Assembly (NCBI GenBank): GCA_021159005.1
Contig: JAGGSN010000216.1
Span: forward strand, 1 to 49,424
Source: Candidatus Zixiibacteriota bacterium
GTDB taxonomy: Bacteria > Zixibacteria > MSB-5A5 > UBA10806 > 4484-95
DNA length: 49,424 nucleotides
Direction: 5' to 3'
Shown piece by piece: positions 1 to 49,424 of the stretch. The notes beneath the pieces were generated by a model, which worked only from the letters and a program-made list of their open reading frames with translations, was not told the origin of the DNA and did not search any database. Position 1 is the first letter of the stretch. Each line of letters begins with the position of its first letter. The translations under genes and the position numbers were made by a program.

Positions 1-2
1 AG

Positions 3-161
3 CTTGAGGTAACCATCAACGACAAAGGCTACATCATCCGTAATGAAACGAAAGGTACTATAGGCAAGGTAGCCCAGGTTAGCGGTGTGGCGATGCCTCC
101 AACTTTACGCCATGCCCCATGTCCGCAGACAGGCGGGCGCCGGCAGGCAGGAAAATGTTAA
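3..161 (+). CDS. C-terminal end of an unrecognised gene entering from the left edge
   Basis: Frame 3 is open from the window edge to a TAA at 159-161. The first 30 or so residues (LEVTINDKGYIIRNETKG and following) read like ordinary protein. The last 20, rich in Pro, Arg, Gly and Cys, are translated from the GC-rich repeat that starts near 113, so the original end of the gene may have been overwritten by the repeat. I do not recognise the family and too little is visible to suggest a function. Confidence 0.35.
   Translation, partial: LEVTINDKGYIIRNETKGTIGKVAQVSGVAMPPTLRHAPCPQTGGRRQAGKC
113..158 (+). repeat. Dispersed GC-rich repeat, copy 1
   Basis: The stretch CCATGTCCGCAGACAGGC followed by GCCGGCAGGCAGG and GGAAAATGTT resembles the copy at 14889-14936 (CCATGCCCGCC, GCCGGCAGG, GGAATTTT). 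It is therefore probably a third, more diverged member of the family also seen inverted at 41768-41815. The core can fold on itself (CCGGC/GCCGG-type). Confidence 0.45.
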
Positions 162-307
162 ACAGACGGTCTAAATTTGTTGTAATAAGCTGAAAAAGTG
201 AGGCACTACACTTTTTTGCGCTTTGTAACCTGCTTATAGTAAATTGCTTAACAAATCGAACTGTAGAAGATGAGTTAGGCGAACTCGTCTGCTGCAAATT
301 AATAAGG

Positions 308-353
308 GGCACACGAGGACGTGTGCCGCCCACATGAAAAAAATATTTTTTTC
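308..353. other. Hairpin plus AT palindrome upstream of the PhaR-like gene
   Basis: GGCACACG (308-315) and CGTGTGCC (320-327) form a perfect 8-bp stem with a 4-base loop. Just after it lies a perfect 18-bp AT palindrome (336-353, seven A then TA then seven T between G and C). Together they could terminate transcription from the left gene, but the GC stem is not directly followed by a T run, so an intergenic repeat is equally possible. Confidence 0.45.
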
Positions 354-361
354 TGGAACAT

Positions 362-383
362 TTATAGTGCAGTGCACTATAAT
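362..383. promoter_or_regulatory. Perfect 21-base palindrome overlapping a -10 box; probable operator
   Basis: Arms TTATAGTGCA (362-371) and TGCACTATAA (373-382) are exact inverted repeats around a single G. A consensus -10 hexamer TATAAT (378-383) overlaps the right arm; no good -35 is visible. The centre reads TGC-AGT-GCA, matching the inner part of the CTGC-N3/4-GCAG motif described for PhaR repressors. It ends 24 bases before a gene with a PhaR-type DNA-binding domain, so autoregulation is a reasonable inference. Confidence 0.55.
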
Positions 384-406
384 TATGACGATAGAATGAT
401 AGTAAC

Positions 407-967
407 ATGAAAATAATAAAACGCTACAAAAACCGGCGCCTTTATGATACGGAGCTTAAGAAAAGCATCAAGCTTGATGACATAAAGCGCTATATTGATA
501 AGGGCATACCAATCAAGGTAATCGACCATTCAAATGGAAAGGACATCACTGTTCAGACCTTAGTAACGGTGCTGTCAAATTCAACTGATGATATAATTTC
601 ATTGAAAAAAAACGAAAGTGTTATTGAACAGCTAATAATCAAGAAAGGAGCAGGCGTTATGGATATTATGAAAAAACTAATGCTGGCGGCTATCGGGGCA
701 GTACATATTTCCAAAGAGAAAATGGAGGAGATGTTTGATGAACTGGTTAAAAAAGGCGAAATGACATCAAGCGAAAAGGCTGAAGCTATGAAAAAAATGG
801 CTGAAAAGATTGAAACCTCAAGTGTGAAAGTCAAAGATGTGGTTGAGAAAAAGGTCAATACAGCGGTTGATAAAATTAATGTAAGCGGACGTATTGACGA
901 GTTGAACAAGCAAGTGGAAAAGTTATCGGCTAAGCTTGAGGAGATGTCAAAAAAGATTAATAGTTAA
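407..967 (+). CDS. PhaR N-terminal domain fused to a COG3937-type phasin helix region
   Basis: Predicted cytoplasmic protein of 186 residues. Residues 1-60 (IKRYKNRRLYDTE, then VIDHSNGKDIT) match the PHB_acc_N DNA-binding domain of polyhydroxyalkanoate (PHA) synthesis regulators. Residues 80-186 are lysine/glutamate-rich amphipathic helices with AAIGAVHISKEKMEE and ELVKKGEMTSSE, the pattern of the small phasin-like COG3937 family, ending in a coiled coil. In well-studied bacteria these are usually separate proteins. It may sense PHA granules or another surface through the helices and repress genes through the N-terminus; no PHA synthase is visible here. A palindrome lies just upstream, and the ribosome site is weak. 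A UbiB-type gene follows after 74 bases. Confidence 0.8.
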   Translation: MKIIKRYKNRRLYDTELKKSIKLDDIKRYIDKGIPIKVIDHSNGKDITVQTLVTVLSNSTDDIISLKKNESVIEQLIIKKGAGVMDIMKKLMLAAIGAVHISKEKMEEMFDELVKKGEMTSSEKAEAMKKMAEKIETSSVKVKDVVEKKVNTAVDKINVSGRIDELNKQVEKLSAKLEEMSKKINS

Positions 968-1041
968 TAATGTTATCAATTATTCTGCAAATTCTCGATA
1001 ATAGTTATATTAATTTTTTCGTTTAGACGTTAATATTAAAT

Positions 1042-2709
1042 ATGATTTTACCCAGACCAGATAGAAGCTTTAAAAACCTGCGAAGATATAATCAGATTGC
1101 CAGGGTACTGGTTAAACACGGCTTTGGCGATATTGTGTACCGGATGAATCTATCTTCACCGCTTAAGCTCGGCAAAAAATCACCCAAAGTCAGTTTTAAA
1201 AGCACTCCAGAAAGACTACGGCTTGCCCTTGATGAATTAGGACCTACCTTTGTCAAGCTTGGGCAGATTATGTCCACCCGTCCGTTTCTTTTGCCTATTG
1301 AATACATCGAAGAGCTTTCCAAGCTTCAAGACCAGGTGGAACCGATGCCGTCGGCGAAAGCTAAGGAAATTTTAACTGCCGAGCTTAAGTGTCCGTTGTC
1401 TGAATACTTTTCAGAATTTGAGGAGGATGCTTTTGCTTCCGCATCATTAGCACAGGCTCATAACGCTGTTCTCAAAGATGGCACTCAAGTAGTTGTTAAA
1501 ATCCAGCGAGAGGGTATTAAGGGTATCATCGATCCTGATATGAAAATCCTCTATGATATTGCCGAGCTATTAGTAAAAAATGTTCCGGAAAGCAATCAAT
1601 TTGACCCTAAAGGTATTGTCGGGGAATTGTCGCGATCGACTCAGAAAGAAATTAACTTTCTTAACGAAAGCAGAAACTTAGAGATATTCGCGGAAAACTT
1701 TAAAGATGAACCCGGTATAAAAATCCCGAAAGTGTTCTCTGAATATTCCACTTCTAAGATAATAGTTTTAGAAAAAATAGACGGCATCAAAATATCTAAA
1801 ATCGATGAACTAAAAAAAGCCGGTTATGATCCTGAAATAATAGTTAAAAATGGAGCGCGCTTAGTCCTGAAAATGATTTTCGAGGATGGCTTTTTCCATG
1901 CCGACCCGCATCCGGGGAATCTATTTGTTTGCGAAAACAATATTATCGCGCCGGTTGATTTCGGCATGATGGGCGTCCTATCCGGTTCACAGATGAATTA
2001 TCTCGCCGATTTAATTATCGCTTTTATGTCTAAGGATGCCGGAACCGTAATAAGAGTTATGCAGAATGCGGAGATTATCGAAGATGATGTCAATTTCCGG
2101 ATGATGGAGCAGGATTTAAGCGAAATGATGTTAAAATACTATCATATGTCGTTAGCTCGTATTGATATGAAACTGGCAATGAATGACTTTTTCATCATTG
2201 TCCAGAGATATAATATCAGATTCCAGGCAGAGTTCATGCTTCTGGGAAAAGCCTTAATGATATATGAGGAACTGGCACGCGTGCTTTATCAGGAATTCAA
2301 TTTCTTCGCTGAGATGATTCCGTATGTTAAAAAACTTACCGCTCGAAAGTACAACCCCGGTAATTTCATAAAAGATTTAATTCGCAGCGCTGATGAATTA
2401 AAATGGCTGCTGATTGAATTACCGCGAAAGATACGCCATATTACAAACAAGCTTAGCGAAGGCGAATTGCAGGTTCGGATGCAGCATAAGGGGCTGGAGA
2501 ATTTAATAAGAGAAATAGATAAATCATCGAATCGCTTGTCGGTATCAATGCTGATTGCAGCTTTGATTGTCGGTTCATCACTAATAATGACTGTCGATAA
2601 AGGCATCATGATATTCGATTTCCCTGTTATGGGTTTAATTGGATTTTTATTCGCCGGCATTCTGGGCATTTTCCTCGTTATATCAATACTAAGGGCAGGA
2701 AAATTATAG
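1042..2709 (+). CDS. ABC1/UbiB-family atypical protein kinase, membrane-anchored
   Basis: The 555-residue protein has the hallmarks of the ABC1/UbiB/ADCK family: KLGQ at 72-75, the alanine-rich loop ASASLAQAH, the invariant-lysine region VVVKIQREG, the catalytic-loop motif FHADPHPGN around H286-D288, and VDFG with the metal-binding Asp at 306. Two hydrophobic helices close the C-terminus, as in bacterial UbiB. Family members are ATPases/kinases that support ubiquinone or other isoprenoid-lipid metabolism at the inner membrane; no other quinone genes are near, so the substrate is open. It lies 74 bases after the PhaR-like gene and may share its transcript. No clear ribosome site precedes the ATG. 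Confidence 0.9.
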   Translation: MILPRPDRSFKNLRRYNQIARVLVKHGFGDIVYRMNLSSPLKLGKKSPKVSFKSTPERLRLALDELGPTFVKLGQIMSTRPFLLPIEYIEELSKLQDQVEPMPSAKAKEILTAELKCPLSEYFSEFEEDAFASASLAQAHNAVLKDGTQVVVKIQREGIKGIIDPDMKILYDIAELLVKNVPESNQFDPKGIVGELSRSTQKEINFLNESRNLEIFAENFKDEPGIKIPKVFSEYSTSKIIVLEKIDGIKISKIDELKKAGYDPEIIVKNGARLVLKMIFEDGFFHADPHPGNLFVCENNIIAPVDFGMMGVLSGSQMNYLADLIIAFMSKDAGTVIRVMQNAEIIEDDVNFRMMEQDLSEMMLKYYHMSLARIDMKLAMNDFFIIVQRYNIRFQAEFMLLGKALMIYEELARVLYQEFNFFAEMIPYVKKLTARKYNPGNFIKDLIRSADELKWLLIELPRKIRHITNKLSEGELQVRMQHKGLENLIREIDKSSNRLSVSMLIAALIVGSSLIMTVDKGIMIFDFPVMGLIGFLFAGILGIFLVISILRAGKL

Positions 2710-2780
2710 CGGTATAGTCCGCCTTAGATGGATGGCTTCTGCCATTTTAATAATAATACATCGCTAAACAGCAATTCATC

Positions 2781-2809
2781 TTTACATTAACATCATATTT
2801 ACGTATACT
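2781..2809 (+). promoter_or_regulatory. Sigma-70-type promoter for the signalling-export operon
   Basis: TTTACA (2781-2786), a 17-base spacer and TATACT (2804-2809) form a good vegetative-type promoter. Transcription would begin near 2816, about 20 bases before the first gene at 2838, whose ribosome site TGAGG lies at 2824-2828. Confidence 0.55.
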
Positions 2810-2837
2810 ATTAAGATAATATAGATGAGGCTCGTTA

Positions 2838-5816
2838 ATGGCATTGAAAAAACCTTCTGAAATATTCATGAGTTTTGACGCCGATGAGAAATTGCTGGAG
2901 GATATCCGGCGTTCCATCGGAGATACTATTGCCGACCTAAACTTTTCCACTAAGGAAAAAAACAGCATCATGCTGGCTATTGAGGAGGCGTGCACAAATG
3001 TCATCCGTCACGCCTACCTTTACGGGCCGGGCACGATTCGCATCAGAGTAAGAATTTTCCCGAATAAAGTTGTATTCTCGATATTCGATAAAGGCAGAAA
3101 ATTTGATTTCGGACGCGCCGATTCCCCCGATCTTAATCGTTATGTGAAAACAGGCCGTAAAGGCGGCTTGGGGTTATACCTAATCCGCAAAATGATGGAT
3201 TCTGTCGATTATTACAGCCGTGATGGCGAAAACGAATTGCGGATGGTTAAAAACATTAAGCCTAAAAAACAGAGAAAATTGACTCCCAAAGGAGCTTCTA
3301 TACGTTTAAAATTCACAATGTGGGCATCGTTATTGGTGGTAGTTCTCGCCGGCGCAATAGGCTATTATTATGATCACAGAAACATCAATACGATTAAAGA
3401 CAGTTTTTTCTATGATGCTGTAAATTTTGCTCATATTACAGCTTTAAATGCCTCGGATAAAATAGTAGTCGGCAATGAGTTGGAATTGTCGGGTCTGGCT
3501 CGGTCCGGGCTTGATGGCAACCCTAATCTTAAATATATCGTTATAGTAGATAATAATAACCTGATTTGGGCGGATGTTTTAAACCCTCAAAATCTGTTAT
3601 CTCCCTACATATACCCAGCCGAATTAGACACAACTATTATCGATCAATTACAGGATATTAACAGTGATGAATTTGGTTCTATTTATCATATGATTACGGA
3701 GATAAAATTAAATGAACAGAAGTTGGGTGAGATACATCTTGGATTTTCTAAAACCGGATTGGCTGAACAACTTAAAGATTCGCGAAGAATAATACTATTC
3801 TTTGTCTTGTTAGGGACAATCATCGGCTTGGTTTCGGTATATATTCTCTCAAATTATTTCGTAAAACCAATTCAAAAGTTAACAGAGGGCGTTCTGAAAA
3901 TCGGGCAGGGCAATCTTGAGGAGTCTTTACCGGTTGAGGGCACGGATGAGTTTTCTGAGATTGCCCGCGCTTTTAATGAGATAACCACCAAGTTTAAAAA
4001 TGCCCAAGACAGCGTAGTCGAAAAAGAACTTTTGCAAAAAGAAATGCAGGTTGCCCAGGAAATTCAGCATGCCTTGTTACCCAACAGGTTTCCTGAAATA
4101 GAGGGTTATGAGCTGGCGGCGGTTTACCGCGCTGCCAAGGATGTCGGCGGCGATTATTTTGATTTCGTTTGGATTGATGAAGAGACTCTCGGTATAGCCG
4201 TTGCGGATGTTTCCGGCAAGGGCGTGCCCGGCTCTTTGGTTATGACAATGATTCGAACTGCTATCAGGCTGGAAGCCAGAGACAATAAATCGCCTGCGGA
4301 GATATTGGCAAAAGTAAATAATTTTGTGGCTGAGGATGTTAAAAAGGGAATGTTTATCACCATATTTTTTATAGTCCTCGATTCAAAAGAACGCCAGATT
4401 TCATTCGCCTCGGCGGGTCATAATCCGATGATTCTATATCGCAAAGACACCGAAAAATGCTACTTTCTTAACCCCAAAGGGATACCATTGGGCATGACAT
4501 TGCCTGATGACATCTCTTTCGGCGGCGCCTTGAAAACTGATAAGCTAAAGCTTAAAAAGGATGACATGCTGGTTATCTACACTGATGGCATCACCGAAGC
4601 GATGAACAACAGGTCGGAGCAATATGGCAACGACCGGCTGATTAATTTTATTAAAGAGAATTCATACTTTTCGCCCGAGGAATTTGTCCAAAAATTAGAT
4701 AAAGACCTTGTCCAATTCACCGGCAATGCACCCCAGAATGATGATATTACCTTAGTGGTAGTCAAAGAAAAGATAATGGCTGATGAGCTTGTGCTCGAAA
4801 AACGAAAACGCCTGCTTGATATGGTTGAGAATGAGGGGATATCGATAGAGGATGCCTGCGAGGAAATGGGAGTATCGCCATCAACGTTTTACAAGTATCG
4901 CAGAAGATATAGAGAACTTGGCGAAGCAGGCTTGCTGAATAAAAATTTAAGAGCGGATGCCGGCATAAAACAGCTTCCCTATACTGCTCGGAAAATAATA
5001 CTAGATATAGTTCGCGAATCTCCCTTGTTGGGTCCCGCCAGAATTCAGAAAAAAATGGCGGAGCTGGGGGAGAATTATACTGTTAAAAATATCTATGATG
5101 AATTAATCAATATGCGGCTGAATACAAAGAAACTTCGACTTGCCTATGTGGATAGAGTCGGTCAACTTAAATCAGAGCAGAAAGAACTTTTAGAAAAAGA
5201 AATTTTACGCGAAAAACAGAAGGATTTGGATAGAGATCAATATGCCGACGACTTGAAAATTAATATCGAGAAGAGGCAGGTTAAACAAATCACTAAAGAA
5301 ACAGGCAAAGTGTTTTCGCATTTGAAGCAATTGGGTCCCTCTGCTAAAAGCGGCAATCTCTATAAAGAAATTGCTAAAGAGCTTGAGAAATTGAATGGCG
5401 GCAAAGAAATTGCCGGGATGTTTACCTCAATGATAACCAAAATGGATGGAGATATACACAGTCTGGATAAAAGCGCTGATGGGTTAACGTCATTGAAAGC
5501 AGAATCTGCAGTTGAGGAATCAATAAAAAACGCTGATATTTCGGATAAAACGCCGATTAAGCTTGTAGAAGTTGCCCCGGTAAGCGATGTTAAAATCGAT
5601 ATCGACAGTAAAGCCATTAAGCCTGATGACAGCGATGATATTGAACCTGAACCGGAAGATTCCCAGATGGCAGAATCTAAACTCGTTGAAACATCGTCGG
5701 TAAATGACGATAAAACAGATGAGCATAAGAAAGACACCAAGAAAAAAACCAAGGATGATATTCTAAGCGATATGGCTGAATACGAAAAGAAACTGATGAA
5801 GAAATTTAATAAATAA
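2838..5816 (+). CDS. Single-chain GHKL kinase / HAMP / SpoIIE phosphatase / helix-turn-helix switch protein
   Basis: At 992 residues this joins activities usually split between proteins. Residues 10-130 form an RsbW/SpoIIAB-like GHKL ATPase (N-box EEACTNVIRHAY with N54, DKG near 84, GGLGLYL from 109). Helices at about 160-178 and 318-340 flank a probable extracytoplasmic sensor; HAMP follows to about 395. Residues 405-645 are a SpoIIE/PP2C phosphatase (GGDYFDF at 437, VADVSGKGVPGSL, NDDITLVVV). Residues 650-705 are a transposase-type helix-turn-helix (SIEDACEEMGVSPSTFYKYR) and 715-772 a winged-helix-like segment; an acidic/lysine-rich tail ends the protein. It likely phosphorylates and dephosphorylates a STAS partner, plausibly the product two genes downstream. 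Its stop overlaps the ParA start (TAATG). Confidence 0.9.
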   Translation: MALKKPSEIFMSFDADEKLLEDIRRSIGDTIADLNFSTKEKNSIMLAIEEACTNVIRHAYLYGPGTIRIRVRIFPNKVVFSIFDKGRKFDFGRADSPDLNRYVKTGRKGGLGLYLIRKMMDSVDYYSRDGENELRMVKNIKPKKQRKLTPKGASIRLKFTMWASLLVVVLAGAIGYYYDHRNINTIKDSFFYDAVNFAHITALNASDKIVVGNELELSGLARSGLDGNPNLKYIVIVDNNNLIWADVLNPQNLLSPYIYPAELDTTIIDQLQDINSDEFGSIYHMITEIKLNEQKLGEIHLGFSKTGLAEQLKDSRRIILFFVLLGTIIGLVSVYILSNYFVKPIQKLTEGVLKIGQGNLEESLPVEGTDEFSEIARAFNEITTKFKNAQDSVVEKELLQKEMQVAQEIQHALLPNRFPEIEGYELAAVYRAAKDVGGDYFDFVWIDEETLGIAVADVSGKGVPGSLVMTMIRTAIRLEARDNKSPAEILAKVNNFVAEDVKKGMFITIFFIVLDSKERQISFASAGHNPMILYRKDTEKCYFLNPKGIPLGMTLPDDISFGGALKTDKLKLKKDDMLVIYTDGITEAMNNRSEQYGNDRLINFIKENSYFSPEEFVQKLDKDLVQFTGNAPQNDDITLVVVKEKIMADELVLEKRKRLLDMVENEGISIEDACEEMGVSPSTFYKYRRRYRELGEAGLLNKNLRADAGIKQLPYTARKIILDIVRESPLLGPARIQKKMAELGENYTVKNIYDELINMRLNTKKLRLAYVDRVGQLKSEQKELLEKEILREKQKDLDRDQYADDLKINIEKRQVKQITKETGKVFSHLKQLGPSAKSGNLYKEIAKELEKLNGGKEIAGMFTSMITKMDGDIHSLDKSADGLTSLKAESAVEESIKNADISDKTPIKLVEVAPVSDVKIDIDSKAIKPDDSDDIEPEPEDSQMAESKLVETSSVNDDKTDEHKKDTKKKTKDDILSDMAEYEKKLMKKFNK

Positions 5817-6574
5817 TGCATAAAATAGCGATAATAGCCTCCAAGGGCGGAACCGGAAAAACGACTACGGCGATTAATTTTGCCCATGCTGTTGCCCTGA
5901 TGGGGCAAAAGGTATTGCTCGTTGACAGCGATTCGCAGGGGTCAGCCTCGCTGGCATTCGACCTTAATGGCGTTCAGGGGTTATCCGATCTGTTATTAAG
6001 CGGTCAGGTTGATATATATGATGTTCGGCCGAATCTTTATCTTGTGGGTTCGGGTAGAAGCGATATATTTCTGGTAGAGCGTTACTTAGCGCAGCAACTC
6101 GAGACTGATTACCCGCTGGCAAAGGCTCTTGAGCGATTTACTGGAGTAGATATTGTAATTTTAGATTGCTCTCCGTCAATAAATATAATAAATTCAAATG
6201 TATTGTGTTATGTTGATACGGTTTTAATCCCGGTATCTATGGATTATTTTGCTTTGGAAGGTGCCGGATTAACATTGAAACTGATTCGCGAAATGAGTAA
6301 AAATCTAGATAAAGAGATTCAGTTGCTTGGAATATTACCGACTTTTTTTGATGTAAGGACTAAAATCTCAAAAACGATATTAAATAATCTGAGAGAGAGG
6401 TATAAAAATAAAGTCTTTGATTCGACTATTCGCGTTAATACTCAAATTAAAGAGTCGCAAATGAACAATAAAACCATTTTTGAATATGCGCCATATTCAC
6501 ATGGAGCTTATGATTACTACCGCTTTGTAAAAGAAGCTCTAAAAAGATTAAGCAAGGTAGGAGTATATGAGTGA
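5816..6574 (+). CDS. ParA/MinD-family ATPase
   Basis: The 252-residue protein begins IAIIASKGGTGKTTTAINF, the deviant Walker A of ParA/MinD/Soj, with the Walker A' region LLVDSDSQGSASLAF and Walker B IVILDCSPS. Such ATPases form ATP-dependent dimers on DNA or membrane and position cargo. There is no ParB gene or visible parS cluster beside it, so chromosome segregation is unlikely. Its start overlaps the kinase-phosphatase stop by one base and its end overlaps the STAS gene by eight, implying translational coupling. I infer that it positions the signalling complex or the polysaccharide export machine, as ParA-like proteins do for chemotaxis arrays and cellulose synthases. Confidence 0.88.
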   Translation: MHKIAIIASKGGTGKTTTAINFAHAVALMGQKVLLVDSDSQGSASLAFDLNGVQGLSDLLLSGQVDIYDVRPNLYLVGSGRSDIFLVERYLAQQLETDYPLAKALERFTGVDIVILDCSPSINIINSNVLCYVDTVLIPVSMDYFALEGAGLTLKLIREMSKNLDKEIQLLGILPTFFDVRTKISKTILNNLRERYKNKVFDSTIRVNTQIKESQMNNKTIFEYAPYSHGAYDYYRFVKEALKRLSKVGVYE

Positions 6575-7388
6575 TATTAAAATTTCGGTAGAAACTACCC
6601 AGTATCCCGAAATCAAGGCAGAAATTACCGTTATTCGAGTGGATGGCGTTATTGATACTATGACCGCATCCGAACTGGAGAAGGTTACCATTTCATTGCT
6701 GGAGCAAAAAAGATACAATATAATTATCGACCTTGGCGGCGTGGATTATATCTCCTCGGCAGGCTGGGGTATCTTTATCTCAAACATCAGGGAAATCCGA
6801 CTTAATAATGGAGATATTAAACTTGCCCGTATGATTCCCAATGTGTATGAAATTTTTGAACTGCTTGAATTTGACAGCATATTGAAAGCCTTCGATAACA
6901 TTGCCAAAGCAAAGAGCGATTTTTTAGGCGGTACACCGACTGGCAGACAAAAAAATAAAAGTAAATCATCCGAAATGACCATAGTGCCTGAAGAAAAAAT
7001 CGACGACAATACTGAAAACAGACCTGCCAAAGACCCACAAATGTTGATGGGCGAAGTTGCCACTAAGGAAAAAATAAAAATTAAAGCTAGGACCAAGAAA
7101 AAATCTAATAATGTTTCGGAAAATAAAAACGAACAATTAAACTCAACCGACGCGGCACATCCCGTAAAAACTGAAAAATCTCACGATAAAACAAAAAACC
7201 TGAAGCAGGTGATTATGGATGTTGTGAGTAAGGACCCGTTTCTTAGCGTGGGCGAAATAAAGAAGACTATTGCTATAGATTTTCCCGGACTTGGATTTTT
7301 TCAAACCTGGTGGACATTAAGAAAACTGGAACTTGGTTCCAAGAAGAAAAGATTTAATTTTGCCAGAACCCGAAGATTTGCAAAATAG
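6567..7388 (+). CDS. STAS-domain (anti-anti-sigma-like) protein with C-terminal winged-helix-like module
   Basis: Residues 10-112 form a STAS domain of the SpoIIAA/RsbV type; IIIDLGGVDYISSAGWG carries the expected phospho-acceptor serine in the S63-S64-A-G motif. Residues 120-210 are a lysine-rich disordered linker. Residues 213-273 (VIMDVVSKDPFL, then TLRKLELGSKKKRFNFAR) resemble residues 719-772 of the kinase-phosphatase two genes upstream. The obvious role is the partner whose serine is phosphorylated by the GHKL domain and dephosphorylated by the SpoIIE domain. Whether its target is a sigma-factor system, ParA or the export apparatus is not shown; no sigma factor lies in the window. Confidence 0.85.
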   Translation: MSDIKISVETTQYPEIKAEITVIRVDGVIDTMTASELEKVTISLLEQKRYNIIIDLGGVDYISSAGWGIFISNIREIRLNNGDIKLARMIPNVYEIFELLEFDSILKAFDNIAKAKSDFLGGTPTGRQKNKSKSSEMTIVPEEKIDDNTENRPAKDPQMLMGEVATKEKIKIKARTKKKSNNVSENKNEQLNSTDAAHPVKTEKSHDKTKNLKQVIMDVVSKDPFLSVGEIKKTIAIDFPGLGFFQTWWTLRKLELGSKKKRFNFARTRRFAK

Positions 7389-7417
7389 ACAGTATTTTAT
7401 TAATTTGAAGTAAGTTT

Positions 7418-9235
7418 ATGGCGGCATTAGTTTTTATTCTATTTACTATTTTGTTGATTGCGGGAGCTGTAATAGCAATACTATCTTTTAAAATTCGCAA
7501 AAACCATCAGCACCGCCGCGAAATGACAATTGACTTGTATAAAATACGCTCCGATTTCTCCGTCAAGCAGGGAATATGTGATCTTTATCAGTCTGTTTTT
7601 GGGTCTTACCGTAAAACAATAAGAAAAAGCCCTGTCCTGCTGGCCGCTGAGGAATTCAAAAAGAAATTCAATCTTGGCAATTTTGTGGTGTTTTGTTCAG
7701 ACCGCAATATGTTTCTGCCAGTGATGGGAGTTGGCTTTAAACTGAGGTCAATTAAACCTGTTAAGGTCGATTTAATTAGGCAGGTGATTAGCGGAAATAA
7801 TGCTAATAGCCTGCGAGACGGCAGTTATTGGGGTTTACCGATAGATGTTGAGAAATTCAAGCAATTTTTTACTATAGCTAATATGCCAAATACGGCTAAA
7901 AAATTATTTATCTTTTATTATAATTTCAATTACAGCCAAATTTTATTTGTAGGAGAAGATTCACAGAGCGATCTTGCTAAATACTGTATCGATGTTGATT
8001 TTAACAGAGCAGTCTGGCCATTACTATATAATATTTGCCGCAATAATAGCAATATCAAGAAGCAAAATGAAAAAACCAAGGCGATGCAAGTCAAACTTGA
8101 TGAAACCAATACCAAACTCATTACATTATCGCGAAAATTAAAACATAAAATAATTGATTTGCATTCTTTTTATGAGATATCCAACAATATGTTTACGGTA
8201 TTTGATAAAAAGCGTTTAATAGAGATATTCGTCAATTCGGTAAGAGAAAACCTGGCGCCGCAGCAGGTAATGGTTTTACTGCGTGATAGCGATAATACAA
8301 ATTTATTTAAACCGGCTATGAATAACGGCCTCAATCAGAATATAAATCTAACCCTTGAACTTTCAAGGAATTCAGATATATATAAATTGTTGGCAACTAA
8401 TAATAAAGTTTTATTGCTGCCGATAGTTGGCTCCGGATTGCCAAAACCTGATAATTTTATCGAGTCAGCACTATCAAGCGGCTTTTCGGCGATGGAAAAA
8501 CTTACAATCACCGAGGATATTTATGGTATTGTTTTGATAGGACACAACAAGGAAGGAAAACCCTATGGCGAAACAGATCTCGAATTATTCTCGACCCTGA
8601 CAAATATGGCATCACTGGCTTTAGGAAATATTCATCAATATAAATTAATAGAAAAGATGTCGTATACCGATAGTATGACAAAGCTTTATAATTACCGGTA
8701 TTTTTATAAAAGGCTGAATGAGGAGATATTTAGAGGCAAGCGTTTTAACAGGATGTTGGCATTAGTAATATTTGATATTGATAATTTCAAAACGTTTAAT
8801 GATAACTATGGCCATCAGGCAGGCGATGAAATATTGAAAAATATAACCAAACTTGTAACCAGCAGTGTTAGAGCGATTGATGTGGTTAGCCGTTATGGCG
8901 GCGAGGAATTTTGTGTAATTATGCCTGATACGGGTTTTGCCAACAGCCTGATTTTTATTGAAAGGCTGCGTAAGAAAATCGAAAACCATAGATTTAAAAA
9001 CAAGTTTGTTAAAGACGAGTGCAATATCACAGTTTCGATTGGGGGGGCGATTTGCCCGGTTGATGCCCAGACGGCTGATCGTTTGATTTATTGCTCGGAT
9101 ATGGCTTTATTAAAGGCAAAAGCAGACGGACGGAATCGGTCTATGATGTTTAACAACTCACTTTTAGAGGACAAAAAATTAAATAGCAGTATACAGCAGC
9201 AATTAAAAGATATGAGGATTCATGAAGACTTGTAA
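7418..9235 (+). CDS. Membrane-anchored GAF-GGDEF diguanylate cyclase
   Basis: The protein has 605 residues, with one transmembrane helix at about 3-24, an N-terminal region I do not recognise, a short coiled segment near 215-245, a GAF-like region at about 245-415, and a GGDEF domain at about 430-590. The active-site loop is intact (GGEEF, 494-498). The inhibitory I-site RxxD (RAID, 485-488) sits five residues before it, so product feedback is expected. It should make cyclic di-GMP from two GTP near the inner membrane, a common activator of exopolysaccharide production. It overlaps the Wza-like export gene by 14 bases, tying the second messenger directly to export. Confidence 0.92.
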   Translation: MAALVFILFTILLIAGAVIAILSFKIRKNHQHRREMTIDLYKIRSDFSVKQGICDLYQSVFGSYRKTIRKSPVLLAAEEFKKKFNLGNFVVFCSDRNMFLPVMGVGFKLRSIKPVKVDLIRQVISGNNANSLRDGSYWGLPIDVEKFKQFFTIANMPNTAKKLFIFYYNFNYSQILFVGEDSQSDLAKYCIDVDFNRAVWPLLYNICRNNSNIKKQNEKTKAMQVKLDETNTKLITLSRKLKHKIIDLHSFYEISNNMFTVFDKKRLIEIFVNSVRENLAPQQVMVLLRDSDNTNLFKPAMNNGLNQNINLTLELSRNSDIYKLLATNNKVLLLPIVGSGLPKPDNFIESALSSGFSAMEKLTITEDIYGIVLIGHNKEGKPYGETDLELFSTLTNMASLALGNIHQYKLIEKMSYTDSMTKLYNYRYFYKRLNEEIFRGKRFNRMLALVIFDIDNFKTFNDNYGHQAGDEILKNITKLVTSSVRAIDVVSRYGGEEFCVIMPDTGFANSLIFIERLRKKIENHRFKNKFVKDECNITVSIGGAICPVDAQTADRLIYCSDMALLKAKADGRNRSMMFNNSLLEDKKLNSSIQQQLKDMRIHEDL

Positions 9236-10211
9236 TCTTATTGTTATTATCATAATGGGATTATGGATTACCTGTTTTGGGCAGGATGATTCATACAGAA
9301 TCGGCAAAAACGATGTTCTCAGCATCGGTTTTTGGCAGGAACCCGATCTAAACTCAGAGGTTAGAGTTGGCGAGGACAGCAAAATAACTCTTCCGGTCAT
9401 TGGCGACTTAACGGTCGAGGGACTAACAACCTCAAACCTGGCAAAGCTGATAGTCGAACAAATATCATTTTATAACCCGGGCATTTCTCAGGCAACAGTC
9501 GTGGTTATTGAGTATAACAGCCAGACAATAGCACTAACCGGCGCCGTGAATAATCCGGGTGAATATCATTTTGAGCGGATACCTAATTTGCTGGATGTAA
9601 TCAGGCAGGCGGGCGGAGCCTTGCCCGAGGCAGACCTGTCATCCGTTACTATCATTCGTCAGGAGAATGAGAAAATCAATTTAATCAAGGTTGATTTATT
9701 GAAGCATTTTCATAACGGCAGCTTAGCTGATTTGCCAAAACTTATGGCCAAGGATTTAATTGACGTTCCCCTTTCGCCATATGAAGGTGTTCAGGAATTA
9801 TATGGCCGGCAGGCTTTTAAAGGAAAGAATGTCTATTTTATTTATGGCGCGGTCAATGAACCCGGAGCTAAAACACTTTCCGAGGATATCGAATTAGTTG
9901 ATGCCATAGCCGCCGCCGGTGGAACAACTCCGGAAGCAGATATAAAAAATGTACGGGTTGTTTTAAAAGATGTCAGATATTCATCGGTATTGAATTTTGA
10001 TCTTCATAAATATACCGAGTCGGGTCGGCCTATGCGGTATCGCCTTCACCCGGAAGACACTATAATCATTCCCTTCCGACAGGAGGATACATTCTGGTCG
10101 AGACTGCCGGAAATAGTGGTGCCGGCTGTTGTTTCGGCTATTGTAACGACAGTAGCGACAACGATTTTGGTTAATGCTTTAGCCGATGACAATACTGCGG
10201 CGGCCGAGTAA
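9222..10211 (+). CDS. Wza-like outer-membrane polysaccharide export protein (SLBB domains)
   Basis: A signal sequence (hydrophobic residues 5-19) is followed by the Poly_export domain (YRIGKNDVLSIGFWQEPDLN, 26-100) and two SLBB segments (IALTGAVNNPGEYHF near 105; VYFIYGAVNEPGAKT near 205). A hydrophobic helix near the C-terminus (VVPAVVSAIVTTVATTILV) matches the outer-membrane barrel helix of Wza. Cys18 lacks a clear lipobox (WITC), so lipidation is uncertain; signal peptidase I cleavage after CFG is an alternative. It should form the periplasm-spanning export channel with the Wzz-like and BY-kinase proteins encoded next. Confidence 0.92.
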   Translation: MKTCNLIVIIIMGLWITCFGQDDSYRIGKNDVLSIGFWQEPDLNSEVRVGEDSKITLPVIGDLTVEGLTTSNLAKLIVEQISFYNPGISQATVVVIEYNSQTIALTGAVNNPGEYHFERIPNLLDVIRQAGGALPEADLSSVTIIRQENEKINLIKVDLLKHFHNGSLADLPKLMAKDLIDVPLSPYEGVQELYGRQAFKGKNVYFIYGAVNEPGAKTLSEDIELVDAIAAAGGTTPEADIKNVRVVLKDVRYSSVLNFDLHKYTESGRPMRYRLHPEDTIIIPFRQEDTFWSRLPEIVVPAVVSAIVTTVATTILVNALADDNTAAAE

Positions 10212-10216
10212 GAAAT

Positions 10217-11800
10217 ATGATAAAAACTGCAAAAGCATTTGATATTCGGGAAATCTGGCAGCTTCTTGTGAAATTTAAATGGTATTTGATTATACCTGTT
10301 ATAATTGTACCGTTAGCGGCGATATTAGCTACGTTTTTTATTCAACCGGTATATGAATCCTCAACGTCAATACTTATCGATGAATCGAATATCCTGCCTC
10401 CGTCTGTGCAAAGAGGGCTTGAAATGCAAGTTTACAGAAGGCTGAGTACGGCTGACATCAAAAATGCCATGTCGAATCAAATTAGATCGACTAAATATAT
10501 TAAGAGCCTTATTGCCAAACTTGATATACCGATTCCTGAGTGGATTAGAGCATCCGCCGCCAGCAGAGCGGCAAACTTGCCGGGAGTTTCGGCTGCGGAG
10601 CTTTCTGAAAACATTTTGGTTCAGACTATTCGAGAGCAAATCGGGGTGGAGATGTCTGGCTCGAATATTGTTACGATAACGGTACAATCAGCCTTGCCGG
10701 TTATGGCTCATAAAATGACATTGACATTAGCAGAGATATTTCTTGAGGAAAGCTTGGCCAAAGATTTAGCCGGCATCCAAGGCAGTATTTCCTTTACTGA
10801 GGAGCAGTTGGCTGTTTATCGCGAAAAATTGTATAATGCTCAGAACAAGTTAAAACGATTCAGACAAAATATGATTGTCGTTTCAGTTGATGAGGATACT
10901 ACGACTCTGAATCGCAACCTTAATGCAATATTTTCGGCTGTGGAGGCTATTGATATTGATATTTCTGAAGCGGAAAACGAGAAATCCGATATTGAATTAA
11001 TTTTGCGGCTTCGCGGGATTGAGCCTAATACTATTAATCTTCCTGAAAATATCAAGAAACAAAAAAATCAATTAATGAATACCATCCCCCGTCTGGCAGA
11101 GCTATTAGGACGCTATAGCTGGCGTGATGCCAAGGTTGTGGCATTGAATCAGGAAACAAGGGATATTATTACCTCAATCGGGTCTGAAATACAATTGTAT
11201 GTTGATAAAGCATATGTCGATATTGCGACTGAATCGGCCGCTGATTTATCGCGTTATCTAATTCTTGAAACTAATATAGAATTTATGCGAACGAAAATCT
11301 CTGCTATGCAGAAGAGTATCGGTAAAATAAAATCTCGATTATCCCGCGACCCGGCAGTTGAGGTTACTATGGATAGGCTTCAATCTGAGGTTGACCGCTA
11401 CCGGGAATTGTATCAGCTATTCGTGCAGCATTCACAGTATGCGGCAATTGACCAAAGCGCTAAGAAAGTTGAGGCGCAATCCAAATTTATGATTGTTCAG
11501 CCGGCGGTTATGCCGCTGGGTCCCATAAGCCCTAATCGCAGTCAGATGATACTTTTCGGAATAATACTGGGGATTATGATTGGCAGCGGCGCGATTCTTA
11601 TTCTGATGATGCTTGATGATTCGTTTAAGAAAGTTGAAGATGTCGAGGAATACCTCAATCTTTCGGTTATCGCAACTATTCCCCGTATTTCAACTCCTTA
11701 TACTATCAAGCGAAAAGATAGGGCATTGATATATATAGGCTTTGTCGTGAGTATTCTGTTGGCTGCCGCTATTATATATATGAAATTTAAGAATGGTTAG
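10217..11800 (+). CDS. Wzz/GumC-family polysaccharide co-polymerase
   Basis: The 527-residue inner-membrane protein has a Wzz domain: helix at about 20-42 followed by FFIQPVYESSTSILID, a long periplasmic coiled-coil region (about 180-430), then SPNRSQMILFGIILGIMIG and a second helix. It ends with a third hydrophobic helix (ALIYIGFVVSILLAAAIIY). There is no fused kinase; a separate BY-kinase is encoded two genes on, so this is a split PCP-2a arrangement like that of Gram-positive bacteria and exosortase-type EPS loci. It controls chain length and export. Five bases separate it from the Wza gene. Confidence 0.9.
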   Translation: MIKTAKAFDIREIWQLLVKFKWYLIIPVIIVPLAAILATFFIQPVYESSTSILIDESNILPPSVQRGLEMQVYRRLSTADIKNAMSNQIRSTKYIKSLIAKLDIPIPEWIRASAASRAANLPGVSAAELSENILVQTIREQIGVEMSGSNIVTITVQSALPVMAHKMTLTLAEIFLEESLAKDLAGIQGSISFTEEQLAVYREKLYNAQNKLKRFRQNMIVVSVDEDTTTLNRNLNAIFSAVEAIDIDISEAENEKSDIELILRLRGIEPNTINLPENIKKQKNQLMNTIPRLAELLGRYSWRDAKVVALNQETRDIITSIGSEIQLYVDKAYVDIATESAADLSRYLILETNIEFMRTKISAMQKSIGKIKSRLSRDPAVEVTMDRLQSEVDRYRELYQLFVQHSQYAAIDQSAKKVEAQSKFMIVQPAVMPLGPISPNRSQMILFGIILGIMIGSGAILILMMLDDSFKKVEDVEEYLNLSVIATIPRISTPYTIKRKDRALIYIGFVVSILLAAAIIYMKFKNG

Positions 11801-11806
11801 TGATTT

Positions 11807-12919
11807 ATGGAGAAGTTGATGTTAACAAGCAAGCTGAAAGGAATGGGCAAGGATTTTTTCCTGCAAACTTCCGGTGATCCTGAAACAGGGTTGGGTGTCA
11901 GTGTTTTGTTCAAGGATGGACATCCTATCGATAGCCTTGAGTTCAAGCTTCCGGAAAATAAAAATCAAGCAGCCAGCGCCGTTGATGAATATCACAGGAA
12001 TAGACTTGGAAAATTTTCCGAACTTAGCGAACTTTATGCTGAGTTAATCGATGAAAAAGAATCATCCATACTTGAAAAATTAGCCCTGTCGTTAGCTGAA
12101 CAGAAATTGTATAAGGAAGCGGCTGCTGTTTTCGAACGGGGCGTTAAGAATGCGCCCAAAAATTCGCGGCTGATGAATTATCTCGGCTTAACTTATATGG
12201 AACTTGAAAATTACAAGAAGTCCAATGAATGTTTCAACAAAGCGATCAAACTGAATCCCGATTTCCCTGATTATTATAATAATATGGGCAAAGCCTTGCT
12301 AAAAATGGGTGAATGTTTTAAGGCATCCAAAAGCTTTGAAAAAGCCATTGAACTGAACGTGTATTATGCAGAAGCTTATTATAACTTAGCTATGGCTATT
12401 ATACTTAATGGCATAAAAAGAGAAGACTACAACCTGGCTCAGGATTTGGAAGACAATGCCTTAAACTTGCTCGTTAAGGCAGTAGGGTTTGATCCGATGT
12501 TTAAAAACGAACATTATCAAAAAGGTTTAGAGGCTCTTAATAACAAAGACCTTGAAAATGCATTTATCGAACTTAGCAGGGGTTTCGATATAGTTACTAT
12601 TGGGAAATTTCCCAAGAGAACATACGATTTTCAACTTGAATATCTTTTCAGAAATGAACTTTTACGCGAGGATATTGTTGTAAAACATATAAAAAGCATA
12701 AAGAAACTTCTTGAAATACATCCCAATTATCCCGACCTGTATAATGAGTTGGGGATGAGTTATACGGTACTAACTCAATTCCATAGCGATCGCGCTATTG
12801 AAGCTTTCGAGAGAGCTTTAAAGCTTAACCCCGACTATAGAATAGCTTTGAAAAACCTGAAGCTGATTCAAAACGAACTTAAGGGATTGAAAACGCTATT
12901 AAAGGCAATATTAAAATGA
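11807..12919 (+). CDS. TPR-repeat protein of the EPS operon
   Basis: At 370 residues, it has an N-terminal part (1-85) without a recognised domain, then at least three TPR units at about 88-200 (AAVFERGVKNAPKNSRLMNY, CFNKAIKLNPDFPDYYNNMG, SFEKAIELNVYYAEAYYNLA) and one more near 310-355 (AIEAFERALKLNPDYRIAL). There is no signal peptide, so it is probably cytoplasmic. TPR proteins are common in EPS operons as scaffolds. It lies 6 bases after wzz and overlaps the BY-kinase start by four bases (ATGA), which suggests a complex with one of them. Confidence 0.82.
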   Translation: MEKLMLTSKLKGMGKDFFLQTSGDPETGLGVSVLFKDGHPIDSLEFKLPENKNQAASAVDEYHRNRLGKFSELSELYAELIDEKESSILEKLALSLAEQKLYKEAAAVFERGVKNAPKNSRLMNYLGLTYMELENYKKSNECFNKAIKLNPDFPDYYNNMGKALLKMGECFKASKSFEKAIELNVYYAEAYYNLAMAIILNGIKREDYNLAQDLEDNALNLLVKAVGFDPMFKNEHYQKGLEALNNKDLENAFIELSRGFDIVTIGKFPKRTYDFQLEYLFRNELLREDIVVKHIKSIKKLLEIHPNYPDLYNELGMSYTVLTQFHSDRAIEAFERALKLNPDYRIALKNLKLIQNELKGLKTLLKAILK

Positions 12920-13623
12920 AAAAAGAATCAATCATTAATTATTATGATAGAGAAACAATAGAAGGAACAGAGTTCAGGAGACTGTATTCGAATATAAAAA
13001 GCTCTTATGAGGGCGATTTAAAATCGGTAATGATTACATCATCGACAGTGGAGGAAGGCAAATCTACAATAGCGTCTTTTCTTTCCATATCGATTGCCGA
13101 GACATCGGGCGAAAAAATCCTGCTTTTAGATACTGATCTGCGCCGCCCTATGGTGCACAACTTTTTTAAGCTGCCAAAAGAAAATGGCTTAGCAGATATC
13201 CTTGATAAAAAATGCTCTATCAAACAAGCGATAAAACAAACCTCGATTCCAGATTTAAGCATAATTACCGCAGGCAAAGTTGATAGAGATCCGACGCTTT
13301 TATTGAATCAAAACAGACTCAGAGAAGTTTTTGAGGAATTGAAATTTTATTTTGATTTAATAATTGTAGATGTACCTCCGATAATCCCTGTTTCAGATCC
13401 GATAATAATAGCCAGCGAAGTCGATAGCGTATTATTGGTTATTCGTGTTGGCATGACACCCAAGGAAGTAGTGAAAAGAGCCGCTAATTTTCTTAAAAAT
13501 TCCAAAATAAATATAGCTGGAGTTATCCTTAATAATTTTGAAGAAGTCTTGCCATATTATTATAGATCAAGGTATTACTCGAATAAATACTATAATAAAA
13601 CCCGCCCTAAAATTAAAAATTAA
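12916..13623 (+). CDS. CpsD/CapB-like bacterial tyrosine kinase (BY-kinase)
   Basis: The 235-residue P-loop enzyme has Walker A STVEEGKST (43-51), Walker A' LLLDTDLRRP (69-78), Walker B LIIVDVPP (near 150) and a C-terminal tyrosine cluster (PYYYRSRYYSNKYYNK), the autophosphorylated tail of BY-kinases. It pairs with the separate Wzz-like membrane activator two genes upstream. Cycles of tail phosphorylation are known to control chain length and export. It is the last gene of the operon starting at 2838. Confidence 0.93.
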   Translation: MKKESIINYYDRETIEGTEFRRLYSNIKSSYEGDLKSVMITSSTVEEGKSTIASFLSISIAETSGEKILLLDTDLRRPMVHNFFKLPKENGLADILDKKCSIKQAIKQTSIPDLSIITAGKVDRDPTLLLNQNRLREVFEELKFYFDLIIVDVPPIIPVSDPIIIASEVDSVLLVIRVGMTPKEVVKRAANFLKNSKINIAGVILNNFEEVLPYYYRSRYYSNKYYNKTRPKIKN

Positions 13624-13631
13624 TGCAGCTA

Positions 13632-13651
13632 TTATGCATTTCTGTGCATAA
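13632..13651. terminator. Weak hairpin after the export operon
   Basis: TTATGCA (13632-13638) and TGCATAA (13645-13651) form a 7-bp stem with a 6-base loop just after the BY-kinase stop. No T run follows, so it may stabilise the transcript end rather than terminate by itself. Confidence 0.3.
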
Positions 13652-13831
13652 GCGAAATTGATTGCTATACTAATTTTGTCATAACAACTCAATTAATGTC
13701 TTATTGTTTGTGATTATACCCGTAAAATAATCTTTCTATATTTCGTATTCTATTGCCGTTTTGCGACTTACGCCATTAGCCCTCGTTTGTTTTTTGGGTT
13801 AGCAATAGTTGAATGATTTTAATTCAGTGAA

Positions 13832-13847
13832 TGGCAGAGTATTTGCA
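13832..13847 (+). promoter_or_regulatory. Sigma-54 (RpoN) promoter, -24/-12 type
   Basis: TGGCAGAGTATTTGCA keeps the invariant GG (13833-13834) and GC (13845-13846) exactly ten bases apart and matches the TGGCA and TTGCA blocks of the consensus. Transcription would start near 13858, about 40 bases before the phosphoglycosyltransferase gene at 13899. Sigma-54 control is known for EPS loci of the exosortase/PrsR type, but no enhancer-binding protein gene lies in the window. Confidence 0.6.
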
Positions 13848-13898
13848 ATTCCCATAATCAAAAAAGGGTAGTACGACTCAAAATAATCAGGAGAATTC

Positions 13899-14792
13899 AT
13901 GAGATATCAAAGTCCAATAGCAAATCCGCTTTCTCAATACTGGGAAGAAGGAACTGTTATCGGCAGCCAGAGCAAGCTCTGGAATGATGTTGCCATAAGG
14001 ATAAAGTTTTTCAGCGGTGAATATTTTTTCGCAAATTTGGTTTTATTGGTTAATGCCATAAGCAATGTTTTGGCGATAAGGCCTATACTGAGCGTCGTGT
14101 CGAGAGTATATAGTATTTATGGTATTAAATGGGGATTAAAGCGATTGATTGATATTACTGGCGCCTTATTTGGCATTATTATATCGCTACCGTTTTATAT
14201 TGTGGTGTCGATATTGATAAAAATAGATTCTCCTGGCCCCGTGTTCTTTTGTCAGCCAAGGATTGGCAAAAACCGCCGCCGCAATAATCGTCGCCTGATG
14301 AGTGTTGATGGCTGCCCTGAAAATCGCGCTGATGACCGCCGAAAGGCACCGGGATATGGCAAGGTTTTCAAGGTAATCAAATTCCGCACTATGCGTCAGG
14401 ATGCTGAAAAACATACCGGACCGGTTTTAGCCACTCAGAATGATCCCAGAATCACTCGGCTGGGAAGATTTTTAAGAGCCACGCGTATCGATGAATTGCC
14501 CCAGTTTTTCAATATTTTAAAAGGCGATATGAGCTTAGTTGGTCCTCGTCCGGAAAGGGAATTCTTTATTAGTAAGCTCAGAAATATCATAAACAATTAT
14601 GAGCATAGGCTGCTGGTGAAACCTGGTTTAACCGGTTTGGCTCAGGTTGAGCATAAATATGATGAATCTGTTGATGACACCAAGGTTAAGGTTAAATACG
14701 ATATCGATTACATCCAGAATTTGAATATCATTCGGGATATTAAAATTATGTTCAAGACAATTTATGTTGTTTTGGCGGCTAAGGGGATGTAA
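13899..14792 (+). CDS. Initiating polyprenyl-phosphate phosphoglycosyltransferase (WbaP/PglC type)
   Basis: The 297-residue protein starts the repeat unit by moving a sugar phosphate onto undecaprenyl phosphate at the inner membrane. A short N-terminal part (1-80) precedes the monotopic domain: KRLIDITGALFGIIIS with the re-entrant helix, SPGPVFFCQPRIG, FKVIKFRTM, the catalytic Asp-Glu pair in RIDELPQ, and LVGPRPE and KPGLTGLAQV. It lacks the long multi-helix N-terminus of full WbaP. A strong AGGAG (13889-13893) sets the start. The gene forms its own unit between a sigma-54 promoter and a strong terminator; the donor sugar cannot be told. Confidence 0.92.
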   Translation: MRYQSPIANPLSQYWEEGTVIGSQSKLWNDVAIRIKFFSGEYFFANLVLLVNAISNVLAIRPILSVVSRVYSIYGIKWGLKRLIDITGALFGIIISLPFYIVVSILIKIDSPGPVFFCQPRIGKNRRRNNRRLMSVDGCPENRADDRRKAPGYGKVFKVIKFRTMRQDAEKHTGPVLATQNDPRITRLGRFLRATRIDELPQFFNILKGDMSLVGPRPEREFFISKLRNIINNYEHRLLVKPGLTGLAQVEHKYDESVDDTKVKVKYDIDYIQNLNIIRDIKIMFKTIYVVLAAKGM

Positions 14793-14830
14793 TAGGAATA
14801 CTTTACGCATAGCAATTAAAGCGTTTGTCT

Positions 14831-14864
14831 AAGGGAAAGGTTTTGGCCTTTCCCTTTTTATTTT
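14831..14864 (+). terminator. Rho-independent terminator
   Basis: AAGGGAAAGG (14831-14840) pairs perfectly with CCTTTCCCTT (14847-14856) over a 6-base loop and is followed by TTTTATTTT. It closes the phosphoglycosyltransferase transcript 38 bases after the stop. Confidence 0.85.
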
Positions 14865-14888
14865 GGCGTTAAAAACGTTGTTTTCTTT

Positions 14889-14936
14889 GAACCCGGATCT
14901 TGCAGCCATGCCCGCCGGCCGGCAGGTTGGAATTTT
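14889..14936 (+). repeat. Dispersed GC-rich repeat, copy 2
   Basis: The segment (ACCCGGATCTTGCAGCCATG, then CCCGCCGGCCGGCAGGTTGG and AATTTTAT) is a near match to the reverse complement of 41768-41815, and more loosely to 113-158. The CCGGCCGG core is self-complementary. Confidence 0.6.
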
Positions 14937-15069
14937 ATTATGGTGGTGATTATCATATAAGGCATTGCTATGAATCGATACTATTACACATTTGGTGTAA
15001 AAACTCACAGAAAAGTGAAGTATCAGATAACTATTTTGTTATTTTACAAACGTCAACACACCCCTAAAT

Positions 15070-15088
15070 CCCCCGCCACTGGCGGGGG
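15070..15088. repeat. GC-rich hairpin element
   Basis: CCCCCGCC (15070-15077) and GGCGGGGG (15081-15088) are perfect inverted repeats around ACT, within CACCCCTAAAT ... GGACTTTGAA. It looks like a mobile or REP-type intergenic element. Its leading ACACCCCT also appears at 49093-49100 before another hairpin. Confidence 0.5.
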
Positions 15089-15223
15089 ACTTTGAAAACA
15101 AATATCCTCAAGCAAAATCGTCCTGTTTTCCGAATTGGGACACCCGGAGAATATTTATTGATTTACGATAATATCAAATAGGTATGATTAACTAATAAAA
15201 CAATTATTAGCCGTCTGAGGCGG

Positions 15224-15313
15224 CCTGCCTATTTTAGGTGATAGATGAGATAATATATCACCGCAGTAGTTTAGATATACGCACCGAATAGGCAGGTCTC
15301 GGAGAGACCTGCC
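15224..15313. repeat. Nested inverted repeats
   Basis: CCTGCCTATT (15224-15233) is repeated inverted as AATAGGCAGG (15287-15296). Overlapping the right arm, GGCAGGTCTC (15291-15300) and GAGACCTGCC (15304-15313) make a 10-bp stem with loop GGA. Two alternative folds exclude each other. CCGTCTGAGG at 15211-15220 recurs inverted at 41657-41666. Confidence 0.5.
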
Positions 15314-15852
15314 CTACTGTTGGCTAACCATTATTATTGATAAAATCAATTTTGTTATCAGGAATAAGCATTTAATCTCATGGACAATAATATGATAGAA
15401 ACAATATCAGGAACCAATTGAGAATGCAGAGCATTTTTATACCTTAGGATATCCATCCAGACAAACACCGCGGCGGACAATATCCTGAAGCATAGAGATG
15501 TTGATATCAGCAATCGGCTTGTTCTCACGCCTTCAAATATATTTTAGCTCAAGATTATTGGTAAAAGGTCAAACATTTCTGTCTATCCTACCAATGACAT
15601 ATATATAATGAGAATTACTAAAATATTTCCATTTTATTGATTATTTATCGATACAAGCTTTTATCAACAGTCCGAAGGAATCTCGCGGCTAGTGTACATC
15701 CTCGCGTGACAACTTAAATATCTATAGCTTTACCAATAATCTAATCTTTAAGCAGTTGCTTCCGATAATATTTAAAGATTGGATATAGATGTGTTAAAAT
15801 TATTACGATAATAAAAAGAACTTGACATAGCTCATAATCAGGAGATTGGTTA

Positions 15853-16950
15853 ATGCTTGCAGGCAAAACAATATTAGTAACCGGCGGTACGGGAACATTT
15901 GGCAAGAATTTTATTAAAACGATTTTTGAAAAATACCCAAAGGTTAAAAAGGTAGTTGTTTTTTCACGAGACGAATTGAAACAGTTTGAAATGCGTGATC
16001 AATACCCCGAATCGAAGTATCCGCAGATGAGGTTTTTTATCGGTGATGTGCGCGATAAAAACCGCATCAACAGAGCCTTGGAGGGAATTGACTATGTTGT
16101 GCATGCGGCCGCTTTGAAACAGGTGCCGGCCTGCGAATATAATCCCTTTGAGGCAATTAAAACAAATGTGTTGGGTGCTCAAAACATCATAGAAGCCTGC
16201 ATAGATAGAAACGTAAAAAGAGTAGTAGCTTTAAGCACTGATAAAGCGGCGGCGCCAATTAATCTTTATGGTGCTACCAAGCTTTGTTCGGATAAGCTGT
16301 TTGTTTCAGCCAATAATTACAGAGGCAACAGAGACATCAGATTTTCGGTGGTTCGCTATGGCAATGTTATGGGAAGCCGGGGAAGTGTGATTCCATTTTT
16401 CCTGAAAAAACGCAAAGAAAAAGTTTTGCCGATAACCGACACCAGGATGACCCGTTTTAATATAACATTGAAACAAAGCGTGGAATTAGTTTTGTTTGCT
16501 ATGGCTAACATGTGGGGCGGCGAAATATTTGTGCCAAAGATTCCCAGCTATCGCATTCTCGATCTTCTCGAAGCAATTGCTCCGGGTTGTGAGTACAAAA
16601 TCATCGGTATTCGTCCCGGCGAAAAGCTTCATGAACAGATGATTACCGAAACCGATGCTATTAACTCTATCGAATTTAAGAATTATTTCGTTATACAGCC
16701 GTCAATGAATCTCTGGGATGTTGGCAAATACATGGAAACATTCGAGGGAAGCCGCTGCGCTAATGGTTATTCCTATGGCAGCGGAACGAATACCGAATGG
16801 CTGACAGTTGATGAATTGCGCAGCTTGATTCGCGAGCAAGTTGATTCGCAGTTTTCGGTTGAAGATATGCCAACAGTTTTAGAAAAGCGTCGAAAATCAA
16901 AGATGAAGATTGTCCGCCATGAGCTAAAGGATATTTTAGCCGGCAGTTAA
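15853..16950 (+). CDS. pseB: UDP-GlcNAc 4,6-dehydratase (inverting), PseB
   Basis: This 365-residue short-chain dehydrogenase converts UDP-GlcNAc to UDP-2-acetamido-2,6-dideoxy-L-arabino-hexos-4-ulose, the first step of pseudaminic acid synthesis. Visible are the cofactor motif GGTGTFG (11-17), SRDELKQFEMRDQYP, FIGDVRDKNR, HAAALKQVP, the active-site D130-K131 and the Tyr139/Lys143 pair (NLYGATK), RYGNVMGSRGSV, and GIRPGEKLHE, all close to Campylobacter/Helicobacter PseB (FlaA1). About 30 extra basic residues at the C-terminus exceed the usual length. It opens a run of same-strand genes reaching 41472, and AGGAG at 15840-15844 sets the start. Confidence 0.93.
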   Translation: MLAGKTILVTGGTGTFGKNFIKTIFEKYPKVKKVVVFSRDELKQFEMRDQYPESKYPQMRFFIGDVRDKNRINRALEGIDYVVHAAALKQVPACEYNPFEAIKTNVLGAQNIIEACIDRNVKRVVALSTDKAAAPINLYGATKLCSDKLFVSANNYRGNRDIRFSVVRYGNVMGSRGSVIPFFLKKRKEKVLPITDTRMTRFNITLKQSVELVLFAMANMWGGEIFVPKIPSYRILDLLEAIAPGCEYKIIGIRPGEKLHEQMITETDAINSIEFKNYFVIQPSMNLWDVGKYMETFEGSRCANGYSYGSGTNTEWLTVDELRSLIREQVDSQFSVEDMPTVLEKRRKSKMKIVRHELKDILAGS

Positions 16951-17012
16951 TTATAGTTGGAAGTATCATTATCGTTTTTATGAATCAAATTATTATGGCA
17001 GTATTTTAATTT

Positions 17013-18248
17013 ATGTCAACATCAACCCAAAGTCATACAGGGTTTTTGCCGTATGGGAAACAGCATGTTTCTGAGGCTGATATTGAAGCCGTTATAAAGG
17101 TTTTAAAATCCGACTGGCTGACCCAGGGACCCGGAGTTCCGGCATTTGAGAAAATGCTGACTGAAAAAGTAGGGGCATCGCATACTGCGGTTTGTTCCAG
17201 CGGCACAGCTGCCCTGCATCTAACGATGCTTGCCTTAGGGATAGGTCCCGGTGATGAGATAGCGGTTTCCTCAAATACATTTCTTGCCTCGGCAAACTGC
17301 GCGAGATTTGTTGGAGCGGAAGTACGTTTTATTGATATTAATCCCTATAACGGCTTGATTGACCTTAAGTCGCTTAGCAAGGTTCTGCAAGCCGATGATA
17401 AGCATAAAATAAAAGCCATCATACCTGTTCATTTTGCCGGTCAGCCAGTAGAACTTACAGCTATACATTCTCTTGCTGTAGAGCATAGCGCCAAAGTTGT
17501 CGAGGATGCCTGCCATGCTGTCGGAGCTTGGTATGAACACGATGGTCATAGGCATAATATAGGCGGATGTTCTCATAGCGATATGACGGTATTCTCGTTC
17601 CATCCGGTTAAGCATGTGGCTATGGGCGAGGGCGGTGCCGTTACTACAAACCAGCCCGAGTTGATAAAAAGACTTCAATTGTTTCGCAATCATGGTCTGC
17701 AGAAAGAGGATTTCACTAACAATGATATGGCGCGGTCGCCGGATGGCAAAGTCAATCCCTGGTATTATGAAATGCATGAGCTGGGCTATAACTACCGTCT
17801 TACAGACATTCAGGCGGCGCTGGGATTAAGCCAGTTGGCGCGGCTTAGCTGGTCGTTAGAACGGCGGAATAAACTGGCCGATTGCTATCGAGAAGTGATT
17901 GACGGAACTTTCCCGGATGGCGGTATCCGTCCGCTTGATGTGCGCGATTCTGTCTTTCATGCATATCATTTGTTTACAGTGCTTATAGACTTTAACAGGT
18001 TCGGGGTATCGCGCGCGGATGTTATGAATCGTCTGCGTAAAGCAGGCATCGGAACGCAGGTGCATTATATTCCGGTTCCGCTTCAGCCATATTATCGAAA
18101 ACGCTATGGAATCAAACCGGGCGATTTTCCGGGAGCGGAAAAATACTATGCCCGGGCGCTTAGTTTGCCTATGTATCCTGATTTAACAGGAGCTGATTGC
18201 GAATGGGTGATTGGTTCGCTGAAAACTATCATGGGAACAGCTTTATGA
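17013..18248 (+). CDS. pseC: UDP-4-amino-4,6-dideoxy-AltNAc aminotransferase, PseC
   Basis: The 411-residue DegT/DnrJ/EryC1 PLP enzyme adds the 4-amino group to the PseB product using glutamate. Motifs include LPYGKQHVSEADIEAVIKVL and SDWLTQGP at the start, CSSGTAALHL, EDACHAVGA, and the PLP lysine K200 in FSFHPVKHVAMGEGGA. The final segment FPGAEKYYARALSLPMYP is typical of PseC. It lies 62 bases after pseB; its stop overlaps the next start as ATGA. Confidence 0.93.
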   Translation: MSTSTQSHTGFLPYGKQHVSEADIEAVIKVLKSDWLTQGPGVPAFEKMLTEKVGASHTAVCSSGTAALHLTMLALGIGPGDEIAVSSNTFLASANCARFVGAEVRFIDINPYNGLIDLKSLSKVLQADDKHKIKAIIPVHFAGQPVELTAIHSLAVEHSAKVVEDACHAVGAWYEHDGHRHNIGGCSHSDMTVFSFHPVKHVAMGEGGAVTTNQPELIKRLQLFRNHGLQKEDFTNNDMARSPDGKVNPWYYEMHELGYNYRLTDIQAALGLSQLARLSWSLERRNKLADCYREVIDGTFPDGGIRPLDVRDSVFHAYHLFTVLIDFNRFGVSRADVMNRLRKAGIGTQVHYIPVPLQPYYRKRYGIKPGDFPGAEKYYARALSLPMYPDLTGADCEWVIGSLKTIMGTAL

Positions 18249-18982
18249 AAACCGTTATTATAGTGCAGGCAAGGATGACCTCATCCCGTCTGCCCGGCAA
18301 AGTGCTCAAGCGTATAATGGGCAAATGTTTGCTGGAGTATCAGATAGAACGTCTTCGGAGAGTGTCGCTTGCCGATGAAACAGTTATTGCAACAACAATA
18401 AATGACGCCGATATCCCGATAGTGGAACTGTGTCAACAATTGACGATACCATTTTTCCGCGGTTCGGAGAATGATGTGCTGGCAAGATATTATAATGCGG
18501 CGCTTAGATATAACGCGGATATAATAGCGCGCGTAACTTCAGATTGCCCCCTTATTGACCCAATTGTTATCGATAAGGTAATTGGTTTCTTTAAAGATAA
18601 TTATAACATTTATGATTATGTTTCCAATGTGCAGGCAAGAACTTATCCGCGCGGCATGGACTGCGAGGTATTTTCATCGTCTATACTAAATGAAATATTT
18701 CATAAAGCATCTAAACATTCAGAACGCGAACATGTAACCCCCTATATATACAATCATCCTGAGCATTTTAGGATGGGTTCTGTAGCGTACTCTGAAGACC
18801 AGAGCCATCACCGCTGGACAGTAGATACACAAGAGGATTTTATTCTAATTAAAAACATACTTGAGAACATTTATCCCAAAAAACCAGCATTTACATTTGA
18901 GGATTGTTTGCTGTTGATTGGAGAGCATCCGGAATGGGCAAAGATAAACGCGCATATCGAACAAAGGAAGTGTGGAGTATGA
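18245..18982 (+). CDS. spsF: SpsF-family cytidylyltransferase, probable PseF role
   Basis: The 245-residue enzyme has the SpsF signature QARMTSSRLPGKVL, then FRGSENDVLARYY and TSDCPLIDP. It occupies the position of pseF (CMP-pseudaminic acid synthetase) in the canonical B-C-F-G-H-I order, but SpsF is a different branch from classical PseF, which carries PARGGSKRIP. By context it should activate pseudaminic acid with CTP. The start is taken at the ATG overlapping the pseC stop (ATGA), not at the upstream in-frame start 48 bases earlier. A paralogue is encoded at 24205. Confidence 0.88.
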   Translation: MKTVIIVQARMTSSRLPGKVLKRIMGKCLLEYQIERLRRVSLADETVIATTINDADIPIVELCQQLTIPFFRGSENDVLARYYNAALRYNADIIARVTSDCPLIDPIVIDKVIGFFKDNYNIYDYVSNVQARTYPRGMDCEVFSSSILNEIFHKASKHSEREHVTPYIYNHPEHFRMGSVAYSEDQSHHRWTVDTQEDFILIKNILENIYPKKPAFTFEDCLLLIGEHPEWAKINAHIEQRKCGV

Positions 18983-20091
18983 GAATAGCAATTCGAGTAG
19001 ATTCATCGACAACTATTGGTACGGGACATCTGATGAGGTGTTTGACATTAGCTGATTACCTTCGCGATAAAGGAGCGGATGTTGACTTTATATCTCGCGA
19101 ACTGCCGGGAAATATGTGCAGCTACATCGAAGAGCAAAAATATCGCTTGCATCGTCTGCCGTTTGATAAGGAACTGCTTCAGAATGAATATATGGATGAA
19201 TACGCTCGTTGGCTAATGGTTGGTCAGGACACCGATGCTGATCAAGTCCTGTCGATTCTACTTGAAAATATTGGCGCAATCGATTGGCTAATCGTTGATC
19301 ATTACGGTCTTGACTATCGCTGGGAAAGACAGCTAAGAGCTTATGTCAGCCGTATCATGGTAATCGATGATCTGGCAAACAGAAAGCATGATTGCGATTT
19401 GCTATTAGACCAAAACCTGTATGAGAATCTTGAGTCGCGTTATAACAATTTGGTATCAAGTTATTGCAATAAACTTTTGGGACTGAAGTATGCTTTATTG
19501 CGTCCCGAATTTATTAAGGCAAGAAATAATGTGCAGAGACGCAATGGAAATATTAATCGCATTCTGATATTTTTCGGAGGTTCTGATATAACCAACGAAA
19601 CTGCCAAGGCTCTCAAGGCAATTAAATCGTTAGGCCTATCTCAGACCGCTGTCGATGTGGTAATTGGAAATTCAAACCCGCATAGAAATAATATTGAATC
19701 GATAATCAAGGATATGGCTAATACAGGAGTTCACTGCCAGGTGAAGAATATGGCTCAGTTGATGGCAAAGGCGGATCTGGCAATCGGCGGCGGCGGTACC
19801 ACCACTTGGGAGCGATGTTATCTCGGTTTGCCGACGATTACGATTTTGATTGCTGAAAACCAGAAAGCGATGATAAGAGCGGCTGGCAGACAAGGGTCAT
19901 TATGGAATATGGATTGGCATTCGGAAGTTACAGTCGAGATGCTTGCGGAAAAGATAAAATGGGTTCTTGGGCATCCGGATGATGTTTTGACTGTTAGCGA
20001 GAATGCTTTACGGTTAATGCCCCAACATGATCATTCCTTAGAAAATAATGTAGTATCTGCAATGCTGGAGGAATGCCATGCTCGATATTAA
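18979..20091 (+). CDS. pseG: UDP-2,4-diacetamido-2,4,6-trideoxy-L-altropyranose hydrolase, PseG
   Basis: The 370-residue GT-B-fold hydrolase removes UDP from the altrose derivative before condensation. The start MRIAIRVDSSTTIGTGHLMR carries His17, the catalytic base position of Campylobacter PseG. Later motifs are VIDDLANRKHDCDLLLDQN, ILIFFGGSDITNET and LAIGGGGTTTWERCYLGLP. An in-frame start 75 bases upstream is rejected because the true start overlaps the spsF stop (ATGA). It overlaps pseH by 14 bases. Confidence 0.92.
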   Translation: MRIAIRVDSSTTIGTGHLMRCLTLADYLRDKGADVDFISRELPGNMCSYIEEQKYRLHRLPFDKELLQNEYMDEYARWLMVGQDTDADQVLSILLENIGAIDWLIVDHYGLDYRWERQLRAYVSRIMVIDDLANRKHDCDLLLDQNLYENLESRYNNLVSSYCNKLLGLKYALLRPEFIKARNNVQRRNGNINRILIFFGGSDITNETAKALKAIKSLGLSQTAVDVVIGNSNPHRNNIESIIKDMANTGVHCQVKNMAQLMAKADLAIGGGGTTTWERCYLGLPTITILIAENQKAMIRAAGRQGSLWNMDWHSEVTVEMLAEKIKWVLGHPDDVLTVSENALRLMPQHDHSLENNVVSAMLEECHARY

Positions 20092-20641
20092 TGATTTTAA
20101 CCTGCGAAAAATAAATGAGCAGGACTTGGAAACTTTATTGCGTTGGCGTAACTCCGACCGTGTGCGAACAAACATGTACACCGACCATATTATCTCTATG
20201 AAAGAACATAGAGCCTGGTTTAATCGAATCAAGGATGAGTCGACTGCATTGTATCTTATTTTTGAACATCTGGAGCATCCAATAGGGTTTGTCTATTTTA
20301 CTCAGATAGATATTACAATAAGTAACTGCATGTGGGGTTTCTATCTTGGCGAACGAAACGTACCGAACAAAAGCGGCACGATTATGGGCTATATGTCATT
20401 GAATCATATTTTTGATGTAAACAAACTTCAAAGAGTAAATGGCGAAGTTCTTGCTTTCAATAAACCAAGTCAAAAATTTTTTCAGCGATTGGGATTTTCT
20501 GAAGTTGGTAGATTGAAAAATCATGCAATGAAAAACGATAAGTTAACGGATGTTGTGCAATTTTCTATTACCGCCGATGAATGGCGCAGAATTGGCAGAA
20601 CGTCAGTGGAAAATTTGTTTCGGGATACTGTTAGAAGGTAA
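20078..20641 (+). CDS. pseH: UDP-4-amino-sugar N-acetyltransferase, PseH
   Basis: The 187-residue GNAT enzyme is expected to acetylate the 4-amino group of the PseC product with acetyl-CoA. The N-terminus (LRKINEQDLETLLRWRNSD, then HRAWFNRI) and GEVLAFNKPSQKFFQRLGF are typical of PseH. It follows PseG with overlap. Since the next two genes look like an N-formyltransferase and a deacetylase, the final acyl group may differ from acetyl. Confidence 0.9.
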   Translation: MLDINDFNLRKINEQDLETLLRWRNSDRVRTNMYTDHIISMKEHRAWFNRIKDESTALYLIFEHLEHPIGFVYFTQIDITISNCMWGFYLGERNVPNKSGTIMGYMSLNHIFDVNKLQRVNGEVLAFNKPSQKFFQRLGFSEVGRLKNHAMKNDKLTDVVQFSITADEWRRIGRTSVENLFRDTVRR

Positions 20642-20644
20642 GTA

Positions 20645-21325
20645 ATGAACTATGTGCTGGCAACAAGCCGTGTCTGGCATGAAAAGATGGCGAAAGATTT
20701 GCAGGAACAATCAGACAGCAGATTTGATTTAATCAGCAGAAAAGAAGATTTGAATATTCAAACGCTTAATAAACTGAACCCGCGTTATATTTTTCTGCCG
20801 CACTGGTCATATATCATTCCCGCTGAAGTATATGCAAATTTTGAATGCGTAATTTTTCACATGACAGATGTTCCATTTGGCCGCGGTGGAAGTCCGCTTC
20901 AGAACCTGATTGTCAGAGGGATTTATGACACTAAGATTTCGGCGCTTCGATGCGTTAGAAAACTCGATGCAGGACCTGTATACCTAAAACGCCCCTTATC
21001 GCTATATGGAACAGCTGAGGAGATATTTCTCAGGGCGGGGAAAATAATAGAGGAAATGATAATAGATATAATAGACAGTCAACCCGAACCGGTTGAACAA
21101 TCAGGCGAAGAGGTTGTTTTTACTCGACGCAAACCCAAGCAAAGCAATATTGATAGTATTAGCGGGATGGAAAAATTGTATGATCATATTCGCATGCTTG
21201 ATGCGGATGGTTATCCTCATTCGTTTTTGAAGGCAGGTAAATTCAGGTTTGAATTTAGGAGGGCATCTCTAAGAAAAGGCAGAATTGTTGCTGATGTTGA
21301 GATTACCGAGGTTGATAATGAGTAG
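20645..21325 (+). CDS. Formyltransferase-fold protein of the pseudaminic acid cluster
   Basis: The 226-residue protein resembles the Fmt/ArnA N10-formyltetrahydrofolate formyltransferase family: FHMTDVPFGRGGSPLQNLI corresponds to the folate loop and LDAGPVY keeps the catalytic Asp. The Asn of the usual N-x-H triad is replaced (IFH instead of NIH) while His is kept. From memory, this substitution also occurs in similar proteins of other nonulosonate clusters. The C-terminal segment LYDHIRMLDADGYPHSF resembles the tail of sugar formyltransferases. It may add N-formyl to the amino sugar; loss of Asn leaves a changed chemistry possible. It starts 4 bases after pseH. Confidence 0.72.
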   Translation: MNYVLATSRVWHEKMAKDLQEQSDSRFDLISRKEDLNIQTLNKLNPRYIFLPHWSYIIPAEVYANFECVIFHMTDVPFGRGGSPLQNLIVRGIYDTKISALRCVRKLDAGPVYLKRPLSLYGTAEEIFLRAGKIIEEMIIDIIDSQPEPVEQSGEEVVFTRRKPKQSNIDSISGMEKLYDHIRMLDADGYPHSFLKAGKFRFEFRRASLRKGRIVADVEITEVDNE

Positions 21326-22013
21326 CACAATATTAGTGATAGCCGCCCATCCGGATGATGAAGTATTAGGCTGTGGCGGAACAATAGCCCGTCATGCAAA
21401 AGCAGGCGATGCGGTGCATGTTGTCATACTTGGCGAGGGCATAACAAGCCGTGATGGTAAACGCAGCCGCGAGTCAAACAAGGACAGCTTAGCCAAACTA
21501 AGCAAAGCGGCACATCAGGCAAATGATATTCTGGGAGTGAAGTCGCTTGTTCTGCATGATTTTCCCGACAACCGCCTGGATTCACTCGACCGACTTGATG
21601 TGATAAAAGCTGTTGAGGGATTTAGCGAGCGTTACGAGCCTGATATAATATACACACATCATTGCGGCGATCTAAATATTGACCATCGCCGAACTCATGA
21701 GGCAGTAGTTACCGCCTGCCGTCCGATGCCTGGCAATCAGGGTGTGAATACCATCTTGTTTTTTGAAGTTGCATCAAATACCGAGTGGCAATTTCCCGTA
21801 TCGGCAGTTCCGTTTGCTCCCGATTGGTTTGTCGACATATCGGCGACGCTGGAACTGAAATCGAAGGCTCTTTTGGCCTACGAGTCGGAAATGCGTCCGT
21901 GGCCTCATGCCCGGTCAATAAAAGCTGTAGAGCATCTTGCCGGATGGCGCGGAGCAAGTATTGGAACAACTGCCGCCGAGGCATTTATGCTTGGCCGAAG
22001 GTTAATACTGTAA
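21318..22013 (+). CDS. PIG-L/LmbE-family zinc N-deacetylase
   Basis: The 231-residue protein has the metal motif AAHPDDEVLGCGG (H11, D14) and the second motif GDLNIDHRRTH, typical of LmbE-like deacetylases acting on N-acetyl sugars. Encoded between the formyltransferase-like gene and pseI, it may remove an acetyl group from a Pse intermediate so that another acyl group can be fitted. The start used is the ATG at 21318, overlapping the previous stop by 8 bases and preceded by GAGG; an in-frame TTG/ATG series further upstream lies inside the previous gene. Confidence 0.85.
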   Translation: MSSTILVIAAHPDDEVLGCGGTIARHAKAGDAVHVVILGEGITSRDGKRSRESNKDSLAKLSKAAHQANDILGVKSLVLHDFPDNRLDSLDRLDVIKAVEGFSERYEPDIIYTHHCGDLNIDHRRTHEAVVTACRPMPGNQGVNTILFFEVASNTEWQFPVSAVPFAPDWFVDISATLELKSKALLAYESEMRPWPHARSIKAVEHLAGWRGASIGTTAAEAFMLGRRLIL

Positions 22014-22029
22014 ATTATGGAGATTTGTT

Positions 22030-23082
22030 ATGCATGATATTGTCATTGCCAACAAAATAATCGGCAGCGGCTATCCGCCCTTTATAATTGCCGAGATGTC
22101 TGCCAATCATAACCAGTCACTTGAGCGCGCGCTGGAGATTGTCGAGGCGGCCGCGCGGGCTGGCGCTCATGCCCTTAAGCTTCAAACGTACACGGCGGAT
22201 ACTATGACTCTTGATATTAATGAAAAGGAATTCAAAATTGACGACCCCAAGAGCTTGTGGAATGGTTATTCGCTGTATAAACTATATGAGAAAGCATACA
22301 TGCCCTGGGAGTGGCACAAGCCGATTTTCAAGCGCTGTGAGGAATTGGGTATTATAGGAATCAGCACGCCGTTTGATTTAACGGCGGTTGATTATCTTGA
22401 GAAATTGAATGTTCCGGCATACAAGGTAGCCTCGTTTGAAAATCAGGACATCCCTCTTTTAAAGCGAATCGCAGAGACTGGCAAACCGGTTATTATCTCA
22501 ACCGGCCTGGCCAATGTCGCTGAGCTTGATGAAACGGTAAGAACTGTACGCAAAGCAGGCAATAATGACATCATCCTGCTTAAATGTACCAGCAGTTATC
22601 CGGCATCGCCCGAGTCGACAAATATCAGAACTATCCCGCATATGAAAAGCTTGTTCGATACTCAAGTAGGTTTATCTGACCATACGCTGGGAATAGGCGT
22701 GTCGGTAGCGTCGGTAGCATTGGGGGCGACAGCGATTGAAAAGCATTTCACTCTTAATCGGTCGGATGGAGGTGTTGATTCTGCTTTTTCACTTGAACCG
22801 GATGAGATGAAATCGCTTGTAGAGGAAACAATGCATGGCTGGCAGGCATTGGGCAAGATAAGCTATAGCCTGACTGAAAAAGAGAAAAGATCGCTTCAGT
22901 TTAAGCGGTCACTGTATGTGGCTGAGGATATGAAAGCCGGAGATATATTTACAGAGAAAAACATGAGGTTGGTCAGGCCGGGTTACGGATTGCCGCCTAA
23001 GTATTATGATATTATCGCTGGCAAGAAAGTCAATTGTAATATTAAGAAAGGCTCTCCTATTCAATGGGAGCTTGTCGAATAG
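22030..23082 (+). CDS. pseI: Pseudaminic acid synthase, PseI (NeuB family)
   Basis: The 350-residue NeuB-fold enzyme condenses the free altrose derivative with phosphoenolpyruvate. Motifs AEMSANHNQSLERA, LKLQTYTADTMTL, LYEKAYMPWEWH, KVASFE, VIISTGLAN, CTSSYPA, GLSDHT and EKHFTLNRSDGGVDSAFSL are all present. The TMTLD and PWEWH segments favour PseI over sialic or legionaminic acid synthases. A C-terminal SAF antifreeze-like domain (about 285-350) ends it. It is the last core Pse gene of the cluster. Confidence 0.93.
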   Translation: MHDIVIANKIIGSGYPPFIIAEMSANHNQSLERALEIVEAAARAGAHALKLQTYTADTMTLDINEKEFKIDDPKSLWNGYSLYKLYEKAYMPWEWHKPIFKRCEELGIIGISTPFDLTAVDYLEKLNVPAYKVASFENQDIPLLKRIAETGKPVIISTGLANVAELDETVRTVRKAGNNDIILLKCTSSYPASPESTNIRTIPHMKSLFDTQVGLSDHTLGIGVSVASVALGATAIEKHFTLNRSDGGVDSAFSLEPDEMKSLVEETMHGWQALGKISYSLTEKEKRSLQFKRSLYVAEDMKAGDIFTEKNMRLVRPGYGLPPKYYDIIAGKKVNCNIKKGSPIQWELVE

Positions 23083-23159
23083 GTATAATTTATTCGGCAG
23101 TAAAATGGCAATCTGTTAGAGCTGATGAAGAATAATGATTGTTAACTAAAAGAAAGCGA

Positions 23160-24227
23160 ATGAAGCAAAAGAATGTAAAAATATTAATTGCCGCTCATGA
23201 TGCAGGCGGAGCGGAATTGTTGTCATCAATGACAGCAGCCGAGTTAGGCAACTATAAATGGCAGGTGGTCGCCCGTGATGATTCCCCTGCTAATTCCATA
23301 TTTATTAAAAAGGGTATGTTGCGCTTGATTGCTCAACCCGAAAAGAGCGCAGCTTCCGCATTTGAATCGTTTGAACCGGATATTCTATTTTGCGGCACGA
23401 GTTTGAATAAATATGAACTTCCATATATCAAAGAAGCTAAAAAGCGGGATGTATGCTCGATTTCGTTTCTCGATCACTGGGTTAATTATCAGGAACGGTT
23501 TGATTTTCCTAATACCGGCTGGAAGGAATATTTGCCGGATTTTACAGCGGTCTCCGACAGTTATGCTTTCCAAATAGCTGACAGCTTGAAAGTATTTAAT
23601 CTTCTGAAAATAAAAAACTATTACATAGAAAAAATACTGACCCAACATGATGACATTACTGCAGTGTCAACCGACAGTAAAATTCTATTGTTTATTTCCG
23701 AAGCAATTGAAGAACACAGAGCCGACCTGAAACAAGATGACCCCCTACAGCTTGGGTATACTCAAACTGATGTGATTGAGGATGTGTTGAACAATTTCAA
23801 ACTCATATCAGGCAAGCTTGATGTTGAGCGGGTTGTAATAAGGCTTCACCCGGCTGAGGCATTAGGGAAATACGATTATCTGCAGCAACGATATCCTGAA
23901 ATAATCAGCGTTGTTGAACATCCGAAAAAACGGCCACTAAATGAAAGCATCAGAAACGCGCGCTGTGTTATCGGTATAAACAGTATGGCATTAATGATAG
24001 CGCATTTACTGGGGAAACGCGTAGTCTCATATATACCCGCAGACCAGAAATGCGTATTGCCTCTTCCGCCAGAATGCTGTGTGCATAGCTTAAAAGATAT
24101 GAAAGGAATTAAATCCATACCATGCTGGAATCATCACAGCAGGCTGTCTTTCTATGAGGAATATAATTTATCAAAGATGCTTAACGGTTTAAAGGAGATA
24201 AACAATGAGAGTTGTAGCCACAATTGA
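23160..24227 (+). CDS. Unrecognised GT-B-like protein with HDAGGAE motif
   Basis: The 355-residue protein begins with ILIAAHDAGGAELLSSM and later has FDHW-like FLDHWVNYQERF, RLHPAEALGKYD and INSMALMIAHLLGKRV. This layout suggests a GT-B-fold nucleotide-sugar or capsule-type transferase, with an acceptor-like first half and a donor-like second half. Related proteins next to spsF and pseI/neuB genes are familiar to me, but I know no assigned reaction. A nonulosonate transferase or a UDP-sugar hydrolase are both possible. The ATG at 23160 is preferred over an in-frame TTG at 23139. It overlaps the second spsF by 23 bases. Confidence 0.65.
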   Translation: MKQKNVKILIAAHDAGGAELLSSMTAAELGNYKWQVVARDDSPANSIFIKKGMLRLIAQPEKSAASAFESFEPDILFCGTSLNKYELPYIKEAKKRDVCSISFLDHWVNYQERFDFPNTGWKEYLPDFTAVSDSYAFQIADSLKVFNLLKIKNYYIEKILTQHDDITAVSTDSKILLFISEAIEEHRADLKQDDPLQLGYTQTDVIEDVLNNFKLISGKLDVERVVIRLHPAEALGKYDYLQQRYPEIISVVEHPKKRPLNESIRNARCVIGINSMALMIAHLLGKRVVSYIPADQKCVLPLPPECCVHSLKDMKGIKSIPCWNHHSRLSFYEEYNLSKMLNGLKEINNESCSHN

Positions 24228-24948
24228 AGCCAGAATGACTTCCTCGAGGCTGCCAGGCAAAGTATTGATGCCTTTGCTGAAGAAACCGGCTTTGGAACGC
24301 ATGATCGAGCGAGTAAAGTATGCGCGTTATATTGATGAAATCGTTGTTGCGACTACAGTGAATAAAACTGACGATCCAATAGTCGAGCTATGCGGCCGGC
24401 TTGGTGTTGGTTATTACCGCGGCAGCGAGGAGGATGTTTTAAATCGTGTGCTTAATACCGCCCGGAATGCAAAAGCGGACTTGATATGCGAACTCACCGG
24501 CGATTGTCCTTTAATAGACCCGCTGATTATAGACCAGGTAGTCACAGCTCATTGTTCGGGGAGCTATGATCACACATCCAATTTTCTAAATCAGCGAACA
24601 TTTCCTGTAGGTCTGGATGTGCAGGTATTTCCAACTAAAGTGTTAGAAGAGGTTTCGAGGCTAACCGATGACCCTATCGATCATGTGCATGTATCCTATT
24701 TTATTTACTGCAATCCAAAGTTGTTCAGGCTTAACGGCATCACTGCAAACCCTGAAGTTTTCGGACCGGATATCCGAATTACGCTTGATACTAAAGAGGA
24801 TTATAAACTTATTCAAAAGATATATACATTTCTTTATAATGAAAGTTCGATATTTTATGCAAAGGATATTGTTAAATTCATAAAGGATAACCCCGAATTA
24901 ATGACTATAAACCGGCATGTAAGACAAAAAACGGCAGAGGAAGGATAA
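24205..24948 (+). CDS. spsF: SpsF-family cytidylyltransferase, second copy
   Basis: The 247-residue paralogue of the product at 18245 shares EARMTSSRLPGKVL, YYRGSEEDVLNRV and TGDCPLIDPLIID. AAGGAG shortly before the ATG sets the start inside the previous gene. It begins a second sugar block (spsF, oxidoreductase, aminotransferase, acetyltransferase), so it probably activates another acidic or nonulosonic sugar, or a derivative of Pse. Which copy makes CMP-Pse cannot be told from sequence alone. Confidence 0.87.
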   Translation: MRVVATIEARMTSSRLPGKVLMPLLKKPALERMIERVKYARYIDEIVVATTVNKTDDPIVELCGRLGVGYYRGSEEDVLNRVLNTARNAKADLICELTGDCPLIDPLIIDQVVTAHCSGSYDHTSNFLNQRTFPVGLDVQVFPTKVLEEVSRLTDDPIDHVHVSYFIYCNPKLFRLNGITANPEVFGPDIRITLDTKEDYKLIQKIYTFLYNESSIFYAKDIVKFIKDNPELMTINRHVRQKTAEEG

Positions 24949-26024
24949 TGACGCATTATAAAGCGGCAATAATCGGCTGCGGCATGATTGGCAGCATGTG
25001 TGATTCCCCCGAGGACGAAAACATTATCAGTCATGCCCATGCATATCATGCCCATAAACATTTTGATATTTCCTGCTGCTGCGATATAAACAGTCAATCT
25101 ATCGTTAATTTCAAAATGAAATGGGGCAAGCATATTAGAGCATATTCTGATGTTGAAGAGCTTTTAAGAAACGAGAATATTGATGTGGTCTCTATAGCAT
25201 CCTCAACGGAAACGCATGCCGAAATACTGTACAAGGTTTTAACGAAAGAATCGGTTCGTTTGGTAATCTGTGAAAAACCATTCGTATCGACACTGGATGA
25301 ATTAGATACAATAAAAAATATCATCAAAATGCATCCGGAGAAAATATTGTTAATAAATTATTCAAGAAGATACGATCCGGGATTTCAGAAATTGGCTGAT
25401 ATGATAATCGGAAATGAATTGGGCAAGACGATAGCTTTCAATGCGGCATTCACCAAAGGGCTTTACCATAATGGATGTCATATGCTGGAATTGATTGAAA
25501 GACTGTTTGGCAGTATAAAAAAAGTAACCGCAAATGATAGTGCTGTAATCGATGATGACCTATACGGCTGCTATTTTATTGAGACACAACAATGCGTCGG
25601 ACATATTACCAATTTGGTTACATACGGATATAGTTTGTTTGAGATGGATATTCTCTTTGAGAATGGACGAATAAGAATTGGCAACTCAGGCCATCGGCTT
25701 GAAATACATAAGCCAAAAGAAGCGGCGTTTTATAAAGGCTATAGTTTTCTTTATCCGGCTTTTAAAATTGAAGACAGCCTGAATACAAGCATGCTGCATA
25801 CAATCGAAATAGGCAGGCAACTGCTTGAAGATAAACATCTGAAAAATAATGAAATATTTGAAAGCCATCTGGCATTAAGCGAGAAACTATTAATTTTGAA
25901 AAACAATTTAATGTCAGGTGCGGTTACAACATCATTTGAGCAAATTGGAAAGGCTAAGGATAATGAGTATGTTGGCGATTCATGGCGGACAGAAAGTCCG
26001 CAAGAAACCATTTCCAGCTTATAA
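24948..26024 (+). CDS. Gfo/Idh/MocA-family sugar oxidoreductase
   Basis: The 358-residue protein has an N-terminal Rossmann fold AAIIGCGMIGSMCDSP, VVSIASSTETHAEI, and the family motif CEKPF near residue 105; the C-terminal half has the expected beta-rich substrate domain (NYSRRYDPGF). These enzymes oxidise or reduce a ring hydroxyl/keto group with NAD(P). Coupled to the DegT aminotransferase next door, it likely supplies the keto sugar to be aminated. It starts one base inside the spsF stop (TAATG). Confidence 0.85.
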   Translation: MTHYKAAIIGCGMIGSMCDSPEDENIISHAHAYHAHKHFDISCCCDINSQSIVNFKMKWGKHIRAYSDVEELLRNENIDVVSIASSTETHAEILYKVLTKESVRLVICEKPFVSTLDELDTIKNIIKMHPEKILLINYSRRYDPGFQKLADMIIGNELGKTIAFNAAFTKGLYHNGCHMLELIERLFGSIKKVTANDSAVIDDDLYGCYFIETQQCVGHITNLVTYGYSLFEMDILFENGRIRIGNSGHRLEIHKPKEAAFYKGYSFLYPAFKIEDSLNTSMLHTIEIGRQLLEDKHLKNNEIFESHLALSEKLLILKNNLMSGAVTTSFEQIGKAKDNEYVGDSWRTESPQETISSL

Positions 26025-27315
26025 AGTAATAGGCGAGGAAGAAAAACAGGCGGTGATGGAGGTTTTAAATTCGGGAATTTTATCCCGCTACCTCGGTTGT
26101 TGGCATGCCGATTTCTATGGAGGGCCGCAAGTTCAGAGCCTTGAGAAAGAATGGGCACAACATTTCAGTGTTAAGCATGCCATAGCTGTTAATTCCTGCA
26201 CCTCCGGGCTTTATTGCGCAGTTGGCGCCGCCGGAGTTGCGCCGGGCGATGAAATAATCGTATCGCCTTACTCGATGAGCTGTTCGGCAACAGCTCCGCT
26301 TATCTATGGCGCTGTACCGGTGTTTGCCGATATAGAGGAAGATTATTATTGTCTCGATCCTGATTCGGTTGAGTCTAAAATCACCGAGCGAACAAAGGCA
26401 ATCTTAGTTGTAGATATTTTTGGTCAGCCATACGATGCCGGTAGAATTAATTCGATAGCTGAAAAGCATGGTCTTATTGTGATTGAGGATTGTGCGCAGG
26501 CGCCTAATGCGCGATATAACAATAAATTTGCCGGAACGCTGGGGGACATAGGAGTCCATTCGCTGAATTATCATAAACATATTCATTGCGGTGAAGGCGG
26601 TATGATAGTTACTGATAATGACGACTTAGCTGATAAAGTGCGCTTGATTCGCAATCATGCCGAAGCAGTGGTTGAAGCCAAAGGAACTGCCGATTTGACA
26701 AACATGGTCGGCTTTAATTACAGGATGACCGAAATGGAAGCCGCGGTTGCTCGCTGTCAGTTGAAAAAATTGAATAGCTTAATGAAAAGACGACAGGATA
26801 ATTGCCGCTATTTGAATGAAAGATTCGCTGAGATAGAAGCTATAGAACACACTCGGATTAGAGAGCATTGCGAGCATGCCTATTATGTTCAGCCCCTGAA
26901 GTTCAAAGAGGAAACCGCTGGCGTTTCTCGAAATGTATTTATCGATGCCGTAAAAGCTGAACTGCCGACAAGCGAACTCAGAGAAAAAGAAGGCGTTTTG
27001 ATTTCCTGTGGTTATGTTAAGCCTTTGTATCTACAGCCAATTTTTCAGAATAAGATTGCTTATGGCAGCAGCGGTTTTCCATTTAAAGGGCCGCATTACA
27101 AAGGAAAAATAGATTATTCCAAAGGGATATGTCCGACAGCTGAAAGAATGCACGAAAAGGAATTGTTTTATCATGATCTTATGCATGCCTCATTTTCACG
27201 GGCTGACCTTGATGATGTAATAGCGGCATTTATGAAAGTATGGGAGAATCGTAAAAAACTGGCATCAGAACCGGTATTAGGTAAAAAGAATTATCAAAAG
27301 CTGGTTTTGAATTAA
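25963..27315 (+). CDS. DegT/DnrJ/EryC1 aminotransferase
   Basis: The 450-residue PLP enzyme has NSCTSGLYCAVGAAGVAPGD, VEDCAQAP-like VIEDCAQAPNARY, and the PLP lysine in NYHKHIHCGEGG. It is longer than PseC by about 40 residues, mostly near the C-terminus (GLRLQPIF-type segment YLQPIFQNKIAYG). With the upstream oxidoreductase it should put an amino group on a sugar nucleotide. The ATG at 25963 is preferred; it overlaps the oxidoreductase by 62 bases and follows AAGGAT. Confidence 0.88.
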   Translation: MSMLAIHGGQKVRKKPFPAYKVIGEEEKQAVMEVLNSGILSRYLGCWHADFYGGPQVQSLEKEWAQHFSVKHAIAVNSCTSGLYCAVGAAGVAPGDEIIVSPYSMSCSATAPLIYGAVPVFADIEEDYYCLDPDSVESKITERTKAILVVDIFGQPYDAGRINSIAEKHGLIVIEDCAQAPNARYNNKFAGTLGDIGVHSLNYHKHIHCGEGGMIVTDNDDLADKVRLIRNHAEAVVEAKGTADLTNMVGFNYRMTEMEAAVARCQLKKLNSLMKRRQDNCRYLNERFAEIEAIEHTRIREHCEHAYYVQPLKFKEETAGVSRNVFIDAVKAELPTSELREKEGVLISCGYVKPLYLQPIFQNKIAYGSSGFPFKGPHYKGKIDYSKGICPTAERMHEKELFYHDLMHASFSRADLDDVIAAFMKVWENRKKLASEPVLGKKNYQKLVLN

Positions 27316-27342
27316 CAGTCCGAATTTAAAAAGGATGATTAA

Positions 27343-27948
27343 ATGTCGCTTGACATGAAATATTATAACAACAGAAAATCAGATGTATTCTTATCAGGCA
27401 AACATGTCAACCTTCGCTCGCTTACAGAGGATGATGTTTTAGACTCAAGCTGGTATGATTGGTTTAATGATGAGCTTACCTGCCAGACTCTTCAGAAACA
27501 CTATTTCCCTAACACCCGTCAGCAGCAGATGGCATTTTACAAGCAGATGATTTCCGATACAAATAAACTTCAGCTTGGTATTGTGGATAAGGATGAGAAT
27601 AAGCTAATTGGCGTAGTAAGTTTGAGCAGCATAAATGTTATAAATCGCAATGCGGAGTTTTCGATTGTAATCGGCGATAGCAACTATCGGCGCCGGAAAT
27701 ATTCAACCGAAGCGCTAAAACTGCTTTTTGAACATGGATTTTTTGCGCTGAATCTTCATAAAATTTACGGCGGCTCGCTGGAAATGCTTAGGTCGTGGGT
27801 GAATATGTTGATAGAGATATTTGGCTTTGTCGATGAGGGCAGATGGATTGAGCATGTTTATAAGAATGGCAAATACATTGATTGTTATCGTATCGGCTTG
27901 CTTAAAAAGGATTTTATAAACGCTCTTAAGCGATATGGGAATGATTGA
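27343..27948 (+). CDS. GNAT-family N-acetyltransferase (RimJ/PseH-like)
   Basis: The 201-residue protein starts VNLRSLTEDDV and carries DSNYRRRKYSTEALKLLFEH and IFGFVDEGRWIEHVYKNGKY, typical of GNATs related to RimJ and sugar 4-N-acetyltransferases. In the acetyl-CoA/C-terminal region the usual Asn-rich segment (LETN..A) reads LEMLRSWVNML, an atypical sequence that could reflect divergence or an old compensated frameshift. It probably acetylates the amino sugar produced by the upstream DegT enzyme. Confidence 0.82.
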   Translation: MSLDMKYYNNRKSDVFLSGKHVNLRSLTEDDVLDSSWYDWFNDELTCQTLQKHYFPNTRQQQMAFYKQMISDTNKLQLGIVDKDENKLIGVVSLSSINVINRNAEFSIVIGDSNYRRRKYSTEALKLLFEHGFFALNLHKIYGGSLEMLRSWVNMLIEIFGFVDEGRWIEHVYKNGKYIDCYRIGLLKKDFINALKRYGND

Positions 27949-28026
27949 TGTTTATATAGATGTTGGTAGATTGAATGCTTGCATAGTATCAAATCAATTA
28001 TACCAACAATCAAAGGGGAACAACAG

Positions 28027-29535
28027 GTGAATGCTGCTTTTTTCATAAATGATCTTAAGACTGAGTTTTTTCATGCGGCATCTATACAGCTGAATAAAAT
28101 GGGTCATGATATATTCTGGATTTCTAGCAGCAACACCTGGTCAAAGTGGCTTAGAAAACATGGAGTTTCAAAATCAAAAATTCTTAACCTGTCGGAATAT
28201 GGCCCTGAGTGGACAGGTAAAAAATCACTGAGTCCCGAAGAAGAGCTCGAATTGAATAGGCTGGAAATGCAAAGCGAGGAAACTATAAACAACTTGCTAT
28301 TAATGGACCGTTATTCAATATCCAAACTGTATCCCCAAATGCGCGTCTGCTTGTATGTTGCCGCGCGAGAATTTCGGCGCTTTATGATAGAGAATAAAAT
28401 CAAGACTTTATTTTCAGAGGCAACCTGGGCTTTGGAACTATTAGCAATTTTAATCTGTAGGAGCATCGGGGGTAAATGTTATTGTCCCTCAACGACCAGG
28501 ATTCCCAGCAATCGATTTTGTTTCTTTGAGAGCTACAGGCAGTCTTCGGTAGCATTTATTCGCAAATCGGATGAAAAAGATATGAAAAAAGCTGAAGAGT
28601 TCTTAGATTATTACTTGAATAATAATGTCAAACCTTACTACTGGTATAAAGGAAACAAGCCGCCCCGACCTTATTTAAACTGGCTTAAAAAATATTTTAA
28701 AAACCTTCAACGGAACAATGAAGATAAATATGAACAGATGCGAATACCATCTTTTCCTCTCGCAGTAATCCGTTTATCGAATGTGATTAAATATCGATGG
28801 TTTAAGTATACAAAACCTTTCGAGGATATATCGCTTCCCCCTGCTCGGCCGTATGTATTATATGCGCTTCATCAGCAGCCGGAATCATCGATTGATGTTC
28901 AGGGCGCTTTCTTTTCCAATCAGGTTGAATTAATCAAGTCCATAGCGCGTTCGGTTCCATCTACGCATGATTTCTATGTTAAGGATCATCGCAGTTGTAT
29001 AGGAGAACGACCGCTCCGGTTCTATAAGACAATCAAAAGTATTCCCGGCGTTCGATTGATTGATCCCTTTGTCGACAGCCATCGACTTATCAAGCATGCC
29101 GACTTAGTGATTTCAGTTTCGGGTACCATTGCTTATGAAGCCGCTCTTTTTGGCAGACCGGCAATGTCTGTTGCCAATATGTATTTCGGACCGATACTGA
29201 CAGTCAATGGCATAAATCCGTATCGGGAATCATTCGGCGATATATTTAATTGTCTTAGCGATAAAAGAAAATGCGATGCCGAAAGCAGGCGGCAGAATAA
29301 TATAAAATTTTTAGCCTGGCTTATTGCCCAGTCATTTGAGGGAATAGTCAGCGATTCTATAAGCAATCCGGAATGCATATATCCTGAAAATATCAAACGT
29401 GTGGCGCAAGCTATGAATGTTGTATTGGAAAAGCAGTCAACTGATATGCAACGCCTTAAGGTGCGCAGTACTGCTAAGGTAGATATACAATTAGATAACA
29501 GCAAATATCACAGCGCGGCGGTCTCTAAATGTTGA
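28027..29535 (+). CDS. KpsS/Capsule_synth-like glycosyltransferase
   Basis: The 502-residue protein's C-terminal half reads like capsule polysaccharide transferases: PYVLYALHQQPESSIDVQG, DFYVKDH, GVRLIDPFVDS and VISVSGTIAYEAALFGRP. KpsS-type enzymes transfer Kdo, a nonulosonate-like acid from a CMP donor, which makes this a good candidate for the transferase that uses the CMP-Pse made upstream. The GTG at 28027 is chosen because AAAGGGGAA lies 7 bases before it; an in-frame TTG at 27979 has no ribosome site. It overlaps the next gene by 7 bases. Confidence 0.75.
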   Translation: MNAAFFINDLKTEFFHAASIQLNKMGHDIFWISSSNTWSKWLRKHGVSKSKILNLSEYGPEWTGKKSLSPEEELELNRLEMQSEETINNLLLMDRYSISKLYPQMRVCLYVAAREFRRFMIENKIKTLFSEATWALELLAILICRSIGGKCYCPSTTRIPSNRFCFFESYRQSSVAFIRKSDEKDMKKAEEFLDYYLNNNVKPYYWYKGNKPPRPYLNWLKKYFKNLQRNNEDKYEQMRIPSFPLAVIRLSNVIKYRWFKYTKPFEDISLPPARPYVLYALHQQPESSIDVQGAFFSNQVELIKSIARSVPSTHDFYVKDHRSCIGERPLRFYKTIKSIPGVRLIDPFVDSHRLIKHADLVISVSGTIAYEAALFGRPAMSVANMYFGPILTVNGINPYRESFGDIFNCLSDKRKCDAESRRQNNIKFLAWLIAQSFEGIVSDSISNPECIYPENIKRVAQAMNVVLEKQSTDMQRLKVRSTAKVDIQLDNSKYHSAAVSKC

Positions 29536-30821
29536 AGCATATATTTAACTATCGAAGATATTTCTTTCTTTACGTGGCGATTATTACTATGCTGATTCAG
29601 TCATTTGTGATATCAACTGCAATCAAAGGTCTGCTTCTGCCGTATGTATTTATTCTTGCGCAATTCTCATTAGACTTGGTAAGAAAAATGCTTAATAGAA
29701 AAACTCTAAATATATTTTCATATATAATCGTGTTTTTGTTCAGTTTTATTTTATGGCAGCTGCTGGCACAGCTTTTCAACGCCATTTACCAGCCGGTCTT
29801 TTACAAATTCCCAACTGCAATATTGCTATCTCCTGAAAATCCATCGGTAAGTATTTTCCGAAACAGCATGCTCACTCAAAGCATGTATTTATTAACATGC
29901 GTAATATTTTTCCTTTATCTATTGAAGCATATGCAGACCGCCAACAGCGCTGAAATGATAATAAAAATCGCCAGGCTGGGTATAATTATATTCGTCATTT
30001 ATGGATTTGTTGAATACATCGGGTATTTTATAACCGGACACAGTATCGATGTCATTTCAAATCGGATTACCGGCGTTGATTATGAATACAGTAAAACTCA
30101 GCTAATAACGCTTGGCGGAATTATTATTCCGAGAATAAAATCACTAACGAGTGAACCATCGGTATTTGGCTTTTCGGTTCTGCCTTTTGCAATATTGTTT
30201 TACTATATGAAAGATAAGATATATATCCTTCTATTAATTGCGGCGCTTCTTTCGACATCCACAGGGGTTGTAATCGGAATTCTAATATTTGCGATAATTG
30301 AAGCTGTACTATTCAGAAAAATTATTAAACTTGGCATTATTCTGACGGCGGTCATCGCTTTTATATCAATAGTTGACATTTCGATAATATATGATTTTTA
30401 CAGGTTCACTTATCTCAAGCTGAGTTTACAGCATGTGTCGGGTATTAATAGATTTGAAAACCTATACAATTCGCTAGCTTTCTTTTTTAATTCTGATGTA
30501 TCCCATTTTCTATTTGGCTATGGATTTGGATATATTAGATCAGTAGATGGTTTCAGTACTTTGCTGGTAAATATAGGCTTGGTTGGGTTTTTGGCATATA
30601 CCGCCTTTTTTACATATCCGTTGACCAAATTGAAATACGATTCTGATTATAAAAAAGGTCTGTTGGTTTCAAATATTGTATTAATGATGATGACCTATAT
30701 CAGTGTAACGGAATTTTATTGTTTTCATATCTGGTTTTTAGCGGCTTTGACATGGTATGAGTTTCTTAAAGAGCGAAGCCATGCGCAAATCGGTACGTGC
30801 AAGCAAATGCAATGGGCGTAA
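29529..30821 (+). CDS. Multi-pass membrane protein, O-antigen polymerase/ligase-like (Wzy/WaaL)
   Basis: The 430-residue protein has about ten hydrophobic segments and a central loop with GGIIIPRIKSLTSEPSVFGF, followed by LLIAALLSTSTGVVIGILIF, the usual pattern of O-antigen polymerases and ligases (LSTSRGA-like). It would polymerise lipid-linked repeat units on the periplasmic face. It is the only Wzy-like gene in the locus. Its position between transferases, and the flippase and Wzz genes further on, fit a Wzx/Wzy pathway. Confidence 0.75.
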   Translation: MLKHIFNYRRYFFLYVAIITMLIQSFVISTAIKGLLLPYVFILAQFSLDLVRKMLNRKTLNIFSYIIVFLFSFILWQLLAQLFNAIYQPVFYKFPTAILLSPENPSVSIFRNSMLTQSMYLLTCVIFFLYLLKHMQTANSAEMIIKIARLGIIIFVIYGFVEYIGYFITGHSIDVISNRITGVDYEYSKTQLITLGGIIIPRIKSLTSEPSVFGFSVLPFAILFYYMKDKIYILLLIAALLSTSTGVVIGILIFAIIEAVLFRKIIKLGIILTAVIAFISIVDISIIYDFYRFTYLKLSLQHVSGINRFENLYNSLAFFFNSDVSHFLFGYGFGYIRSVDGFSTLLVNIGLVGFLAYTAFFTYPLTKLKYDSDYKKGLLVSNIVLMMMTYISVTEFYCFHIWFLAALTWYEFLKERSHAQIGTCKQMQWA

Positions 30822-30872
30822 TTTAAACCTGAAAATTTATTCCTAACCGGGATAAGATAAAAATAATTTCTT

Positions 30873-30878
30873 AGGAGG
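30873..30878 (+). promoter_or_regulatory. Strong ribosome site AGGAGG without a usable start codon
   Basis: AGGAGG is followed at the right distance only by ATC (30886). The frame from there runs 68 codons to a TAA and overlaps the methylase in another frame. No ATG, GTG or TTG is nearby in that frame. It may be the leftover of a lost gene start. Confidence 0.35.
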
Positions 30879-30931
30879 ATAAAAAATCGGTTTTTTAATA
30901 TTAACACTCAATAGATCATTAAAAATATTTC

Positions 30932-30939
30932 AGGGAGGA
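30932..30939 (+). promoter_or_regulatory. Strong ribosome site of the Pse-associated methylase
   Basis: AGGGAGGA stands directly before the N-terminus expected for the family (TEFKTEQENFW), marking where translation should begin. No standard start codon exists in that frame between the site and the conserved sequence. Confidence 0.55.
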
Positions 30940-30944
30940 AACAG

Positions 30945-31634
30945 GCGGCTACTGAATTTAAAACTGAACAGGAAAATTTCTGGTCGGGAGAATTTGGCAA
31001 TAATTATATTGACCGAAACTGCGATGAATCAATCATTGCAGCCAATACTGCTACATTTTCCAGAATACTATCCAGCACTAATTCTGTAAAATCGATTATT
31101 GAATTTGGCGCTAATATCGGATTAAATCTTATCGCTATTAAAAGACTTTTCCCGAATATGGACCTTTCCGCAATCGAGATAAATCCAAAAGCGGTTGACC
31201 AGCTTAAAATAATTGAGGGCGTAAAAACTTATGCCCAATCCATACTGGAATACGATGTTGATTTTCAGCGTAGTTTTGTTTTTACAAAAGGAGTGTTAAT
31301 TCATATAAATCCAAGGATGCTTCCGGTAGTTTATGATTTAATGTACAGAACGTCAAGCCGCTGCATCTGTATGGTTGAATACTATAACCCCACTCCTGTT
31401 GAAATCAATTATTGCGGTCATCCCGATAGACTGTTCAAACGCGATTTTGCCGGCGAGATGATGGATAAATATGGCGATCTCAGGTTGATAGATTACGGAT
31501 TTAACTACCGCCGCGACAACAACTTTAGCTGCGGGGATGAGAACTGGTTTCTATTAGAAAAACAGCAAAAAAAAATAAATTCAGGGAGCGGTAAAGACAG
31601 CATTAAAACAGTGTTTTGTAAGTGTTTCAAATAA
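30945..31634 (+). CDS. Pseudaminic acid biosynthesis-associated methylase, start codon not standard
   Basis: The frame is open from 30915 and reads TEFKTEQENFWSGEFGNNYI, IEFGANIGLNLIAIKRLFP (the SAM-binding motif), IEINPKAVDQL, FTKGVLIHINP and YYNPTPVEINYCGH, matching the Pse-associated methylase family TIGR03587 along its length. An ATG at 31158 would cut off the SAM site and is rejected. Upstream there is only GCG, GCT, ACT or ATT; the coordinate given is the first codon at normal spacing from the ribosome site. The gene either uses a rare start, is broken, or holds an assembly error. It would methylate pseudaminic acid or its nucleotide form. Confidence 0.78.
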   Translation, partial: AATEFKTEQENFWSGEFGNNYIDRNCDESIIAANTATFSRILSSTNSVKSIIEFGANIGLNLIAIKRLFPNMDLSAIEINPKAVDQLKIIEGVKTYAQSILEYDVDFQRSFVFTKGVLIHINPRMLPVVYDLMYRTSSRCICMVEYYNPTPVEINYCGHPDRLFKRDFAGEMMDKYGDLRLIDYGFNYRRDNNFSCGDENWFLLEKQQKKINSGSGKDSIKTVFCKCFK

Positions 31635-31730
31635 AAAGAAACATTAACCGAATTATATTTGATAGCTATAAAGAAATATAATCGAGTTGTCGATTCATAA
31701 AAAGATATAATTAGTATTTATGGAGTGTGG

Positions 31731-33167
31731 ATGCTTTTTAATTCGTACGTTTACATATTTTTGTTTTTACCGGTTGTTCTGGCAGTATATTTCCTTTTAA
31801 ACAATAGGAATCTAATCTTTACCGGAAAAGTTTGGCTTGTTCTTGCCTCCCTGTTTTTTTATTCCTATTGGAATCCCATATATCTGCCGCTTATACTCGC
31901 CTCGATGCTTGTAAATTATTTCATAGGCGGGGCGCTGTCAAAAGATGATTATCAGGCTCGTCATTGGCTGGTATCAAGGAAGAGTATTTTAGTTAGCGGA
32001 ATAGTATTTAATCTAAGTTTGCTGGGCTACTACAAGTATGCCGACTTTTTTATAACAAACGCCAATTTTATTTTCGGCGCCGATATACATCTGTTAAGAC
32101 TAGTGCTGCCGCTGGCAATCAGCTTCTTTACCTTTCAGCAAATCGCATATTTGGTTGATAACTATAAGGATAGATCCAGTAAGTATGATTTCATTAATTT
32201 TGCATTATTCGTATCGTTTTTCCCTCAATTAATTTCAGGCCCAATTGTTCATCATAAGGAAATGATGCCCCAGTTTGGGACGACAGAGAATAAATCCATT
32301 AACTATAAAAACATGTCAACAGGAATATTTATATTCTTTTTAGGCCTGTTTAAAAAAGTTGTAATAGCTGATACCTTAGCTGTTGCGGCTTCAAATGGTT
32401 TTGACAATGCTGCCGTACTAACATTTGCCCAAGCCTGGGTATCATCATTGAGCTATACCTGCCAGCTGTATTTCGACTTTTCCGGCTATACCGATATGGC
32501 TATTGGCACAGCTTTTATGTTTAACATAGTCCTGCCTTTAAATTTCAACTCGCCATACAAGGCTTTAAACATCCAGGATTTTTGGCGTAGATGGCATATG
32601 ACCTTAAGCCGATGGCTGCGCGATTATTTGTATATCTCCCTTGGCGGCAATAGAAAAGGCAATATAAGAACGTATATAAATCTATTCACAACTTTCCTGC
32701 TTGGCGGGCTATGGCATGGAGCCGGCTGGACTTTTGTAGTCTGGGGTGCTATGCACGGTTTCGGAACCACTATTCACAAGTTCTGGCAAAGCTATGGAAT
32801 ACGCCTGCCTAAATCTGTGGCGTGGTTCATAACATTTATGTTTGTTCACTTTGCCTGGGTATTTTTCCGAGCAACTTCTTTTAAGGATGCCGTCAAAGTT
32901 TTTAAGGGTATGTTTGCATTCAACACAATAAATTCTGCCTCTATTCTTTATGAGTTGAAAGCGCTGAATTTTGAAAAGACAATAGAAACAGTATTCAGTA
33001 TTACTGTTTTGATCATTGCGCTTATTGTTTCAATCCGCTTCAAAAACAGCAATGAACTAAGGTTAAACTTGAATTTCCGCTATCTGATGTGTGTGGCTTT
33101 TCTCATCGTCAGCGGATTCATTTTTTTAAACAGCAATATATCGGAATTTCTATACTTTAATTTTTAG
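31731..33167 (+). CDS. MBOAT-family O-acyltransferase (AlgI-like)
   Basis: The 478-residue polytopic membrane protein begins MLFNSYVYIFLFLPVVLAVY, the usual AlgI start, and has the MBOAT signature LLGGLWHGAGWTFVVWGAMH with H329 and H342, the catalytic histidine candidates. AlgI-type proteins pass acetyl groups from the cytoplasm to a polysaccharide in the periplasm. The ATG at 31731, with GGAG just before it, is preferred to the GTG six bases upstream. The next gene encodes the likely periplasmic partner. Confidence 0.9.
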   Translation: MLFNSYVYIFLFLPVVLAVYFLLNNRNLIFTGKVWLVLASLFFYSYWNPIYLPLILASMLVNYFIGGALSKDDYQARHWLVSRKSILVSGIVFNLSLLGYYKYADFFITNANFIFGADIHLLRLVLPLAISFFTFQQIAYLVDNYKDRSSKYDFINFALFVSFFPQLISGPIVHHKEMMPQFGTTENKSINYKNMSTGIFIFFLGLFKKVVIADTLAVAASNGFDNAAVLTFAQAWVSSLSYTCQLYFDFSGYTDMAIGTAFMFNIVLPLNFNSPYKALNIQDFWRRWHMTLSRWLRDYLYISLGGNRKGNIRTYINLFTTFLLGGLWHGAGWTFVVWGAMHGFGTTIHKFWQSYGIRLPKSVAWFITFMFVHFAWVFFRATSFKDAVKVFKGMFAFNTINSASILYELKALNFEKTIETVFSITVLIIALIVSIRFKNSNELRLNLNFRYLMCVAFLIVSGFIFLNSNISEFLYFNF

Positions 33168-33177
33168 GAGTAAGCAA

Positions 33178-34182
33178 TTGCTTAAAACATATAAACGTTT
33201 CCTTATATTAATCCCGATAGTATCGATTGTAATGTACGTTTTTATATTCATAATAGTGAATATAGCAGTCGATCCGTATCGCGAGTATGGACTAACAAAC
33301 ACGAAAATATATTTTCAATCCTATTATACGGTTCCTTTTAAGATGTATCAGAAACTTAGCCATGAAAACTACATTTTGGTGTTTGGCACATCGCACTCAT
33401 CTACAATCTCAAGCGAGATTCTAAATCATCCGACTTTGAATATGTCAACCTCGGTTTATGGCAACCCTGCGGATGTATATTATTTTTTAGCTAATCTCGA
33501 TAAACGGCAAATATTGAATATCGATAAAATTTATTACCTGATAGACTACCATATATTTGAAGATAAAATAAGCGATTATGCGGATATTAATTTTAACTCT
33601 AAAATTGATTTTATCTATCAGACCGCAAACAATTTGAATAAGAAAAAATTACTAAGGTCTGTTGATAACATACTGAAAAACATTCTCGGCAATAATACTA
33701 CTGAGATTACCGACAATGGAGAATTTGTTTATGTAAGGCCGGTAGCTTATAATAATATTGTATATGATGAAAAAATAAGGTTTACCGTATCGGATAAGGC
33801 TTTTGAATTTTTAGCAAAAATCGATAGCTTCTGTAAAGAGCAAAATGTTGAAATCATATATTTCAAATCTATTTTTAGCAGATATTTTTTACAAAACGTA
33901 GATTATGAATCAGTAAGGTCGCAATTGTCGAGCGTGTTAAATATAATTGATGAGGTGTATTGTCTGATGTATGTTGAGGGTGTTTCCGAAAACCTGAATA
34001 ACTTTCGCAACCCGACACATCATATTAATAAAGCCGCTGAAATAGAGATTAATATTCTCCAATCGCCAAAACTCAGAAAACGTTATCGGGTTACTAAAGA
34101 GAACCTTGACGATTACATGAAATATCTAAAAGCGAATGTTTTTGATTATCCTATTGTGTTAAACGACCCTCAATTAAAATAA
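33178..34182 (+). CDS. Membrane-anchored SGNH-like partner of the MBOAT acyltransferase
   Basis: The 334-residue protein has one N-terminal transmembrane helix (about 7-30), then NIAVDPYREYG and FGTSHSSTISSE, which resembles the Ser-containing block I of SGNH/AlgJ-AlgX-DltD-like proteins; the C-terminal FRNPTHHIN provides a possible Asp/His-type site. It would complete acyl transfer to the polysaccharide in the periplasm. It starts with TTG behind AGGAG, 10 bases after the MBOAT stop. Sequence identity to known SGNH proteins appears low, so the assignment leans on context. Confidence 0.7.
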   Translation: MLKTYKRFLILIPIVSIVMYVFIFIIVNIAVDPYREYGLTNTKIYFQSYYTVPFKMYQKLSHENYILVFGTSHSSTISSEILNHPTLNMSTSVYGNPADVYYFLANLDKRQILNIDKIYYLIDYHIFEDKISDYADINFNSKIDFIYQTANNLNKKKLLRSVDNILKNILGNNTTEITDNGEFVYVRPVAYNNIVYDEKIRFTVSDKAFEFLAKIDSFCKEQNVEIIYFKSIFSRYFLQNVDYESVRSQLSSVLNIIDEVYCLMYVEGVSENLNNFRNPTHHINKAAEIEINILQSPKLRKRYRVTKENLDDYMKYLKANVFDYPIVLNDPQLK

Positions 34183-34202
34183 ACTAATGAGGTAATTGTA
34201 CT

Positions 34203-35267
34203 GTGCTGGTTGTTAATGCCCGTTTCTTAACAAATAATATAACTGGAGTGCAAAGAGCCGCCATAGAGATTTCTTTATATCTGAAAAAGATGTATGAAGA
34301 TATTAAATTCGTTACTCCCGGAAATGTAATCCATAAAGAAATTGCTGATAAACTTGATGCTGAAAAGTACGGGATGTTTTCCGGACACCTATGGGAACAG
34401 TTTGAACTGCCAAGATATTTAAAAAGTAAAAATAACTGTCTGCTTTTAAACTTAGCGAATACCGCCCCTTTATTCTATAAAAATAAAATTGTTACTATTC
34501 ATGATGTGGCTTTTCTAAAGCACCCGCAGTGGTATTCAAAGAGGTTTTATTATTTCTACAAATTTCTTATTCCGAGAATCGCGAAAAATTCAGTGAAAGT
34601 AATAACCGTCAGTGAATATTCAAAAAATGATATTATTAAGCGTCTGAATGTGCCTGGCGTCAAAATTGAAGTGATTAAATGCGCCGTTTCCGATAAATTC
34701 TTAAAATCAATCAATAACTCTATTCCAAATAAATACGGCAAGTATATTCTGGCTATATCTTCATTTAGTCCGCGTAAAAATTTTGAAGGAATTGTATCCG
34801 CATTTAATAAGTTGAATTTAATGAATACTAAGCTGGTAATGGTCGGCTGCGAAAGCAAACATGTTAATAATCCCAAATTAAAAACCATGATTCAATCGAA
34901 CAATCAGATAATATTTGCTGGTAATGTGTCGGATGATGAATTAATCGGTTTATATAAAAACGCCTGTTTGTTCGTATTTCCCTCCTTGTATGAGGGTTTC
35001 GGCATACCTCCCCTTGAGGCGATGGCTTGCGGGTGTCCCTGTCTTGTTTCGAATACTAGTTCCCTGCCTGAGATTTGTGGTGATGCAGCTTTGTTTTGCG
35101 ACCCTTATAAGATTGAGGATATTGCCGATAATATTAATAGATTGTTAAATGATGATATCTTGAGAAACCGGCTGGTCAGTTCCGGTCTTGAACATATTAA
35201 AAAATTCGGTTGGCAGAAAACAGCCAGTATATTTGCCGATATGATAGATGAGGCAGCAAACGTATGA
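34203..35267 (+). CDS. GT-B glycosyltransferase, GT4 type
   Basis: The 354-residue protein starts VVNARFLTNNITGVQRAAIE and has FVFPSLYEGFGIPPLEAMACG, the E-x7-E nucleotide-sugar site of GT4 retaining transferases, plus ISSFSPRKNFEGIVSAF. It should add one sugar of the repeat unit at the cytoplasmic face. The GTG start lies downstream of GAGG. It overlaps the next transferase gene by four bases. Confidence 0.88.
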   Translation: MLVVNARFLTNNITGVQRAAIEISLYLKKMYEDIKFVTPGNVIHKEIADKLDAEKYGMFSGHLWEQFELPRYLKSKNNCLLLNLANTAPLFYKNKIVTIHDVAFLKHPQWYSKRFYYFYKFLIPRIAKNSVKVITVSEYSKNDIIKRLNVPGVKIEVIKCAVSDKFLKSINNSIPNKYGKYILAISSFSPRKNFEGIVSAFNKLNLMNTKLVMVGCESKHVNNPKLKTMIQSNNQIIFAGNVSDDELIGLYKNACLFVFPSLYEGFGIPPLEAMACGCPCLVSNTSSLPEICGDAALFCDPYKIEDIADNINRLLNDDILRNRLVSSGLEHIKKFGWQKTASIFADMIDEAANV

Positions 35268-36466
35268 AAACAGCGCTTGTGCATGATTGGATGATGACTC
35301 TTGGCGGAGCGGAGAAAGTGTTTGCCGAAATCTATAAGCTGTTTCCGTCGCCGATTCATTCTCTTGCGGTAAACAGGCAAAACTTGCGGGGTTCGGTATT
35401 TGAATACATCGATATAACTACATCATTTCTTCAGCGATTTCCATTTATCGAAAAGAAATATCCGAACTACCTGCTGTTTTTCCCTATGGCTATCGAAAAA
35501 TTTGACCTATCCGAATACGATGTTGTTATTTCATCATCGCATGCAGTGGCTAAAGGCGTACTGACCGGAACTAATCAACTTCATATAAGCTATTTTAACG
35601 GATTAATGAATTACGCCTGGGATTTGTATCACTACTATTTAAAGGATGCAAAACTGGATAAGGGAACTAAAGGATGGTTGGCAAAAATTATTCTTCATTA
35701 TATCCGGCAATGGGATATTTCAACTACCAATCGGGTTGATTATTATATCGCCAATTCGGAATATATGGCTAAATCAATAAAGAAAATTTATGGCCGTGAA
35801 TCGACCGTTATTTATCCGCCGGTTGCTACTAATGAATTCAAGCTTGAAACTGTAAAGGATGATTACTACCTTGCAGTAGGCCGCCTTGTTCCTATAAAAA
35901 ATATGGACTTAATCGTTCGCGCTTTCACAATGATGCCGAAAAGAAGGCTTATTATCTTAGGTGAAGGGTCGGAAATGGCTAAGTTGAAGGTGTTTGCCGG
36001 GAAAAATATTGAGCTTTTAGGCAATCAGAATAGCCGGGTTGTTGCTGAATATATGGCTAAAGCCAAAGCATTAATTACCGCTTCAATCGAGCCGTTCGGC
36101 ATATCGACAGTTGAGGCTCAGGCTTGCGGTACGCCGGTTATAGCTTATGGCAAAGGCGGCTCATTAGAAATTGTTAAAAAGGGCAAAACCGGCTTATTCT
36201 TTGATGAGAATAACCCTAATTGCATAATCAAAGCCGTTAAAGAATTTGAGAAGATGGAACATTCAATCGATCCACACAACTGTTCACTTAACGCTCAGCA
36301 ATTTTCGGTTGATAAATTTCGAACTAATTTTAAACAATTTGTTGATGAGAAAATCGAATCGCACTTTTATAAACAAACGAAACCCGAAATTCGGAGTCTT
36401 GCCTTAAAAAGAATGAATAACACTGAAACAGCATCTGAAAAGTTGAAGGATATATCTGCTTTATGA
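35264..36466 (+). CDS. GT-B glycosyltransferase, GT4 type
   Basis: The 400-residue protein begins MKTALVHDWMMTLGGAEKVF, a start shared by many EPS/LPS GT4 enzymes, and has YLAVGRLVPIKNMDLIVRAF and ASIEPFGISTVEAQACGTPVIAYGKGG-type donor-site sequence. The E-x7-E pattern is present as EPFGISTVE. It is bound by four-base overlaps on both sides, so the three genes 34203-37284 are translated as a block. Confidence 0.88.
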   Translation: MKTALVHDWMMTLGGAEKVFAEIYKLFPSPIHSLAVNRQNLRGSVFEYIDITTSFLQRFPFIEKKYPNYLLFFPMAIEKFDLSEYDVVISSSHAVAKGVLTGTNQLHISYFNGLMNYAWDLYHYYLKDAKLDKGTKGWLAKIILHYIRQWDISTTNRVDYYIANSEYMAKSIKKIYGRESTVIYPPVATNEFKLETVKDDYYLAVGRLVPIKNMDLIVRAFTMMPKRRLIILGEGSEMAKLKVFAGKNIELLGNQNSRVVAEYMAKAKALITASIEPFGISTVEAQACGTPVIAYGKGGSLEIVKKGKTGLFFDENNPNCIIKAVKEFEKMEHSIDPHNCSLNAQQFSVDKFRTNFKQFVDEKIESHFYKQTKPEIRSLALKRMNNTETASEKLKDISAL

Positions 36467-37284
36467 ATAAAATAAAAATATACAAAAAGTTAATTAACGA
36501 ATGGGTTGACAGTGAAAAAATTATTACTTGCGGCGACGAGATGTCTAAGCGGTATAAAAAAGTAATGATGAAGCGCTGGCAGTACTTATATGACCTTTGC
36601 ACTTTCCTTAAACCCGACAAATCCATTGATGTGCTTGATGTGGGAAGAAGTCATTTCTCGCAAATGCTGGCGGAATATTATAATAATACAACCACACTTG
36701 GTTTCGACTTGGCGGATGACGGCGGACACCGGGAGCTTGACGAATGCAATCTTGAACATATTGTGTTTGACCTTAAAAAAGCCAGCGATACAACCCTCTG
36801 GCCGAACGGCAAAAATTATGATATTATTATCTATTCCGAGGTAATCGAACATTTGAATGAAGCGCCTGAGTACTCATTATTATTTTTAAAGTACCTGCTT
36901 AAGCCGGATGGCATATTAATCTGTTCAACGCCAAATGCAGCCGCCATCCACAAGAGACTAAAAATGGGTTTGGGATTTAATCCCTACGAAAAAATAAGGT
37001 TCTTTAATAATAACCCCGGGCATTTCAGAGAATATACGCGCCAAGAGCTTTACGAGATGGGCAATAAATGCGGCTTGAATTGTATCTTTCACCGGTATGA
37101 AAATTTCTTTACTCATGACCCATCAGATTTTTATACGAAGTTAACGCAAAAACTATTTTCAGCTGCAACAGCGTTTGTACCGTCATGGAAAAATCAGCAG
37201 ATAATAGTGTTTAAAAATAGTCATGTATCTGATCCTGTCAATCTCGATAGTATCAATACAAAGCAAGAAGCTGTTCAGGAATAA
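36463..37284 (+). CDS. SAM-dependent methyltransferase
   Basis: The 273-residue class I methyltransferase has motif I altered to VLDVGRSHFSQML (only one glycine) but keeps motif II-like LGFDLAD, IIIYSEVIEHL and the post-motif GILICSTPN. The HLNEAPEY segment suggests a sugar or polysaccharide methyltransferase of the UbiG-like type. It may cap or modify chains built by the two preceding GT4 enzymes. Confidence 0.82.
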   Translation: MNKIKIYKKLINEWVDSEKIITCGDEMSKRYKKVMMKRWQYLYDLCTFLKPDKSIDVLDVGRSHFSQMLAEYYNNTTTLGFDLADDGGHRELDECNLEHIVFDLKKASDTTLWPNGKNYDIIIYSEVIEHLNEAPEYSLLFLKYLLKPDGILICSTPNAAAIHKRLKMGLGFNPYEKIRFFNNNPGHFREYTRQELYEMGNKCGLNCIFHRYENFFTHDPSDFYTKLTQKLFSAATAFVPSWKNQQIIVFKNSHVSDPVNLDSINTKQEAVQE

Positions 37285-37383
37285 ATAGTTTAGCCAATTT
37301 AATTGCTTTTGATGAGTCAAAGAAAGGTTTAAAATGAAATCTGAGTTCGTGATATTGTTGGCGAAAGTAGTGAGCAAAATAAA

Positions 37384-38988
37384 ATGCCGATTATAACAGA
37401 AGTAAAAAGTATAGATTTGAAAATTGCGCTTGAAATTCACCTATCGCAGATGCCGATATTCGGTTATTCTGATGATGCTTGCGATGTTCAATTCTACGGC
37501 AATATCTATAATCTTGATACTGTAAAGGCGTTTGAATTTTCGCGATTTGATAAGCAGAAATTCATTGAGCTTCTAAACAACATTAGCGGCTTTTTCATAG
37601 CTGTTGTCGAAGATAAAGCTGCCGGTATTAAGTATCTTGCCAATGATATTTTTGGCAATTTCAGAATATACTATTATGAGAACAAAACCAGCTTATTTAT
37701 TTCTGATAACTGGCAGATGATCGTTAATAAAGTCAAAGATGAGCATGGCAAGCTGGTTATTGATAAAAATGAAAAGTACTACTTTTCAAGGCATCATTAT
37801 ACAACCGGAGGCCGCACTTTTATAAAGCATGTTGATAAAATGCCGCCTGCTTCAATCTATACAATAAGCGCTAAGGGATTAAACAAAGAAATATACTTTA
37901 AGAAAGGCATTACAAAATCTTATAATGACAGCTATTATAGAGATAAAAATTTCGAGTTAATATCTGAAAACATTCGTAGAACTATTCAGGCTGAATACAA
38001 AAATATCCTATTCTTTTCAGGAGGAATTGATTCCACTTACTTAGCTGTCTCTATGCAAAATAAGAACATCCTGTTTACTCCGGTATTTATCAAATATATT
38101 CCCTGCACTAAGAGTAATATCATCGATAAATTAAAAGCTGCGGCGATTGCGAAAATACTTAACATGAAGCTTGAAATAATAGAAACGCCTCTAACCGACA
38201 ATCTGAACCTTTTAGATAAACCGGTAAGACGGCATCCTTTCGACAGAGCTTTCTCCATAAATATAGAATATGCCGTTAGTAAATTATATGAAAAATATGG
38301 CTCATGCAATATTATCAATGGACAATCATCGGATAATATTTATTGCTGGGGTCCCTCAAGTAAAACTGTCGGTAATTTTATTCAGAGAATTTTCACCTCA
38401 GAAATATACTTCAAACGCTCGATGGTTATTAAGTCATTAATGTCTGCGGCGGCAAAACAGCTTTATCACATTAAATGGAATACAAACATTGGCTTCAAGA
38501 TTCCGACAACGAATTCAGATTACTGGGTGGGTATGCTTGACCCTCAAGGCTATCTGCCGTTTATTCATACCGATAAGAGATATTTGGAATACCAAAACTA
38601 TCTTTCCCAAATCGCTGAAGATACTTTAAATTGCCTTAATCGTGAATCTGAAACGGCGCGAATGTACTTTAAATTAATGACATATCTTCAAGGACCTGAT
38701 AATATCTCCTTTGTAGAATCGTGCCGGGCATACAGCCATAATCCGGTTCATCCTTTTGTGGATGCCAGAATTGTATACTTGAAGATGAGATACCAGAAAG
38801 AATTAAAAAATCTATTCCAACCTAGATATGTATTAGAAGAGCTATTAAGGGAACGTTTTAAATTTGATGCTGCCATTATTACAAAATTAAGCAAACAAAA
38901 AGTCAATTCGAATACCGAATTTGAATTTGAATCATTAACAAAAAAAATATACAAGCAATGGGACAAAATTTCAGCAAAACTCTTATAA
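37384..38988 (+). CDS. Asparagine-synthase-like amidotransferase lacking the glutaminase cysteine
   Basis: The 534-residue protein has the AsnB layout: a degenerate Ntn glutaminase-like region (1-150; DIFGNFRIYYYENKTSLFIS) and an ATP pyrophosphatase with the P-loop SGGIDS at 212-217 and a later GQSSDNIY resembling the AsnB GEGADELF region. The mature N-terminus lacks the catalytic Cys expected at residue 2, and no Cys lies in the first 30 residues, so free ammonia or another amine is the probable donor. In this locus it may amidate a uronic or nonulosonic acid. It overlaps the flippase gene by 31 bases. Confidence 0.78.
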   Translation: MPIITEVKSIDLKIALEIHLSQMPIFGYSDDACDVQFYGNIYNLDTVKAFEFSRFDKQKFIELLNNISGFFIAVVEDKAAGIKYLANDIFGNFRIYYYENKTSLFISDNWQMIVNKVKDEHGKLVIDKNEKYYFSRHHYTTGGRTFIKHVDKMPPASIYTISAKGLNKEIYFKKGITKSYNDSYYRDKNFELISENIRRTIQAEYKNILFFSGGIDSTYLAVSMQNKNILFTPVFIKYIPCTKSNIIDKLKAAAIAKILNMKLEIIETPLTDNLNLLDKPVRRHPFDRAFSINIEYAVSKLYEKYGSCNIINGQSSDNIYCWGPSSKTVGNFIQRIFTSEIYFKRSMVIKSLMSAAAKQLYHIKWNTNIGFKIPTTNSDYWVGMLDPQGYLPFIHTDKRYLEYQNYLSQIAEDTLNCLNRESETARMYFKLMTYLQGPDNISFVESCRAYSHNPVHPFVDARIVYLKMRYQKELKNLFQPRYVLEELLRERFKFDAAIITKLSKQKVNSNTEFEFESLTKKIYKQWDKISAKLL

Positions 38989-40262
38989 GCCATTTATCAT
39001 TATCAGCCTTGATTCCGGCAATTAGGTTTGTGCTAAGCTTTACACAGGTTATGATATTATCAAAATACCTGCCTGTAGAAACCTACGGCGTCTGGTCATT
39101 ATTTTTAAGCATGTCGGTGTTAATTTTGATGTTTTCATCATTTAATCTAATGTATGCATCTTTGGTTGTCCTTACCGGTAAAGAACCTGGCGAACAGAAG
39201 AAAGACATATTCTCAGTTGGAATTACTAAAATTGCGTTCACTATAACAGTGTATACAGGATTTGCCGTATATATGTATCTAAAGCAAATATTCAGCTTGC
39301 CGGTTATAGGTCTATTAGGCGCCGTTTTATTATTTCAAACACTAAATAATATGGTTTTCGGATTTTCCAAGGCATTGTTGTTTTTAAAAAAGCAGGTTTT
39401 GTTTTTACTTGTTGAGAGCATATTAATTATAGCTTCCATATCTATTAGCTGTTATGTGTTGTCGGGCAATATTTACAGCGTAATGTATGCTTTTTTAATA
39501 GCGGAAAGCCTGGCGGCGTCGTTCGGCATTTTTTTAATGAGAGATTATATAAAGCTATCGAAGTACAATTTTAAAATAGTGAAAAAATATTTACTAATTG
39601 GACTACCTCTAATACCTTTTGCCTTTTCTGATATGATAGTAAGGTCGCTTGTTCCGTTTATGATTAAACTGTATAATGGTTTTGAGGCGGTTGCCTACTA
39701 CAGCGTTGCTCAAAAAATCGCGATAGTCTCTACTATCCCCATTGTAATTTTGGAAAATATATACGGGCAGTATATTAAGCGCAGCAAACTAAAGGCGCAG
39801 TTTGCCGGCGTAAAGAAAACATTATGGATGTTTATTTCTATCTATTTGGCTATGGCTGTTCCGATTTTTATTATTCTCTGTTTGTTTGGAAAATACTTTA
39901 TCGCTTTTGTCAGCACCGAGAAATATATCGCTTCTTATGAATTGATGCTGCTGCTGGTAATCGTTAACATACTAATCAGCCTAACGGCAATTTTTGCGAT
40001 GGTTTTTGCAGTGTATAATCGCACAAAGATTATCGGTATGATATGGGTAAGTGTTCTTATATTCTATATATTTATAAATCAGATATTAGTTCCCAGGTTC
40101 GGACTTATGGGAATAGGATATTCTCTTATAATATCTTTCACGATAGGGTTAATACTGGTCATTACCGCAGTTTTTAAATTAGAAAAATCTCAGCAGTCAG
40201 AGTTAAAGATATCTCAGCAATCAAAATCAGAAAAATCATTGCAGGTGCATCATACTAATTAG
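38958..40262 (+). CDS. Polysaccharide flippase (Wzx/MATE-like)
   Basis: The 434-residue protein has about twelve predicted hydrophobic helices. It starts ALIPAIRFVLSFTQVMILSKYLPVE with YGVWSLF, typical of Wzx/PST family repeat-unit flippases. It would move lipid-linked repeat units across the inner membrane for the Wzy-like protein at 29529. A polar tail rich in Gln, Ser and Lys (LEKSQQSELKISQQSKSEKS) repeats a short motif and has no assigned role. Confidence 0.85.
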   Translation: MGQNFSKTLISHLSLSALIPAIRFVLSFTQVMILSKYLPVETYGVWSLFLSMSVLILMFSSFNLMYASLVVLTGKEPGEQKKDIFSVGITKIAFTITVYTGFAVYMYLKQIFSLPVIGLLGAVLLFQTLNNMVFGFSKALLFLKKQVLFLLVESILIIASISISCYVLSGNIYSVMYAFLIAESLAASFGIFLMRDYIKLSKYNFKIVKKYLLIGLPLIPFAFSDMIVRSLVPFMIKLYNGFEAVAYYSVAQKIAIVSTIPIVILENIYGQYIKRSKLKAQFAGVKKTLWMFISIYLAMAVPIFIILCLFGKYFIAFVSTEKYIASYELMLLLVIVNILISLTAIFAMVFAVYNRTKIIGMIWVSVLIFYIFINQILVPRFGLMGIGYSLIISFTIGLILVITAVFKLEKSQQSELKISQQSKSEKSLQVHHTN

Positions 40263-40335
40263 GCAAGTATTTACTTTACAATACTCCCTAAGCTGCCGAT
40301 TAAAGATATGATTGGAGTTGAATTAGAAAAATATT

Positions 40336-41472
40336 ATGGAGAAAAAGAGTAAAGGGAAACTTATTTATAAGAATAAGTATAATAGCGAAGCAGGCTATTA
40401 TGATAGTCGCTCGATTGAAGACAGCAATATTAGCGAGATGGAGATAAATATATTCGATCTTGCCAGCCTCTTTTTGAATAGGAAAAAGTGGATAGCTTCA
40501 GTTGTCGGGCTCATAATGGTTTTTACTGTTGTAATAGTTTTCCAATTGCCGAGCAAATACATATCAACAGCCTCGATTATGCCATCCGGCCCGCAAGATA
40601 AAATGTCTATGCTAAAAGACATCGCCGGATTCGGCAGTATTTCCGGCAAAGATGAAAACTCATCCGAATTGTTCCCGGATATCCTGAGATCTCAATTAAT
40701 TCTCGGCAAGGTTTCCCAAAAGCAATTTGAATTTAATGACGGTTCTAAAAAGATGAACATAAGTTTGGCGGACTATTTTAGCATCACAAACCCAGAGTTG
40801 TTAAAACAGGCTCTGGCAAATATTACATGCATAAGCACAGATAAAAAAACCGGTATTATTTATGTTTCGGTTGAGACGAAATATCCGGGATTATCGCAAG
40901 CTATCGTTAGTGAATACTTAAGCGAACTTAACTATTTTAATCTGCACCGCAACAAATTAAAAGCAAAAGAAAATGCAGAATATTTAAGCAGTCAGCTTGA
41001 CGAAAGTAAAAATGAACTTGCCTTAGCCGAAACGAAACTAGAAGAATTTCAGAAAGCAAACCGCGATTGGTATAAAAGCGCTCATCCTGAAGTTGACATG
41101 ATGATTTCTCGTTTGAAGCGTGATATCGAGATAAAAACACAAAAGTATATTTACCTTTCGCAGGAGTATCAGATTGCGAACTTAGATGTTCAAAAAAATA
41201 TTCCTATTGTGCGCATCCTCGACTCTCCTTCTCTGCCGCTTATAAAATCAGGACCAAAGCGGCGATTGATAACAACGCTGGCATTGGTAGTATCGCTTAT
41301 GGGTGTACTGCTGGCAATTATACTTATCGAATATATTAAAAAGAGAACCTCCGGAATTGAAAAGGAATCCTATGAAAGCTTCCGTGAAGAATTAAAGACA
41401 ATTCCTCTGTTTAACCGAGTTTTAGATAGAAACATCGGAAAAGAAAAAACAAAGATCGATAATCCCGTATAA
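40336..41472 (+). CDS. Second Wzz-family chain-length determinant
   Basis: The 378-residue protein has a polar N-terminus of about 50 residues, a transmembrane helix (about 55-75, VGLIMVFTVVIVFQLPSKYISTASI), a coiled-coil periplasmic region (about 205-260), and the C-terminal LPLIKSGPKRRLITTLALVVSLMGVLLAIILIEYI helix. It is shorter than the Wzz/GumC protein at 10217 and more like the O-antigen type, so it may set chain length of a different product or export branch. It is the last gene of the polysaccharide run. Confidence 0.85.
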   Translation: MEKKSKGKLIYKNKYNSEAGYYDSRSIEDSNISEMEINIFDLASLFLNRKKWIASVVGLIMVFTVVIVFQLPSKYISTASIMPSGPQDKMSMLKDIAGFGSISGKDENSSELFPDILRSQLILGKVSQKQFEFNDGSKKMNISLADYFSITNPELLKQALANITCISTDKKTGIIYVSVETKYPGLSQAIVSEYLSELNYFNLHRNKLKAKENAEYLSSQLDESKNELALAETKLEEFQKANRDWYKSAHPEVDMMISRLKRDIEIKTQKYIYLSQEYQIANLDVQKNIPIVRILDSPSLPLIKSGPKRRLITTLALVVSLMGVLLAIILIEYIKKRTSGIEKESYESFREELKTIPLFNRVLDRNIGKEKTKIDNPV

Positions 41473-41985
41473 TCAATAACCGCTATATTATCGCCCATTA
41501 GCGCGTAGGGGAGTTTGGCATACGCCCTCTTCTTTCCAAGCAGCATCATAAGCCAGACAGCCTCAGACGAGGTGTATTGTTGTAGTGATACATCCGTGCT
41601 TGGCAACAAGAATGACGTTATTACTTTGTCGACAATCTGATGTGCAGGGGCGTTCTCCTCAGACGGATACGTCCCCTTATTCACTTTTCTGTGAAATTGT
41701 CTTTGATTTATCGATATCATTAAGTCGATTTATCGCAATATCTTGCATAATGGTTACTGCTATAATAAATTTCAACCTGCCTGTCGGCAGACACGGCTGC
41801 AAAATCTGGTTTAATATTGAAGAAAATATAAAAATACTACCTGCATCGGCTATAATTGCGTATAATAAGAATAGTGATATTTAGAATGCGCAACTTGATG
41901 AAAATCCGGTTTTAATTCTGCCGGATTAGAGAGTTTGCATAAGGTAATTGTTATGAATTTGATTAGATAGATAACTGGAGGAAGA
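41473..41985. other. Repeat-bearing gap between the polysaccharide locus and moxR
   Basis: Open frames on both strands here look non-coding. CCTCAGACGA (41561-41570) and CCTCAGACGG (41657-41666) repeat each other and match the inverse of 15211-15220. The dispersed repeat copy 3 follows at 41768-41815. AATCCGG (41903-41909) and CCGGATT (41921-41927) can pair upstream of moxR. The rest is AT-rich, with nothing else I recognise. Confidence 0.5.
41768..41815 (-). repeat. Dispersed GC-rich repeat, copy 3 (inverted)
   Basis: Read on the minus strand it gives ACCAGATTTTGCAGCCGTG then TCTGCCGACAGGCAGGTTG and AAATTT. This parallels 14889-14936 base for base with scattered changes, in the opposite orientation. 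Confidence 0.6.
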
Positions 41986-42984
41986 ATGGTATCCGATAAA
42001 GGCGATCTTGCCGCTGTTGAGAGATTACAGGAAGGCTTTAACCGAATTAAAAAAGAACTTGGCAAAGTTATTATTGGCCAGGATAGAGTAATCGAAGAAC
42101 TTCTTATCGCAATTTTAGCTCGCGGGCATTGCTTGTTAATTGGCGTTCCGGGATTGGCGAAAACACTGATGATATCCTCGCTGTCGAAAACGCTCGACTT
42201 GAAATTTTCACGTGTTCAATTCACTCCCGATTTGATGCCATCAGATATAACCGGCACCGAGATTATCGAGGAGAACAAGACAACCGGCGCGCGCGAGTTC
42301 CGATTTGTCAAAGGTCCGGTATTTGCTAATATTGTGTTGGCTGATGAGATAAACCGCACCCCGCCGAAAACTCAAGCCGCGCTCCTTCAGGCGATGCAGG
42401 AAAACGAGGTTACTACCGGCGGTCAGACATTTACTCTTGAACAGCCGTTCTTTGTGCTGGCAACCCAGAATCCTATCGAGCTTGAGGGCACATATCCCTT
42501 GCCGGAGGCGCAGCTTGACCGTTTTATGTTTAATATCTTCGTAGATTATCCCAACGAGGAGGAGGAAAACGAGATAGTTCGAACTACAACCTCAGCTTAT
42601 ATTTCGGATGTTGATGTTGTCATGAAAAAGGATGAGATTATTCAGCTTCAGGATTTAGTCCGTCGGGTGCCGGCCAGCGACCATGTTATCGCGTATGCTG
42701 TCAGGCTTGCCCGCGCCACTCGCACCGGCGATGATACCGGCGCGCCTGATTATATAAAGAACTGGGTTAGCTGGGGAGCCGGTCCGCGAGCCTCGCAGTA
42801 TCTGATTTTGGGCGCCAAGACACGCTCTATTTTGCATGGCCGCACCACACCCTCTATTGATGATGTGAAGGCAGTAGCCAAGCCGGTATTGCGTCACCGG
42901 ATAGTTGCGTCATTTGCCGCCGAGGCAGAGGGCATAACGGCGCTGGATATTGTGGATAAATTGCTGGCAGATGTGGGGGAGTAA
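41986..42984 (+). CDS. moxR: MoxR-family AAA+ ATPase
   Basis: The 332-residue protein is a typical MoxR: Walker A GVPGLAKT (53-60), Walker B LADEINRTPPKTQAALLQAM, and sensor motif ATQNPIELEGTYPLPEAQLD. MoxR ATPases act as chaperones for maturation of partner complexes, and their gene is normally followed by DUF58 and von Willebrand A genes. Here no such partner follows; the next genes are an AT-rich foreign-looking cassette. GGAGG stands just before the start. Confidence 0.93.
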   Translation: MVSDKGDLAAVERLQEGFNRIKKELGKVIIGQDRVIEELLIAILARGHCLLIGVPGLAKTLMISSLSKTLDLKFSRVQFTPDLMPSDITGTEIIEENKTTGAREFRFVKGPVFANIVLADEINRTPPKTQAALLQAMQENEVTTGGQTFTLEQPFFVLATQNPIELEGTYPLPEAQLDRFMFNIFVDYPNEEEENEIVRTTTSAYISDVDVVMKKDEIIQLQDLVRRVPASDHVIAYAVRLARATRTGDDTGAPDYIKNWVSWGAGPRASQYLILGAKTRSILHGRTTPSIDDVKAVAKPVLRHRIVASFAAEAEGITALDIVDKLLADVGE

Positions 42985-43046
42985 AGATTTAGCTTTATTT
43001 TCCGAATCAAATTATATAAATTGTGTTTAATAAAAGGAGTCGAATT

Positions 43047-43778
43047 ATGGGAGTAAAGCTAAAGAACTCACCAATAGTTGAAGTTATTTGTGAGTTTAAA
43101 TTTAAAGATTCTTCTGAGGATTTGACTATCTATGGCGATTTTCATAATGAAATTGGGAAAGAGTATATTAAAAAAAAGCCAAGATCATATCAAGAAGTAA
43201 TAATTAATAAGTCAGAAAGTGGAATTGAACATAATATTAAAGAATATAGATTACAGCAATTTTTCAGCGATGATGAAAAAACACTAATACAAATTGGATC
43301 GAATATTTTGGCCATTAATAGACTTAAGCCATATCAAACTTGGGAAGAATTTTTACCTGTAATAAAAAAAGCATATAGTAGTTATATAAAAATAGCCAAA
43401 TTGAAAGATATTAAAACGATTAGTCTTAAATATATTAATAAAATTAACTTCAAAAAAGAGCAAATCGATTTTGATGATTATTTTCTTTTCAAACCTGAAT
43501 TTAATGAAAAATTAGGGACAATTGATGGACGATTTATTCTTGGTTCGGAATTTAGGAGAAACAAAGATAATGATCTACTTAGAATTACTTTAGCTAATAC
43601 TAGTCCTTTCAAAGGATTTAAGGTTGCATTTCTCCTTGACTTAGAATACAGTACAATTAAATTAGATAATATAAATATTAGTAACACACTTAAATGGGTT
43701 AAAAATGCTCATACTGAAATTGAAACAGCTTTTTTCAATTGTTTAACAGATAATTTAATAGGTAAACTGAAAAAATGA
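43047..43778 (+). CDS. TIGR04255-family protein, first gene of an AT-rich cassette
   Basis: The 243-residue protein matches the sporadic TIGR04255 family: start KLKNSPIVEVICEFKFKD, middle YRLQQFFSDDEKTLIQIGSN and LAINRLKPYQTWEEFLPVIK, and a C-terminal helix AHTEIETAFFNCLTDNLIGK. Its function is unknown to me. AAAAGGAG before the ATG at 43047 sets the start; a GTG at 43023 is rejected. Base composition is markedly AT-rich (15 G+C in 43141-43200), unlike the moxR gene just upstream. Its stop overlaps the next gene by four bases. Confidence 0.8.
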   Translation: MGVKLKNSPIVEVICEFKFKDSSEDLTIYGDFHNEIGKEYIKKKPRSYQEVIINKSESGIEHNIKEYRLQQFFSDDEKTLIQIGSNILAINRLKPYQTWEEFLPVIKKAYSSYIKIAKLKDIKTISLKYINKINFKKEQIDFDDYFLFKPEFNEKLGTIDGRFILGSEFRRNKDNDLLRITLANTSPFKGFKVAFLLDLEYSTIKLDNINISNTLKWVKNAHTEIETAFFNCLTDNLIGKLKK

Positions 43779-44359
43779 GTACTATTACTTCAAATATATG
43801 GGGAGACAGCTATGAATGGGAAGATAAAGGTTTGCCAATAATAACTCCAGAAGAGGGGTTGCCATCTGCCCATTTTTGGATTGAACTTACTCCAAGTATT
43901 TTCAATTATAAATTAAGAACTATTAGAGCGCAACAATACGATAAAGAAGTCCCGTCTTTAATAAATGCACTTAAAAAAAATTCTCAAAAACTACCAAGTT
44001 GTTCATATATATATGAACAAGATAGACGCGTAGATAATTTAAAAACATTATATCAATTTGCTGATAGTGATTCTATTGTCAGGTTTTTACAAAACAAGTC
44101 TATGCTTATTGATACGCTGGAAAAAATACCTATAAATTTATTAAAATATTTTTTTTATGATGATGATTTGGTTCTAGAAACTTTCAACGATCCAGAGGAA
44201 ACTGACTCAGAGTATATCCAAATCAAGGTGATTACAAAATCTTCAGTAACAGACGCATTCGATAGGATTGAAAAATTTGAAACAGAATGGTTTTATGAAA
44301 ATGTTGATTTTTTAGATCCGGAGATATCAGGTTTGATATTTGAAGTGGGTTATAGATGA
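43775..44359 (+). CDS. Unrecognised protein between TIGR04255 and HEPN genes
   Basis: The 194-residue protein is hydrophilic, without signal peptide or membrane segment. A proline/aromatic N-terminus (NIWGDSYEWEDKGLPIITPE) precedes a helical middle (LINALKKNSQKLP), and the C-terminal third reads LVLETFNDPEETDSEYIQIK and FDRIEKFETEWFYENVDFL. A DPE-then-W ending of this kind is, from memory, seen in small proteins encoded beside HEPN genes, but I cannot name a family. Four-base overlaps on both sides make it the centre of a coupled trio; an antitoxin or adaptor role is a guess. Confidence 0.65.
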   Translation: MSTITSNIWGDSYEWEDKGLPIITPEEGLPSAHFWIELTPSIFNYKLRTIRAQQYDKEVPSLINALKKNSQKLPSCSYIYEQDRRVDNLKTLYQFADSDSIVRFLQNKSMLIDTLEKIPINLLKYFFYDDDLVLETFNDPEETDSEYIQIKVITKSSVTDAFDRIEKFETEWFYENVDFLDPEISGLIFEVGYR

Positions 44360-44808
44360 CTTTTAATTGGTATGATTATTTATTATACGCAAAAGAAATA
44401 GCCGGTGAAGAAATAAATAAAGATCTAACATTTGCAAAATATAGATCAGCAATAAGTCGTGCTTATTATGCAACCTATAATATTACAAGACTTTGTCTAG
44501 AAAAACATTGCGCTATTGATTTTGGATCAAAAAAATTATACTCCATAAAAAAGAAATATAAGAAGCAAGACCATGGGATTATTCCAATTTTAATGAAAAC
44601 TACAAATGTAAAAGATATTATGACCAGTGGTACGAAATTAAGTAATTTACTATCAAAAAGAGTAGACGCAGATTACAAAAGCAAAGAAATTGAAAATATA
44701 GAAAGTAAACTAAGAGATACAATAGAAAATTCAGAAAAAATAATCTCAAGTTTAGAACTATTTAAAAGTGGCAAAGCATCAGTAAATTTGAATTCATTGC
44801 TAAAATAA
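44356..44808 (+). CDS. HEPN-domain protein (UPF0332-like)
   Basis: The 150-residue all-helical protein has the HEPN start FAKYRSAISRAYYATYNITR (27-46) and the second-helix pattern LLSKRVDADYKSKEIEN (98-114), equivalent to the R-N-x-ADY of UPF0332/MNT-HEPN proteins. The R-x4-6-H RNase motif is not obvious (Arg102 lacks the His), so the nuclease role is uncertain. HEPN proteins are frequent toxins or RNA-binding subunits in abortive infection and toxin-antitoxin pairs. It is the last gene of the trio starting at 43047. Confidence 0.8.
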   Translation: MTFNWYDYLLYAKEIAGEEINKDLTFAKYRSAISRAYYATYNITRLCLEKHCAIDFGSKKLYSIKKKYKKQDHGIIPILMKTTNVKDIMTSGTKLSNLLSKRVDADYKSKEIENIESKLRDTIENSEKIISSLELFKSGKASVNLNSLLK

Positions 44809-44944
44809 GATTATAAATCATGTTTCGACCGCAGGCAAAGATAATACATTCCCCAAATCCTTGCTTGCAATACCAATAAAAATCAGATATCATACCAATA
44901 GCTAATATCATAATTAACAGCTCAAAAAAAATGGAGTCAATCCA

Positions 44945-45391
44945 ATGCCCAAAGACGACAAACAATTAATCGCCTACTGCGGACTGTATTGCGGCGATTG
45001 CTTTGCCTATAAAGGCATGATGGCCGATTTAGCCAGAGACCTTAGAAAAGAACTGCGGCAATCGAAATTTGATAGAACCGCCGAATTCCTTTCCTCGATT
45101 TCTTTCTTTAAGGTGTATGAAAACTATCCGCAATGCTATGATGTTTTGGGGGCGATGGTGAAAATGCGCTGCAAGAAAGCCTGCAAAGGCGGCGGCGGTC
45201 CGCCGTTCTGTAAGATAAGAAAATGCTGTCAGAAAAAAGGCATCGATGGCTGCTGGGAATGCGATGAATTCGAGACATGTGAAAAACTTGATTTTCTAAA
45301 GCCGGCTCATAAGGATGGCCACATTAAAAACCTGCGAAAAATCAAAAGAAAAGGTGTTAATGAGTTCCTCGCAGGGAAGAAACACTGGTAA
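44945..45391 (+). CDS. DUF3795-type cysteine-rich protein
   Basis: The 148-residue protein begins LIAYCGLYCGDCFAYKGMMA and has CKKACKGGGGPPFCKIRKCCQKKGIDGCWECDEFETCEKL. The many cysteines in C-x2-C-like spacing imply zinc or another metal. This layout is that of the DUF3795 family, of unknown function and common in anaerobic bacteria and archaea. GGAG precedes the ATG. Composition returns here to the normal value, marking the right edge of the AT-rich cassette. Confidence 0.85.
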   Translation: MPKDDKQLIAYCGLYCGDCFAYKGMMADLARDLRKELRQSKFDRTAEFLSSISFFKVYENYPQCYDVLGAMVKMRCKKACKGGGGPPFCKIRKCCQKKGIDGCWECDEFETCEKLDFLKPAHKDGHIKNLRKIKRKGVNEFLAGKKHW

Positions 45392-45436
45392 CAAGTTATA
45401 TTATCAGCTAAAATAAACGTCAGTATATAATATATT

Positions 45437-46204
45437 TTAGTTTTCTGCTTGCGGAGTTTCTTCTGTTATGTGATTATAGCGAATTAAAACTCGTTCTAAG
45501 TTTCTGAGAAGTTCAGTATTTTTAAAGGGCTTTTGAAAATAACCATCCGCTCCATGAGAAAGTATCTTTTCAGGCGTAATTTTGCCGCTATGCCCCGTAA
45601 TAAGTATCACCGGAACATGCACATATTCTTTTTTAATAAAAACCATGAAATCAAAGCCGGACATTCCCGGCAGTAAAATATCCGATACGACAGCACGAAT
45701 GTTATTTTCGCTAATTAAGTGCATTGCGTCTTCGGCGGTGACAGCTGTATAGATTTTATATCCTTCCAGTTCTAAGGTGTATTTCAGTATATCTAAAATA
45801 TCCTGATCATCATCAACTATAAGGATTGATTTTCTGCCTGATTTAAGCGCTTTATCAATCTTCGCTATAAATGTTTTTTCATCATATGGCATACTGATCG
45901 TTTCACAGGCACCCAATTTCATATAGTTGACAACATTATCGCTTTTGCCTGAGGGGGATGTTGCAATAATCGGAATTGTGCTAAGATTCTTCTTTTGTTT
46001 CACATATTTTATAAGTTCGGTTCCGGGAATATTTGGTAAATTAACGTCAACAATAATAAGATCAAATGATGAATCGTCTTTTAACAGCATGATAGCTTTG
46101 TTAACTGATATTATGCTTTGGCAGTTAAATTTATTTCTATTTAGGAAAGCGGTTATTTCAGATGAAATCACTGAATCGCTTTGAACAACTAATATATTGA
46201 GCAA
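45437..46204 (-). CDS. Tandem receiver-domain protein, first receiver degenerate
   Basis: The 255-residue protein consists of two response-regulator receiver domains and no output domain. The second (about 125-240) is canonical: VDDDQD, SDILLPG with phospho-accepting Asp, ITGH and QKPF. The first (1-120) keeps Asp53 (IVDVNLP) but has QSD for the acidic pair and Met in place of the conserved Lys (ISMPYD), so it probably does not switch normally. It starts with TTG behind AAGGAT. It is convergent with the DUF3795 gene; AT-rich arms CTAAAATA (45408-45415) and TATTTTAG (45433-45440) lie between. Confidence 0.85.
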   Translation of the reverse strand: MLNILVVQSDSVISSEITAFLNRNKFNCQSIISVNKAIMLLKDDSSFDLIIVDVNLPNIPGTELIKYVKQKKNLSTIPIIATSPSGKSDNVVNYMKLGACETISMPYDEKTFIAKIDKALKSGRKSILIVDDDQDILDILKYTLELEGYKIYTAVTAEDAMHLISENNIRAVVSDILLPGMSGFDFMVFIKKEYVHVPVILITGHSGKITPEKILSHGADGYFQKPFKNTELLRNLERVLIRYNHITEETPQAEN

Positions 46205-46662
46205 TTTTTCTATCCTTTTTAGGAGTAATAATATCCCTCATAAAATATTAATCGGCAAATTTTCCTAACAATAAAGAAGACAACACATAGAATCTCTGCA
46301 TTTATTATAATTTATACAAATTGCAACAGGCTTAACCCTATAAAATCCGCATAATCAACTGTATAACTTATAGTTATATAAATAAATCAAGGCCTGATTT
46401 ACAAAATCAAATAAATCCTGCCATAAAGAATTGTATATCAATAATATTTAGTAAAGTTTACAATTTCATTTTTTTGAAGTAATCTCTGGCAGCCTTCACT
46501 ACTTTCGGGGAAAGTAAAAGCTTACTGGTTAGAGTGGGAATCGAAATTAAAGCAAATGATGTATCGAGAATATTTATCACCGTATTACACGGTTAAGAAA
46601 TTCCATAATCAGCGGGGCATGAATAAACAACCCCGATAGCTAGCTTGCGAATAGTCCTTGCT
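46205..46662. other. Gene-free stretch with weak hairpins
   Basis: AT-rich and without plausible genes. ACCGT/ACGGT (46579-46593) and CGGGG/CCCCG (46613-46635) pair weakly just beyond the beta-barrel gene's stop and may mark its transcript end. Nothing else is recognisable. Confidence 0.4.
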
Positions 46663-48177
46663 CTAAAATCTACTAAGCAAAGAAACCCGAAAACCCTCAA
46701 ACGACGGTACAACCTTGCAAGCCCCGCCTGCGCAAACCAGTCCGCCGCGCTGACCACCCCTGAAAAGAACCAGATCGTGATTGCCATTGCCAAATGTATA
46801 GGTGAATTCCATATATGTCAGTCTTTTGGAATCATCAGAATTCTCGTTATCCGATAAACTTCCCCCAATGGTAAGATGAAAATCCTGCGCCTTTGAATAT
46901 GTAATATCAATGAATTTCTCGCTATACGATGATGAATCAATCGGTTCGTAATCTATCATGTGCGTATGCAGTTCTATTAAATGGATATCGCTAAAAAAGT
47001 AATTTATTTCAAATTCGGATTTGGTCTCATCTTTTTTAGTAAATTCAAAAAAATCAAGGCTTGCCGAAAATGTATTGTCTTCAAAATAATTTCCTCTAAC
47101 TCCGGCATAATACTCATAAATATAATAACTGATAGAATCACGGCTGTATGATTTTGCATAGTCGAATTCGAAGCCCCAATAATCAGACCAGGATATAGAT
47201 AAATTACCGCGATACCCCCGTTCGCCAGTGATATAGTTCAATGGCAGTTGATGTAATCCCTCTGATTGGATTAGCCTATCTTGTCGGTTAACTGCCGGAG
47301 GCATATTCAATATAATATTATCGCTTGCTGTCGTTAGAATAGGACATGTTAGATTCTTATAATTCTTATATTCGAACATACCGGTAAAATATGAATAGAA
47401 AGCAGTGATATTAACATAAGTTCCATCGCCGCCTTTGCTTAATATTCGAGTAGGGTCGTCCAAGTTGCTTTTTCTTCTGGCATATTCTACATAAGCGTCC
47501 ATGTAATCCAGGTTTACCCGGGCATTTATTTGGTCTAAATTGGATCGCATCTGTTTAGGAATAAAAGAAATCCTGTTTGGCATATTTTCAATGTAGCTTA
47601 AATATGCCCCGCCTATATGAAATTGATTCAATGGCTTAAACTTAACCCGCGCGCCGCGTAAAATATTCCCTGCTACCGGATCGCCAAGCATATAGAATAC
47701 TGAGTCGCCAATTCCTTGTATAGTTGAAATAACATCCAAATCGAAATATTTTTTCCGCCAGTTTATTTTAATGCCGTCAAGAACCAAATCCGTGCTTGTT
47801 TCATCCTCGCGATATGTATTTAAAATTAAGCCTCTATCAAAAACCTGATAGAAATTACCAACTTGGATATTTAAACCATCATCTTCCCATCCAAAATAAC
47901 GGCGGGTCAGTTTGTTTGATGTTACTTTAAGTGAAGATAAAGTATCCCTGACAAATACATGCTTCATTTCATACCAGCCGCCGGCATAGAATTGCCCCAT
48001 GTAAATATCAAATTGAAATCTATCCGCGGCTGAATCCGATTTTGTGTCTTCATAATAATAATAACGGCCATAATTCGAGGCGGAAACATACCAGTCATCA
48101 CCCTGAGCTAAAAGCTCGGGAACATATGCTAATGCTAATATGACTGACGCTAAAAAGAATACCCAATATCTATTCAT
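46663..48177 (-). CDS. Outer-membrane beta-barrel protein (DUF6029-like)
   Basis: The 504-residue protein has a signal peptide (about 1-25, ending in LLAQ) and, after it, alternating strands rich in Tyr, Phe and Trp through to a C-terminal Phe (GFRVSLLSRF), the mark of outer-membrane barrels. Motifs such as GWEDDGLNIQVGNFYQVFDRG and GGQRGGLVCAGGACKVVP match large barrel proteins (DUF6029-like) of FCB-group bacteria. Substrate and role are unknown. It lies 17 bases after the TlpA gene on the same strand, suggesting a shared oxidative-folding or redox link (it has a Cys pair in CAGGAC). Confidence 0.8.
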   Translation of the reverse strand: MNRYWVFFLASVILALAYVPELLAQGDDWYVSASNYGRYYYYEDTKSDSAADRFQFDIYMGQFYAGGWYEMKHVFVRDTLSSLKVTSNKLTRRYFGWEDDGLNIQVGNFYQVFDRGLILNTYREDETSTDLVLDGIKINWRKKYFDLDVISTIQGIGDSVFYMLGDPVAGNILRGARVKFKPLNQFHIGGAYLSYIENMPNRISFIPKQMRSNLDQINARVNLDYMDAYVEYARRKSNLDDPTRILSKGGDGTYVNITAFYSYFTGMFEYKNYKNLTCPILTTASDNIILNMPPAVNRQDRLIQSEGLHQLPLNYITGERGYRGNLSISWSDYWGFEFDYAKSYSRDSISYYIYEYYAGVRGNYFEDNTFSASLDFFEFTKKDETKSEFEINYFFSDIHLIELHTHMIDYEPIDSSSYSEKFIDITYSKAQDFHLTIGGSLSDNENSDDSKRLTYMEFTYTFGNGNHDLVLFRGGQRGGLVCAGGACKVVPSFEGFRVSLLSRF

Positions 48178-48194
48178 CCTCAGCGTTTCCCGGA

Positions 48195-48791
48195 TTATTC
48201 TTCAGAGGGTGTTGTTGATTCAGGGGCAGGCTCTTCCTTTGGCGAATTATCTTCTATCGAATCATCCTCCGGCGGATTCTCATCATCTGATAATAAAAAC
48301 GGCTTCATTTTAGCTGTCAATGTACTGACCAGGCTGGGAATGTATCCTCTGACTATATGAATAATTCTCCCCTCGTTATCAAGCAGGAAGCCGAAGGGGA
48401 TGCCTCTGCCTTTAAATTTCCTTCTGAAAACCTCGCTATCGCTGTCTAATAGAATTGTAAAATCCATGTTATGGCTTTCAACAAATGATTTAACCTTGCC
48501 AAGAGTACGGGCATTATCAACGGTAATGCCTAAAATCTTGAATCCGCGGTCTTTGTATTCATCATAAAGCTTGATAAGTTCCGGTATTTCTTTCTTGCAT
48601 GGAGCGCACCAGGTCGCCCAGAAATTTATATAAACCGGCCCATTACCAACCACATCCGACAAAGTGATATTATTTCCATCCATATCGGTAAGAGTAAAAT
48701 CAGGAGCCTTCTGACCTTTCTTTGTTTGACCGAATGCTAATGTTGTTAATGACAGAATGATTGCAATGATTGCTAATGTTTTTATTCTCAC
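48195..48791 (-). CDS. TlpA/ResA-like thioredoxin-fold protein, exported
   Basis: The 198-residue protein has a signal peptide (1-21), KAPDFTLTDMDGNNITLSD, and the active site NFWATWCAPCKKE with C62 and C65, then KILGITVDNARTLGKV and GIPFGFLLDNEGRI. It should act as a thiol-disulfide reductant outside the cytoplasm, for example in cytochrome maturation. A tail of about 35 acidic, Pro/Ser/Thr-rich residues is unusual for TlpA. It starts with GTG behind AGGAG. Confidence 0.88.
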   Translation of the reverse strand: MRIKTLAIIAIILSLTTLAFGQTKKGQKAPDFTLTDMDGNNITLSDVVGNGPVYINFWATWCAPCKKEIPELIKLYDEYKDRGFKILGITVDNARTLGKVKSFVESHNMDFTILLDSDSEVFRRKFKGRGIPFGFLLDNEGRIIHIVRGYIPSLVSTLTAKMKPFLLSDDENPPEDDSIEDNSPKEEPAPESTTPSEE

Positions 48792-48891
48792 TTACTACTC
48801 CTGTTTTAGGTAGTCATTTTACCTGTGAAAGTATTGTTAATGGTTAATCTGTACAAATAAATGCCAATTACTTCGTTAAGTTAATATTATA

Positions 48892-48918
48892 TCAGGTATA
48901 AATTGAAATACCCTTCAT
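48892..48918 (-). CDS. Possible 8-codon leader peptide upstream of tlpA
   Basis: On the minus strand AGGAG (48930-48926) is followed 7 bases later by ATG and the frame MKGISIYT, then TGA. It lies between a promoter-like pair and the tlpA start, about 100 bases upstream of tlpA. It could be a leader peptide or simply a remnant. Confidence 0.25.
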   Translation of the reverse strand: MKGISIYT

Positions 48919-48946
48919 AATTATTCTCCTGTTCCATCCTTAATCC

Positions 48947-48974
48947 AATGTATAAAATTAAGGCGAATTGTCAA
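48947..48974 (-). promoter_or_regulatory. Sigma-70-type promoter for the tlpA/barrel operon
   Basis: Reading the minus strand, TTGACA (48974-48969), a 16-base spacer and TACATT (48952-48947) form a promoter. The transcript would have a leader of about 150 bases before tlpA, containing the small frame above. Confidence 0.45.
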
Positions 48975-49105
48975 CCTATTTATAGGTAGACATATAGATT
49001 ATAAGATTTAACTGGCAGATTTGCCGGTAAGTTCCCGGAAGTTTATCGCAGGTCGGGTTCTTCGGTGAGTCGGAACCCGATAGCGTTAAGAACACACCCC
49101 TGGCC

Positions 49106-49119
49106 CCTCTCAAGAGAGG
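49106..49119. repeat. Short hairpin
   Basis: CCTCTC (49106-49111) and GAGAGG (49114-49119) pair around AA, after ACACCCCTGGCC. The ACACCCCT lead is shared with the hairpin element at 15059-15088. Confidence 0.45.
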
Positions 49120-49128
49120 AATAATAAA

Positions 49129-49198
49129 ATGTTGGTGCGCAAGGGGGACGTACGCCAATAACAGAATTGAAATGTTGGTGCACGGGGACGTACGCCAA
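49129..49198 (+). repeat. Two direct copies of a 27-30-base unit
   Basis: ATGTTGGTGCGC...GGGGGACGTACGCCAA (49129-49158) and ATGTTGGTGCAC...GGGGACGTACGCCAA (49172-49198) repeat each other with small changes, 13 bases apart. TTGG and CCAA at the ends are complementary. Confidence 0.7.
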
Positions 49199-49300
49199 CC
49201 ACCCTAAATTACTATGAATCGATTTCACTATACGTATAAATATTATCACTACTGTCCGGTCTTTTGTCCGCCTTATGCGGATGCTATAATGATGTCATGT

Positions 49301-49424
49301 CATTCCCACACTGCCCGCGTCATTCCCACACTGCCCGCTTCGTTCCCAACACTGCCCGCTTCGTTCCCAGCACTGCCCGCGTCATTCCCAACACCGTCCG
49401 CGTCATTCCCAACTTGATTGGGAA
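49301..49424 (+). repeat. Tandem repeat, six units of 20-21 bases
   Basis: Units of the form CATTCCCA(A)CACTGCCCGCGT occur at 49301, 49321, 49341, 49362, 49383 and 49404, the last two diverging. In the sixth, TTCCCAA (49406-49412) and TTGGGAA (49418-49424) form a hairpin ending exactly at the window edge, so the array may continue beyond it. Confidence 0.85.

Follow-up and report, generated by a model that had tools for sequence, protein, structure and literature searches.

The locus described here raises the question of how a partner-switching module is connected to the polysaccharide export genes that follow it. The window, i.e. the whole 49,424-nucleotide stretch analysed from Candidatus Zixiibacteriota bacterium (contig JAGGSN010000216.1), includes eight open reading frames (ORFs) between positions 2838 and 13623. 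As judged by coordinates and Pfam matches, all lie on the + strand, and adjoining genes overlap or are separated by no more than 29 bases. Eight same-strand genes with tight junctions had been reported in a sequence-only reading of this DNA, and all of these ORFs were recovered at the same positions. The features are as follows.

2781..2809, + strand: promoter-like sequence TTTACA-17-TATACT, 5' of the first ORF
2838..5816, + strand: bifunctional membrane receptor (Pfam HATPase_c_2, HAMP, SpoIIE and HTH_23/28/29)
5816..6574, + strand: orphan ParA, Soj-like (Pfam AAA_31, 6.8e-33), with a KGGTGKT deviant Walker A and no adjacent ParB; overlaps the receptor gene by 1 base
6567..7388, + strand: STAS switch protein (Pfam STAS, 2.3e-17); overlaps the ParA gene by 8 bases
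7418..9235, + strand: diguanylate cyclase (Pfam GGDEF, 7.6e-42); 29-base gap after the STAS gene
9222..10211, + strand: Wza-type polysaccharide export protein (Pfam Poly_export and SLBB); overlaps the cyclase gene by 14 bases
10217..11800, + strand: Wzz/PCP chain-length determinant (Pfam Wzz, GNVR); 5-base gap after wza
11807..12919, + strand: TPR protein (Pfam TPR); 6-base gap after wzz
12916..13623, + strand: BY-kinase, an EPS tyrosine autokinase (NCBIfam eps_fam, 1.1e-48, above cut-off); overlaps the TPR gene by 4 bases
13899..14792, + strand: Bac_transf, an initiating sugar-phosphate transferase (Pfam, 1e-63)
14831..14856, + strand: strong terminator-like hairpin with an 11-bp stem and a T-rich tail, 3' of Bac_transf

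The 14-base overlap between the cyclase and wza genes, also pointed out in that reading, was found again in both other family f1 genomes that have both genes. Bac_transf is probably the ninth and last gene of the unit; f1, f2 and one f5 genome have it at the equivalent place. Apart from the hairpin that follows it, the surroundings of the cluster genes have no strong terminator-like site on the + strand. Promoter-like sites numbered 58, compared with 49 ± 6.5 in shuffled sequences, and the excess is not clear. Across Zixibacteria the genes repeatedly occur in the order SpoIIE-(ParA)-STAS-GGDEF-Wza-TPR-BY-kinase. Of the 29 informative genomes, 24 have a linked Wza, on the same strand in 21, and the products show correlated pairwise distances (r 0.49-0.91, uncorrected for the species tree). 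The joining of signalling genes to export genes noted in that reading is thus supported as a conserved arrangement, and chance adjacency can be ruled out because many families repeat the gene order, strand and overlaps.

The receptor is made up of the following domains, with a membrane/periplasmic part between the HATPase and HAMP domains.

Residues 14-138: RsbW/SpoIIAB-type HATPase (HATPase_c_2, 1.5e-24)
Residues 337-381: HAMP
Residues 448-643: SpoIIE PP2C phosphatase (Pfam, 1.2e-50)
Residues 654-764 (4797..5129, + strand): double HTH of the IS481-transposase type

Its C-terminal tail is long and ends in DMAEYEKKLMKKFNK. The kinase residues E50 and N54 are invariant in 23 receptor homologues, leaving the N-box intact, as are the metal-binding residues D439, D457, D583, D635 and D636 of the PP2C domain. 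NCBIfam matches to SiaA (1.8e-24), RsbW (2e-19) and IS481 (1.5e-15) all fell below curated cut-offs. Among curated families, the phosphatase half matches SiaA best, with 86 bits against a cut-off of 700, a score so far under the threshold that the cluster is not a sia orthologue. In most relatives, the upstream neighbours of the receptor gene encode a surface protein and an outer-membrane barrel.

The switch protein consists of a STAS domain (residues 16-115), a linker and a basic HTH-like C-terminal domain (residues 209-273). Its AlphaFold2 (AF2) model gave SpoIIAA as the best PDB match and also matched the RsbV fold. As judged from the alignment, in which S63 and S64 are invariant in 30 homologues, Ser64 in the YISSAG motif is the likely phospho-acceptor. 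The locus therefore includes each sequence feature of a partner switch of the Rsb/SpoIIA type, namely an N-box kinase, a metal-binding PP2C phosphatase and a STAS protein with a phospho-acceptor serine. The 'stress-type' label given to this switching earlier is an analogy only, as there is no sigma factor in the cluster. Plasmid relatives of the STAS protein share only generic STAS similarity with it.

The adjacent cyclase has an N-terminal hydrophobic stretch, a weak GAF match (GAF_3), a GGDEF motif in the form GGEEF and an RxxD inhibitory site. R485, D488, G494, G495, E497 and F498 are invariant in 16 homologues, and the conserved active site (GGEEF/GGDEF) and RxxD motif thus provide, as in SiaABCD, an adjacent cyclase with an active site. 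Full-length GGDEF proteins number two in the window's genome and one to four in 57 of 58 genomes; hence, the cluster cyclase would be a major source of c-di-GMP. Two PilZ proteins were also found, one of them encoded among flagellar genes.

The export genes resemble those of XrtA/exosortase systems at the sequence level. The best NCBIfam matches of Wza and Wzz were the XrtA/PEP-CTERM export protein (8.6e-30) and the XrtA chain-length determinant (1.5e-53), both below cut-off, and none of the EPS proteins in the window reached an XrtA equivalog cut-off; a deacetylase at an f12 locus (L042) exceeds its XrtA cut-off (338.7 vs 276.2). The TPR protein has an N-terminal domain of ~80 aa that is conserved in the alignment and has no Pfam match, and the C terminus of the BY-kinase is Tyr-rich. 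An exosortase gene (EpsH, 1.7e-66) followed by DUF3485 lies outside the cluster, at G000:C77. Co-occurrence of the exosortase with the locus (20/21 vs 4/8, p 0.013) is no more than suggestive, because the genomes have common ancestry. The described XrtA/PEP-CTERM EPS system (PMC1569441) has members similar to the window's Wza, Wzz, tyrosine kinase, TPR protein and sugar transferase. However, its regulators are PrsK/PrsR, a histidine kinase and a sigma-54 response regulator, whereas in the window a partner switch and a cyclase are linked to the export genes and the exosortase is outside the cluster.

Three characterised systems share parts of this arrangement. SiaABCD of Pseudomonas aeruginosa (PMC7647112, PMC8457831) has a HAMP/PP2C membrane phosphatase, a kinase, a switch protein and a diguanylate cyclase in a single operon, but kinase and phosphatase are two different proteins there (SiaB and SiaA), Thr68 is the phosphorylation site of SiaC, and neither an HTH domain nor ParA or an export gene is part of the operon as described. 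SypE, encoded at the syp locus of Vibrio fischeri (PMC3610818, PMC8256260), carries an N-terminal serine kinase and a C-terminal phosphatase in one protein and acts on SypA, the STAS protein of that polysaccharide locus. SypE has, however, a central receiver domain and belongs to the response regulators, not to the HAMP membrane receptors; SypA consists of STAS only and its target is unknown, and the pair works without a cyclase. In the HsbR-HsbA-HsbD system of P. aeruginosa (PMC5085249), a switch protein of the anti-sigma-antagonist type regulates a diguanylate cyclase, but the input is the HptB cascade, there is no link to polysaccharide export, and no HTH domain or ParA was described. The earlier statement that no described system has all of these parts held in the literature search, although pairings of a switch with a cyclase or with a polysaccharide locus are known. 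Text searches for Zixibacteria together with c-di-GMP returned no match, and those together with exopolysaccharide returned nothing relevant by title.

The reading that we favour, with confidence a little short of even, is that a membrane-anchored partner switch controls how much c-di-GMP is made and is co-expressed with an XrtA-like exopolysaccharide exporter. An envelope signal, possibly supplied by the upstream surface protein and outer-membrane barrel, would be sensed by the periplasmic part of the receptor, and via HAMP the receptor would toggle between its own RsbW-like kinase and PP2C phosphatase, setting the phosphorylation of Ser64 in the STAS protein. The form of STAS that binds and activates the neighbouring cyclase would, by analogy with SiaC, probably be the unphosphorylated one, and c-di-GMP, capped by the I-site of the cyclase, would promote polysaccharide export and curb motility. 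Attachment of the complex to DNA, serving transcriptional feedback, positioning or both, may come from the HTH modules in receptor and STAS protein, plus ParA where present. This reading draws on the linkage and gene order, the residues that do not vary in the kinase, the phosphatase, the STAS serine and the GGDEF/I-site, the SpoIIAA/RsbV fold, the SiaA match, the small number of GGDEF proteins, the two PilZ proteins and the retention of STAS-GGDEF in three genomes in which no linked Wza was found. Counting against it, the cluster includes no c-di-GMP receptor gene, the core occurs in KSB1/Calditrichota without GGDEF, the family f11 locus retains STAS and lacks GGDEF, and family f12 encodes its export genes on the other strand; adjacency is therefore more widely conserved than co-transcription. 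No support was found for the earlier idea that switching acts directly on secretion; the nearest characterised systems (Sia, Hsb) work via a diguanylate cyclase.

Neither the HTH-like C-terminal domain of the STAS protein nor its homology to the receptor HTH was mentioned in the earlier reading. All 25 homologues compared have a basic C-domain, with a net charge of +5 to +12 against -13 to -5 for the core, and the domain is homologous to HTH2 of the receptor (hhalign E 2.8e-7, probability 93). By sequence, this DNA-binding-like domain common to sensor and switch protein sets the cluster apart from known biofilm switches; a partner-switching review describes STAS-only proteins without DNA-binding domains. 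A somewhat less probable alternative is a mainly transcriptional switch, in which the STAS protein would bind DNA under the control of phosphorylation and the receptor would act as a membrane-tethered regulator, the two together controlling their own operon and others, with the cyclase co-expressed. The IS481-transposase type of the receptor HTH is consistent with this, as is the presence of the C-domain in STAS proteins of KSB1/Calditrichota, where no cyclase is linked and the older STAS role therefore needs none. However, the HTH1 of the window's own receptor is not basic, and HTH folds can also mediate protein contacts. Moreover, the AF2 model of the double HTH (pLDDT 87) matched DNA-binding proteins only weakly, the best PDB folds being TnsB and Pax paired domains (E 0.017-0.6).

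Further evidence for a role of the C-domain comes from family f9, in which a run of A9-A11 separates the STAS core from the HTH-like domain in 43 of 43 distinct genes; the window's own STAS gene has no such run. The domain is out of frame after the run in 27/43 genes and in frame in 16/43, a one-base slip exchanges the short and long products, and both products are predicted in all 30 genes examined. A reading of the ~130-aa f9 products as STAS proteins without an HTH domain was dropped, since the downstream DNA encodes the domain in another frame behind the run, and an assembly error is unlikely because the run is present whichever the frame. Retention of the domain even out of frame, which also favours the transcriptional alternative, argues that it is under selection and that its dosage may matter. 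From its conservation, the run is probably a programmed slippage site choosing between STAS with and without the HTH-like domain, and in the favoured reading slippage at the A10 run would fix their ratio. Runs of A9 or A11 likewise give two length variants in dnaX of Thermus thermophilus and tssM of Citrobacter rodentium (PMC1088944, PMC4256274). In those genes slippage was shown experimentally, whereas in f9 it is inferred from conservation, the gene encodes a partner-switch protein and the native frame varies among genomes. A more elaborate scheme, which we consider rather unlikely as a whole, would be a DNA-tethered partner switch in which the receptor shares a transposase-type HTH with a phospho-regulated DNA-binding STAS protein, RNA-polymerase (or ribosome) slippage at the f9 A10 run sets the STAS ratio, and a dedicated ParA positions the complex in other families.

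ParA is an insertion in six families, found among the relatives only in f1, f2, f6, f7 and f12, and wherever present it sits between receptor and STAS. The closest solved structure is the segregation protein 1wcv (1.1e-36). Membership of a parABS system was ruled out by the lack of an adjacent ParB and the presence of two stronger AAA_31 genes elsewhere. BcsQ, which functions in cellulose production, is also a ParA-superfamily ATPase within a polysaccharide secretion operon, and other orphan ParAs position chemoreceptors (PMC9178275). The window protein, which is closest to Soj, is nevertheless not BcsQ, as its Walker A is KGGTGKT rather than RGGVGTT and it scores 73 bits against a cut-off of 158. 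These precedents and the invariable position of ParA leave some room, though not much, for ParA-led positioning, in which a nucleoid ParA would place the receptor or the export machine and the receptor tail would be a ParA-contact peptide, an arrangement compatible with the other models. An xYxxKL motif with a charged end, or a close form, is found in the receptor tails of most ParA-bearing families and in no ParA-less long-tailed receptor, but it is missing from 2 of 3 f12 receptors despite ParA. Most families have no ParA, and positioning would therefore be an add-on.

The cluster is modular. The neighbourhood check proposed earlier, while confirming linkage in Zixibacteria, also identified the SpoIIE-STAS core in KSB1/Calditrichota, where GGDEF or Wza was found in 0/20 testable loci; the refuting condition named in the earlier reading, signalling genes in relatives without wza, thus holds in part, outside the phylum. 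In Zixibacteria of families f11, f13 and f15, the core is present without a linked Wza, and STAS-GGDEF was found retained without linked Wza in three genomes (G024, where the two are not adjacent, G029 and G049). The switch is therefore older and not dedicated to polysaccharide, and STAS must have another partner in KSB1/Calditrichota. Least probable of all is co-transcription without direct regulation, with the signalling genes acting on cell-wide targets and the export genes linked through a shared condition only, which these loci lacking export genes or a linked Wza and the inverted f12 export genes would suit but the long conservation of gene order and overlaps across families does not.

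The linkage, domain content, catalytic residues, HTH homology and A-run were all read directly from DNA and protein sequences, and the f9 A10 run makes a prediction that is checkable in existing metatranscriptomes. The small c-di-GMP inventory, of two full-length GGDEF and two PilZ proteins, makes the pathway tractable. If the DNA-tethered reading is true, a single envelope signal would govern c-di-GMP synthesis as well as transcription and polysaccharide export, and partner switching would gain a physical link to DNA. If the favoured reading is true, the cluster would reveal how the decision to make surface polysaccharide is taken in a phylum that is deep, largely uncultured and poor in c-di-GMP enzymes.

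All eight genes of the cluster were present at the coordinates given in the sequence-only reading, their domain assignments were borne out, and the tight junctions claimed between them vary between an overlap of 14 bases and a gap of 29. Calling the first product a kinase-phosphatase was correct but too sparse, as this receptor also contains a membrane/periplasmic part, a HAMP domain and a double helix-turn-helix (HTH). The features that complete the description are:

2838-5816, + strand: first gene; from N to C terminus, RsbW-like kinase, membrane/periplasmic part, HAMP, PP2C phosphatase and double HTH of the IS481-transposase kind
13899-14792: ninth gene, initiating sugar transferase, 275 bases beyond the eighth
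14831-14856: strong terminator-like site after the ninth gene

The window spans one entire contig; the assembly it comes from has 241 and totals 3.66 Mb. The evidence was computed from sequence, mainly from fragmented metagenome assemblies with ORFs called by a simple longest-ORF rule, and genes missing in relatives may stem from divergence. Genes 5' of the cluster are phasin/PHB-regulator-like and UbiB-like. A pseudaminic acid pathway occupies 15853-23082 (PseB, PseC, PseG, PseH and PseI, each exceeding the curated cut-off), and the product of 18197-18982 reads as a cytidylyltransferase, with no match at the limit used.

Named related records were chiefly from Zixibacteria (Zixiibacteriota/GN15), followed by KSB1 and Calditrichota. 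The gene order SpoIIE-(ParA)-STAS-GGDEF-Wza-(Wzz)-TPR-BY-kinase-(sugar transferase) recurred in 40 same-class loci found by search with the window proteins. Wza was present in 24 of 29 informative loci (those with 9 kb or more of DNA downstream, or with Wza found), on the SpoIIE strand in 21 of those 24, a counting rule that tilts slightly to positives because short contigs enter only with Wza found. Overlaps are frequently retained, family f1, to which the window belongs, keeping the 14-base GGDEF/Wza overlap. Pairwise distances of six products across 31 loci were correlated (r 0.49-0.91, not corrected for the species tree), and the unit appears to have been mostly inherited jointly. Some Zixibacteria have no linked Wza (parts of f5 and f9; f11, f13 and f15). 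In family f12 (L042, L043, L044, L056), the export genes lie 3' of GGDEF on the opposite strand.

Outside Zixibacteria (KSB1, Calditrichota and some other MAGs), the core comprises a large surface protein, a barrel-plus-TPR protein, SpoIIE and STAS. There, none of 20 loci with at least 5 kb after STAS had a GGDEF or Wza protein match; the proposed union of signalling genes with wza stands for most informative relatives within Zixibacteria and does not hold in these outside loci. Two genes of similar sizes lie directly upstream in most Zixibacteria, and those scanned (L034) are of the surface and barrel kinds; the barrel protein in the window's genome is 57% identical and lies on another contig (G000:C175). 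From this distribution, the receptor-STAS core is therefore probably ancestral, with GGDEF and the export genes probably joined to it within Zixibacteria and ParA probably inserted between receptor and STAS in only some families. The window's genome carries the surface-protein/barrel pair, which in relatives stands before the receptor, on that separate contig (L161, 2-6966). A second module in the same genome (L162, G000:C18, 5032-16001, - strand) encodes a surface protein, a barrel/TPR protein, a kinase-less SpoIIE phosphatase, a separate STAS+HATPase protein and a STAS protein, after which comes a PAS histidine kinase with receiver in place of the cyclase. L099, L108 and L122 encode long STAS proteins with no adjacent SpoIIE gene, and ahead of each lies a gene for a product of about 445-450 aa, in L099 a sigma-54 type response regulator.

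The best matches of Wza and Wzz were XrtA/PEP-CTERM models, below cut-offs. For the tyrosine kinase, eps_fam came first and alone exceeded its cut-off, with the XrtA model second. An XrtA-system deacetylase scored above cut-off in an f12 locus (L042), and the window's genome encodes a full-length exosortase away from the cluster, with a DUF3485 gene after it. Among 29 informative genomes, wza was linked in 20 of the 21 that encode a full-length exosortase and in 4 of the 8 that do not (Fisher p = 0.013), an association of which shared ancestry could be the source. By these matches the export genes are XrtA-like, short of a proven XrtA system. The TPR protein begins with a conserved domain of ~80 aa (11807-12050) with no Pfam match, and family f11 encodes weak relatives of it (E about 1e-3) as proteins of their own close to the locus (L059:8858-9457; L060:1931-2536). 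The KSB1-type SpoIIE receptors L107 and L109 carry C-terminal TPR repeats, which hints that the cluster's TPR protein in Zixibacteria may be part of the signalling half.

Several STAS ORFs of family f9 seem to end right after the STAS core, and the same C-terminal domain is encoded, in a different frame, by the DNA beyond. Core and domain are separated by a run of 9-11 A (loci including L061, L062, L064, L067, L070 and L175-L204). Of 104 distinct STAS genes in which the domain was found, 43 carry a run of at least A9, which is exactly A10 in 37; the domain is out of frame in 27 of these and in frame in 16, as against 0 out of frame among 61 run-less genes. A one-base change in the run, most frequently +1 in out-of-frame genes, exchanges a product of ~130-190 aa with one of ~220-270 aa in either direction (30/30 genes examined). 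Elsewhere in these loci, A or T runs of at least 9 were rare (3 in 464 kb); in a second set, sharing some genomes with the first, there were 0 in 97.6 kb, with the run in 30/30 loci at GC up to 67%. Parsimony on a tree built from the 43 proteins puts the number of frame switches at 8 or more, of which well-supported branches force 2 or more. A run conserved while the frame varies is the pattern expected if slippage yields both products, as it does in Thermus thermophilus dnaX (A9) and Citrobacter rodentium tssM (A11) (PMC1088944, PMC4256274). Programmed slippage making two STAS forms in f9 is probable; a -1 frameshift on the ribosome would have the same effect. The window's STAS gene encodes the domain in frame, and its longest A run does not exceed A7, so the f9 run is evidence that the domain matters, not a trait of the window itself.

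Kinase, phosphatase, STAS serine and GGDEF/I-site residues are invariant, and the modelled STAS fold matches SpoIIAA and RsbV. SiaC controls SiaD (PMC7647112, PMC8457831), SypE acts on SypA in a polysaccharide locus (PMC3610818, PMC8256260) and HsbA acts with HsbD (PMC5085249), providing published support for this type of path. By analogy, we tentatively favour a SiaABCD-like path in which an envelope signal would set the receptor's kinase/phosphatase balance, and this the STAS phospho-state, cyclase activity and c-di-GMP, while the exporter would be expressed alongside.

A possible, somewhat doubtful alternative is that the HTH domains make this a transcriptional switch. By sequence, the receptor's double HTH is similar to the DNA-binding domains of transposases (IS481, 1.5e-15); its fold resemblance, to TnsB and Pax, is weak (E 0.017-0.6). 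The second STAS domain, C-terminal with four confidently modelled helices, aligns with the receptor's second HTH in profile comparison (E 2.8e-7, probability 93%; control pairs at noise level), and in 25 homologues its net charge is +5 to +12 and that of the core -13 to -5. DNA binding by these modules is likely from sequence and models. Positioning led by the Soj-like ParA, compatible with the other models, is unlikely; in most ParA-bearing families the receptor's C terminus carries a motif like DxxEYxKKL that long-tailed ParA-less receptors lack, and we hypothesise that this motif is a ParA-contact peptide. Co-transcription alone is the least likely explanation.

The claim that no described system has all these parts agrees with the open literature searched, outside which most subscription papers lie; each pairing of parts has a known precedent. 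Distinctive are the transposase-type HTH on a fused membrane kinase-phosphatase, the homologous basic domain on STAS, the ParA insert, the class-wide linkage to the exporter and the probable slippage site in one family.

The window's genome encodes two full-length GGDEF proteins and two weaker matches, and at E 1e-20 or better, 57 of 58 genomes encode between 1 and 4. Two PilZ proteins were found in the window's genome, one (L172, 8077-8844) among genes reading from sequence as FlhB, FlhA, FlhF, FlhG and FliA. It is plausible that the SiaABCD-like path would serve a choice between polysaccharide and motility.
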